Positions 1 through 64,000 of a stretch of 64,000 nucleotides of DNA are shown here, one piece after another. Numbering within the stretch: position 1 is the first letter of the stretch; each line of letters opens with the position of its first letter. The notes below the pieces were generated by a model. The model saw only the letters and a program-made list of their open reading frames with translations. It searched no databases and had not been told where the DNA came from. Position numbers and translations under genes: made by a program. Source of the stretch: Globodera rostochiensis (Eukaryota; Nematoda; Chromadorea; Rhabditida; Heteroderidae); the NCBI GenBank assembly GCA_018350325.1, contig JAEVLN010000021.1, forward strand, positions 558,001-622,000. Reading direction: 5' to 3'.

Positions 1-2509
1 ATAAAATGTTTAGTGACAACATGGGTTCGGCGACAACAATGAAGGGTTTCGAAATAATAAGTTATTATCATGTTTATGAAATTTGTTTTTTTCTTTGTCG
101 GTGCCGGACATTTGAGGACGGACTGTGTTGTGACTCTATGACCAGTTTCGTGGATGCTCATTTGTGCCAAATTGTGTTAAATAAACCGATGTTTTTAATA
201 GTCTAAAGAATAATTATTCTTTTACATGGCTGTTTATTAATTCGGGGAGAATAAGATCTAACTTAAAAGAAAAATTAAATAAAAACATATATTTGATAAT
301 AAAAAAAACACGATAATATAAACAATGTTTTTAAATTTGTTATAAAAAAATCTGAAACAATATAAACAACTTTGCTAAAGCAAATGTTAGGTCCGATCAA
401 ATTAAAATTAGAAAACCCTCAGGTTCTCGGTGAAAAGAAAGTATATTTAATATTAATTTGCGTTTTGGGTAGGAGATTCCACCGACCAATTAACAACCTT
501 CGTGCCATTTACATAAAAAATGCCAGGTACAATAAAATTATTGGTTATAAACAGTATACATAAAAAGTAAAGTAACTTGTTATATTGTTGCATAACTATA
601 GCAACTAACATATTATTATCTTCAATTAAGTCGCAATTTAATTTATAAAGTTGCATTTGAATTTATTTGAAAAAATAAATGGTTGTTGGTTAAACTTCGG
701 TTATTTGATGCCTCATTAAGCATCTTAAAAATTTAATTACTTTAAATAATTATTGTATGCATTACTGTTTAATGCATTTCTTATGCATAATATATGTGTA
801 ATGAAAAAAATTAAATGTCCAAACGCAAAAGATGAAAGTAAATTAAAAGAAAAACAAAATATCGAAAATTTATTTATATCAATATACAAATTTTTTAATA
901 TAAAAACTTTCTTATTTTTGACTTGAATAAGAGTTGAATATAAAGTAATTTATATTAAAAGAAAGGCACATCAATTAAAAAAATTTAAATGCACTCAAGA
1001 ACCATAAATCTCAAAAAACGCCTTTACCAACAAAAAAGATTTAAATAATTGCAAAATAAACAAATTTGAATATTTAAAGATTGTGCTCTATTATTTGTAC
1101 TATTCTTTGCTTCAATAAATAAATTCTCACCGGCATAAAACTAAAGAAGTGCCAGGCAGGACATAATAAAACTAAATTAGCAAAATACAATCAACACTTA
1201 ACATTGGTTACATTTAAGTTTTTACGGATTCTTACCATCAAGAAATTTTAACAATCATTAATTATGACTGTTTATATGTAAAAACAAATTGAAACATATA
1301 AATCGTAGACAAAAAATAATACCGCTATTATTTACAATTTTATTCTAAATCTGAATTTAATTTCTGTGAATTCATTTATAAAGAATTTGCAAATTATTTG
1401 GTAATTATTGGTACAAAATTAAAAAATTACAAAATAATAAAATTTATAATAATTTTCTATTTAAAAGAAATTAAGTGCAAATTTTCCTAAATGCCTTGGA
1501 ATTGATGATAAAATCTATTATTATGATAATAGCGGTGTGCTTCGACGTCCATAAACCTTGATGAAAAACAGACAATTAGATAAACACAAAGGAAAATAAT
1601 TTAATAATATATTTTAAATGAAAAAGTAATATATCTATTTATTTTCCTTTAATTTTGTCTTTATAAATTTTGCAGCATCTATATTTGCTTAAGAATGAAG
1701 TAAATTATTAACCAAAAAATTAGTTAAATTTAACAATAATGTGTAAATAAAATAGCAGTTTAAAATTACAAATACACTTTTAAATAATGTTATTGCTTTC
1801 AATTCATAAAATATGAAATTTTTTCAACTATGAACTCAATATCAATAAATTTGACCTTATTATAATTTTATATTTGATTTTGAATAAATTTTAAATTTAT
1901 ATTTTTTTAATATTTGCAAAACAAAAATTTAGTTTTTCTCCACTTTTACCCATATTGCCCGTGGACTCTTCTTCCGCTTAGCTCGTATTCGTTTCATTCC
2001 CAATATTTTTCTTTTATCAATAAATTTGAAATGATCTTATTTTATTTATTTTTATATTGAAACCGACATTCTGTATAATTTATTTATTACAAATAAAAAA
2101 CTTAATATTTATTATATACATCATAGGTAATATCATAGCATATTTAGAGGATTATTTTCAAGTTCGTGTATTTATTATTGATAAATTGTAGTTAAGGTAA
2201 TTGATAAAATAAAAAGCCGGCAGCAGTTATAATCATGAAAATTGTCGTTCCTTTAAATTTAAAAGACCATTATTTAATGTTTAGCTTAATATTTTGATAT
2301 AATAATTATTCATTTGGATTTTAAAACTTACACATCATTAAAATAATGCGCTGGCCCGATAATCGACCGTTATTATGCTTGATTAACCAAAACTTTCTCG
2401 CCTTTTTTTTTAAATTTGTTTGTGCATCTTGGTCCTTTTGCCATTTAAGCTTTATTTAGCTGTTTTGAGAATGAGAAATGATAAACAGCAATTTAGCAAT
2501 AAAATATTA
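1..2509. other. AT-rich stretch without recognisable gene
   Basis: I see no supported gene. The only open frames (66 aa at 6-206, 63 aa at 372-563, 67 aa at 453-656 minus) are short, low-complexity and match nothing I recognise. Small islets of higher GC (about 1,540-1,575, 1,950-2,010 and 2,345-2,400) interrupt a background of A/T runs. They have no clear splice pairs and no conserved motif, so they are only noted. Confidence 0.6.
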
Positions 2510-2790
2510 AACTAATGGTGTATTATCTCTAACCGCCTGACTCTCTCTTTTTAGCACACTATTTCTTCAAAAAATAAAATGTTCAAAAAAGTAACTAAAA
2601 AATTATTAGATGGGGTGCATTGATGAACAAATTACTCAAACCGCCTGACTCTCTCTTTTTAGCACACTATTTCTTCAAAAAATAAAAAGTTCAAAAAAAG
2701 TAACTAAAAAATTATTAGATGGGGTGCGTTGATGACCAAATTACTCTAACCGTCTGACTCTCTCTTTTTAGCACACTATTTCTTCAATTG
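2510..2790 (+). repeat. Satellite array A, about 2.5 units of ~108 bp
   Basis: The word CCGCCTGACTCTCTC (last unit CCGTCTGAC) recurs at 2,533, 2,641 and 2,750, giving periods of 108 and 109 bp. Each unit continues with TTTTTAGCACACTATTTC, an A-rich segment and a GATGGGGTGC word. The last unit ends early after TTTCTTCAA. The same unit lies in reverse orientation at 18.65-19.2 kb. It also resembles the CACACTATTTCTC segments in the Helitron-like units at 42-45 kb, so it may derive from part of that family (inference). Confidence 0.9.
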
Positions 2791-5700
2791 TTTCTTACAT
2801 AACTTTTATTAGTTTTGTTAATTTTATTTATTGGTTTATTATTAAATAGCTTATATTTTTGCTTTCTTCAAGTATGATAACAAGACTCTCCCGATGAAGC
2901 ATTATTGCCGCTTTGCCGGATTTTCCAATTATTTTGATTTGTATCATTTTTCGATTTTTCAATCACTGATCTTAAATTGCATCGAATTGTTTTATTATAA
3001 AAATATTATATTTTATTTATTTGATAAGAATTTCAATAATTTATAAATCTTTAAAATGTGTAGTAAAATTTTTAAATTAATTATATTTTGCGGGCTCGCA
3101 TTCATAAAGTTATGAATTCCTCTCCATCCTTTTCCAGATTGTTTCTTTTTTTACAGAATTTGGTTATATTTGGATCACAATTGTGATCGATGCATTTTGT
3201 CAAAGAAAAAGTAATTTTAATTTGTGAATTTTTGGTTAAAAAATGTTTGTTTTAATAATATACGAGCGGTTGGGGGCGCTTTGCGGCACTTCTCTACTTT
3301 TAAAATCTATTAATTAATTACATGAGAAGTTAGATAGTATTATAAAAAGATAAAGAATTTTAAACTATTTAAAATTTAAAAAAAAACAATAATTAAAATA
3401 TTTTCGTAACAATTACAGAATATTATAACTGCAATTCGATAAAAATGTTATGAATAAACGACAAAACAAAGTATAATAATTAAATACATTCCAATGTTTA
3501 ATAAACAATAATGAAAAGGTAATCGTTTTTAAAAAACAATAAACGAGTAAACCTTTAATTATAAAAAGTAATGGTCCAAAAATTATGACTAGGACTCAGG
3601 AGAAATAAGCACTTCAAAGAAATTCATACTGCGGAATGAAATGAAGAAATTTATTTATCGTAAAAAGTAATTTTTACAACATAGAATATAATGTAACTTA
3701 TAAATGATACACGCCTTAACATCAACAACAACTTTGTGAGCATTCATTAGTATCGGTGAAACAAAGTTGATGCATTGCTTTATTAATTAATATTTTTCGC
3801 TCAGGCAATAAAATTTAAATAATAATTATAGTTTAGCAAAATACTGTTAAAATATGTTACTAAAGAAAATTGTACAACAAATTTATTTTATACACCGTGA
3901 AAACAACCATTGGATCCGTCTCACGAACAAAAGCTCCACAAAATTCAAATTAGTTTATGGCTCTTGAGATTTTTTTCGTCTGAAGCCTTGCACATTCGAT
4001 TTGCGTTGTTATTCGTTTGTTATTAATACGAATGATTTTACTTTTCATGGTTTAAATAATTATGAACTTACTTTTTTCTTTAGAGTTCCGAGCCTTCCGT
4101 AATTTCATGTTAACCTCTTGCATTTGTGTTCATCTTAAAAGTAATACCTTTTTAAAGTGTGCAAGTTGAATTTTTACCAAAATAGGAATCTTTGTTAATA
4201 AAATTGAAGCTTATTAAAATAAATAATTATTTTGTTTTTAATTTAATTCAATCTTTACCAGTAAGAAATTGCTTTTTTAAATTATAAATTAAAAGATGAT
4301 TTAAAATTTCTCATTATTTTTCTTAGTTTCATCTTCTTAAGTTTTACATTAATTTTATTCTTTTTACTGTAATCTAATAACATTTAAAATAATACGACTT
4401 TTTGATTATAATTAATTTTATTTAATCTGTTATAAAAAAAAGAAATGTATTTGTATAATGTGAATTGTTCTCTTGTCAGCGATGTAGTCAATAAAGAACA
4501 TTGTGTGATTATGCTCTCGACTTTTTACGAAATTATCGGTTAATTTGATTATTTTTTTAGTTTATTTTTAACGTTCTATTTATTGTTTGTTTTTAATCTG
4601 TCATTTTGTAGAAAGATTTTATTTAATTTTTAACATTTTAATTTAATTTTTTGTTTTTTTGTAACTAACATTAAAAAACGGCATCCTGGTGTAGATGGTA
4701 CAATAAAAGTAATGTTATTGCGTTGACTAATAATCACTCGTTGGTAGGCCTTGTAATAAATTTTTGCAATATTTTGTGAAAACATCCATAATTATGCATA
4801 TAAATGCACTAATTATTTTGAATTCATTAGGCTTTATCATTTTTTAAGTCATTAAATTTTGTTTTAAATAGGAATCGTGGAAAAAAAGGTCGGAGGCGAG
4901 GAGATTTACAAAGGGTTAATTCAACAACATTTTGCCATTTTTCCCAATTTTATATTGAATTTTTATAAATTTTAACCTATTTTGTTTTTTTTTAATTTGA
5001 AAAGAATTTATTAATTTAAACTGCTTTATTAACTGTGTTACTTAAATAATATTTTATTTAAATATATGGAAAAATTGATAGACAGGGTATAGAGATCCGC
5101 AAATTCAAGCTCAAATTCGAGGTTGAATTGCTGGAGCAATTTTTGATAGTTAATTCAAATTTATGGTAACATTTTATTTTCGTAATCCATAATTTGTAGT
5201 TATTTATCATAATTTGTGCGCGTCACACCTCTTTTTTATTTAAATTTTTTTTTCATAGAATTTAACAAATTCTGGTCGCCGTCAACGTCAAAGTCAATCC
5301 ACCAGTTTTTTCCTGTGAATCTTTTGATGTTTTTATCGGTCGCCAAATTTGAATTCTATTAAATAGAAGAATATCTTATTATTATTGCTGAAATACAAAC
5401 CATGTTGGTAGTCACGTCCGCTAATTAATTTTTAATTTTTATTGTTATCAAACAAAATCTAATTTAAATTAAAAATGATGAATTGGCGCAACATCTCTAA
5501 CCAACATTAATTTTACATATGTTAAATTTCAATTTTTTTTTTAGAATTGATCTGCACTTAGATAGAAGTAAAATTAATCCACAAAAATAAATAGTTCTTT
5601 ACATTCTTGCTTTAGTATAAAAATTTATTATTTATATTATGGTATTTATTCAACAAAAAGAAATCATTATACAAGATATTTGTTAAGGTTTATTTATTTT

Positions 5701-6190
5701 TTATTTGGTTCTAACAAAAGACGGGTTTAATTTTATGTTCCAACTTTGCTCAGAAAACTGCATGCAGTTTGATATCACATGGAGAGCTGCTCTCTCTGTA
5801 AGTCTCTTGCAAGTGTCAACTACCTTGATTGCTTCTACTCAAGTTTGCACAGGGATGTTGCCTCTATGACGTAATTTTTTTTGTGTTCATCCATTTTTTG
5901 TATTTATCTTTCCGTAAATTACATAAGTAAATGTTTGTTTACAGTAATATTAGTTTCCATAAGTGGAATAATTCCGATTACATTTTTGTAATACATTATT
6001 ATAGTCCGTTTTGCAAGAATTGTGTTTGATTGTGTTAAAATTTAAAAATCGTAGCCAATGCATATCCCTTCAAAATAACAACCCTCAAACTAATAGAAAG
6101 ACAAATCAAAACACAATCGCATACATTTGCGGCGCAAAAAACTCAAAATTAAAAAATGCGCAAAACATGCATCATAGTGTCCAGGCTCAA
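2791..6190. other. AT-rich stretch, T-rich on plus strand, no gene seen
   Basis: No supported gene. The plus strand is visibly richer in T (and G) than A (and C). Short GC islets occur near 2,885-2,930, 3,262-3,298, 5,270-5,345 and 5,755-5,875. None gives an open frame over about 55 codons or a recognisable motif. A shadow-like frame at 6,011-6,253 has low complexity and is not called. Confidence 0.55.
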
Positions 6191-6211
6191 AATCTCTCAA
6201 AAAAGGGCTTG

Positions 6212-6266
6212 TTAGGCTTAGGCCTAAGCCACCCTAAGGTTGTTGTTTGTTAGGTTTAGGCCTAAG
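6212..6266. repeat. Palindrome built of TTAGGC-like words
   Basis: The sequence TTAGGCTTAGGCCTAAGCC at 6,212-6,230 contains a perfect 16 bp palindrome (GGCTTAGG/CCTAAGCC). It reads as two TTAGGC hexamers meeting their reverse complement. A second related word, TAGGTTTAGGCCTAAG, follows at 6,251-6,266. TTAGGC is the canonical nematode telomere hexamer, but two units are too few to call telomeric DNA. Confidence 0.55.
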
Positions 6267-6270
6267 ATTG

Positions 6271-9200
6271 AAAGTTTTGGTGAAAATAAGTGAATCTTAA
6301 AATAAAAATAAGACCCCCCTATGCTTTTAAAATTTGAACCCGTTCAAAAACCGGTTTACAAAATTGTTATACAAAAACTTCAATTTTTTTTCTTGAAAAC
6401 TATGCACATAAAAATATTGAGTTTATGAACAAATTATTATTCCTTGATTGTATAATTTATTTGATTTTTAAAAAATTATTCTTTGATTTTATTTATTATC
6501 TTGGCCAAATGTTAGCATTCGTTGTACAATGTTGCTTAATATTTTCAATTTGCGGAGTAATTGACACGCTCAGAGCAAATAATATTACTTTTTTTAAAAC
6601 TATTTTTTAATTAAACGTGTTCCTTTTAGTGGTAAAATAAGCTGCAATGCTATTATTATATAATTTTTATATTTTCAAATGCTAATATTTATTAAATTTT
6701 GACTTGTTTTTCGTTCGTTGTTTTAGTTAAATATTTTTATAAAGCTTGAATAGGTAAACAGTGTTTGATAAAAATATGTTTTTATTATGTCGTTAATTAT
6801 TATATGTTGGGTTTATTAAATTTAAACGTTTTTTATTATTTATTGAATCATTAACAGCCACTTTGAGGCAGTTCTCTTAGCCTGGCAATTCGTACGCGTT
6901 TGATGCTTTCTTACATGCCCTTATTATTCAGAATTTCTACATCTTCCGACTTTATATAACTGAATTAATTTTTACGTAAAACGTCTTCCATTAAGTTTAT
7001 ATGTTATTAAACTAAAATCTCTAAAACTAGTATTTTTTGTTACTTCATTAAACAATTAGAGATTTGATATTTTATTTAGACAATATTAGTTTTTAATCAA
7101 GAGAGATGTGTTAATATGTCCTGTGGGATGTTGACATTTCTCACAACGCCTTGACGCTGTTCTTTCAAATAACTTTTTTCACATTTTATTTGTAATGTTT
7201 GTAAATTTTTAGAATTTTACTGATATTCCTAATCCGATTTTTTTGTTCGGTCACATATTAAGCATTTGAACGACCGCATGTTCTTTTTTGAATCATAAAC
7301 GGTTTGAGAGTTTAGTCCGTGCAAAATTTGATAATTAATATATATTAATTCAGTTTATACGGATTTATTTTGCTTGCTTTAATGAGTTTTAAAATTGTAA
7401 TAGTATTTTTAATAAGAATGAATTTGGTTTATTTGTTTTAAAAATTGAATACAAAAAATACACGCAACATTGATAATGCCATTAAACTTTTAATTAAATA
7501 TTTAATTTTGAATTGTCTTGTTTATGTGGCGAAATATAAGATTTTTTCAAGTTTTTAGATATTTTAATTATGCTTTATTTATTTGGTTTTCTCTGCCGTA
7601 TTTTCGGCTGTAGTCTAGGTTGAGCGCTCTCGTAAGTTGTTCCGGTAAAGACGGCGGGAGTGACGCGCAAATGGTGGTTCTAAAAGGATGTGATGTCAAA
7701 AAAAATTATATTTAGTTTTGCTTAATTTCGGTTCGTGTGCAATTTTTTTTCTTTACATTTTTTCCTAATTTTTGATTTTATTTGATTTCGAATTTATTTT
7801 ACTTGTTTTTTTAAGAAGCAAAATTTTCTTTGTTTTGTTTTTTTAGTTTGTTTTAAATTTACCAGCCAAGACAAGAAATGCGCATACATATTACACTTTT
7901 TGTGTTGCTACTCAAAAAATGGCAAGGCTTTACATTGCAAATTTATTTTTTTCTTTAATCTGCTTCGTTAATTAAAAGCGATATTTTATAAAATAGATAC
8001 AGATAAATTCCGTCTGACATTAATTATTGCGGATAAAATAACGTATTTTTTATTAAAATATAATTTTTTTCTTTCTCCGATTTTATTTATGAGACTTTGT
8101 TACGTTTTTTCCAAGCCTTAAAAACAGATGAGTCACTTATATTACAATAGTAAAAAATATTTTAGTTTAATTATCATTTTATTTTTTTATTAGGCATTTC
8201 AATGGCATTTTTGGCCGCAATCAAGTAACCATATCCACGTAAACGGTTGGTATAATTTTTTGTATTAAATATGAAATTAAAGCGATTAATAATTAAGGAG
8301 AAATAAATTTGCACTCACGCCAGCTCCAAACACTCGGATTATGTGATTGGATCGTCCATTGATGTCGTCTCTCTCAGAAGTGTTTTATGCTAGTATTCAA
8401 GATTTGAGCTGTACTGTTGCTCCTTTAACAAAATAAAATAATTCTCACTTTTTAAATAAAATGCTTCGCTGCCTTTCCATAAAATTATTATCATTTTTTC
8501 TTATTCTGATCTAGTCTGAGATCTTGTTCAGGCAAGCGTTCGCCCCTTCCGCTTTTTAACTATAACTTGTGTTTTATTACCGAACATTTGGTGTTTTATA
8601 TTTTTATACTATGGTATAAGCGCAGCATTTACAAGTTTATATCATTTAAAGACTTAATACAACCATGGTGAAATGATGATTGAAGAATAATAATATCATA
8701 AAAATGGGAAGACATTATTTAAAACTAAAACGACTATAATTAAAATATTTAATTTATGAAAAATTACAATGCTATCCATTCCTTCGTATTATGGAACAAT
8801 AACAAAACAAAACAACTAATAAATTAAATGAATATCAAAAATTATGTTTAAGTTTACTAATTTATTAATTTGTAATAAGAAAAACTCAACATCAGATAAA
8901 AATAAGGTAGATATAGTGCTGTTCTGAAAATAATAATTGGATTTTACATAAATATTAACATAAAAATATGACCTATGTTCTGAGTGAAATTGACCAATAA
9001 AATAAAAAGATTACAAAAACAATTGAAAAAATAAAAATAAAGTTCGTACCCAATTTATTGTCATTCTATTAATATTTGCCGTGTGTTATTTTACGATACA
9101 CGATAATCATCGAATGGTTGGCATATCAAAGGGGGACTCAAGGATATCGAGATACGTATGAAGCAAGTAATTAAACGAAAATTAAAATATTAATACGTCC

Positions 9201-12200
9201 GCTCTAAAGTAAAACACTTTCAAATAAGATAAAATTCATTAATTAATTCTAATCAAAAAACCTAGTAACAATTTCTATTCCATTAATATCATACATGATA
9301 GACCTTAGTTAATTAACTTAAAATGCATTAAATTTTACGTACAAAAAATAAAAAATTGATTGAGTTGAGCCAAAATAAAATGTATTTTATTTATATTATT
9401 ATAAAGATGATTGAATTAATTAAAAATTACTGTTTTAAAATTCTCACACAAACATAAAACAAATAAATGAATATTCTTGAATGAGGTAACGCTATTTGGC
9501 ATTCTCCCTTCAACTTGTAAATTTTTTAGGCAAAGTGGACAAATTTTTGCCCTCGCCAAGCCAATATTTCGATCGACTCATCGATTTTTTTTATTGGGTG
9601 GTGAGTAGTTTTACAAAAATACTTTAAATACTTTATTTAAAAAAAGTTACACTCGAAGAAAACTTAAAATACATTAAAAAAAATTTCTTATGCATTTTAT
9701 TTTGCTTTTGCAATAGTAAATTTGTTATAAAATTTCTTTGATTACATATTGTAAAAGTGCTACTGAAAAAGACATAAAGGGAATTCTGATCTAACAAAAT
9801 ATAATTTACTTCATACATCTGCCAAAATGAGCTGTGGAAGTTGTTAATTTTTAAATAATGATAATACACCGCCACAAAATGAGAGTCGACATTTTTGGCA
9901 TTTTTTGTTTCTAATTATTCTCGAAAATATAACGCATTAGTGAAATTGGATATCTAAAATATAAATAAAATAAAGTGCACAATTTCTGCATATCAAATAT
10001 TGCAACCAATTAATAAGCGGTAAAATATAATAAATATTTAAAAAATACTAATTTAAAGTATTAATACATTCACGATAAATAATTAAAGTATTTATATTGC
10101 GAGTTGTTAGGTAAATGAATAAAACAATTTCTGATGCAACTATGAGGATTTTTGACACGACACCATATTTTGATAATTTCATGATAAGATTATATTGTTT
10201 CAGCTTTTAATTGTTTTAATTTTTACTTTATTATAATTTGTCAAAAAATGGAAAATTAAATTTTAATTTATATTTTCATAAAAACATTGCTATTAATTGT
10301 ATTATTTAATAAAAAAAGTTTAATTTATGGCCATCTGACCATTGTTAGTTGCTATTTATAAACCCAAATAAAAAGTTGCGCTTGTATATGATAAAAAGTA
10401 TAATAATTAAAAAACCATTAGAAAACAAAATAATTTTAAAATATTCAGAGTCAACGACACAAATGACCTAATCTAAATTTACGAGTTTAAAATAACAAAT
10501 ATTTATAATTTAAACTAAAATCTTAATGTTCTATTTAAAATTTCTTGGATTAAATAACAAAAAAACGATATATCGTAGAAAAATTACTATTCTTTTTTAC
10601 TATTACATGCGCGAGTAAACATTATGATGAAGTTCGTAATAAAAAATGAAATTCAGATGTGATCGCCATCTAATACATATTCTAAATCGGAAGAGTTTTG
10701 ATTTTTGTTGTAAAGTATTATTTGCTTGTTCATAGATTAATTTTTTTTTAAAAACAATTTTTGTCCTCGGTTTCTTATCTTCGTTGAGATGTAATCAAAG
10801 CTTTGATTGAAACTTAACTCAACAAAGTTAAATAATTCAGCTCAACTCGCCATCTTGGGTGTTAGTGTATGTTAACGGTCGTATTGTAGGAATTTATTAT
10901 CCTAGGACTTATTTATTTAAAGATATACACAAATAATCAGGCCATAGGTAATGTAACGAGTATTTTATTTAAATATAGTTTTGGTATTAATTAGCTGTAA
11001 TAATCCCGGATTTAACATTATTTTATATAAATAAAGTTTCTGAGTATGATATGTTTTGCTTAATAAATGTTGTTTTTTGCCCACAACAAAATGTATCTTT
11101 GTGCTGCAGTCTGTTTTCTGCCTCCATTATAGTAGTTGCTTTTTCAAATATTGGTTGTTATTTAAGAATTGAATTGTAAATATCAAAATACAAATTAAAA
11201 AATAATAATTGCTTGAAAGTTGTAATTAACTTTTTCATTAATAAATTAAGAAGGATTTTAAGCATAGTTTTTTAAACTTTTTATTTATAATTTTATTTGC
11301 TTAGTCACAATCATGTTTATTGATTTTACCATTTTAATCTTTCTCATCCAAATTTTCTTCTATTATCAATTTATGATCCAAGTGGGTGTAATTTTATAGT
11401 TTAACTAATAGTAAATTTACAATTATTTCTAATATCTTATTTTTTATTTATTTTACTATTTTTTAATTTTTTATTTGCTTTTACGTAGGGATATTATTTA
11501 ATTATTTTATGTCGTTTTCAAAAAAGTTTTGTTTCTTTATTTTTACTATAGCAATGAATTTATATTTTACTTTGTCAAATCCGTTTTTAGTTGGCATCAC
11601 CAACTCACGTTCTCCGCAAACTAACTCGTTGTCTAAAACGTTAAGGCAAACAATTTAATGTTCAGAATTTTATAGTAATTCGAAAATTTTAAATTTTTAC
11701 TATCTTAATAATTTTTGATCACCACACAATTGTAGCTAAATATATAATTTTTATTAAAAATGATTATATTTTTAATATCTATTAGTATTTTTAAATTGAT
11801 TTTAATTAATCTTAGTGAATGTTAATCAAATATATTTTTGATAAAAATGTATATGTAAATTTATAAAAGTTTTGTTAAATTATTATAATTTATATTGATA
11901 TTATTTTATAATTATAATAAAATAAAACTTAATTATTAAAATATTTTAATTAATAAAATTTTAAAAATGTAACATATCTATTTTTAGAAGAGTTAAAATT
12001 AAAATCAATCTTTTAAAATTTTCTTTTATTTTAATTATTTAAAAACTATTTAAAAATTTATTAAATCAATAAAATAAATTATTTATATTTTTACATAAAA
12101 TATTAATTATTTTTATATGACTTTTGTTATAACTAAAATTTTTGTTAATAATAATATATTTAAATAATTATTACAAAATAATTACATTAAAAAATTTAAA

Positions 12201-15200
12201 ACTATTTGTTTATTTGCTTCGTTATAATTTATAATTACTTGCAAATGCAATACAAAACCTAAATAAATATTATAATAAAGACAAATATTGGGTTTAAAAG
12301 TGATGCCACATATATTTAAATCATTAAAAATGAATATTTAAGACCCTAAATAACATATCATATTTATTTTTCCATTTATTTAATGCTGATTTTTAAATTT
12401 TAGCGTGAAATTTAATTTATGGTGTTTTTTTAATCTTTTTAAAAAATCCGTATTTGTTAGCATTTAATCTCAAAAGATGTGCCGAAATGTTGTTAGCGTG
12501 TGCCACGTGCACACATATTTTTTTGGTTAGTTTTCTGTTTTTTTTTACTATTTACTAATAGAAATGTAATTTTTGTGCTAAATTTATCGAAAAATATTAA
12601 ATCATTTAAGCAATAAATCTAAATTTGTAAATCAAATTTCGATTAAGAATGAAAGTGCAAAAACAAATTAATAAAAAACTTTTTAATGAACAACAATAAA
12701 AATTGAGGGAAATCTTGCAAAAGTAAATAATTTGTTGAATATTTTAAATAATAATGATCAGCAAAAGTCAAAAAAATAAAATGATGATTAAAACAAAAAA
12801 CAGAATAAAATATAATTTTTTTCGATCTTCTTAAGTCTCATAACTTTGGATAACAATTTTTATTGATTCTTGAATTCTTAATAAATTTTAAGTTAGGTTA
12901 TGTTTTTTTAATCAGATTATTAAATAATTAAGCAACATTGGCAAATATTATTTAAAAATTTTTCTATATATTCCGGATATGAAGTCAATTTATAGTTTAA
13001 GCTGACTCGCCTCCAGCTACTTATCTTATTCAACCATTGCGGCAATTTAATTATAGGTATATATTTTAAATTATCAGCTTTTTTCTAATGCTTAACATTA
13101 AAACATTTTAAATTTTTGTGTAAATTTGATCAATTAATTATTTTTTATTAAATTAATATTCTTTATATGCACATAATTTATTTAAAAATTAGAGTGCACT
13201 TTTGACCGTTGAAAAAACATGCAGCGGATCAGCAGGATATTTCGAGTTTTTCGTTCTAACTTTTTCAAACAACTCTAAAAGCTTATAAAAAATTTAAGAA
13301 ACCAATTTTTATTATAAATTGCTGAAAGACTATTTTAATTTACTTAAATGCACGTTACAAATATAACAAAATAAGCGCGTTTTTAAATTTACAAATATTC
13401 TCTTATAAAAAAATTAAATATTAATGTTTTAAAAAAAAGCCATTTAAAATAATTTATAAAAAACGATTTAGTGGACGCGTTATTTATCATAAATGCCGAT
13501 TTTAACAAAAGTTTGTCGAAGTGTAAAATTCGGAAATTATTATTACTTAAATATAGTCATTTGATTAAAAAACTAAAAAAATAAAATAAAAAGGCAACAA
13601 TCTAAAAAATAACCACTGCAATTATTTTGTCAAAAAATAAATAACATAAAATAAAATTTAACACCTCTTATTTGCTAAATGCAAAATAAAATTAAATACC
13701 CAATAGCAAATGTTTTGGTCCAGCTTAGAAATGAAAACATATCATGATTGATAAAATTTAAGCATAAAAAGTTTAATTGATGGACCTATTTACAATTTGA
13801 TCATTTAAAATTTTATTTTAAAATAATCATATATCCGAGTAAACGTCAAAAACGACTTCTATAGGAGCGCAAATCGGGCACTACTTGTTGACACAAAATA
13901 TTTTTAAATAACTAAATAATCATGACTACTTGTTATAAACTGAAACTGTTCTCTTCAACATGGCACATAAGCTCGAAGCCTAGACTTGCCATGTTAGCTA
14001 GCTGCGTCTAAAACTATTTTCTATTAAGAAATTATAATTATAAAGCATGTTGTTTAACTACTTTAGTTTTTATTCGCAATTCAAATTTTCGAATTCGTAT
14101 TTTTTTAGCATTTCGTAATTCGTATTCCGTGTTATTTTACAAAAAATACGGAATTTTCTCATATTAATTCAGATTACTTATTAAGATCCTTATTACAAAA
14201 TTAAATTTTTGGAAGTCTTACAAATCGAGTCAAAAATTTTAAATTTTCTCGGCAGTGCCTATCGGCACCGCTTACTAATGTAATCGAATGCCAAAAAAGT
14301 CCGGCAACTTTTAAATTTTTAGAAATATTACTTTTATAATTTTTCTGCATTTTTCGCCATACTAAAGACCGAATAGGCGCCTAAAAAGGCACAGATTTCT
14401 ATGAAAGATTTGACTGTCATCTGTATTGAAATATGGAGATAAATAATATTCTTTTGTGCAGGTTTGGTTATAGGGCTTAGTAATTTAAAATGACGTCTTA
14501 AACGGTTAGTTATTTCTCTATATCCTTGTTTCTAAATTTTAATAGTATTTTTCAAAAAAAAAAGAGATGAGATCAAGTCAAGCCCACCACTCTTTACAAT
14601 TTTTTATTTATATTGATGTTTTTTGTGAAGACATATATTCTATAATTATCTGATATTTTTATACAAATAAAAATTTAATTATCTAAAGCTTGATTCAAAA
14701 ATATTGATATTTTAAGATTTAGTGTATTCTTTTTAACTTACAAAAATTTTGGTGCGTCATTTTTATGTTTTCTGAGAATTAAATGTACGTAATAATTTTT
14801 TTATCTGCATTTATCAATCTTTTCATTAAAGTCTAATGAATTATACACATTTTGAATTTATATTCTGCGAAAAAAATAAATTGTGTTTTAAATTTAAAAT
14901 TAATTTGTTATATTGTATTTGGTGACATTTTTTAAAAATTTCCTCGAATGTTGAATCATAATATTTAGATTAAAAACCCAATTAGTAAAATAACGAATGG
15001 CCATCCTAATCAATGCTGAAAATAAACAATATGAGAAGGAAGTGAAAAACAAATAATAAGCAATAATTTTAAAATATCTTAATTAAAAAAATCAAATAAA
15101 AATATATATACTAAGATTTTATGGCAAGAGAAGTCCAAAGCCTATTTTATTAAAACTTAAATGCTTTAAATTAAAATATAATTTCATAAATTTACAAATA

Positions 15201-18200
15201 TTCAAATTTTTAATTTACAAATTTCCCAGTTACTTCAAATAAGATTTTTATAATTACTTCATTATTATAGTTTTTTTTAAATAGACGACGGAGCCACCGG
15301 TAGGGCAATTCCACTCAGATAATCTTTTCAAACTATATAATATTAAAATTACGACGCGACGGCTTGAGTCGTTTGCATGTCGAAACGGCACCTTAATCAC
15401 GGCAAATTCTGCATTTTTAATTCCAACGATTTTGATGATCGATTATTTTTTTATGCAATGACTAAAACTTTTTAAAGAAGTTCCTTTATGTTGTTACATA
15501 ATCAAAGTAAATCGTCATTTATTTCAAAAAATATTTAATGGTTAACTATCTTTTTAACTTTGCATATTTGCTAATTTATTAAACCATTCTTTATGCTTAA
15601 TTTGTTAAAGGGTTATTAATAAATTAAACATAGATTGTTTTAATTTGAAATAAATATTTGCATTGCACTATTTTTGGCAAATTAGTCGTTCATGTGTAAA
15701 TGTTTACTCGGCGAGCCGTCCTTCCTCGTTTTTTAAATTTAATCAAATTATAAAAAAAACAACTAAAATATGCATGTTTTAAAAAAAATTTGCGCTTGAA
15801 ATAATATAAACGTAAATTATTTTATTTATGAATAATAAAATCTGGCTGTAAAATCAAAGAAATATTATAATTTTACAATAATTTAGCTCGAGAAAGTAGC
15901 AGTGATGCTAGTCTTCAACATGCCTTTTGACATCGTACTTGAGAATAATAATTAAAATAAATGCAATTATTCGGTACCAATATTTTTTCTATCAGCCAAT
16001 TGAATGAAATTTAAATTAATATAATGATTACTATAAAAACATTGCGACTATTAAATTTATAGTCCGTAATTGTATGAATAGCTTTGTAAGTAAAACCAGA
16101 AAATGGATCAAATTAGATATTGAAATAAAAGCAAAATCTATGGAAAGCAGTAATAATTACCATCCAAAATATAATTTTATGCAGAATATAAAGGTATATC
16201 AATTCAAAGAACTTTCACTGCGAACCGCTATTAGAATTTTAAAAAAAATATTTATAACGCAAGAGAGTCAAATAATAAAATATATTTAATTTAAATCCAC
16301 ATAAATCTTGAAAACAACAATTTTATAATTTTTCAAAAAAGCAAAATTGAAATATCGGTAGGCAATAATGCGATGAAAAACCACCTAATCTTAACGCATA
16401 TGACTTTATTATTCAGAAAAACCATCAACTGGACCTGTGTTATCCTAGCTCTAAAAGTCTAAATAAAAAGCAAAATTCAATTCATTGTATTAAATTTTAA
16501 TTAATTTAGTTTAACTCAATAGAGAAAATAGTAAGCAGGAATATATGTTAAAATATCGAGAAACATTAAACATTATCTAATAGCTGTTAATGAAATAGTT
16601 CAACTAAAAACAAATTCATCAAATATCTAACAATATTACAATTTTGCAGTTTACTCCGAACAATAAATTAATTTAAGTTTTATTCGCATAAATTTAACAT
16701 AACTTTGTTTTATTAATTTTCAATAAAAAACAAAATTATCAAGTGCGTTTTAGATGCAATTTTCTAGTTCTGTTAAAAATTACACGAATAAATATTAAAA
16801 TCTATGAATTAATGTAGAATAGCGAAACATTTTGTAAAAAGGCAAGAAATGACATTCTCTGTTCGTTCAATAATATTATATACTGAAAAACGAAATGGAA
16901 ACGTCAATAGTTAGTACAAAAATCTACTAAAATAAAACAACAAGTAATGATTTAAAATGATAAAAACAAAATATCAAATATTTAAATAATCATTAAAAAC
17001 TGCCAAAATCAAATATTAGATGACGATTACGCTGGCCCTATAAAGTATATTTTTAACAATTTCTCTAAAATAAACACATTTAACGATGCTGCACAAATTA
17101 TTTTTTAAAAAGTTATTTAATTAAAAATCAAATGAGCTGACATAAATAATTATATTTGATTATCTGACTAAAAATATAATAAAATGATAACCAGAGATTA
17201 AAAAACCCAATTAATGATTTATAACCTAGTTATAAACAATCGAACAATGATAAAAAATAAAAATGATTTTATAATACCAGAATTTAAGATTATAAAGGAT
17301 TAATTAAAAAAGTTTTGAAATATTAATATTAAGAGCGATTCGCAGATTTTCACTTGACTTGGCCACCAAAAGATTCCACAATAAAAGTCAAAATTCATAA
17401 AAGGTACAAATAATTACTCAAAATCGTAAAAGATTTAACCATTATTATAAACGCTAAAACGATACCTTAAATATAAAAACAACAATTAAAAATAAGGGCT
17501 GATTAAATAGTAAGTTGCTTTTAGCAACTTATTTTTTTCATTTTAATTAGATAATAATAGTTAATATTAGGGCACGGATGCAACCGAAAAAATAAATACT
17601 GCTTTTCATGAAGCAACACTGACCTATGACCGACGAAGTTACTCGAGTATCAATAGAAGAATCCTCAAACTAAAACATTTTCTTATTCAACTTGAATAAG
17701 TTTGTGGAGAAAGGCTATCGAGTGCGAAAGTTTTAAACTATGCACAAAAAATTATAAAGATTATTTTTAAATTGAATAAGATTGCAAATAATTTTATAAT
17801 TAAATCTTTTGATTGGTACAATGAAAAAGTTTAGCGAAATAAATTTACATTGAACATACTTGAAAAGAATATGAAATATATAACGAGGTACATAATATCT
17901 AGAAAAAGGAAAAAAATAGGTATGTTATTTTTAATTAAAGTTCTCGATAAAATCGAATTAAATACAATGAATATTTGCCCAAAATGTATTGATAACCCAA
18001 TAAATTATCAAGGATATTTAATTCTAATGCTAGGTTAAATGAAAATATAATAAAAAAATTACAATTTAAAAAATATTTTGCAAAAATAAATCGGCCGATA
18101 AAAAACAATAAATAGTTTAAAATGCATTTTAAAGGTTTTTTATCTTCGGAATGACAACAAGCATTTAATTAAACTTTTATCAGATTAAGCATGTGCGCCA

Positions 18201-18644
18201 TGCGCATCTAACGATGGCACATCGCATTGCGGACCCGATTGCATAAGATTAAATGTAAAAACTAACAACTAATTTACTCAAAAAAAATTATGGAAAAGTA
18301 CTTTAGTAAATTAATAAACTTAGGATAAGTACGGATCAAACAGAAACCAGCCATTAATATTATATAAATAAAATTGTAACAGAAATAAGATTAAAATATA
18401 AATAAAATGTGCTTGAGTGAATATTTTCGAGTTTGTAACTGCAAATAATAACCCATACACAATTCTGGGCCAATGCTTATTTATTTATGTAAATGGCAGA
18501 AACTAATATATTCTGGCTTTCTTTGAGCAAAATTACACAACGTATTATATAATAAATATTAAAAATTTTAACATAAAATCCAATAAAATTGATTATAAAT
18601 ATATACTATAAAATTCATAAATCATTTTGAGCAATAAATGTTAA
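6271..18644. other. Long AT-rich stretch without recognisable gene
   Basis: About 12 kb with no supported coding region. Composition changes along it: plus-strand T-rich to about 8.6 kb, A-rich about 8.6-10.8 kb, mixed to 15.7 kb, then strongly A-rich. Notable islets are 7,590-7,690, 9,530-9,600 (an AG/GT-bounded open segment), 13,850-13,905, 14,250-14,270 (GC palindrome), 15,290-15,420 and 18,190-18,245. Frames at 9,633-9,875 minus, 16,074-16,289 and 17,850-18,038 are lysine/isoleucine/asparagine-rich, as expected from AT-rich noise. Confidence 0.55.
14250..14270. repeat. GC-rich imperfect palindrome, family copy 1
   Basis: CGGCAGTGCCTATCGGCACCG stands out of an AT desert. A close relative with a stronger stem lies at 32,222-32,247, another at 35,281-35,300, and a half-site (CGGCAGTGCCAC) at 25,299-25,310. 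All carry a GCC-TTTC/TATC-GGCACCG core. Shared sequence at separate places suggests a small dispersed repeat or the tip of a degraded element. Confidence 0.5.
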
Positions 18645-19195
18645 AAAACTACCCCATTAAAAATTGTTTTAGTTTAATTTCTGAAATTGTATTATTTGAA
18701 GAAATAATGTGCTAAAAGAGAGAGTCAGGCGGCGAGAGTAATTTGGACATGACACACACCATCTAAAAATTGTTTTAGTTTAATTTCTGAACATTTTATT
18801 TTTTGAAGAAATAGTGTGCAAAGAGAGAGTCAGACGGTTAGAGTAATTTGGTCATTAACGCACCACATCTAATAATTTTTTAGTTATTTTCTTGAACATT
18901 TTATTTTTTGAAGAAATAGTGTGCTAAAAAGAGAGAGTCAGACGGTTAGAGTAATTTGGTCATTAACGCACCCCATCTAAAAATTATTTTAGTTTAATTT
19001 CTGAACATTTTATTTTTTGAAGAAATAGTGTGCTAAAAAGAGAGAGTCAGACGGTTAGAGTAATTTGGTCATTAACGCACCACATCTAATAATTTTTTAG
19101 TTATTTTCTTGGACATTTTATTTTTTGAAGAAATAGTGTGCTTAAAAGAGAGAGTCAGACGGTTAGAGTAATTTGGTCATCAACTCACCACATCT
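18645..19195 (-). repeat. Satellite array B, five ~108 bp units, inverted relative to array A
   Basis: The word GTCAG within GAGAGAGTCAGACGGTTAG recurs at 18,724, 18,829, 18,937, 19,046 and 19,154 (periods 105, 108, 109, 108). It is the reverse complement of the unit in array A at 2.5 kb. Most units read GAAGAAATAGTGTGCT, GAGAGAGTCAGACGG, then AATTTGGTCATTAACGCACC. The first unit is the most diverged. The two arrays are separated by 16 kb in opposite orientation. Confidence 0.92.
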
Positions 19196-22100
19196 AGGGC
19201 AAATGAATTTTTATATACATAGTCTAATTTCATTTAGTATTTTTGTTTTTTCGTCATTTAACAAAAAACTTTTAGCGATAAATTAAACATAAAGAACGAT
19301 GCTGAGAGATATGTCGACAAGTTAAGCAAAAAAAGACTGTAAAAATGATTAAAAGATTGTTTTGGCTTTAATATTTTTTTAAATTGAGTTAAATGTAGCA
19401 TACAAATATCATACTTATTAAGATATAATATTTAACGATTTTAATGTCAGAACTAAAGCCAAAAATGATTTTAATTAGTCAAAAAATATTAATTTACATA
19501 ACTTTATAAAATTGCAAACATTAGCATCAACACCAATTTCGTAATTTTATAAATTAAATTTGAAACTATTTTTTTCAACTTTCCGGCTAACGCGATTGGC
19601 AAGGGCGTAGCAAAACAATGCGCAGATGGCGCAAAACTTGTCATACAATGCTCACCAGACCAGCTTTCACGACGCGATTTTTTGAATATTTGTTATCAAC
19701 TTGGTCTGCTCATTTTTACATAATAAATAAAGCTTAAATCAGTAGTTTTAACTTAGCTAATAAATTATGCCTACTTTGCTTTACATAGAATTCTAAATAA
19801 ACCAATAAAAATAGACGGAAATTAATCATTTTAACTGCGCTTCTCATCAATGAAAGATTCAAAAGACTGAGCGTTGATTTAATTTTTAAAAAATAAATTT
19901 AAACAATATAAAATTGAGCATGTTAATTTGATGAATTTTCACTCATTAATTAAATACAATTAAAAATCTTACTTGTACTTTTACAACAAATTTCAATATT
20001 ACATATATTGCGATAAAACAAAAATAAGGATGACTTCGTAAGGACAAAAGCAAATTTAAGCAACATTGCAATCAAATTACGAATAAAACTAAACGGTAAT
20101 TAAAACTACAAACTAAATTTTAAAATTTCATCTTACCACTTACTCTGACCAATTTCTACTGTTTTCATCACCCTCACTCATTTGTCATCACAAAATTACA
20201 GACACTATTTTAATTATTGAAGCCGACACAGGAGAGATGCTTATTTTTTTAAATAAGGCCCTCCCCACAAACCAGTTATAAATAGCCTCGATTATAAAAG
20301 GCTGAAATATTTATTGTTACACAAATGATTTGTTCAATATAAAAACGGATCCGACTGTCTATAAAAATGTAATATTAATAAATGCTTAAAATTTAAAAAT
20401 AATAATATTGCTATTATATTGAAAATAAAATTAAGTTTTATGTTTATATTTTAGATTATAAAATAACAACACAAAAATGGTGAACTTTATGGTTAATAAG
20501 TCTTTTTTTTTTTGTATTTATTTAGAGCGATAAACTAAAATTAATAATAAATAACATTTAATATTCAAACGAGCCAAATTCCAAAGTAAAATTTAAAAAA
20601 AAAATAATAAAACAACATTGAAAATAACTGCAAATTTGATTGATATTGATTTTTAACTAGTCCATAAAAATAAGCTGAAAAAAGTAGTTGAAGCCCTTAA
20701 CCGGATACAAAAAAACAAATAAAGAATGCCTAAACATAGAAAAAAGCAACGCGGATTAAAAGCATTACAACCCAATAAAATATATTTAAGGTTAAATATA
20801 TGAAATAAAATAAAATAATTTGTGATAAGAACTGGCATTTGGCATCAACATCTCAAGCTAACATGACGATTTGATACAGATGCGCAGGAAGTTTTTTTGT
20901 AAAAACGTAAAAAAAATCGATGCAAAAAAATCGTAATTATCATAAATAATAAAATCTGAAAACTTTACCCATTATTAAACACAATTTAAAAAATAACAAG
21001 TTTCAAAAGATTAATCCAAGTCTTAAGATAAAAAGCGATTGCTTATTCAAACAAATGCTTAATAAAACAAAAAAACAAAAACCAATTATTTTTTAATAAA
21101 GATTTAGGACTGCAGACATTCTGTCCCCATGATAAATCAAAAAAATTTACATTATTATTTAAATGTGGATGTAGTGAAAATAAAAATGTCCTTTACCTAT
21201 ACCTAAAATTAAAATACTCCTCATTTACTCAATATTGATGGCTGTCTTCTTAATAGTAGTGCCGAAAGAAGAAGTCAAGCCTGCTATGCAGCGCTTCATC
21301 TCTTGGCTCGAAATCGTATTATAAAGAAATTATTTAATAATTAAAAATAACATATTATTGAAGTGCGCTCTCTAAAAATGCAACATCATAAATCAAAAAA
21401 CACCAAACAATTTGTTTTAAAGTTCAAATTTTTATCTTGATTTTCAATTATCTATTTTATATAAAATATTAAATTTGCGTTTACCATGTTTTAATTATGA
21501 ATTCGGGATTGGTTTGTAGACAACAACGCCGGGCAACATCTACGTCTCACCGCAAATGGGTACATTGAACACCTTGTCGCTCAATTCTGTAACGAACTGA
21601 ACAATACATGCGAGAGAAACATTAAATCGTCGACGATCTATTAAAGCGTTAAAAAATAGAACTTATATGAAATAAAAAGTAAATCAGATTGGAAAAAAAT
21701 ATTTTATCTCAACTTCTTTTTAAAGAAGAAAAATGAGCAGAAAAAATCATCTTTACATGAAGTGTATCTAGTAAAACTTGTAAAAAAAACTGATCAAAAT
21801 CTGGACTTCAACAAAAATAAGAATACTCAAGTATAGATAAAGAATAAAGCAATTAAAATTGAGATTCAAAAAGCACGTTACATTGCAATCATAAAGATTT
21901 GGAAGATGGACACGTTTTGAGACAACAGCCAATTTGTTATAAATTCATCGTTAAAATTTTTATAAAATACTCAGTACTTATAAGTATTTTTCCTCTAAAA
22001 GGACTTTCTGACAAAAATGTTATTTAAATAATAAATTAAAAAACAACAGAAGGTGGAAAAGATTCTTATATAGTACAATCTGAAAATGCAAACGAGAAAA

Positions 22101-25100
22101 AACTAATCAATGCGGCAAGCCAGACAACTTTTGAACAAATGAAATCCTTCAATAAAAAATAAAAAGGTGATATACAAACTGCCTGCAAAATATGCACTCA
22201 CGTGAAAAACTAGGTGAACGGCATAAGGAGACAATTTTTGAACAAATTAAATCAAAGAATTATTTACATATAAGTTTCAAAAATTAACAAAACATTATGC
22301 AAAATAAAATTTTAGATAGATCCCAAAGAAAAGAATAGCAGGCATATAATATAAAACAACGAAAATAAAAAATTACAAATTATTAATATAAATGCACTCG
22401 CAGAGGCGAGCTGATTTTCTGCTAGAATGCCCAATAAAGACAGGCAAGAGTGCGACCTTGCTTTCGCGGTCAATGAAGCAACCGGACTTGGCAACATAAA
22501 TCAGCTTAAATAATTACTTATGTATTTTTTGCGGACTTGATACGACTCATATTATGAAAGAAAGTTTCTATTTATTAATAAAATTTATACCAACTAAAAA
22601 CATTGATTTTTGATTTACATTATAACAACATCATTCATGAATTCGTTCCCATTTTATTCGGAGCTTTATGAGTTAAATTAAAAAAAGTATAGAATAGAAT
22701 GTAATAAATAAATAAAAACGAGCAAATTATTGGCGTGAAACATGAAATTTATAATTAATCTTTTAATGAAGTGTACAGATTGCAAATATGATAAGTCCGA
22801 GGCAACAAGTTTTGCAGCAATTTATTGTATACAATTTAAGAAACCAATAAATTATGATAATTTTTTCTAAAAATACCAAATTAACATAAACTATAAATAA
22901 TTGCTCTTATCACTACAATTCCCCTTTTAGCTTTTCTCTAGTGAACGAGAATTGAAAAGTCGAATATAAAAACAAATCTAATAACTCAAAGTGGTGTTAA
23001 AAATTTTCAATTTGATATATGGATATTTGAGCTAAAACTAAATTAATGTATAAAATGGCTATTTAACATTTTTAATTGATAAAATTCGCACATAAAATTT
23101 TACGGTGAAATACAAACTAAATAAACATTTATAAATAAAGAGTTGTTTAGTTCTTACTGTACATTTTGTATATTTCATGTGCTACTGCCAAAAAACTCCG
23201 CTTTGTGACCATCCGTTTTACGCCTGTTTGTATGTGATGTTTATTTCTTTATTATTAAATAAATCTGTGAGCACAAATGTATTGAAAACATTAAAAAATA
23301 ACCTTTAACAACACTGCAAAACTAATTGATTAATCTCGATGATAAATTAGATTCATAATATAAAATAAGTTTAAATACCTAAACCATAAACCCAAAAGCA
23401 ATCTTAAGATTTTCTAATAAACTGAATCCGGTGGCTAGCAATTTTCTTTGCGACAGCGAACTTGACCAAAGCGACAAAACTGCTGGAGTATGTCATATAA
23501 ACATCTACAGACACAAGAAATTGATTAAAAGAGAAGAGAAATACTGATGAAATTTATAATGTTATTATTAATTTTGATATTTATTGTTACTTTTTACATA
23601 AACTAAAAAAATACGATGATATACACTCAGTAATTAAAAAACTAATAATTATAGCAAATTTATTAATATTTAATACATAATTTGACTTTTCTCCTAATGT
23701 GGCTTCTAGCAAAAATGTTGTGAAGCAATTTTTGTCTTCTCGTGTTTTGGCTTAACAACTTTCGTCTTGTCGAAAAATCTATATGTATTAATTTAATAAA
23801 GAATTTTTGAATTTTAACAGATTAAACAATTTCAAATGCGGTATGATGGACTTAAAAGCATTTTTCAATTAATACATAAACTTAAAAAACTTAAATATGG
23901 ATATATTTTTAATTAATTCATGATGTAATTAAAAAATGCCAAGTAAATACCCTAAAAACTAAACATGTTTACATAGAAAAAATAAAAATTATGTTAAATT
24001 ATTTGAACACTAAATATTTATCCAAAAAATGTATAAATTACAAAACCCAATGTTAAATGAACAAAAAAACACTCAGAAAAAGAAATAGTTTGACAAATAA
24101 TTGAGATTAATTTCTTGGTAAGACCAGTTCATATTGTGCCTGTTACTCAAATTGCCAACAACAAATAATATTATTAAAACGTTGAAGGCTACGTCGATAG
24201 CTTTCGGTCAGGATGGCAAAGGCATTACTCGAGCTCGCTGCAGTTTAAGTTACAATCATGGCCTCTTCGATCTTACAAGTAGTCTGAAGGCGAGGTGGGC
24301 CGTGGGTCCAGATATAAATATAATGTAAAAATTTTCTAAAACCCAACGCCGCTCACCAGCGCATGCCTATAGAGGGAAAGTACATCAGATTTGAGTTGGT
24401 GCGAATATACAATTAATTCAATCCCCAATACTGGAAAGGTCTTTGAAAGCATTTTTTGAGAGAAAAAATCTAAAAAAGTAACGCTTTAATAATTCATATA
24501 TTAGAGCCGAAGAGAATATTTAATAAATTTTTATAATTTCATCTGATTTGCCGAAGTTACCTGGCCGCTCAGGACAAAGCATCATTATGAAATTGAAAAA
24601 ATTAACGCAATATATTATAATTAAATATAAACAAATGTTTAATATTGCTATTGTGTCGACCAATTCAAATCCGAATTTCCAAATTTAAAATTTTAAAAAA
24701 ATTACTACATGAACCCTACCTGTTGGAAAAAAAGAAGGAGCCACAACAACAATTAATATTAAATATTAACTTTTTAAAATGTATATAATCAAATTAAAAA
24801 CAACAAATATGCATGCTTTTAAATTAGTATAATATTTTTTAACATTTTTTAAAAAATCTTAATTTATTTTGAACAATTGATTTTTGATTTTTCATCGATT
24901 GTAAATTAAATTTAAATAAAAGATAATTTTCAAAAAAATATTTTAACCAATTACAGAAATGCTTTTATTTGGAAAAATTACGTTTTTGTTTATAACTAAT
25001 TATTATGAGTAATTTTCATTAAAATCTTTATTCTAATTATTTTAATTTATGTCCATCAATCTCGTCTCACTTCTTGTTATCGTGGCTTTTTTTGCAACCT

Positions 25101-27802
25101 CGTTTATTCGTTACAATTAGTATTTAATTATTGTCTTAGTATAATTTTATGGCTTAATAGCGTCAGATTAAACCTGTATTATGAAATTTTAATATTACAC
25201 TTTGTTGTTGTGAAAATTTATTCGTTTCTTACATTTAACAAAATCATTGTTTTGGTTTAGGTAAAGTGGCGGAATTTGGGTGATGCTGTTGTTTATCTCG
25301 GCAGTGCCACTTCACATTCCTCAACCTGTAATTTATTATTTTTACATTAATTTTAGTTTTTTAAATAAAAATTTATAAAAAAGAATACACTCTTCGAGCT
25401 CGAACGTTCTGTTCAGACCAAAACGGCCCGTTATCGTTAATTTATCTACTAGGTAATGCTCTGCTCAATGTAATTTGTCACATACATTGATTAAATTGTA
25501 TTCCATTTTATTTACACCAACACCAGAAGTATTGTTGACCTATATATTTTTTATTAATATGCTTGAATAAATTAATACATACATATTATATTGTATTTTA
25601 TATTCATGAAAATCTCAATAATTAATTCTAGTGATTTTTTTAAAATATTTAAATTAAGATAAATTAATAGTTTTAACATCTCTGTTTAAATTATTAATTC
25701 TAATGATTTGTATAAATTATTTTCAACAATTTTTTTATGAATCAGAGTGGTTTATATTTTACAGATAATCTGATAATATTTGCCTTTTTTTCTTTGTGCA
25801 TTATTTAAATTAATAATGCATATTTATTAACAACGTCTAATTTCAATACCCTCATGCCTCCGCAAATTGCTTCATGTTTGTGAAATTTTGGCTTTCTCGT
25901 TTACGTAGTCCGCGAAGTAATTCAGTTTCACCGTTTGGAAACTTATACTTTTTCTTCTTCTTCAAGCATTTAACACATTAAATAAGTCTCGGGATAATGT
26001 TTAATAATTTTAAAAATTATTAATTTGTTTTTTAATCGATTTACCATATTTTAGTTAGATTATTTTCAAAACAATCTGTTATAATGAATACATAATAGAT
26101 TTTTGTGAATCGTGTTGTTAAAGTATATAGATAGGCTTTGCTTCTCGATTATACAAAATAGTTTAATTAAACGTGTATTTTCAAGTACAGTAATAAGGAT
26201 TTATACATATGTTTAATTTGATCACAATTAGACATTATTGGATCTCTTTTTATAATTTGTTGTTATTTTTTATTATTATTTTTTGAATTTTGACGTATAT
26301 TCATTTTTAATGTTATAGTTTTATTGATAACTCAAAATTGCATTGTGGCAAAAGTCAATTTTCCCGGAACAGATGGTTAACAGTTTAAACGGGCCGAACT
26401 TCGACGTCGGAACTGGCTAATTGCAGTGGGCGGCCTCGCAGAACACCGAACAAAATTATTTATAATTAATCAAAGCTTATAATATTGAAGTAAAATAATA
26501 ATATAAATAAATAAAATTGTTTATGTGATTGACTTAAAAAATCTTCCTCTGTGCTTTGACTCGTTATTATCTTTTAACACAGTATTAAATTAATTTAATT
26601 CAAAATAATCATTTGAAAATAATATAAAAGCACAATAGAACAAAAAATAAATATTAACTAGTATAATTGTGACAGAAAAACAATAAATGACAACTCGTGT
26701 GGATAAAAGATATTTTAGCAAAAATTAGCCGTGTCTCCGAGAAATTTTTTCATTCAAAACAATATCCAGAAAAAAGCAACATATTATCAAAAATAATGTG
26801 TGTATATTTGAGTCTTGATTGTATTTTGTTGAATAAAATAAATTTTCAATTTCAAAACAATAAATAATGTAAAAACTTATGACACACCCTAAATAATTAG
26901 TGACAACATTTTGTTAACGGAGTCGGATACGCTGCATGTCGCTGATTAGTTTGGGTTTACAATACAAAAATGAACCTAACAAAAATATAAAACTAATCAA
27001 AAAAACGCGACAACAGAATTTTCCGAACATGCAAAGATTATTTAAACATTAAGAAAAAGATTTGACACTTAATTATCAAAATAACCCAATCTTATTGGCC
27101 CCTAATATAAATAAAAAAAAACTTATAATCTAAATAGAAACTAAGTCTTACCATTATTAAATTCTTAATCTACTAAAAAGATTACAAGTCAGAAATACTC
27201 GGATTACTTAATATAATTAATTTTATTATTGCACAGAAAAATAACAATAAACTTGCCTGAGCAAAATGTGACACATGTACATTAATAATTACAATAAAAA
27301 CAAAATAAAAAAATAATTAAAAACAAGAAAGCGATTAAAAAGGCGTTGCTCGTTGAGTTCAACATGGAGACAGTCAAAAAAACGCTCAAGGCCGAAGCTT
27401 ATGACAAAAAGAAGTACTTGTGTCCCTGGTATAGTATATTAAACACAAAGTTTAATAACTCGAATCACTGAATGTTATGGCCATGGAAACAGCATACAAA
27501 ATATAAATTTCTATTATGTACAAATACTTTACATAAATAAGAGAAAGCCATTAGTAAATGTTATAAATTATATAGTTGTTTAAATTAATTAATCTTTAAT
27601 TTAATCGTCTCCTAAATGCAAATTTTATCTCAAATTTATTGTAATAAAATCAAAAGTTTTAAAGCTTGCGAAAATATATTTTGTCAAATTAAACTTAGTA
27701 ACTCTTTATTTTATATTAAACCATTTTATATGAACGAAAAATTTATAAATGAAAATATTATAAAGAATATTTACCCCGAATGGCTAGGTACAGCTTTAAC
27801 AT
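19196..27802. other. AT-rich stretch without recognisable gene
   Basis: No gene can be supported. The plus strand is strongly A-rich to about 24.8 kb, T-rich about 24.9-26.4 kb, then A-rich again. GC islets lie at 19,580-19,683, 21,505-21,650, 24,170-24,320 and 26,360-26,450. The 19.6 kb islet has a plus frame containing AIGKGVAKQCADGAKLVI, which resembles the glycine-rich nucleotide-binding segment of short-chain dehydrogenases, but nothing around it extends the similarity. The 24,134-24,328 frame (64 aa) is open but matches nothing I know. Confidence 0.5.
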
Positions 27803-27810
27803 ATATATAT

Positions 27811-27958
27811 CAGGGATGGGAACCGCACCGAAAAAAGTGGTGACGATATGCGGTATGCGTTAAACCATTTTCCAATGCGGTAGCGGTATACGGTCTGCGA
27901 TAAGCAAAAAAAAGGCGATAAATGCGGTAAATACCGCGCGATAGGGTTCACATCCCTG
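27811..27958. mobile_element. hAT-type MITE, complete, 148 bp
   Basis: The element starts CAGGGATGGGAACC and ends GGTTCACATCCCTG, a 14 bp terminal inverted repeat with one mismatch. The flanking 8-mers are ATATATAT on the left and ATATATGT on the right, a 7/8 match consistent with an 8 bp target-site duplication. A CAGGGATGGGAA-like terminus and 8 bp duplication are characteristic of hAT transposons. The interior is rich in GCGGTA words and has no coding capacity, so it is non-autonomous. The only caution is that an AT-repeat target makes the duplication easy to match by chance. Confidence 0.85.
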
Positions 27959-27966
27959 ATATATGT

Positions 27967-28688
27967 TACGCTAAATTTGGAAAATCGGTAAATTCCGACA
28001 GGAAAAAACAGTAAAGAAAGAAACCTCGGTAATCAAAATTTAAAATGAATTCCGTAAAAAAATATATCAAAACCAAAATTACAACAATTTTATGAACGGA
28101 CTAATCAATTTGTCTTCATACATCATATTAAGCACTTTCTTGTGTTCCTGATTATTGAGAATAAGTTTTTATTGTTTCATTCCCTTACGCTTTTAGTAGT
28201 ACCTTTTTACCAAAGCTTTTAGACAGGGAGTTTTGGAGGCGTAAATCCGTGGCTTCAATAAGTTATCAGGCGCCTATATTTTAAATTTATTATCATTTGG
28301 CAGAGTAGGAGGAGGTGGGTTCCTACATCGGCTGTTTTTTTATCTGAAATAAAAAAACTTACATGTGTTGAACGTTTACCTCCTTAGCTTGTGGTTTGAA
28401 AGAAAAAATTTAATTTAAAGTTTAATAAAATATCACCATAATATTTAATAAAGTTGGCGTTTTGTTGAGCACATATAATTAAAAATAAATAAATACTAAA
28501 TAACCTACGTTATTGTTTAAAATAATAATTTTTATGATTAATATTTAACAAATAAACTTTGTAATGAAAATAATTGTATAAATTAACTCTGGGACGGAAT
28601 AGACATACAATCAATAACATAATTATTTAGCAGTTTTTAGTTATATGAGTATTGGACAATTCTTTCTAATTAAATATAAATATTGCAA
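27967..28688. other. AT-rich spacer without gene
   Basis: Nothing recognisable. A TACC-rich and then T-rich segment near 28,140-28,330 has slightly raised GC but no open frame of note. Confidence 0.5.
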
Positions 28689-28895
28689 CTAGACGCCTGT
28701 GGACGGTGGGACTGATGGGGGGTAACCGATATTGAAGGTGTGATATATATTGAACTGTTCCTAGGGCTTTTGTTTTTTTTAAATTTAATTTATTTGATTA
28801 CTTATTTCTTTATTTAATCAATTAATTTTGAGTCTGCTCCTGGGCGGGCAAGCCCCCCTCTCTGGGGTTGGGCATGAGGCTGGTCTATTTACACA
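28689..28895 (-). mobile_element. Isolated 3' end of a non-autonomous Helitron
   Basis: On the minus strand the segment ends CCACAGGCGTCTAG followed by TT, i.e. a CTAG (CTRR) terminus. On the plus strand AGACGCCTGTGGACGGTGGGA is followed by CTGTTCCTAGGG, an A/T run and GGGCGGGCAAGCCC. These are the same ordered words as in the units at 40.8-45 kb. Homology stops near 28,895, so only about 200 bp of the 3' part survives. It shows that the family is dispersed beyond the large array. Confidence 0.75.
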
Positions 28896-31800
28896 AATGT
28901 TTTACAGAAATTCTAATAATTTAAATATTAATTCAAACATTGGGTCTTGAAGAAATTTTCACATGAATATAAAGGTAAGACAATTAATAATAAATTAATC
29001 AATTTAATCTTTATTTATTCTTCCAATAAAAAATGAAAATATGTATACATATATATTTAAATAAAAAAATGCTGCTTGATTCCTGAATTTGATTCATATA
29101 TGCATTATTTATAATGTTTTTAAGAAGAAAAAAATTAGATAAATAAAGCAGATTTAATTAAAAACACGATTAAAATATAAATAATTTATTTGCAAAATTT
29201 AAAAAAAGTTTGTTATAAATTAACAAAATAATAACTTGATAAAAAAAGCAAAACGCGAGCAGCAATTCAAGAAAAAAATCTAAGTTTATTGTATTGCTGA
29301 GATGAAATAAAAGAAAACATAAAATACCAAAATATAAGTAATAAAATATAAGGATAAAATGTTTAGAGTTAGCTTTAGATTCTACGACTCCGGAATGCAT
29401 GCCACCTAAATAACTGAGTTCATTAAAAATATAATATGTAGATAAATTTTAAAAAATAGAAAATTTAGCTTCTGCACAGCCGGCACTAGCATAGAAAGAT
29501 GTTTCCGGAATCAATCAACAGGAAAACACACGGAGTACCCAACTCCACCTCGACTAAATAAAATTATGTTAAATTTTAGCGACCTAGAATTTAAAAATTA
29601 AATTAGATACGATCACGATATAATAAGCAAACTTCTATCCTTAAAACTAAAACTAAACGAATATTAAAATGGCCAACTACGGCGTAAGATGATAAAACAA
29701 TTGCAGACAAAACATTCGTTTAAAAAAAACAAAAATTTGCACCGCACAAAATCACATTTTCCAGAAGAAAATTATCAGATAAAATTTTATATACGAATTT
29801 AAATGATACCAGTCTTTTGAACCTTTGTGTGCCAGCAGCAGCAGAAATCCACAAATTGAAAGATGCCTTCATAAGTGAAGGATGGCATTGACTTTTACAG
29901 TGGATCCGCAAAAGAGCCAATTTGCTTAAGGAGTTAATTGGGGTAAATCGTTCCCGTCTAACTGGAGCTTATCTTTATCTAGTTTCTCTTGTAATATTAA
30001 AAAACTTTTCAACCCATGTTGTTTTGTTAATATGTAATTTAGCTAAATCATAAATATTCTTGTTCTCAATGCATCAATTAATTTAAATAATAACATATAG
30101 TCACTTTTAACGCAACTTCGGTAAAATAAATGTCGAATGAGATCACGGCCATTGTTCTTAGTCTTACTTTGAAGCGATTACGCCAATTTTCTTATATTAA
30201 GAAACCCCATCCTCCGATTTAGTAATTAACGTAAATCTTAGTAAACAACAAAAATTGTTTTTGATTATTTGTTACTTTATAAAATAATATAAATCATATA
30301 AATTTTATTGCGATCACACACAAGCAATTTATAGTATTATACGAATATTTTTTAGCTATAGTCTTAATTCGTGGCAAAACGACCATCGTTCACGTGCCTA
30401 TTAATGGCATAATAAAGAGATTTGCATTTATATAAAATGCATGATGTTTTTATAAATTTAATCTTTATTTACTTAGTTTTTTAGAAGAATACCTCTTGTA
30501 TTATTTACTTTTTCAAAGTTTTGCATTATATTCGTTAAAATATATTAATTTTTTATAACTTTGTATCTGTCAATACTCACATGAATATTGCCGCGTTTGT
30601 TGGTTTTTGTTACGGTAAAATAGGCATGCTATCTATATAAATTGGTGATTGTTTTTGTTTTGTTTAAAAAATATGCAAACATGCAGTAAATTAAAAGATT
30701 AATGTTTTTTATTTGAGATTTTTCAATTTGTTAAAAAATATGTTAATAATAATTTTTCACCTTTATGCCAATGCTCTTTATCTGATTAAGCAGCATAAAT
30801 TTTCACAATTGTTTTATTTTTGAAATGAATTAATTATACTAAAATTAATTTAAAGATACTTATTTTGATTAATAAACTTAATAGGGTTTTTATTTATAAT
30901 CATTTTTAAGTTGCCTAAAAAACAAAATCAATTCGGCAATTATTAATAAATTCAATTTTTTTTAGTAAGATTATAATTATCGATTCATTCTGCGCACCTC
31001 TTTATTAATTAATTATTATTCGGCAATTGAATATTAAAGTTTTACTTTTTGAAACAAATGTTAAAATTTTGGGTTCTACCAATTAAATTTTATAATTTTA
31101 ACATTTTGCAATGGACTATGCTAAATGTTAAAAATAACATATAAATATTGTTGTTAAAGCATGTTTTATTATTATATATCATAAAAAAATTATTATTTGC
31201 ATACTTCAATTTCCTAAAATAAATACATTAGAAATAATAAACCCTAATTCTAACCAAAAAATTACAAAAAATACTCTATTTAAAACCTACAATCTAAAAT
31301 AATAACTTTAAATGGTTCTTAGTTAAATTGGTATTAATCCCATTTCTAAGCAGACAAAAATGTAAAACGATTTTTATTCACTTTTAGACATTATAATAAA
31401 AATATTAAAGATACAAGTACACAGGAATAGAAAACCGAATAAATGTAGCGACCAACTCCACTATTACCGTTTAATTTACAAAATTTTTAAAGCTAGTGAG
31501 CAACAAAGATTCAATAAACAGACCAAACAACACCCTTTTTTGAAATCAACATTCCACAATTTCTTGGATTTTGCAACATAGTTAATCCTTCATTAAAATA
31601 CTGTCTTTAAAAAGGATTTTACAAATTAAATTATTTTTAAAATTACAGCTAATTCAACAAAAATGGTTATAACTTCGTTTTGTTAATATGCAAATTTTAA
31701 TTAATATGTATTTGTAAACTTTTTTTTCAATGTATTTTTTTAAATATCGTCATTGGGTTTTAGCTCTTTTTGTAAAAATTTAAATTATCAATATACTCCT

Positions 31801-32221
31801 ATTATCCTTGGTATACTCAGAATCTGCCAAGTTGAAGATCCACAGACTTGATCAAAGTTTAAGAATATTTAAGATGACAACGCATGACGATCTAAGCATT
31901 TATTATAGTATGTTGAAGCATTGGGGATGTCGATTTAATCTTTTTTAATAGCTGACATTTGCAACAGTTCTATGAATTTAAGGCTTTTAATTTTTATTTA
32001 GCGAAAGAATTTCTTTAAATAATTACCATTATTTCCAATTTTCGAATGTAAGTTAATAGTTATTAAAAAGAGGAAAACATAGTTTATTATTATAAGAAAA
32101 AATATGTTTCTTCAATCTATTTATTTATCACTATAATTTTTTTGAAATACAAAAAACTTTCAATTCGCAAAATTAAATAATATTTTGCACAATTTTCTTA
32201 ACGAGATTCATTAAATTTTTC

Positions 32222-32247
32222 CCGGCGGCGCCTTTCGGCACCGCCGG
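32222..32247. repeat. GC-rich hairpin, family copy 2
   Basis: CCGGCGG at 32,222-32,228 pairs with CCGCCGG at 32,241-32,247 (7 bp perfect stem). The loop contains CGCCTTTCGGCA. It is the most complete member of the small palindromic family also seen at 14.25 and 35.28 kb. Confidence 0.6.
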
Positions 32248-32449
32248 ACACCCATTTTCACAAAAAAAAACCCACAAAATCATTGGCCTAAATCAAAGTC
32301 AATTTCGAAAGGGTCGTGCTCCGAGTTTTACCAAATGCTAATTTCAAACAAAAAACTGCTTTTTCGATCATGGATTCAAAAATATGTCATTTGAACAGTT
32401 CAAGCTCACTATTTACCGCTTAAAATTCTGATGTGATCTCCATCTTTGG

Positions 32450-32590
32450 CGGTGCATTTTCATCCACGGCCTTGGTAGGATGAGAACCGGGATCCCCGTT
32501 TTTGGGGATGGGTAAACCGGGGAACAGGGACGGGGATGAAAATATCGGGAACTCCATTTTCCCCGTCCCCGTCCGGTGCCAACGCTACAT
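32450..32590. repeat. GC-rich patch of GGGGATGGG / CCCCGTCCCC words
   Basis: In an otherwise 20-25% GC region this patch carries GGGATCCCCGTTTTTGGGGA, GGGGAACAGGGACGGGGATG and CCCCGTCCCCGTCCGG. The two halves are roughly inverted. The TTGG near 32,470 and the CCAA near 32,580 could be termini of a degraded inverted-repeat element, but no clean target duplication is visible. Confidence 0.45.
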
Positions 32591-33349
32591 TTAACGTAAT
32601 AAAATAAAACTGAATTACATTATATAATTTATTATTTTATTTTAACTAATTGCAGAGCGGAGGGATCTATTTTGTTTAATGTAGTTTACTGAAGTTAGAA
32701 AGACTTACAATAAATTAAAAAATAGATTACAATCTTTAAAATTTAATTAAAAGATAATTTAAAAATTATATATAACACTAGAGGAAACCAAGGCTTAAAA
32801 TTATAAAAAAACTTATTAGTTATTAACCAATGAACATGTTTTTTTAAAGGACGAAACCGACCATAAGAAACGTTAATTAATAATAAAAGCAGTAATGTTT
32901 GCCTAAGTGTTTAAAGTCTTTAAAAATTATATTAAACGAAAGAGCCCATGATTATATGAAAAAATTTATAATTTTTAATAGAAATAAAAAAAATATTAAT
33001 ATTAATAATTATAATAATATATTAAGCAAAAAAAGAAGCACAATTAAAAGGCGCTAAATCATTGATAACATTTGCAACAAACATTTCGACAATATCGATC
33101 GCGGACGAGACAATACACGTTGCGATTGGCACATCTGAATCAATTTTTGTAAGCTAAAAATGAAAAACAAACATTCATTAATAAATAACATAATAAGAAA
33201 TAAAACCAATCAAAATCCAGTTTGTTTGAGCACGATCTCAAAATTATGAAATAGTTTTTTAAAGAAATTGATAGACCGGTATGATGGCGGTTATAAAAAA
33301 GAGCTGGTATGCACACCATAAATTTTTATAGATGTATAATTTAAACGAT

Positions 33350-33520
33350 AAGGCGGCCTTTGGCCTTTATAAAACAATAACAAACCCCAAAATTTGCCAA
33401 AAAAAAATATTCAGACCACGGGGACCTAAAATTGCCCCGAGCTTACCCAACCTTGCCATAACCGTTGGCATCAGCAGGGAGTCTACCTAGAAATCCACGT
33501 GCCACCGTGGGGACGCTCTT
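33350..33520. repeat. GC-richer patch with AAGGCGGCCTTTGGCCTT palindrome
   Basis: A palindromic word at about 33,350-33,370 is followed by about 120 bp of higher GC that ends with GTGGGGACG near 33,505. This is the same nine-base word that recurs through the Helitron gene. No open frame or transposon ends are visible. It may be a degraded repeat fragment. Confidence 0.35.
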
Positions 33521-35280
33521 TAAAAAAATAATTTTTAATAAATTTTCTAAACAATAAAAAAACGCGAGTAATTTGAAACATTTTAAGCTTCAAAGATTTT
33601 TTGACATTTAATTATAAAATAAAATTAACATTTAATGTCCAGATTTTCCAAAAAAATGAATGTTTTTATAGCATAAAACTGATCAAAACATTAAAATCTA
33701 AGTGATATTAAATATAATAATAATACTCCAATAAGATAGTGTTGTCCATCATTGCATTTGAATTTCATATTTTTACAATAAACTTTTATTAATATTTTTA
33801 TGAATTATTCATAGCCGCAGAATCTATAAATAAATATTATTTCATTATTAATTTTTTACTTTTTCCGATTCGTAGATTTATTCAGTTTATTTGTTTGGGT
33901 TAAATTACAAACATTAATTATTGGTATATTTAATTATAAAACCATGTTGTGAGGCTTTTCTAGTTTTTGGAGTTTTCTCTTCAGCTCTGAGCTATGGATT
34001 TAATTTTGCGTCTGTATTTAATTAAATATAAAGTATACAACAAAAATGCTCATTAAAACCCCTCAATAATCTTTTTTTTATGATATTTTATAAGTGGAAA
34101 TTATTTTCATTTTCAATTAGGAATAGGATTTTCCATAATTTTATATATTTGAAGAAAATATATTTATCACTCTGGCATTTTTCTAAATTTTTTCAATTTA
34201 AATTTTTCTATTTTGGTATAAGTTTATATTTAAAATTCAATTACATAAATTGATCGATCCGTAGTTAATATAAGATTAAGTGTTATAGGTAGCATACTTT
34301 TTCCTGTTGATATAATAAAGCATAATGAAGCAATGGTTGGTAAAAGTAGACCATATCTCCGGCTGTAACACCATATGTTAATAATATAATTAAAAATAAT
34401 GTATTTCATCAAAAGATTTAATCTATATAAAAGCGGCAAAAATAAACCGGTTCGGCTCAAATTGTAAGCGTTGAAATCAGAAATAGTTTATAATTTTTTA
34501 AAGAATAATTGCTTATCATTTACTGTGAAGTTCCTTCCGTTTAAAGCATTTCAGCGCATTTAATCACTCAAGCATAAATATCTAAAATGTAAATGAAATA
34601 ACCGTTTATAGAATTAGCTCAAAAAATAAATTACATAATTATTAACGTAAATATATCATTAAAGAAATAAAATAATATTAATTCAAAATTTAGCATTCAA
34701 ATATAACATGATAAGCAATAAAGATTAATTAACGGTTTTAATATTTAAAAAATAAATAAATGTGACAAAAAAAGATAGAATTTGTTTTTAATATATTGTA
34801 TCGACAATGACTTAAAAATCAAAATTTTTCTAATGCAATCCAACTTACAATTAAATAACAATAAATACGAAAGTAAAGTTAAAGTATAAATAATATTAAT
34901 GAAGGCGTTAACGCCAGAAGAATTTATAAGCAAGAATTTGAACTTTAAAAATTAGAAGATATTACATTTAAAGATGTTGACAAATTTGTGAATTTAATTT
35001 TTTTAAAATAAATTAGCAATAATATTGTATTTGAGAACTTGACACAAAGCATAAACGAAAAAAGATCATACTGATTGTAGAGTTATGATGTAATATGTAA
35101 ATAAATCAAAAATTTATAATTTCATAAAAATCTTCTATTTTAAAATGTAACGTTTTGTCTAAAAAAATAAATCGTTTTGTATCTTATATCAACTGAGATC
35201 ATGAGAATTAATAAATATGAGGTAAAGATTTTTTAATAATTTAAAATAAAAATATATTAAAATAAAAACTCGGCTATTAG

Positions 35281-35300
35281 ACGGTGCCGAAGGCGCGCCT
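35281..35300. repeat. GC-rich palindromic islet, family copy 3
   Basis: ACGGTGCCGAAGGCGCGCC is the reverse complement of the core of the 32.2 kb hairpin (GGCGCCTTTCGGCACCG). It lies in AT-rich DNA at the boundary where plus-strand composition changes from A-rich to T-rich. Confidence 0.5.
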
Positions 35301-37769
35301 CCAAGAAATTTGAATCAGTTTGTTAAGGGGTTTGCAACTAAATTTTTAAGCTTTGAATATTTTCCGAGAAAATTTTTTTTTCTAATTAATTCTTTTAAAA
35401 AATTTTGAACTGGCTGATATGATGAAATGTAAAACTTTAAAGTTTCTAAAAATAAATCATAAGATTAAGCAATCAAAGAATTTGTGAAAAGGATTAATTT
35501 AATAATGATAAAATTTAATAATATTTGTATTAATTGGCATATATCTTGCAAATAAAAAAATTATTTAATTGTAATTGGCGCAGGTGCCCAGTACACAAAA
35601 ATTTTGCTCGTCACTATTTTTTCATGGCGGCTGCCAAAAGATGCTCCATTCGTACAATCCATCTTCAATCCCAATAGCTTTTTCATGTTAAAATATACAA
35701 ATATTAAATTTTATAAGTTAAATTATTATTTATTATTGGTCAACAACAAATCTGTTAGACATTTTTGTACTTTAGGCTTGACATTGAGATTTCTTAGTTT
35801 AGATGTTTGTTTTGTTTTTTTTGATGCTTGGCTTTTTGTGTTACTTTGTTTCAGATATTTGTTACTTCCATGAAGGAATTGGTCGCGTCCGGCAATTTTT
35901 TTTCCAGTTTGACCTTGAGTGGTTTAATTGGTTCATGGTGCGTGCTTTAGACATTTGCATGCTTTTGCCCCCCCCCATTCCCTCGACGCCTCTACCAAAA
36001 TTTTTAAATTAAATTTTATAATCAAATATGAATTATTTCATTATGCATATTTCAATGTTATGTTTTGATAATTTTTATTTTGGAATTGTTATTTAATTCT
36101 TTCCAAAATTTTAACACTAAATATTCATGCATGTATTTTATTAATTATCTTTTTTGTATTATAAAAATACATATTTTAATTTGTCGAAGATGTTCATATT
36201 TTAAGTCTAATTAAGGTATATTAACCATTGTTGTTTTGGTAAAAGTTCGATATTTAATTATAACTTGTTTTGTCTTATGTGGATATAAAATAATTAAAAT
36301 GTTAATGCTATTAAACTTAAAAATAACCATCGTTAGGTGCCAAGGACCTCGCAAAGGTTTTTTAGCACTGTGTTTATAATTCCAAGCATTGATATATAAA
36401 TAATTTTACAATTTATTTTAAGAACATCTGGACTTTTTTTGTTAAACATCTTGTTTGTTTTTAAATAATCAAAAATATTTAAAGAAATTAAGGTATTGTT
36501 TGGAAGGTAGAATACAAATTGTATTTGTAAGTCTCATGTACTATTTTTTCAATTGCTTCATTGTCGCAAACCTGATGCCCTTTAAGTGTACAGATTCTTT
36601 CGTTTAACCATTTTGGTAGTTTGTTTTTGCATTTAATTCTCGCAAATTTTTCTTTGATTCAATTTAATTTTTTATAAATATTTTTTGTTTATGGTTAAAT
36701 GTATTTAATAAATTTTGTTTGGTACTTGAATCGCTTTGATGTATTATTCAACGATAATTTTTTTTTTGCCATCTCTCAAAAAATAACGAATACATTTTTT
36801 TTTTTAATTTGATTTTTTTGTTGTTTTAAGTTTATGATATTTTTTAGGCGGGTTTGACTATATTTTTTTATATTAAAACCAGCATTTGATAAATCGAGGA
36901 TCTTGCTCAGCATGATTTATTATTTATAGCCATGTTTTTCTAGTTCCCAATAGCTGTTTTAGATTTATCGGAGAAAATCCACCTCTAAAAATCGAAGATT
37001 TTTTGGGGAATTGCTTTTGAAAATGTTTATAGTATAATTTTTAATAATATTTTGAATTTATTCACTGGTATTCCGTTCTTAGCAAACTCGACGATGTAGT
37101 CGTAGCGCGCTCAAGATTTAGGCTTATTTTAATAACATACTTAAATGTAATTTTGGTTTTATAAGCAAAATTTTCTTAAAGTAATTTTTTTATATTCATT
37201 ATTAAACGCAATATAATTCACGCAACAATTGATGTTATATTAGATAATATTATATCTATAATCAAGTATGCCCGCATAGTCAATTCAGACGGCATTATTT
37301 TATTTCATTTATTTAATTTCATGATGAGTTGAAACGGCCGGTTTTGCCATTAGCATCGCAGCCTTGTTGAGTTGGCATTTATTATGGCATTTCTCGCTTT
37401 CATTATATAAATTACTTCAATTAATTATTACATATTTTTAGAAAAATTTTTACTAAATATAATTGCGATCTCTGATAAATATTTTTGATCCACTTGTCCT
37501 TCCTGTTTCGTGTGTGGCGCAACCATTTGACTTTGCCGTATCCCTTGATTGATTCATGTCTTATTCTTTCTTACAATTTTACATTCCATTTTTCATTTAG
37601 CTTAATTTAATTTTTCGTTTATTATTTATTGTTTTTTATTTTAATTTATGCTGCGAGCCTCAAGAAAGGCCTTGAATTGGGCGATGTTCAATGTCCGGAA
37701 TTACTCCAAGTCTAATAAGAAAAAATTATGGAGTGGCTCCAAAGTATAATATCCGTAGTCAACAGTCAC

Positions 37770-37885
37770 GCCAAATTCTCATTTTCCAAGTACATTCTTG
37801 GAAATAAGCACGCTTTTAAATTTGTAAGTACGAGGGTCCGTTTCCAAGTACTGTACTTGGCATCCAAGTACGAATACGAACCCTG
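37770..37885. repeat. CCAAGTAC / GTACTTGG repeat patch
   Basis: The words CCAAGTAC, TTCTTGGAA, AAGTACGAGGGTCC, CCAAGTACTGTACTTGG (a 17 nt near-perfect palindrome) and CCAAGTACG follow within 100 bp, ending ACCCTGCA. It looks like the core of a small inverted-repeat element. I cannot define its outer ends. Confidence 0.45.
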
Positions 37886-39534
37886 CACTATGATATAAAA
37901 TTTAGGGTTTTTTTATTTTTATGTTTTATTTTGTATTTGCTTTAATTCTTCTACTTTAAATTTTATTTTTGAATAAATGTTATTTAAGGTTCTTGAAGAT
38001 CGAATTGAGTTGTTTGGACGTCAATAAATTATTCATTGCGCTACTTGAGCTTTTAATAATTATACTACAAATTTTATAAAATTTTCATTTTTTTGCTCAA
38101 ATCTCTTTTTACAATCTTTATTTACGGTAAATAATAATGAGGTTTTTATTTTGTGAAAATGTATATCTGGCGGTGCTGACAGGCGCCATGGAAAAATATT
38201 TTTAAAATAAATTATCAATGAGCTATGGTTAATTTGATAGCTTTTTCCCATAAAATTTTAAATACTCTTTGCAACATTAATTTTATGGAGTTTTTTAGAA
38301 ATAATTGGATGAAGTAAATTCGGGTTGGCACCCCGACCCCGACACGTGTTGACTTTTATTTTCTTCTAGTCTCATTTGCGCCCCCATTAAAAGAACATTT
38401 TTTATTTTTATAAAACAAAGTATTTCTGGGCTAATAATTAGTCTTTTAGTAACCAATTATTTAAAGTTATTTGAATTCTACAAAAAAAAATTTAAAGTTA
38501 AACTTTTATAAAATATATAATTTTGAATTTGTTCATCCTTAATTTTCAGACCCAACCAGTAACTTACTTTTTGATGAACAATTTTATTTGTTTACTTAAA
38601 TTTAAATGGGTAATAAAAAATCTTAATTTGCTCATTTCTGATGTCATTATTTCAAGAAAAATAGCCAATTAGAATTAAAATTTTAAAAACTACATATAAA
38701 AGGCGATTGACCTTAAAATTTATTTTTTGAAACTTTTTGGTTCTTTTATTGCACTTTATAATAATTACGATGCGACAAAAAATCCCTATCTTGTTTTGAA
38801 TATTTTCGTTTTTAATCTTGACTTAAATTCTTTTAATACGTCCCCAACATTGGTGAAAATCGTAGATAACCCTCTTCACGTTTTCACAAAAGAACAGCAG
38901 CCATGCATGTGACATGTTGAGAATGTTGCACAGAAAGATATTTCCAATTTGGATATTTTTAAGTTGAATTATGATAATTTGCTTATTTATTTTGAATCTT
39001 TATGCAAAAGGATTTTAGCTAATTTGTTTTCTTCTGATTATTAGATTTTCTAATTGCTCTGGAAATAATATATAATGGTTTCAGATATTATTTGCCATTT
39101 ACTATTTTCATTTGATTTTGTTATTTGTAATATTTTAAATTTTTACATATTTTAAATAATCTTTTTTGATTTAGTATTTTATCATTAAATTTTTAAATAT
39201 TTTTTACAAACAACATCTACGTTCCTGCTAAACACGCACCCCTGCAAGCATTAAAGATTATGATTGGATATGGATAATCACCAAATTAGCAGTCCCAATT
39301 TTAATTTATATTACTATATATGTTTTTATTAGTTTTTATGATGTCTTTTCTTTGAATATTTATGTGCTGTGCAATCGCAGTAATTTAGCATAATCGACTG
39401 TTCAATTTCACCCGCGCCGATTCCGGCGACAAGCCCGTATTTTTTATAATCAATAAACCATTTTAATGAAGGCCCATCATTCTTAATTATCAAATGAGTT
39501 ATTTTTATCGAATTTTTTTATTCCTGATATAGAT

Positions 39535-40554
39535 TAGTGTTCGGCACGGTACGGTAATACCGCGGTATTTTTCGGTATTACCGCGGTATTTTTTCGGTAT
39601 TTTTACCGAAATACCGATACCAAAAAAATTTTGAGATTTCGGTATTTTTTCGGTATCGGTATTTTTTCGGTATTTTACCGAAATACCGATACCGAGCCAT
39701 CTCGGAATACCGCGGTATTTTTCGGTATTTCGGTATTTTGGAAAATGGATATTTTTGAACGATTTGTGTCAATCTCGACCAGGATGGTGTAGTGGTGAGT
39801 GGTGGAGGCTTTAGTTAGGTTGGGGTTCTGACCCACCCATCGGGGAAAGTTTTTTTTCCTACTTTCTGTGAGCATCTACTGTTGGTAAACAATTTCTAAA
39901 AATTAGAAAAAATATTTTTGATTTTTTAGCAAAATTGGGTGAATTTAAAAAAAAAATTTTTTACTTGATGTGATGTTTTCTCCTTTTTCAAAAATTTAAA
40001 AGTTAGTCGGAATTTTAATGGATGATGCATTGGACAAAGTGTTCAATCACTTGCTAGTGATGCTCGAGAATCGGGGGCCGGGTGGTTGGTTTGAGAAAAA
40101 AACCATAGGGAGGCTCTTTGCTTTTACAAAATTAATAATTTTTGGGCCAATTTTCTTAACAAAAAGTGCTTTGGGATTCATCAAACCAAAGGGAGGGGGC
40201 GGGAGGGGAGCTTTGGATTTTCATCAAAAAAACTTTCTTATCAAATTTACTTAAATGAACCCAGCAACAGCTGAGATGCTTATTTTTCTCAACAAAGCAT
40301 TGGCAAAAATCAATTAAAGTATTGGTTAAAAGTTTTGTTAATTTTAAATTGAAATTCAAAATTTTCAAAAAATACCGAATACCGGTCGGTATACCGAATT
40401 TTTTGGGTCGGTATTTTTCGGTATCGGTATTTTTTGGTATTTATACCGAAATATCGATACCGAAAAAAATTTGAGATTTTGGTTTTTTTTCGGTATCGGT
40501 ATTATACCGAAATACCGATACCGAATACCGAAAAACCCCATTTGCCGAACACTA
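39535..40554. mobile_element. hAT-type non-autonomous element, complete, 1,020 bp
   Basis: The element begins TAGTGTTCGGCA and ends TGCCGAACACTA, perfect 12 bp terminal inverted repeats. ATATAGAT flanks it on both sides (39,527-39,534 and 40,555-40,562), a perfect 8 bp target-site duplication as expected for hAT insertion. Both subterminal regions (39,546-39,750 and 40,370-40,540) are dense arrays of CGGTATTTTT/ACCGAAATACCGATACC words that can pair with each other, giving a foldback form. The centre holds a tRNA-like segment and no transposase. Frames inside (e.g. 78 aa at 40,018) are not gene-like. The intact duplication indicates a fairly recent insertion. Confidence 0.92.
39786..39834 (+). 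other. tRNA-like A-box/B-box segment inside the hAT element
   Basis: GGTGTAGTGGTGAGTGGTGG at 39,786-39,805 resembles a pol III A box, and GGTTCTGACCC at 39,824-39,834 a degenerate B box, with tRNA-like spacing. The same 20-mer occurs on the minus strand at 47.38-47.39 kb next to a perfect B box. No complete cloverleaf can be folded by eye, so I call it a tRNA-derived (SINE-head-like) segment rather than a tRNA gene. Confidence 0.55.
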
Positions 40555-40562
40555 ATATAGAT

Positions 40563-40824
40563 GATATGTTCAATTTTGGTTTTTCTCTTAACTTTCAACA
40601 ACTTCAATATCGTTCATAATAGATCATCCTCCAATTCGGGGGTTCATATATTTTGTTGTCTTCATTTTGGATTTCTTCACCTTCGATATTATTGATTTAT
40701 TTGGGATTGTCTTCAACTTATTATTTGGGGACTTTGAGCATTCGAATTCCCGGACCTTGACCCAATCGTGCTCATTGTCCGACGGTTTAAGTTTTTAAAA
40801 TTTTTCAATAAAATAGATAAACAA
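40563..40824. other. Spacer between hAT element and Helitron array
   Basis: About 260 bp of unremarkable intermediate-GC sequence with no open frame or repeat that I recognise. The insertion flank of the Helitron array on this side is TTGTTTATC when read on the minus strand. Confidence 0.5.
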
Positions 40825-41403
40825 CTAGACGCCTGCGGGGGGCTAAAGCCATAGGGATTAATTGATATAAGTTGTTGTTGAAACTGTTCCTAGGGCTTTT
40901 CTTTTTTTAAATTAGTATTTAGGTTATTTTTTTTCATTTAATTGTATTAAATTATGAGCCCGTTCTGGGCGGGCAAGCCCTCTCTGGGGTTTCATGGCCG
41001 GGCAAGCCGTCCCGCGATCGGGCGTGCCCTTTCCGGGGCCGGTTAAGCCATTCCCGGGTCAGACATACACTTCATGAAGCCAAGCAAGTCTTCCCGGGGA
41101 ACGGGCAATCCTTTCTTTCCAACGTTTTTAAACTTCTTTTAAATTGTTAATTTATTATTCATTTTATTAAAATTTTTCTACCCCTAACATTTGCCCAACA
41201 CAGCTGTTCAATGGGGTGTATACTACTTCTAAAAAACGAAAGTTAAAATTATTTCTCTCGTTACCCTTGTATCTCTAACCACATCTCTCACTTTCCACAC
41301 TATTTCGTCTTCAAAATTGATGCGACCCTAACTTGATCAGATCAGAAACGAACAAACTTTTTTTTGTTTAGTTTACCTTTTTAAGCTGAATTGAATTATA
41401 TAA
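40825..41403 (-). mobile_element. Non-autonomous Helitron unit, truncated
   Basis: Read on the minus strand it ends CCGCAGGCGTCTAG|TT (CTAG = CTRR terminus). Moving inward come CTGTTCCTAGGG, a GGGCGGGCAAGCCC cluster, the TTCAATGGGGTGTATACTAC block and a GATCAG/TTTTTTTTGTTTAG segment. It then runs straight into the 3' end of the next unit, without the 700 bp 5' part and TC terminus seen in later units. It is therefore 5'-truncated. There is no coding capacity. Confidence 0.7.
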
Positions 41404-43213
41404 ATAGACGCCATGTGGACGGTGGAACCAAAAAATATAGAAGGGCTTTGCCTTTGGCTCATGTTTCTTGGTTTAGACATTTTTCCTAATTTGAATTTAT
41501 TTTATTTTTTATATATTTCTTTTTATTATGAGTCTTCTGCTCTTGGCCGGCCAAGCCCTTACTGGGGATAGCAAGCTTTTATTGGGCTGCTCAAGCCCTT
41601 TCTGGGGCTGGAAAGCCTTTTATGGGACTGGAAGAGCCCTTTCCTCTTGGTTTTTTACTTTTTTTCTTTTTTTAATTTATTTATTTTTATTTTAATATTT
41701 TTTTATTTAATGATGAGTTAGTTCATGGCCGGGCAAGCCGTCTCCGGCCCCACGCAAGCCATCCCCGGGGCCGAGCAAGCCTTCACCGGGGCCGGACAAG
41801 CCATCCACGGGGCCGGTCAAGCCATCCACAGGGCCGGGCAAGCCATCCACAGGGCCGGGCAAGCCATCACCGGGGCCGGGCAAGCCATCCACGGGGCCGG
41901 GCAAGTCCTTTCGCGAGCCTTTTAATTTATTGCTTTTTTCAATTGAAGTTTGTTTTATTTAAGTTGGTTAAGTTCTCTCCACTTAACACTTCTCTACTAT
42001 TTGAATTTTTTTTAACCTAAAATTGTATTTTTTTAATTTAATTTTTCATTTTCAATTTATTTATTATTTAATTAAATTAAATTAATTTCCTCTCCACTTT
42101 ACTTTTCGCCAACACAATTGTTCTATCGGATAAACTACTGGGGGGTTACACCAGCAGTAACATTCTCTTTCTCTCCTTAGCTGATATCTCTACCACTTTC
42201 TCTCCCTTTTGCACACTATTTCTCTTCCTCCTTGATCTGTACATATCTTGATAAGTTTAGATCAGAACTAAACAAATTTTTTTTTGTTTAGCTCAGCTTT
42301 TTTTGCTGAATTCAATTATATTAAAAAAATTGAAAATTTCAAAATTTAATTTTTTAAATTTTTGCTCAAAATTGATCATTCCGCAACTTGATCAGTTTTG
42401 ATCAGAACTGGTTAAACTTTTTTTTGTTCGACTCAGCTCATCAAGCTGAGTCTAATTATATATAAATTAACCGTCTGAGGCAAAATTCGAACTTTTCATT
42501 TTTTGACCTCAGCCAAATATATGCATAAAATGGTTAGACCCACCAAATCGCCTCTCAACCCAAACCAAAACGGGCAAGTGATATATCATTTTAAAGCTCA
42601 GACATTGGGGCACCTCCTACCACAAAATCAGCCCAATACTTAACCAAAAAATTTTCACCAAAAAAAAATAAAATTTTCCAATTTTGACGACCGATTTCGA
42701 CCTCAAGTCGAACTATTACATACCTGCTTCTAACACATTTTTTGTAGCTTAACACCATCCCAACTTATAATTAACCAACCCCAACTCAATCCGAGCAAAC
42801 CCCATCGTTTTTGTGAATTTCTCCCAAAAGTGCCAAAAAAAAGTGCGATTTTTCGACTTTTTGTGACACGCAAAAGTCTATCACAAGTTAGACCTTTCCC
42901 CACAAATTATATACCATTCGAACGCAATTTTTGTCTAGTTGTGCTCTTTATCCAAACCCAACCGTCCCAGACACTGCTTTAAACCACTTTTGAACCTCCA
43001 ACTGCAACATGGTGCCCAAAAAGGGGCTCATCTTTTTGGGCGGTTAGACCGTTCGACCCTTAGTAGGTCGAAATTGAAAATTCTTTCAACATTGGTTTGT
43101 GCTACCCCAGTTACTTTATTTTTGTGCAAATTTTCAGACAAATCGGACAGCACAAAAAAAAGATCAATGATTTCCCCCATCCATTCAAAATACAATTTCC
43201 TTATAATTAGTAA
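41404..43213 (-). mobile_element. Non-autonomous Helitron unit 1 (~1.8 kb)
   Basis: The minus-strand 3' end is GGCGTCTAT, a mutated CTRR. The 5' end (TTACTAATTATAAGGAAATTG, read from 43,213) abuts the CTAG of the next unit and matches the TCATACTATAGGGAAATTC 5' ends of later units. Internal order matches units 2 and 3: GGCAAGCC minisatellite, a GGGGGGTTACACCAGCAGTAAC block, two GATCAG segments (the second with the hairpin GACTCAGCT-catca-AGCTGAGTC), then a long block ending in a CCCAAAAAG...CTTTTTGGGC hairpin. Apparent frames are products of tandem repeats. Confidence 0.75.
41725..41920. repeat. 21 bp minisatellite, GGGGCCGGGCAAGCCATCCAC
   Basis: About nine head-to-tail copies of a 21 bp unit with small changes (ATCCAC, ATCACC, TTCACC). 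Because 21 is a multiple of three, frames on both strands stay open (heptapeptide-like GPVDGLP on the minus strand, AGQAIHR on the plus strand). These are artefacts of the period. The same GGGCAAGCC word is found more sparsely at the equivalent place of every other unit of this family. Confidence 0.9.
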
Positions 43214-44662
43214 CTAGACGCCTGTGGACGGTGGGACCGGAATATAAGTCGTAGTGGTAATAGATAGCTGTTCCTAGGGTTTTTCTTTTTTTAAATTTAA
43301 TTTATTCATTTTCAATTTATTAATTTGAATTTTTTTTTATTAATTTTATTTAATTATGAGCCAGTGCTTGGGCGGGCAAGCCCTTTCTGGGGCGGCCAAG
43401 CCTTTTTATTGGGCTTGGCAAGCCTTTTCTGGGGCGGGCAAGCCTTTTTGAGCGATTTTTAATTTTTGCTCTATTTGAATTTGATTTTACTTTATTTAAT
43501 TAATTTATGTTAAGCTTCTCCCCCCCTTATCATTTCACAAAATAAATGTTCTATGGGGTGCACTACTGGGGGGGTTACACCAGCAGTAACCTTCTCTCTC
43601 TCTCCCTACGCTCGTATCTCTACCTTTTTCTCTCACATTTCCACACTATTTCTCTTTCTCCTTGATCTACCTATATCTCAATCAGTTTTGATCAGAAATG
43701 GTCAAACTTTTTTTTGTTTAGCTCAGTTTTTTAAGAAGAATTTAATTATATAAAAATTATTTTAAAAAAATTAAAATTTCAAAATTTAATTTTTTAAATT
43801 TTTGCTTAAATTGAAAATTCCATAACTTGATCAGTTTTGATCAGAACTGGTCAAACTTTTTTTTGTTCGACTCAGCTCATCAAGCTGAGTCTAATTAAAT
43901 TTCAATTACCCCCTAAGGCAAAATTCAAAATTTTTCATTTTTGACCCCAGCCAAATATGGGTATAAATTGGTTAGACCCCCCAATTCGACTTTTAACCTG
44001 AATCAACCCGGGCAAGTGATATACCATTTTGAAGCTCAGACTCTGACGCACCTCCTACCACAAAATCAGCCCAAAGCTCAACCAAAAAATTTTCACCAAA
44101 AAAGTTGGCGCAAAAAAAAATAATTTTTTCCATTTTCAACACCCAATTTCGACCTCATGTCGAACTTTTACAGACCCGGTCAAATGACATTTTTTGTAGC
44201 TTAATACCATCCCAACTTATAATTAACCAACCCCCAACCGATCCGAGCAAACCCCATCGTTTTTGTGAATTTCTCCCAAAAGTCCCAAAAAAAAGTGCAC
44301 TTTTTCGACATTTTGTGATTCGAATAACTCTTACGCGGTTAGACCTACCCCCACATATGATATACCATTCGAACGCAAATTTTGTCTAGTTGTGCCCTTT
44401 CTCCAAACGCAAGGCTCTACAAACACGCTTTAAACCACTTTTGCCCCTCCAACCCCAACATGGTACCCAAAAAGAGGCTCTTCTTTTTGGGGCGTTAGAC
44501 TTTTCGACCCTTAGTAGGTCGAAATTGGGACAAAAAAAACCCGAGAATTGTAGTAACCTCGGAACTTTATTTTTGTGCAAATTTTCAGACAAATCGAACC
44601 ACACATCTCCAAGATTATAGAGATTCCCCCAGCACCTGAAAGAGAATTTCCCTATAGTATGA
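43214..44662 (-). mobile_element. Non-autonomous Helitron unit 2 (1,449 bp)
   Basis: Read on the minus strand, it begins TCATACTATAGGGAAATTC at 44,662 and ends GGCGTCTAG at 43,214, giving 5'-TC...CTAG-3' termini. It directly follows unit 3's CTAG with one intervening T. It carries GGCAAGCC clusters, the CTACTGGGGGGGTTACACC block, two GATCAG segments, the GACTCAGCT/AGCTGAGTC hairpin and a TTCGACCTCA-rich block. It has no open frame of gene quality, so it depends on proteins supplied elsewhere. Confidence 0.82.
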
Positions 44663-44663
44663 A

Positions 44664-46296
44664 CTAGACGCCTGCGGGGCGGCTAAAGCATGTGGGTGAT
44701 TGATATGTGATAGATATTGAACTGTTCCTAGGGTTTTTCTTTTTTTTAAATTAATTTATTTGATTTACTTATTTATTTATTTAATGCGAATAAGTTTGAG
44801 TCCGCTCTTGGGCGGGCAAGCCCTCTCTGGGATTGGGCAAGCCTTTGTAAGGCTGTGCAAGCCTTTTTTGATGTGACAAAGCTGTTCCCCAAGGACGGGC
44901 AAGCCTTTTCTTTTCCTTTGAAATTTTTTAAATTAAATTTAATTTTTTAATTTTATTTTTTCTTCCAAATAATTTATTTTTATTTAAATTAAATTACTTT
45001 CCGCCCCACTTAACTTTTCACTACTACAATTGTTCTATGGGGTGCACTACTGGGGGGTTACACCAGCAGTAGCGTTCTCCCTCTCTCCTTACACTCTTAT
45101 CTCTACCACTTTCTCTCACTTTTCCACACTATTTCTCTTTCTCCTTGATCTTTCCATATCTCGATCAGTTTTGATCAAAACTTTACAAACTTTTTTTTGT
45201 TTAGCTCAGCTTTTTAAGCTGAATTTAATTATATAAAAATTATTTTAAAAAATTTTAAATTTCAAAATTTAATTTTTTAAATGTTTGCTCAAAATTGAAA
45301 ATACCATAACTTGATCAATTCTGATCAGAACTTTACAAACTTTTTTTTGTTTAGCTCAGCTTTTTAAGCTGAATTTAATTATATAAAATTTATTTTAAAA
45401 AAATTAAAATTTCAAAATTTAATTTTTTGAATTTTTGCTCAAAATTGAAAATACCGTAACTTGATCAGTTTTGATCAGAAGTGGTCAAACTTTTTTTTCT
45501 TCGACTCAGCTCATTGAGTTGAGTCTAAATATATATAAAATAACTGCCTGAGGCAAAATTCGAACTTTTCGATTTTTGACCCCAAGCAATTTATGTGTAA
45601 ATTGGTTAGACCCCCCATTTCGACCTCCAACCCTAACCAAAACCGGCAAGTGATATACCATTTTGAAGCTCAGACATTAGCGCACCTCCTCCCACAAAAT
45701 GAGCCCCAAGCTAAACCAAAAAATTTTCACCATAAAAGTTGGCGCAAAAAAAAATAAATTTTTCCATTTTCAACACCCAATTTCGACCTCAAGTCGAACT
45801 TTTACAGACCGGACGAAAAGACTTTTTTTGTAGCTTATTTTGTCCCCAACTTATAATTAACCAACCCCGACCCGATTCGAGCAAACCCCATCGTTTTTAT
45901 GAATTTCTCCCAAAAGTCCCAAAAAAAAGTGCACTTTTTCGACATTTTGTGCAGAACAGATTTCGAACATGGTTATACCTACCACCCCACAACTTATACC
46001 ATTCGAACCCAAATTTTGTCTAGTTGTGCCCTTTCTCCAAAGCCAAAGCGCGCAATGCATGCTTTAAACCACTTATGCCCTTCCAACTGCAACATGGTCG
46101 TCAAAAAAGGGCTGCGATTTGAGGGCGGTTAGACCGTTCGACCCTTCCCGGACAAAAATTACAAAAAAAAAAACCATACATTGATAGAACCCCTGTTACC
46201 TTATTTTCGTGCAAAATTTCAGCCAAATCGAACCACACATCTCCGACATCAATGGATTTCCCCCGGCACCCCAAACAGAATTTCACTATAGTATGA
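44664..46296 (-). mobile_element. Non-autonomous Helitron unit 3 (1,633 bp)
   Basis: The minus strand starts TCATACTATAGTGAAATTC at 46,296, immediately after the CTGG end of unit 4, and ends GGCGTCTAG at 44,664. Internal order is that of unit 2, but the GATCAG segment is present three times (about 45,163, 45,310 and 45,459, ~147 bp period), each with GCTCAG...CTGA-type inverted arms. The length difference from unit 2 is mostly this extra copy. Non-coding. Confidence 0.82.
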
Positions 46297-46297
46297 C

Positions 46298-46337
46298 CAG
46301 ACCCCTACGGGGTCTGCGTTAAACGGCAAAGCCGTTT
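46298..46337. other. 3' terminal double hairpin of unit 4
   Basis: CAGACCCCTACGGGGTCTG (46,298-46,316) is a perfect 8 bp stem with a TAC loop. AAACGGCAAAGCCGTTT (46,321-46,337) is a perfect 7 bp stem with an AAA loop. On the minus strand the first stem directly precedes the CTGG terminus. A short hairpin next to CTRR is the Helitron replication-termination signal. Confidence 0.85.
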
Positions 46338-46382
46338 TGAACACCGGTGCCAGCAATTTTCTTCGGGGGTTTTTGTTGGCCA

Positions 46383-46446
46383 CATATTGGCTTGCAACTT
46401 TCCTCTCCTATTTACAACTTTCTATACAACTTTGTGTACAACTTTA
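46383..46446 (+). repeat. TACAACTT array of unit 4
   Basis: ATATTGGCTTGCAACTTTCC is followed by TCTCCTATTTACAACTTTC and further TACAACTT words. The same run begins the 48.05 kb array and appears inverted at 56.2-56.34 and 60.5-60.64 kb. Confidence 0.85.
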
Positions 46447-46477
46447 ACATTGCTGCTTTATTTCACTCTTTTCAGAC

Positions 46478-46672
46478 CTTTCCCCCTCCTCTCTCCCCTC
46501 GCCCCTTCCCCCGCGCCCCTCCCTTCTCGCTCCTTCCCCGCTCCTTTTCCACTCGCGCCCCTCCCCCGCGCCCCTCGCTTCTCGCTCTTTCCCCGCTTCT
46601 CTTTCGCACTCGCCCCTCCCACGCGCCCCTCCCTTCTCGCTCTTTCCCCGCTTCTCTTCCCCTCTCGGCCCT
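46478..46672 (+). repeat. Polypyrimidine tract, ~195 bp
   Basis: Nearly pure C/T on the plus strand, made of degenerate repeats of GCGCCCCTCCC, TTCTCGCTC and TTTCCCCGCTTCTC words. Mirror-like polypurine/polypyrimidine DNA of this length can adopt triplex structures. The proline/serine/leucine-rich frames across it (126 and 99 aa) are compositional artefacts. Confidence 0.85.
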
Positions 46673-47334
46673 CAAGAACTTTTTAGACTGCAAAATTAGC
46701 AAAAACATTCACGCTATTTCTGTTTAAACGGAAGGTAAGTGTGAATAATCTACAGATTTGATGTTAGAATCATTATTGGGAATGTTCTGAAAAAGCCATC
46801 TCTTCAGATATTATAAAAAGTTTGCATAATGCAATTCCAAAAGGGGTCCCCCTTTGGTCCGAAATTAGCGAACCACATTTTCGACCATAACTCAGTTGGA
46901 GTTGAAAATAAAATTATGAACTAAAATAATTATTTGTAGAGAAAAAAATTAGCTATTTTTCTAACTTTAGTATTTTCAAAAATCTCAATTCAAAAAATTG
47001 TTATGAATTGTTTAGTGTAAAATACATTTTTTACCTAAAATTGGCAATAACTTTTGTGCTTTTCAAATTTTTAAAATATTTCATTGCCATAAAAATTCTG
47101 CTGAATTTTCTACATTTTTTGACACCAAGTTTGTTGTGATTGCTTTACTTTAAAAAAAGTTATGAATTTTTAAACTAACAACGAATTCCCGGAATCAAAA
47201 AAGAGGATTTTTGAAAAAGTTCAAAAAAGGCATCGAAAATATTTTTAAAAATTCGGAAATATTTTTTAGAATTTTTTAACATTTTTTTCAGAATTATTCA
47301 TGTTCATAGAAAGGCAAAAAAAATCGTTTACACA

Positions 47335-47403
47335 GTCGGGATTCGAACCCCCAGCTGACCCCCAGCTGCCCCCACCACTCACCACTACACCACCAACGCC
47401 GAC
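47335..47403 (-). other. tRNA-like segment with perfect B box
   Basis: The minus strand reads GTCGGCGTTGGTGGTGTAGTGG, then GAGTGGTGGGGGC, then GGGGGTTCGAATCCCGAC. The B box GGTTCGAATCC is canonical, the A box TGGTGTAGTGG close to canonical, and GTCGG at one end can pair with CCGAC at the other. The middle (two CAGCTGGGGG words) does not fold into a normal anticodon arm. It is likely a tRNA pseudogene or tRNA-derived SINE head, sharing a 20-mer with the segment at 39.79 kb. Confidence 0.6.
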
Positions 47404-47765
47404 AAAGGGAAAAAGCTTAAATTCGAACACAAAGTGCGCAGCAGCGCGAAAACTTCCCGCGCGACCCCCCACTTTCTTTACATCATTCGAAAGCTCTTGA
47501 AAAGCGCTACATTTTATCTGCTGACCTCATCCCGCTATCGGCAAAACTCCCCGAGTTGTGGCAAAATCAAAGCTTTTTTGGTCAAAATTTTGGAAATTTT
47601 GGCTTCAGTTATGCAACCATAACGCATATTTAAATTTGTCGTAGCGACATGCACGATAGCTCATTAGAAAGCCCTGAGTGTGTAGCAGTGCCCTTTCTCC
47701 AACACCAACACCGGTTACCCTACTCCCCGCCCGGGTACAGCTCGAAAAGTGAGGGGTGGTCAAAA

Positions 47766-47801
47766 AAAAGTGCCAAAAAAAGGTGACTTTTTGGCACTTT
47801 T
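47766..47801. other. 14 bp stem hairpin in the Helitron 5' block
   Basis: AAAAGTGCCAAAAA pairs perfectly with TTTTTGGCACTTTT across an 8 nt loop. The equivalent hairpin is at 56,701-56,735 and 61,003-61,037. Units 1 and 2 have an analogous CCCAAAAAG/CTTTTTGGG stem, so a hairpin at this place is conserved while its sequence is not. Confidence 0.75.
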
Positions 47802-47962
47802 GCACCTTTGGCATTGTGTTGGGACAAATATTCCAATGCCATTCGATCGGAATCCAAAAGTGCCCCGGGGTCTTGTGAGGTTGTTTTTTCGCTCCGCCCA
47901 CGCCACAAAAAGTTATTCCAAAAATTCACTGTAAACGCCCAGATTTCCCTTAGATAGGGAAC

Positions 47963-48002
47963 CAGACCCCTACGGGGTCTGCGTTAAACGGCAAAGCCGT
48001 TT
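47963..48002. other. 3' terminal double hairpin of the autonomous Helitron
   Basis: CAGACCCCTACGGGGTCTG at 47,963-47,981 and AAACGGCAAAGCCGTTT at 47,986-48,002 are identical to the pair at 46,298-46,337. The CTGG at the minus-strand end is followed by T, then by the TCCCTATC start of unit 4, so two Helitrons abut with a single base between. Confidence 0.88.
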
Positions 48003-48046
48003 TGAACACCGGTGCCAGCAGTTTCTTCGGGGGTTTTTGCTGGTCA

Positions 48047-48180
48047 CATATTGGCTTACAACTTTCCTCTCCTATTTACAACTTTCTATACAACTTTATG
48101 TACAACTTTTCCCTCCTATTTACAACTTCCTATACAACTTTGTGTACAACTTCCCATACAACTTTTTGTACAACTTTGGA
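48047..48180 (+). repeat. Sub-terminal inverted array, 3' arm (TACAACTT)
   Basis: About eight TACAACTT words separated by TCTA, TATG, TCCTA or TTTG. It begins ATTGGCTTACAACTTTCC, which reappears as its exact reverse complement at 56.31-56.34 kb. The two arrays thus form long inverted repeats just inside the two ends of the element. Sub-terminal inverted repeats are reported for Helentron-type Helitrons; here they frame the whole transcription unit. Confidence 0.85.
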
Positions 48181-48440
48181 TGTAGGCGGAGCGAAAAAAT
48201 GTTTTCACAATACCCCTGCGGACTTTTGATTTCCGATCGAATGGAATTGATGCTCTTCTCTTTAAGTAAAGTAAACTCAAACGGTCAAGTTATCGTCTTT
48301 TTTAAATTGTTTCCCTCATCATGATATTATTTAATTATTATTTAACAATAAATTAAAGCAACACAAATTCGATTAAAACAAATACAATAATAATCATTAA
48401 ATTAAATGAACTCAAAAGCAAAAATTATACAACATATCTT
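48181..48440 (-). other. 3' untranslated/terminal region of the Helitron
   Basis: About 260 bp between the stop codon and the TACAACTT array. It is A/T-rich at first (several TTAATTATTA-type runs that could serve polyadenylation), then has a short GC-richer stretch (CGGAGCGAAAAAATG) shared with the 5' block of other copies. No open frame is supported. Confidence 0.5.
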
Positions 48441-50472
48441 TTAATCAAAATATTCTTCGTCCAAGCTTTCCATATCATCGTCACCATTAAACGTCCCCAC
48501 TCCTTGATCATGTACGGGTACAGCCAATTCCGAATGTTGTGGTCGTGGTGGAACGTTTATGTCGTCGAGTAGCTCGTGGTAGACAACATTGGCAATGCGG
48601 GTGTCGTCCCCACTCTGACACGATGGAGCATAGACACGGATTGCGTCCATCCGTGTCACGCGGGACATGGCAACATAGACTTGCCCATGCGCGAAGCATT
48701 GCTTCCCACGTAACACGAGGGCCATCCGTTGGAGTGTCTGGCCCTGTGCCTAAAGTGTACTCTTTTTAAATTTCAAAAGCTACTGTTTTGTGTACCTTGT
48801 TCACCGTCATGGCAAAGCAGAGTCGCACGGGAAACTGCAGACGGCGGAAACGGAGCCCCCGGTGGTTTCGGTTGTTGCCGTATTCGAATTTCACGCGTGG
48901 AATGACGATGGTTTGCTTAGCATCCGCGCGCGGTCCAGTCAAAATTCGGCAGAACAAATTGTCGTCGGCCCCCCGCATCACTTGAAGCCTTGTGCCGTTG
49001 CACAACCCTTGGGACACGTCCAAGTTGCGAATCAACATCACCGGCGTCCCCACCTAAAAAATGTGCTCTTATCTAAAATCTTTCTATACAAGTTAGACCT
49101 TAAGTATCAATTTGTGCGGTGGCATTCCGGATGGCATCTCGCTATGGACCGCCTCCATGTTGAAATCCGCCCGGAATGTGTTGAATTCGTCGCTCGGTTC
49201 AAGTGGTTCATCGATGGACAGGTATTCTTTTGCGTCCCCACTCATCCGATCCAGAGCCAAGTCGTTGATGTGTTGAACATCGTTGTTGGTTGGGCACAGA
49301 ACAGCGTTGCTGGCGATTGCGTCTGCGTTGCTCAATGGTTCCGAAAACAGAGCTTCTGGGAAGCAGAAGTTGATCACGTCGTCCATTTGGTGGGCCACAT
49401 TTTGGGGAGGAATGCGCAGCAAGTTTGGCTGCCTGCTTGCAATGTCCGTCCCCACTTGATGCAAGCCATTTCCAATGTTGTGAAGCCAATCCCGAAGGGC
49501 TTGCTCGCCTGGCGCGGTGCGCATGTTGATAGTCAGGCTATAAACAGGAGATTTAATTTAAGCCTGGACAAATTGAACTGTGCCTTATTTTTTGGAACGT
49601 CTTAAAAAGTGGGAAAGTTTTGATGCTTTCGGCCACTTGGTCTTCACGCGTGCCGTGTTCGACAACAGGCGTCAGTTGCTTCCAATCGCCCCCGCAGACT
49701 ACCACTTTGCCTCCAAAAGGTTTGTCGTTGACGGCGCAAACATCGCGCAATAGCCGATCGATGTACTTTAGCACACGGCTGCTCAGCATACTAATTTCCT
49801 AAATTAAATGTTGAGATGCTATTTGTATTTTTGTTACGTTGCATACGTCAATGATGATGAGGTCGGCCCCCCGTAGTTGTTCTCCTTTAGAAGATTCGAA
49901 GCTAATCATCGGTGCTGTGTCGTCTGTAACGTCATTTGGAACGCTGAATTGGCGATGTGCGGTGCCGCCCCCGATCAGTAAAAGCGCCGCAATTCCTGTG
50001 CTAGCTGCGGCGATCACTGACGATGTGCATAGCGGCTGCAAGGGAATAATATAGACTGAGTTTATGTGCATATAAAACAACGTTTTCACGCCCCCGCTCT
50101 TGGTTGGTAGTCGAATTGAAGGTCGGCTTGCCGGCAAGACACCACTTGATCAGTGTGTTGTAAAAGAATGTTTTGCCTGCAACATAAGGCAGGTGATGAT
50201 TACAGGGGAGTTGAAGCCTACCGCAGCCTCCAGAGCCTTCTAGGAAGAAAAGTCGTTGCCCGTCCCCACTTCGGATAGCACTTGAAATATCATTGAAGGC
50301 ATTCCGTTGGTCCTTGTTGAGAAGGTTAATGTTTTCAATTGCAATTTGCTGTGGCGATTTAGCACGCCCTTGTTGATTTCCGTAAAACTCATCCAGCAAC
50401 GTGGCTTGTTGAAGCGCCCCCGCTTGCCTTTCAAAATTGTAGTCCTTTGGCAACCCGCTCAGACCTACGTCC
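48441..50472 (-). other. PIF1-like helicase domain of the transposase
   Basis: Motif I is FFLEGSGGCG-KTFFYNTL, with the Walker A GCGKT split by an intron at 50,177-50,221. Motif Ia is ASTGIAALLL. Motif II is IIIDEISM, split at 49,799-49,846. Motif III is CGGDWKQLTPVV near 49,690, followed by LTINMR. LKVGTPVMLIRNLD, GLCNGTRL, AMTVNKAQGQTL and the C-terminal HGQVYVAMSRV (about 48,660-48,685) complete the superfamily 1 set. All key residues (Lys of Walker A, Asp-Glu of Walker B, terminal Arg) are present, which argues for an active or recently active protein. Confidence 0.92.
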
Positions 50473-53400
50473 CTTAAAAAAAAGTCTTCTTTTGTTGTGT
50501 AATTGAGCGCCTTTCTTACCCACTGGTGGTACCCATGCAGTTGAAAAAGTATTCCAAATTGCGCATGACTTCGGCCCCCCGGAAAGAGACAGACTTCGGC
50601 CTGATTGCCGGGTTGTTTGCCGCAAATGGCGGGTTCATTTCGTCCAGAAACTCATCGAAGAGTTCCTGAGGTTCTGCGGGCCGCGCGTGGCACAGCAGCA
50701 TTGCAAAGTAGTGCTGCAGGCGTTTGAAGTTAGACTTCTCAGCGCACGCCTCCCGCATTGAGCGTCGAAAGATGACATCACTTTCGAGCAGGCCGAGATG
50801 TTGTGCCGCCCCCGCGAAAGTTGGGAATAGGACCTCGTCAATTGTTCGTAGGTCTGCAAAACTTTTTGGGCCGGGCCGATGGAGCAGAAGCAGCCTTAAA
50901 GAGTTTGATTTTTTCTATCTGTTAGAACAAACACCTCATGGCAAACAGTTCGTGCTTCCGTGGGGACACGGTGTACACCCGAACAAACATTCGCGCTTTG
51001 TCTACGTCTTCCGAAAGTGGGCGCGCCCGCTTTTTCCATTCCCGTGCCTTATGATTCCAGCTTAATATTTTAAGTTAATTCGGTCTTGCACGAACCCATT
51101 CTTACAAATATTGATAGGGCACACGATCGTAAGTGAGCTGTGCCGCAGTAGCATCGTCCCCACACAGTTGGAAGAAAGCCGTCAGACGTGTACTTGCATC
51201 AACTTTCCATTGCCCTTCTTCTTCTTGACCCTCTTCGACAACAATTGTATGGCCACCTTCGTCATGGACGCTCAGCGTGTAGATTTGATGCGACGTGCCC
51301 ACAATTTTGTAAGAATGTAGGCGTAGATAGGCCTCCATTGCGGTCATGTATCGCACTTTGAATGTGGCCGCAATTTCGTCATAGTCGTAGACATCTTCGG
51401 TTGCGTCCCCACTCCTTTGGCGTGTGTCCTTCCTGGGCTGAGTGACTTGAACGTAAGCCTTCTCAAAGCCTAAATATTTATAGAATCTTTTGTTTGATGA
51501 CCTAGAAAACCTTACCTTTTAGCAAATACTTAAATATGTATTTGCAGGCCTTTTGCCCGAATACATATTCCAGGTTGATGTGCGCCCCATACTTCAGCAA
51601 CAAAAAACTGTTGTAGGGGATCACACGGCTGTCGTCAAGAAGCAATGCACTCCGGCCCCCCTTTCTTTGCTTGTAAAATGTTCGTCCACATTCTTCCTAT
51701 ATAAAAGGAAGGAAAGTTAAGAGGATGAGTAACTGATAAAATTACGTGCTGCCGCTGAGGATTGCGTCCTTTGTGTGGTATCCGCTGGTATCGGACTTCG
51801 GCCCAGTCCCGTTCTGGATCGTCTGCGGGCAGGTGATCTTCCTCTGACGGCAGGCGAGCGTCCCCACACGTTGGTGCAACCCATTGATCGGAGTCCTCGG
51901 GTGGTAAACGGACATAGTTTGTGTAACGCACTTCTATACAATTTATTACACGCGATATCTCTTTACTTTTTGGACCTGATAATTCAGTTCTGTCCGAGTA
52001 CGGCTTTGGGAAGTGCTTACGGCAATGCGACCCCTCAAGACATGCAGCGTTGCAGTCGTGCAGCATCATGGTGGTCACGTAATGCCACAGACGTCGCTGC
52101 TGATTGGCTTCTGGTGAGTGGTCGTGAATTGGCGGCAATGTAGGGATACGCGCACTGACGTATTCGTCGACTTGCTCCGGTGTTATGATTCGGCCCCCCT
52201 TGTCAAGAATGAGCAGCATGTGTATATGTGGCATGCCTTAAAGTAAGTAAATTTATAGCACGATAGTAAACAATTTCTTGTAAACAAAAATTTAAAATAC
52301 CCCTTTTTTGGTGCTCCACACTGTAGCACCATCCGGCCACTTTCCCCAGCACGTGCCGTTCCGTCAGGTCCTTTATAAACTCGGTTGCTTTGTCCATAAA
52401 GATGCGGCAAACAATGTCTGCCCTGTGTGCATAATTTTGACGCCCCCGCAGTGCCTCGACGATCTCTGGCCATTTTGGGTTTCCAGTGAACGTAACAAAC
52501 CTTTTTGGAACAACAAAATATTATTTAAATATTTTTGAACAATTACCAAGTCGGCGCCCCCAGATGACGCACCATCGTCATTAAGTCCGCGTATTTCCCT
52601 TGGTAATATTGCCGCGACCCCGCAAAAGTCTGAGGCATCAAGAAGACACGACCCAACTTGGCGTTTCGTCCCAACTTCTGAAGGCCCTTCTCCATTGCAG
52701 CAATGTAGTCACGGGCAAGTAGCTGCCGGTAGTTCTTTTTTGTTTGGATTGCCTTCAAATGGTCCATCTCGTTTCGCTCGATGCGGTTGAGCACAGAAAT
52801 AGTAAAGTATTCTGCCAAACGTCTGGCGAACCACAACCAATGAAAAGCGTTTTTGTCGTCCCCACGAAGAGCCATCCTGTAGCGGTAAAATTGGCGTTCC
52901 GAGATATTTGACTGTTTTGTGCTATCATGTATATTTCCCGGCTCTATCACGGGGTCTTCTTCCCGGCCTGCTTCATTCTCTTCCTCCTCTAAAACATCTT
53001 CGTCAAGCTCCAAAGCTTCTTCCGGCATTTCTTCGTTTTCTTGATGCTCAGACGTCCCCACATCAGCTTCGTTTGGCATTGGTTCGGAAACTTCTCCTGT
53101 CATGGCATTGTCGAGGGCATCTTGCATCTGGACCTCCTCTCGCTCCTCCCGAGTTAGCTATTTATTGCCAGTGTGAACAGTTGGAGTAAATAAATTTACC
53201 ATTCGCCCCCGCTTCTTGATGAACCATCGCCAGCCAGGCGTTCCGCGCGGATGAAGTAGAGGGAAGCAGCAAGGGTCTAATTGCGGCATTCCACTCTTCA
53301 GCTCTCGCATCTTGCCTGCTTTATCGCACACCCAGAAAGCTTAAACCATAAATGCTTAAACGCGTTAAATTAGACTTTGTACCGCTTATCTCCGGTGCCA

Positions 53401-55378
53401 ACCCATCTTCCTGGACCCAGATGACGGCAACCTGCTTAGCAGTAGGCGCGTCGGCTCTCTCGATTATGGTAACGTCCCCACGATTTTTGAGTGCGTCTGT
53501 TTTGAGGTCTCTGTCGGTGAGAAGAGCTATCTGTAAACATATCATTATAGGAATCATTAATATGTGATTGTTATTTCAACTATTTTGCGTGTTTTACCTG
53601 AAAACGCGGAATCTCTCCAGTTGCTGACTTTGCCGCTTCAATTTTCGCCCCCGCAGTTTCAAAAGTTCTTCCGAAAGGGTTTGCGCGCATCAACTCCTCG
53701 AGCTTGCGCACAATTTCTGCTTTGACAGGGGCGGATAGGGCAGTAGTCAAGTTTTCGTCCCTGATATTCATTGCTGCTTCTGGTGTCAGTGTGTACACCT
53801 GAGCAAACGTTGGTCGACGGCCCCCCGGAGCAATAAGGTCGCTGAACTGGAAGGAGAATTCTCCTGAAATGATTAAATTATGAATGTCGCTTGGTTTATA
53901 CAAGTACCGTTGTATTTGCATGTGTCCAAGCGGCCCCCCATTTGGTCGTCAGGTGCTTTTTGGCCGTGCACTGAGGCAAAGGCAAAGGTATTGTTGAAGG
54001 GCATTGTGTTGCCCAGAAACGCCTCCCGCATCTTCTGATCGCTGGCATTGATCAACCCCTTGCTGTATTCCGCAGGCGGGTTTTGGAGCTCCTCGAACTC
54101 TGCCTTCATTTGCGGCGTGTGCACGTCCCCACCGGCACAGCATTGGGAAAGGCGCCCCCCCCGCTTGATCTTATCATGCTCTCCTTTTAACATGAGCGCT
54201 CCGCAATGCTCGCAGACGGCTGCCCCAAATTGGCCACTATCGTAGAAGTCGACCTTTTGTTTAAAAAATAGTATGACATGTGACTAAATTAAAAAACCCG
54301 GTGGCCCGCTGATTTCGATGCGCATTTTAGGTCTTTGTTTTGGTGACAACGTCGAGTAACACGGCCCCCCTTAGCACGTGCAATTTCTTCAAATTTTGGA
54401 GCAGACTCCGTGGCCGGGTTGTACTCTTTTGCGTATTTCCCGGCTGCCAGAAATGCAGCAGCGTTCTGTTGGCACTGCGCGTAAGAGGTGCAGTCACATT
54501 CGCCCCCACAACGTGTGTAGTTTTGTGTATCTGAGAAGATTTTTGAAAAGAAACAACCATCGTATGCCTCAACCTGAAGACCGGCGTTTCTGTTTTTTCT
54601 GTCGTATCTCTGTAGGCCAAGGACGGTTGATGTAATCACTGAGGACTTTCTTCATAGTTTCCTCAATCTGATGGATGTGGCGCTCTTGTAGCTAACAGGC
54701 AAAAAAGTTAAGACATTAAAGTGTCAACAAAACCTTCACAAGTCTAGCGCTTCTTCCCCGCAATGTGACGTCCCCACTTGTAATAGATGTGTTTGTTGCC
54801 ATTCTTTTGCTAGCGGGGCTCAGACTACGGTCCAATCTTTCACTTTCTATATGATAAAACGCTGAAAGTATCGGTTTAAAGATTAAACCTGCCACAGAAG
54901 CAACAGCCAACGCTTCAAGACGTGATTCGTCCTCACAGTCATTATCACCACAAATCGAGCGTCTTGCGCATTGATCACCACCTAACCATTATGTTTCAAA
55001 TAAGATATATAACCAAAAAACTTCAAAAAACCTGCTGACGTAACATCTGACTCTGCAACGTCCCCACAATCATCATTCTGTCTAGAAGTTCCTGCATGAA
55101 AAAGAAGCGTCCCCACGGTGTTCTCATTGCAACGATCCGTTTCCACGTTATTGTTACAGCGTGTTTTTTTCATGGCAGGAGCAGCAAAAGCTTGAACGTT
55201 GCCATATTTTTTTGACAATTAAATGTAAACAAAAGGGAAAACCTGTCTCGGTGCTTGGCTGGTGGATAGCATGTGTAGACGGCCTCCCTTCAGTTGTCAG
55301 TGAAGCGTTACTTTGCTTCCGACATTTCTCCATCTGCACTCTTTTGGCTTCTCTTTGTTTCCGTTCTTTTGTAACCAT
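48441..55378 (-). CDS. Helitron Rep/helicase transposase, 23 exons, ~1,960 aa
   Basis: Encodes the rolling-circle transposase: an HUH nuclease that nicks and joins DNA ends, fused to a 5'-3' helicase. ATG is at 55,378, stop at 48,441. Removing 22 introns (listed separately) leaves one frame with consistent phases. Order: lysine-rich start; a Cys-rich segment (RCGGECDCTSYAQC); CEHCGA...CCAGG with FNNTFAFAS and QVYTLTPEAAMNIRD (Helitron N-terminal domain); an acidic run EEALELDEDVLEEEENEAG; VTFTGNPKWPEI; the HUH motif HIHMLLIL at ~52,220; the two catalytic tyrosines in KYIFKYLLKG at 51,526-51,540; then the PIF1-type helicase. Family similarity is clear along the whole length. I see no frameshift. 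Weak points are the exact first exon and the intron at 49,538-49,598, whose donor was chosen by phase. Confidence 0.93.
48750..55242 (-). other. 22 predicted introns of the transposase gene
   Basis: GT-AG introns (plus coordinates): 55,191-55,242; 54,982-55,031; 54,692-54,733; 54,531-54,573; 54,254-54,297; 53,864-53,907; 53,531-53,597; 53,340-53,382; 53,158-53,199; 52,501-52,546; 52,237-52,300; 51,697-51,745; 51,470-51,515; 51,061-51,105; 50,895-50,934; 50,473-50,519; 50,177-50,221; 50,036-50,081; 49,799-49,846; 49,538-49,598; 49,054-49,098; 48,750-48,795. Sizes are 40-67 bp. Each was placed where family similarity and reading frame both resume; the summed exon length is divisible by three. 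Acceptors are loose (AAG, TAG and CAG all used), unlike the strict TTTCAG of Caenorhabditis. The first nine also exist in the truncated copies. Confidence 0.8.
51470..52546 (-). other. HUH/Y2 Rep nuclease domain of the transposase
   Basis: In order: FVTFTGNPKWPEI (from 52,500 down), ERHVLGKVAGWCYSVEHQKRG, an intron at 52,237-52,300, GMPHIHMLLILDKGG with both metal-binding histidines flanking Ile, CRKHFPKPYSD, RVIPYNSFLLLKYGAHINLE, and the paired tyrosines of KYIFKY. Spacing Y-x-x-x-Y and a following LLKG match the Helitron Y2 consensus. This domain is missing from the two upstream truncated copies. Confidence 0.92.
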
Positions 55379-55532
55379 TTTATTAAGATTAATGAAGTAC
55401 AAGCTTAAAAAAAGAACGACAATTATGGTATGGTTGGCGGAGTTGAATGTTAAATGGTAAACAAAGGTTGCAAGTACCAAATATTGTGGCAACGTTTACG
55501 GAAGCACGACAATGATGACGAAATGGCGCGAC

Positions 55533-55588
55533 TGACTCACGTTTCCTTCTGGAAGAAAAAGAAGAGTGACTCACTTTTCCTTCTAGAA
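55533..55588 (-). promoter_or_regulatory. Paired TGACTCA and TTCnnGAA sites upstream of the transposase
   Basis: Two ~34 bp direct repeats, each TGACTCAC...CCTTCTNGAA, lie 150-210 bp upstream of the ATG. TGACTCA (55,533-55,539 and 55,567-55,573) is an AP-1-type site. TTCTGGAA (55,547-55,554) and TTCTAGAA (55,581-55,588) fit the heat-shock element core TTCnnGAA. The same pair is kept in the copies at about 59,699-59,755. A role in stress-linked expression is inference. Confidence 0.5.
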
Positions 55589-55806
55589 CAAAAAGAAGGG
55601 CGGGCGGCGAGAGACAACGACATTTGAGAGAGTCTTGGTAGACAGTTATACATTTGTCAAAAAATGAAAAAGACACTTTAAGTGAATCAGAGAAAGAGAA
55701 TCTGTGAGTATGCGCCGATGTTCTAAATAGCTGCGAGAGACAACGCTAGTTTTAGAGAGTAAAAGAGAGAAAGGAAAAAATGATGACAATTCCCTTTTGT
55801 TTGGTA

Positions 55807-55855
55807 GCGCACGCGTGACAAGAAGGGAAATGGCAGCTGAACGCGCACGCGTGTT
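55807..55855. repeat. Direct repeat GCGCACGCGTG in the 5' region
   Basis: GCGCACGCGTG occurs at about 55,808 and 55,845, ~37 bp apart, and again at the equivalent place in copy 2 (about 59,973 and 60,011). It sits between the promoter-like segment and the ~140 bp minisatellite. Confidence 0.7.
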
Positions 55856-56205
55856 TTGAACTTTTGTATTTTTGGTCATTTTTGACATTTCTGTAACTCC
55901 GTCATTTTTGAGCCAAACTAAATAATTTTTTTTTGGTTGTATTCAGCGTGAAAAACTGAACAAATTTATCATTTTAAAATTTCAAAAAACACAAATTAGA
56001 AGTTTTGTATTTTTGGTCATTTTTGACAATTCTGTAACTCTGGCAGTTTTTAAACCAATTTAAACAATTATTTCTTTATTGAACTCGCCATAAAAAACTA
56101 AACAAATTTATCATTTAAAAGTTTTAAAAAACACAAAATTGAAGTTTTGTATTTATGGTCCTTTTTGACAATTCTGTAACTCTGGCAGTTTTAAACAAAT
56201 CTAAA
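55856..56205. repeat. ~140 bp minisatellite, 2.5 units, upstream of copy 1
   Basis: Units begin GAAGTTTTGTATTTTTGGTC near 55,858 (diverged), 55,999 and 56,141. Each continues TTTTTGACAATTCTGTAACT, an AATTATTT run and AAATTTATCATTTAAAA. The array lies between the transposase 5' flank and the inverted TACAACTT array. Confidence 0.9.
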
Positions 56206-56339
56206 CTTAAAGTTGTACACAAAGTTGTATAGAAAGTTGTACGCAAAGTTGTATAGGAAGTTGTAAATACGAGAGGAAAGTTGTACAGAAAGTTGTATAG
56301 GAAGTTGTAAATAGGAGAGGAAAGTTGTAAGCCAATATC
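56206..56339 (-). repeat. Sub-terminal inverted array, 5' arm (AAGTTGTA)
   Basis: Words AAGTTGTACACAAAGTTGTA and AAGTTGTAAATAGGAGAGG, ending GAAAGTTGTAAGCCAATAT. This is the reverse complement of the array at 48.05-48.18 kb. Unit number and spacers differ between the arms. Confidence 0.88.
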
Positions 56340-56855
56340 AAAGGGAAAAAGGGAGATTGCAAACACAAAGTGCGCAGCAGCGCGAAAACTTCCCGCGCGA
56401 CCCCCCACTTTCTTTACATCATTCGAAAGCTCTTGAAAAGCTATACATTTTATCTGCTGACCTCATACCGCTATCGGCAAAACTCCCCGAGGTGTGGTCA
56501 ATTTAAATGTTTTTTGGTCAAAATTTTTGAAATTTTGACTTCAGTTAGGCAACCATAACGTATCTTCAAATTTGTCGTAGCGACATGCACGATAGCTCAT
56601 TAGAAAGCCCTGAGTGTGGAGCAGTGCCTTTTGCCAAGAATACCTCCGATTACCCTACTCCCCGCCCGGGTACAGCTCGAAAACTGAGGGGTGGTCAAAA
56701 AAAAGTGCCAAAAAAAGGTGACTTTTTGGCACTTTTGCACCTTTGGCATTGTGTTGGGACAAATTTTCCAATGCCAATCGATCGGAATCCAAAAGTCCGC
56801 AGGGGTATTGTGAGATCGTTTTTCCGCTCCGGCCACTCTGAAAAGAGTTATTCCA
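56340..56855 (-). repeat. Helitron 5' block (copy 1)
   Basis: About 515 bp strongly similar to 47,425-47,920 in unit 4, with the AAAGTGCGCAGCAGCGCGAA, CATTCGAAAGCTCTTGAAAA and hairpin segments. It stops after TTATTCCAA, whereas unit 4 continues for about 40 bp to its TC terminus. The next base onward is Rep coding sequence of copy 2. Apparent frames here are not genes. Confidence 0.88.
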
Positions 56856-56856
56856 A

Positions 56857-59529
56857 TTGCAGCAATGTAGTCACGGGCAAGTAGCTGCCGGTAGTTCTTT
56901 TTTGTTTGGATTGCCTTCAAATGGTCCATCTCGTTTCGCTCGATGCGGTTGAGCACAGAAATAGTAAAGTATTCTGCCAAACGTCTGGCGAACCACAACC
57001 AATGAAAAGCGTTTTTGTCGTCCCCACGAAGAGCCATCCTGTAGCGGTAAAATTGGCGTTCCGAGATATTTGACTGTTTTGTGCTATCATGTATATTTCC
57101 CGGCTCTATCACGGGGTCTTCTTCCCGGCCTGCTTCATTCTCTTCCTCCTCTAAAACATCTTCGTCAAGCTCCAAAGCTTCTTCCGGCATTTCTTCGTTT
57201 TCTTGATGCTCAGACGTCCCCACATCAGCTTCGTTTGGCATTGGTTCGGAAACTTCTCCTGTCATGGCATTGTCGAGGGCATCTTGCATCTGGACTTCCT
57301 CTCGCTCCTCCCGCGTAAGCTGTTTATTGGCGGTGCGAAACAGTTGGAATTAATAAATTTACCATTCGCCCCCGCTTCTTGATGAACCATCGCCAGCCAG
57401 GCGTTCCGCGCGGATGAAGTAGAGGGAAGCAGCAAGGGTCTAATTGCGGCATTCCACTCTTCAGCTCCCGCATCTTGCCTGCCTTATCGCACACCCAGAA
57501 AGCTTAAACCATAAATGCTTAAACGCGTTAAATTAGACTTTGTACCGCTTATCTCCGGTGCCAAGCCGTCTTCCTGGACCCAAATGACGGCGACCTGTTT
57601 TGCAGTGGGTGCGTCGGCTCTTTCAATGATGGTAACGTCCCCACGATTTTTTAGTGCGTCTGTTTTGAGGTCTCTGTCGGTGAGAAGAGCTATCTGTAAA
57701 GATAACAATCAATTCTATGTAATATTTATGTCAACAATTTTGTGTATTTTACCTGAAACCGCGGAATCTCTCCAGCAGCAGACTTTGCAGCCTCAATTTT
57801 CGCCCCCGCTGTTTCAAAAGTACGGCCAAATGGGTTTGTGCGCATCAACTCCTCGAGCTTGCGGACAATTTCTGCTTTGACAGGGGCTGATAGGGCAATA
57901 GTCAAGTTGTCGTCACGGATGTTCATTGCCGCTTCTGGTGTTAGCGTGTACACCTGAGCAAACGTTGGTCGGCGGCCCCCCGGAGCAATAAGGTCGCTGA
58001 ACTGGAAGGAGAATTCTCCTGAAATGATTAAATTATGAATGTCGCTTGGTTTATTCAAGTACCGTTGTATTTGCAGGTGTCCAAGCGGCCCCCCATTTGG
58101 TCTTCTGGAGCCTTTTCGCCATGCACAGATGCGAACGCAAATGTGTTGTTGAAGGGCATAGTGTTGTCCAAAAACGCCTCCCGCGTCTTCTGATCGTTGG
58201 AATTGATCAAACCTTTGCTGTATTCCGCAGGCGCGTTTTGGAGCTCCTCGAACTCAGCCTTCATTTGCTGGGTGTGCACGTCCCCACCGGCACAGCATTG
58301 AGTAAGGCGGCCCCCCTTGACCTTTTCATGCTCTCCTTTCAACATGAGCGCTCCGCAATGCTCGCAGACGGCTTCCCCAAATTGGCCACTGTCATAGTAG
58401 TCGACCTTTTGTTTAAAAAATAGTATGACATGTGACTAAATTAAAAAACCCGGTGGCCTGCTGATTTTGATGCGCATTTTAGGTCTTTGTTTTGGTGACA
58501 ACGTTGAGTAACACGGCCCCCCTTAGCACGTGCAATTTCTTCGAATTTTGGAGCAGACTCCGTGGCTGGGTTGTACTCTTTTGCGTATTTCCCGGCTGCC
58601 AGAAACGCAGCAGCGTTTTGTTGGCACTGCGCGTAAGAGGTACAGTCACATTCGTCCCCACAACGTGTGCAGTTTGGTGTATCTGTGAAGATTATTGAAA
58701 AGGAACAACCATTGTATGACTCAACCTGAAGACCGGCGTTTCTGTTTTTTCTGTCTTGCCTCTGTAGGCCAAGGACGGTTGATGTAATCGTTAAGAACTT
58801 TCTTCATAGTTTCCTCAATCTGATGGATGTGGCGCTCTTGAAGCTAACAAACAAAAGGTTAAGGAATTAATGCAACAAAAAAACCTTCACAAGCCTAGCG
58901 CTTCTGCAACGCAATGTGACGTCCCCACTTGTAATAGATGTGTTTGTTGCCATTCTTTTGCTAGCGGGGCTCAGACTACGGTCCAATCTTTCACTTTCTA
59001 TATGATAAAACGCTGAAAGTATCGGTTTAAAGATTAAACCTGCCACAGAAGCAACAGACAACGCTTCAATGATTGATTCGTCCCCACTGTCATTATCACC
59101 ACAAATCGAGCGTCTTGCGCATTGGTCAACACCTAACGATAGCGTTTCAGATGAGAAAATAAAAACAAAAAGCTTCAAAAAACCTGCGAACGTAACAGCT
59201 GACTCTACAACGTCGCCACAATCATCATTCTGTCTTGAAGTTCCTGCGTGAAAAAGAAGCGTACCCACGGTGTTCTCATTGCAACGATCTTTCCCCACGT
59301 TATTGTTACAACGTGGTTTTTTCATGGCAGGAGCAGCAAAAGCTTGAACATTAGCATATGTATTGACAATTAAATGTAAACAAAAGGGAAAACCTGTCTC
59401 GGTGCTTGGCTGGTGGATAGCATGTGTAGACGGCCTCCCTTCAGTTGTCAGTGAAGCGTTACTTTGCTTCCGACATTTCTCATACTGCGCTCTTTTGGCT
59501 TCTCTTTTTTTGCGCTCTTTTGTAACCAT
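56857..59529 (-). pseudogene. Truncated Helitron transposase, copy 2 (N-terminal part only)
   Basis: ATG at 59,529 (MVTKERKKREAKRAQYEK) corresponds to the copy 1 start. The same first nine introns and the Helitron N-terminal domain follow through LARDYIAA, where the sequence leaves the family at 56,857 and runs into the 5' block. The 229 aa frame at 57,289-56,600 is a chimera of the acidic/pre-Rep region and non-coding repeat. HUH, Y2 and helicase are all absent. What remains shows no obvious internal frameshift and many differences from copy 1 are silent or conservative, so truncation was probably recent. A truncated N-terminal protein could still be made, but function is unknown. Confidence 0.88.
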
Positions 59530-59698
59530 TTTTTAAGATTAAAGAAATTATAAGCTTAAAAAAAGAACGACAATTATGGTTGGCGGTGTTGAATGTTAAA
59601 TTATAAGAGAAGGCAATGATCAAAACAGTGTTTGAATGACTAAACACAGTAGCAAAACATGTATACGGAAGGACGAAAATGATGATGAAATGGCGCGA

Positions 59699-59755
59699 CT
59701 GACTCACGTTTCCTTCTGGAAGAAAAAGAAGAGTGACTCACTTTTCCTTCTAGAA
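59699..59755 (-). promoter_or_regulatory. Paired TGACTCA and TTCnnGAA sites, copy 2
   Basis: Same direct repeat as at 55,533-55,588: TGACTCACGTTTCCTTCTGG then TGACTCACTTTTCCTTCTAG, each completed by GAA. Conservation between copies that differ at other flanking positions is mild support for function. Confidence 0.45.
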
Positions 59756-60019
59756 CAAAAAGAAGGACGGGCGGCGAGAGACAACGACATTTGAGAGAGT
59801 CTTGGTAGACAGTTATACAAGTGTCAAAAAATGAAAAAGACACTTTAAGTGAATCAGAGAAATAGAATCTGTGAGTATGCGCCGCTGTTCTAAATAGCGG
59901 CGAGAGACTACGCTAGTTTGAGAGAGTAAAAGAGAGAAAGGAAAAAATGATGACAATTCCCTTTTGTTTGGTAGCGCACGCGTGACAAGAAGGGAAATGC
60001 CAGCTGAACGCGCACGCGT

Positions 60020-60507
60020 GTTTTGAAGTTTAGTATTTTTGCTCATTTTTGACAATTCTGTAACTCCGTCAGTTTTGAGCCAATCTAAATAATTTTTTTG
60101 TTGTATTCAGCGTAAAAAACTGAACAAATTTATCATTTTAAAATTTCAAAAAACACAAATTTGAAGTTTTGTATTTTTGGTCATTTTTGACAATTCTGTA
60201 ACTTTGGCAATTTTAAACCAATCTAAACAATTATTTTTTTATTGAATTCGCCATAAAAAAACTAAACAAATTTATCATTTTAAAATTTCAAAAAACACAA
60301 ATTTGAAGTTTTGTATTTTTGGTCATTTTTGACAATTCTGTAACTTTGGCAATTTTAAACCAATCTAAACAATTATTTTTTTATTGAATTCGCCATAAAA
60401 AAAAACAAATTTATCATTTAAAATTTGAAAAAACACAAATTTGGAGTATTGTATTTTTGGTCTTTTTTTGACAATTCTGTAACTTTGGGAGTTTTAACCC
60501 ATCTAAA
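60020..60507. repeat. ~140 bp minisatellite, four units, upstream of copy 2
   Basis: Units start near 60,024, 60,163, 60,304 and 60,443 (periods 139-141 bp). They are the same family as 55,856-56,205, with one to two more units. The two middle units are almost identical to each other, suggesting recent expansion. Confidence 0.92.
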
Positions 60508-60641
60508 CTTAAAGTTGTACACAAAGTTGTATAGGAAGTTGTACGCAAAGTTGTATAGGAAGTTGTAAATAGGAGAGAAAAGTTGTACATAAAGTTGTAT
60601 AGGAAGTTGTAAATAGGAGAGGAAAGTTGTAAGCCAATATC
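60508..60641 (-). repeat. Sub-terminal inverted array, 5' arm of copy 2
   Basis: AAGTTGTACACAAAGTTGTA, then AGGAAGTTGTACGCAAAGTT, then AAGTTGTAAATAGGAGAG twice, ending AAAGTTGTAAGCCAATAT. Equivalent to 56,206-56,339. Confidence 0.88.
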
Positions 60642-61157
60642 AAAGGGAAAAAGGGAGATTGCAAACACAAAGTGCGCAGCAGCGCGAAAACTTCCCGCGC
60701 GACCCCCCACTTTCTTTACATCATTCGAAAGCTCTTGAAAAGCTATACATTTTATCTGCTGACCTCATACCGCTATCGGCAAAACTCCCCGAGGTGTGGT
60801 CAATTTAAATGTTTTTTGGTCAAAATTTTTGAAATTTTGACTTCAGTTAGGCAACCATAACGTATCTTCAAATTTGTCGTAGCGACATGCACGATAGCTC
60901 ATTAGAAAGCCCTGAGTGTGGAGCAGTGCCTTTTGCCAAGAATACCTCCGATTACCCTACTCCCCGCCCGGGTACAGCTCGAAAACTGAGGGGTGGTCAA
61001 AAAAAAGTGCCAAAAAAAGGTGACTTTTTGGCACTTTTGCACCTTTGGCATTGTGTTGGGACAAATTTTCCAATGCCAATCGATCGGAATCCAAAAGTCC
61101 GCAGGGGTATTGTGAGATCGTTTTTCCGCTCCGGCCACTCTGAAAAGAGTTATTCCA
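60642..61157 (-). repeat. Helitron 5' block (copy 2)
   Basis: Same block as 56,340-56,855, including the hairpin at 61,003-61,037 and the abrupt switch into Rep sequence after TTATTCCAA. Confidence 0.9.
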
Positions 61158-61158
61158 A

Positions 61159-63831
61159 TTGCAGCAATGTAGTCACGGGCAAGTAGCTGCCGGTAGTTCT
61201 TTTTTGTTTGGATTGCCTTCAAATGGTCCATCTCGTTTCGCTCGATGCGGTTGAGCACAGAAATAGTAAAGTATTCTGCCAAACGTCTGGCGAACCACAA
61301 CCAATGAAAAGCGTTTTTGTCGTCCCCACGAAGAGCCATCCTGTAGCGGTAAAATTGGCGTTCCGAGATATTTGACTGTTTTGTGCTATCATGTATATTT
61401 CCCGGCTCTATCACGGGGTCTTCTTCCCGGCCTGCTTCATTCTCTTCCTCCTCTAAAACATCTTCGTCAAGCTCCAAAGCTTCTTCCGGCATTTCTTCGT
61501 TTTCTTGATGCTCAGACGTCCCCACATCAGCTTCGTTTGGCATTGGTTCGGAAACTTCTCCTGTCATGGCATTGTCGAGGGCATCTTGCATCTGGACTTC
61601 CTCTCGCTCCTCCCGCGTAAGCTGTTTATTGGCGGTGCGAAACAGTTGGAATTAATAAATTTACCATTCGCCCCCGCTTCTTGATGAACCATCGCCAGCC
61701 AGGCGTTCCGCGCGGATGAAGTAGAGGGAAGCAGCAAGGGTCTAATTGCGGCATTCCACTCTTCAGCTCCCGCATCTTGCCTGCCTTATCGCACACCCAG
61801 AAAGCTTAAACCATAAATGCTTAAACGCGTTAAATTAGACTTTGTACCGCTTATCTCCGGTGCCAAGCCGTCTTCCTGGACCCAAATGACGGCGACCTGT
61901 TTTGCAGTGGGTGCGTCGGCTCTTTCAATGATGGTAACGTCCCCACGATTTTTTAGTGCGTCTGTTTTGAGGTCTCTGTCGGTGAGAAGAGCTATCTGTA
62001 AAGATAACAATCAATTCTATGTAATATTTATGTCAACAATTTTGTGTATTTTACCTGAAACCGCGGAATCTCTCCAGCAGCAGACTTTGCAGCCTCAATT
62101 TTCGCCCCCGCTGTTTCAAAAGTACGGCCAAATGGGTTTGTGCGCATCAACTCCTCGAGCTTGCGGACAATTTCTGCTTTGACAGGGGCTGATAGGGCAA
62201 TAGTCAAGTTGTCGTCACGGATGTTCATTGCCGCTTCTGGTGTTAGCGTGTACACCTGAGCAAACGTTGGTCGGCGGCCCCCCGGAGCAATAAGGTCGCT
62301 GAACTGGAAGGAGAATTCTCCTGAAATGATTAAATTATGAATGTCGCTTGGTTTATTCAAGTACCGTTGTATTTGCAGGTGTCCAAGCGGCCCCCCATTT
62401 GGTCTTCTGGAGCCTTTTCGCCATGCACAGATGCGAACGCAAATGTGTTGTTGAAGGGCATAGTGTTGTCCAAAAACGCCTCCCGCGTCTTCTGATCGTT
62501 GGAATTGATCAAACCTTTGCTGTATTCCGCAGGCGCGTTTTGGAGCTCCTCGAACTCAGCCTTCATTTGCTGGGTGTGCACGTCCCCACCGGCACAGCAT
62601 TGAGTAAGGCGGCCCCCCTTGACCTTTTCATGCTCTCCTTTCAACATGAGCGCTCCGCAATGCTCGCAGACGGCTTCCCCAAATTGGCCACTGTCATAGT
62701 AGTCGACCTTTTGTTTAAAAAATAGTATGACATGTGACTAAATTAAAAAACCCGGTGGCCTGCTGATTTTGATGCGCATTTTAGGTCTTTGTTTTGGTGA
62801 CAACGTTGAGTAACACGGCCCCCCTTAGCACGTGCAATTTCTTCGAATTTTGGAGCAGACTCCGTGGCTGGGTTGTACTCTTTTGCGTATTTCCCGGCTG
62901 CCAGAAACGCAGCAGCGTTTTGTTGGCACTGCGCGTAAGAGGTACAGTCACATTCGTCCCCACAACGTGTGCAGTTTGGTGTATCTGTGAAGATTATTGA
63001 AAAGGAACAACCATTGTATGACTCAACCTGAAGACCGGCGTTTCTGTTTTTTCTGTCTTGCCTCTGTAGGCCAAGGACGGTTGATGTAATCGTTAAGAAC
63101 TTTCTTCATAGTTTCCTCAATCTGATGGATGTGGCGCTCTTGAAGCTAACAAACAAAAGGTTAAGGAATTAATGCAACAAAAAAACCTTCACAAGCCTAG
63201 CGCTTCTGCAACGCAATGTGACGTCCCCACTTGTAATAGATGTGTTTGTTGCCATTCTTTTGCTAGCGGGGCTCAGACTACGGTCCAATCTTTCACTTTC
63301 TATATGATAAAACGCTGAAAGTATCGGTTTAAAGATTAAACCTGCCACAGAAGCAACAGACAACGCTTCAATGATTGATTCGTCCCCACTGTCATTATCA
63401 CCACAAATCGAGCGTCTTGCGCATTGGTCAACACCTAACGATAGCGTTTCAGATGAGAAAATAAAAACAAAAAGCTTCAAAAAACCTGCGAACGTAACAG
63501 CTGACTCTACAACGTCGCCACAATCATCATTCTGTCTTGAAGTTCCTGCGTGAAAAAGAAGCGTACCCACGGTGTTCTCATTGCAACGATCTTTCCCCAC
63601 GTTATTGTTACAACGTGGTTTTTTCATGGCAGGAGCAGCAAAAGCTTGAACATTGGCATATGTATTGACAATTAAATGTAAACAAAAGGGAAAACCTGTC
63701 TCGGTGCTTGGCTGGTGGATAGCATGTGTAGACGGCCTCCCTTCAGTTGTCAGTGAAGCGTTACTTTGCTTCCGACATTTCTCATACTGCGCTCTTTTGG
63801 CTTCTCTTTTTTTGCGCTCTTTTGTAACCAT
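61159..63831 (-). pseudogene. Truncated Helitron transposase, copy 3
   Basis: Practically identical to copy 2: start codon at 63,831, same nine introns, same loss of everything after LARDYIAA at 61,159, same 229 aa chimeric frame (61,591-60,902). The only change I saw is a single-base difference in the first intron. It lacks the HUH nuclease and helicase, so it cannot be autonomous. Confidence 0.88.
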
Positions 63832-64000
63832 TTTTTAAGATTAAAGAAATTATAAGCTTAAAAAAAGAACGACAATTATGGTTGGCGGTGTTGAATGTTA
63901 AATTATAAGAGAAGGCAATGATCAAAACAGTGTTTGAATGACTAAACACAGTAGCAAAACATGTATACGGAAGGACGAAAATGATGATGAAATGGCGCGA

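What the first reader, a model, noticed from the sequence alone, without database searches (positions are those of the whole stretch)
48492..55116. Nine-base motif GNGGGGN'CG with complementary N/N' repeated 32 times through the Helitron gene
On the coding (minus) strand I counted 32 exact sites, at plus positions (start of CGnCCCCn'C) 48492, 48605, 48966, 49045, 49233, 49447, 49687, 49864, 50089, 50261, 50415, 50572, 50807, 51155, 51404, 51653, 51859, 52028, 52191, 52441, 52857, 53053, 53204, 53473, 53646, 53818, 53931, 54124, 54362, 54769, 55059 and 55108. The variable pair is T/A 16 times, G/C 8, C/G 7, A/T once, so N and N' covary as complements. With seven fixed bases and one constrained, about 0.1 site is expected in 6.9 kb per strand. 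All sites are in exons, in one orientation and in all three reading frames, typically 150-250 bp apart. Each always encodes a glycine (VGT, SGD, KGGR, RGR, AGA). No known Helitron signal looks like this. Possible readings: a dispersed protein-binding or RNA tag with GN/N'C arms around GGGG, scars of an inserted mini-sequence, or a biased conversion process acting on glycine codons.
Basis: seen in the sequence. Interest (0 to 1): 0.88.

Follow-up and report, generated by a model that had tools for sequence, protein, structure and literature searches.

The report
Dialect-coded hairpin tags in Helitron genes
A jumping gene of cyst nematodes carries the same tiny 8-9 letter tag about every 160-190 letters through its protein-coding sequence; the two halves of the tag are kept complementary to each other, and related element families use different versions of the tag, which points to a hidden recognition code written on top of the protein code.

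Summary
In detail: all 32 sites GNGGGGN'CG lie at the stated coordinates, on the coding strand, in exons. Chance, codon bias and insertion scars do not explain it. N/N' are complementary at 33 of 36 sites of the spliced CDS, against a permutation mean of 12.6. One site differs between copies by a change on both sides, T/A against C/G. Sites are far more evenly spaced than random and conserved at third codon positions. A 60%-identical family carries another word, GCAGGGGC, often at the same places, in register as GC[AGGG]GC. A scan of 256 loops on proteins alone gives GGGG or GGGT in Heterodera and AGGG in a third group; the tree needs two dialect changes. A second gene beside the helicase carries the tag too. 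Introns and about 1.9 kb of element noncoding DNA have no complementary tag. Best reading: a family-specific identity code on the mature coding RNA, read as a mini stem-loop by an unknown factor, perhaps to escape silencing. Against: naked RNA is not predicted to fold so, and a related, largely open family has few sites. Function is inferred.

The parts
48441..55378 (-). Helitron Rep/helicase gene of family A, 24 exons, 1954 aa, open
   Evidence: gene model; Pfam PF14214 and PF05970; Helraiser match
48492..48500 (-). tag GTGGGGACG
48605..48613 (-). tag GTGGGGACG
48966..48974 (-). tag GGGGGGCCG
49045..49053 (-). tag GTGGGGACG, begins at the first base of an exon
49233..49241 (-). tag GTGGGGACG
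49447..49455 (-). tag GTGGGGACG
49687..49695 (-). tag GCGGGGGCG
49864..49872 (-). tag GGGGGGCCG
50089..50097 (-). tag GCGGGGGCG
50261..50269 (-). tag GTGGGGACG
50415..50423 (-). tag GCGGGGGCG
50468..50523 (-). exon junction (50520/50472) whose splicing creates tag GTGG|GGACG in the mRNA; absent from unspliced DNA
50572..50580 (-). tag GGGGGGCCG
50807..50815 (-). tag GCGGGGGCG
51155..51163 (-). tag GTGGGGACG
51404..51412 (-). tag GTGGGGACG
51653..51661 (-). tag GGGGGGCCG
51859..51867 (-). tag GTGGGGACG
52028..52036 (-). tag GAGGGGTCG
52191..52199 (-). tag GGGGGGCCG
52441..52449 (-). tag GCGGGGGCG
52615..52623 (-). non-complementary site GCGGGGTCG, the same in A2-A5
52857..52865 (-). tag GTGGGGACG
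53053..53061 (-). tag GTGGGGACG; GCGGGGGCG in copies A2, A3, A4 (double difference)
53204..53212 (-). tag GCGGGGGCG
53473..53481 (-). tag GTGGGGACG
53646..53654 (-). tag GCGGGGGCG
53818..53826 (-). tag GGGGGGCCG
53931..53939 (-). tag GGGGGGCCG
54124..54132 (-). tag GTGGGGACG
54153..54161 (-). non-complementary site GGGGGGGCG; the truncated copies read GGGGGGCCG here
54362..54370 (-). tag GGGGGGCCG
54501..54509 (-). site GTGGGGGCG (U-G wobble if RNA); GTGGGGACG in the truncated copies
54769..54777 (-). tag GTGGGGACG
55059..55067 (-). tag GTGGGGACG
55108..55116 (-). tag GTGGGGACG
55379..56230 (-). 5' noncoding part of the element, no tag
47400..48440 (-). 3' noncoding part of the element; no complementary tag, one GGGGGGTCG at 47462
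56339..59700 (-). truncated tandem copy T1 (3' piece joined to the 5' half of the gene), 13 complementary tags
60641..64000 (-). truncated tandem copy T2, 13 complementary tags, runs off the window

Best explanation
The array is a recognition code laid over the protein-coding sequence of one Helitron lineage in cyst nematodes. Each unit is a minimal inverted-repeat tag, G-N-[loop]-N'-C, on the sense strand, repeated about every 160-190 nt through the coding sequence of the element's genes. SHOWN in the genes examined: it is kept by selection on nucleotides; N and N' are kept complementary in family A; it is confined to coding exons; the word differs in concert between families (GGGG, AGGG; GGGT inferred from proteins). 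The likeliest benefit is identity or protection from small-RNA silencing, in the manner of plant VANC anti-silencing motifs but on RNA.
For: Complementarity 33/36 vs permutation mean 12.6, max 24; double difference at 53053 in A2-A4, one event by descent; ORF2 site GTGGGGGCG vs GCGGGGGCG between two copies. Coding confinement: 35 of 35 genomic A sites and 29 of 29 C sites in exons; no tag in 5' and one non-complementary in 3' noncoding DNA; none in 3001 bp downstream of family C's gene, of which an unknown part is element. Second gene ORF2: 6 sites in 981 nt, 5 complementary, equal density. One site exists only after splicing, kept in A1, A3, A4, A5. Spacing CV 0.415 (A), 0.323 (C) vs 0.95 random, none as low in 20,000. 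Third positions: tags 79/81, 80/81, 81/81 vs 84-85% elsewhere (A2-A4); 58/58 vs 1329/1444 and 57/58 vs 1275/1442 (D1, D2). 13 A sites coincide with C sites within 9 nt (mean 3.3, maximum 9 over 837 shifts), 10 of them in the same one-base register. Of 256 loops, the known one ranks first in A1 and C1; GGGG or GGGT ranks first in 9 of the 10 Heterodera proteins scanned, the tenth (P0014) giving AAGG and AGGG. Dialects need 2 changes on the tree.
Against: RNA folding gives no support for the hairpin on its own: P(G1-C8) 0.037 vs 0.039 with shuffled flanks in A, 0.004 vs 0.048 in C; the loop is not unusually accessible; no covariation beyond the two pairs. In family C, N is always C in the 27 GCAGGGGC words, so that family gives no covariation. 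Family B, 67-70% identical and mostly open, has 5 complementary sites in B1 and 3 in B2 where A2-A4 have 25-26 over a like span, so the array seems dispensable there. Site 52615 is non-complementary in A1-A5. The spliced-junction site is a single case; about 1.1 are expected if sites ignore junctions, about 0.06 by chance (my arithmetic), C has none, and A2 has lost it. The GGGT dialect rests on protein alone, and the protein table of N/N' pairs is a weak guide: in A1 it ranks C/A second, a pair that the DNA does not use. No reader protein, no expression or small-RNA data. Spacing does not tell RNA from DNA coordinates (CV 0.415/0.400 A, 0.323/0.353 C).
Confidence: 0.45

Rival explanations
1. 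DNA-level anti-silencing array, as for VANC proteins: an element protein binds the tag in genomic DNA and keeps chromatin open.
For: VANC21 binds dispersed same-orientation 9-base motifs that differ between TE families (passages of PMC5735166). Family-specific dialects here match that logic.
Against: VANC motifs lie mainly in noncoding DNA; these are only in coding exons. Intrastrand complementarity is not readable in duplex DNA. One site exists only in spliced RNA.
Confidence: 0.2
2. Exonic splicing or exon-identity elements of a gene with 23 short introns.
For: Exons only and sense strand only; fewer empty exons than expected (3 vs 6.5 in A, 2 vs 6.7 in C).
Against: Long exons hold up to 3, so the rule is spacing, not one per exon; sites keep no fixed distance to exon ends. 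Families in one host use different words, though they share the host splicing machinery. Does not explain N/N' complementarity.
Confidence: 0.12
3. Hairpins of the single-stranded transposition intermediate, read by the Rep/helicase.
For: One strand only, self-complementary, in an element thought to move by rolling circle (family knowledge, recalled).
Against: No complementary tag in introns or in about 1.9 kb of element noncoding DNA that would be in the same strand.
Confidence: 0.08
4. G-run driven RNA-RNA or G-quadruplex association between tags, the flanking pairs stacking on the G tetrads.
For: All dialects keep at least GGG; CCCC is below the synonymous expectation (6 vs 12.6 sd 3.4 in A, 5 vs 9.1 sd 2.7 in C).
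Against: Runs are about 160-190 nt apart, unfavourable for an intramolecular quadruplex (inference); it gives no reason for dialect switches.
Confidence: 0.08
5. No function: codon bias, biased conversion, insertion scars or chance.
For: Tags always include glycine codons; family B does with few.
Against: Synonymous shuffles, spacing, covariation, conservation and concerted dialect changes.
Confidence: 0.02

Closest known systems
VANC/VANDAL anti-silencing motif arrays of Arabidopsis (PMC5735166, passages seen)
   Same: Short motifs of about 9 bases, many per element, one orientation, concentrated in one TE family, different words in related families, coevolution with a reader proposed there
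   Different: There: duplex DNA, tandem-repeat growth, noncoding regions. Here: coding exons only, single sites changed by substitution, intrastrand complementarity, two host genera
Dispersed RNA packaging signals of RNA viruses and HBV (abstract starts in a search listing: PMC6281560, PMC7612645)
   Same: Many short stem-loops with a conserved loop motif (RGAG in HBV) spread along an RNA
   Different: Here a DNA transposon with no known capsid; a two-pair stem not predicted to fold on its own; even spacing; loop dialects
Helitron transposons
   Same: Rep and Pif1-like helicase protein; tandem truncated copies
   Different: No such array was found in the more distant Helitrons of the same genome that were scanned
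Bacterial DNA uptake sequences and Chi sites (recalled)
   Same: Short oriented words at high density inside coding sequence, with dialects between lineages
   Different: Genome-wide in bacteria and read as DNA; here one transposon lineage, coding exons only

Membership tests
Helitron (window element) | Rep (HUH) and Pif1-like helicase domains in one protein | tested here: met
   PF14214 and PF05970 above cut-off in exons of one gene; Helraiser match over 84 residues; HIH in the Rep exon
Helitron (window element) | 5' TC and 3' CTRR ends with a 3' hairpin | not tested
   Extents were compared between copies, the terminal bases were not determined
VANC-type anti-silencing array | Many same-orientation short motifs in one TE family, rare in others | tested here: met
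VANC-type anti-silencing array | Motifs mainly in noncoding regions, grown by tandem repeats | tested here: not met
   coding exons only; no flanking conservation
VANC-type anti-silencing array | Reader protein that removes silencing marks | not testable with these tools
   no binding or methylation data
Dispersed RNA packaging signals | Loop motif conserved, stem conserved by pairing | tested here: met
   33/36 complementary, double difference at 53053; family A only
Dispersed RNA packaging signals | Stem-loops stable in the free RNA | tested here: not met
Dispersed RNA packaging signals | Bound by a capsid or coat protein | not testable with these tools
   none known; ORF2 has no family above cut-off
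Exonic splicing enhancers | Host-wide motif tied to exon ends | tested here: not met
   different words in one host, no fixed distance

The most novel reading that the evidence does not exclude
A transposon lineage carries a second genetic code in its open reading frames: mini stem-loop barcodes whose loop letters are a lineage-specific password (GGGG, GGGT, AGGG). Whole sets of some 30 sites are rewritten when the password changes, and protein residues are altered to fit. The password is read on the mature mRNA by an element-specific factor that protects or identifies the element's own transcripts.
Probability: 0.4. Interest if true: 0.95.

Novelty: categorically new. Interest (0 to 1): 0.88.

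Why it matters
It shows nucleotide-level selection acting through the protein sequence at about 30 places in a gene, with a base-pairing rule and lineage dialects. That makes a cis-trans recognition system of a transposon testable with short RNAs and synonymous reporters. If it protects mRNA it would be an RNA-level counterpart of plant TE anti-silencing in nematodes, which outside clade V lack piRNAs and use RdRP small RNAs (passages of PMC4323106). The dialects can be guessed from protein sequence alone, so databases can be searched for more such codes.

Tried and rejected
Insertion scars: rejected, no gap inside the nine bases at 13 of 13 shared sites. Host motif: not supported; 5 of 33 host sites are complementary (contig C1 only, exon status unknown), and GCAGGGGCG is 304 genome-wide against 874 for its reversed control. 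Longer stem: no covariation at six outer position pairs tested. Spontaneous RNA hairpin and loop accessibility: no support. Required GGG codon: rejected, family C frame-1 sites read AGG GGC. One tag per exon: rejected. RNA versus DNA by spacing: undecided. The same type of code in more distant Helitrons of the genome: not found by k-mers in 23 loci (several of one element) nor by a mini-hairpin scan of 8 of those elements; a different kind of motif could be missed. C-dialect second gene downstream of family C: none in the 3001 bp looked at. Pfam for ORF2: only sub-threshold COG6_N. B-family dialect: none found. Literature: (listings only, papers not opened) showed no title or abstract start describing the array.
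Full report
1. The observation. All 32 sites are at the stated positions. There are three further non-complementary sites in the gene, 26 complementary sites in two truncated tandem copies, and 2 sites on the plus strand of the whole window. No position outside the nine bases stands out (at most 0.19 bits in 30 flanking positions each side). The element is a Helitron: PF14214 and PF05970 match and a Rep exon matches Helraiser. I built a 24-exon model (55378-48441, 1954 aa, no internal stop). All 35 genomic sites are wholly inside exons; a 36th, GTGG|GGACG, appears only when the exons ending at 50520 and starting at 50472 are joined. That junction site is kept in 4 of 5 family-A copies (A1, A3, A4, A5; lost in A2).

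2. Not chance. Synonymous-codon shuffling gives 1.9 complementary sites (maximum 7 in 300) against 33. Shuffling N' among sites gives 12.6 complementary (maximum 24 in 100,000) against 33 of 36. In 24 loci around the first listed GTGGGGACG hits, all on contig C1 and of unknown coding status, 33 other sites occur, 5 complementary. Window 1-41600 has 2 sites. Spacing in the spliced CDS has a mean of 160 nt (A) and 193 nt (C), with CV 0.415 and 0.323 against about 0.95 for random placement, not reached in 20,000 trials each.

3. Selection on nucleotides. Against A1, third codon positions inside tags are kept 79/81, 80/81 and 81/81 in A2, A3 and A4, against 1198/1419, 1189/1419 and 1204/1420 elsewhere; the difference is smaller in A5 (50/51 vs 877/913) and T1 (38/41 vs 629/710). 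Glycine codons outside tags are kept 47/64, 48/64 and 50/64 at the third position in A2-A4. In family C versus D1 and D2: 58/58 and 57/58 against 1329/1444 and 1275/1442. A2-A4 share ancestry, so they are not independent. Site 53053 is GTGGGGACG in A1, T1 and T2, and GCGGGGGCG in A2-A4, a difference on both sides. In ORF2 one site is GTGGGGGCG in one copy and GCGGGGGCG in the other. On the other hand 52615 is non-complementary in A1-A5, and single tags are broken in single copies (for example 52441 and 50572 in A2, 48605 in A3, 50807 in A5, 50261 in A2-A4, 55108 and 55059 in T1 and T2).

4. Dialects. The genome holds related families. C (60% identical to A over 1804 aligned residues) and D have no A-type site in the stretches held of C1, C2, D1 and D2 but carry GCAGGGG at the same rhythm: 29 in the CDS of C1, 27 of them GCAGGGGC, none in introns; 22, 22 and 20 in the shorter stretches of C2, D1 and D2. 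13 A sites lie within 9 nt of a C site, against 3.3 on average when shifted (maximum 9 over 837 shifts); in 10 of 13 the offset is the same single base, so that GN[GGGG]N'C and GC[AGGG]GC are in register. The C word is thus the A word GCGGGGGCG with one base different. Codons differ to fit: A K-G-G-R is C K-Q-G-R, A V-G-T is C A-G-A. The other sites are not shared, so sites are also gained and lost.

5. Other species. 35 homologous proteins were found, among them Globodera rostochiensis, G. pallida, Heterodera schachtii and H. trifolii. I had no DNA for these, so I worked from protein: for each of 256 loops I counted positions compatible with GN[loop]N'CG in any frame, against 25 shuffles of the protein (23 proteins: A1, C1 and 21 of the 35; I had suspected GGGT beforehand from tripeptide counts). 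The known loops come first in A1 (GGGG, 38 vs 5.1) and C1 (AGGG, 27 vs 4.2). P0001-P0004 and P0017 give GGGG; P0005, P0007, P0008, P0010, P0012 give GGGT (z 10.5-13.0); P0015 and P0018 give AGGG; P0014 gives AAGG and AGGG about equally; P0019 gives GGGG weakly (10 vs 2.2). Of the 7 more distant proteins (other nematodes, a mayfly, one of unknown origin), six have a top z of at most 3.8; P0021 (mayfly) reaches 6.9 with an unrelated loop, so a z of that size alone is not proof. In the GGGT group T/A is always the top pair; C/G and G/C are next in P0010 and P0005, C/G second and G/C tied third in P0008, and in P0012 G/A slips between (4 of the 5 proteins). This table is only a weak guide: in A1, where the DNA is known, it ranks C/A second, a pair not used. 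Site by site, 15-17 of A1's sites fit GGGT in four proteins of that group against 8 for GGGG (27-35 sites comparable). An example is the site at CDS 4430: A1 E-R-G-R, P0002 and P0004 W-G-R, P0010 and P0012 W-V-R, as the word with N=T predicts. On a tree of 16 proteins (14 tagged) GGGT and AGGG are each one group, the latter across both genera with P0014 counted as AGGG, and GGGG is what remains; two changes suffice.

6. Confinement and the second gene. None of 35 genomic A and 29 C sites is intronic (introns are 15.5% and 14.6% of the genes). About 0.85 kb 5' and 1.04 kb 3' element DNA have no complementary site. The 1290 nt held upstream of the C gene and 3001 bp downstream of it have no GCAGGGG; how much of these is element is not known. 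About 190 nt downstream of the helicase stop of copy A3 (positions) lies a second gene (ORF2, C14:925048-926230, 326 aa, identical to A0A914I723_GLORO), with 6 tags in 981 nt of CDS (5 complementary), one per 164 nt as in the helicase gene. A second copy at C7:75960 also follows a helicase 3' end and keeps the tag at all six positions. The window copy lacks ORF2 (one search found it at two places only).

7. What it is. Complementarity of two bases on one strand cannot be read in duplex DNA except through strand pairing, so a single-stranded reader is inferred. Confinement to coding exons, both genes, and the splice-made site point to the mature mRNA. Family-specific words within one host point to a reader that differs between families, most simply element-encoded. 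Why a transposon should want this is not shown; escape from RdRP-based small-RNA silencing fits nematodes without piRNAs (passages of PMC4323106) and the parallel of VANC arrays (passages of PMC5735166). Dispersed packaging signals (abstract starts in the listing) show that short loops spread over an RNA can work together.

8. Against. Folding does not predict the stem. Family B, with open exons over the part examined in B1 (17 exons, one with a length change out of frame), has only 5 (B1) and 3 (B2) complementary sites and no other dialect that I could find. In family C the pair never varies. The dialect GGGT rests on protein alone. The distant Helitron loci scanned in the same genome show no such array.

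9. Novelty. The closest systems share parts of the pattern and fail defining features (see the membership table). I found no report in the held library (listings only).

Noticed in passing
   Followed up: partly
window 56339-64000: Tandem truncated Helitron units, period 4302, joining the 3' end to the 5' half of the gene.
   Followed up: partly
C14:896304-901682 (B1): Family B looks mosaic: exons 8-11 are 82-91% identical to A at DNA level, most other exons 55-78%, and most A-like tags are eroded.
   Followed up: partly
window 55809-56340, 46384-46445, 48048-48249: Minisatellite-like repeats (GTTGTACA-type) in inverted orientation at the two ends of the element.
   Followed up: no
window 42139-46146: AT-rich repeat units with a spacing of about 1.45-1.63 kb downstream of the Helitron.
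   Followed up: no
G000:C12:4258591-4283892, C23:4799973-4823364: Tandem arrays of SL1-like spliced-leader genes, all below the Rfam cut-off.
   Followed up: no
G000:C1:4423488-4423844: Cluster of eight GTGGGGACG in a short repeat array on contig C1.
   Followed up: no
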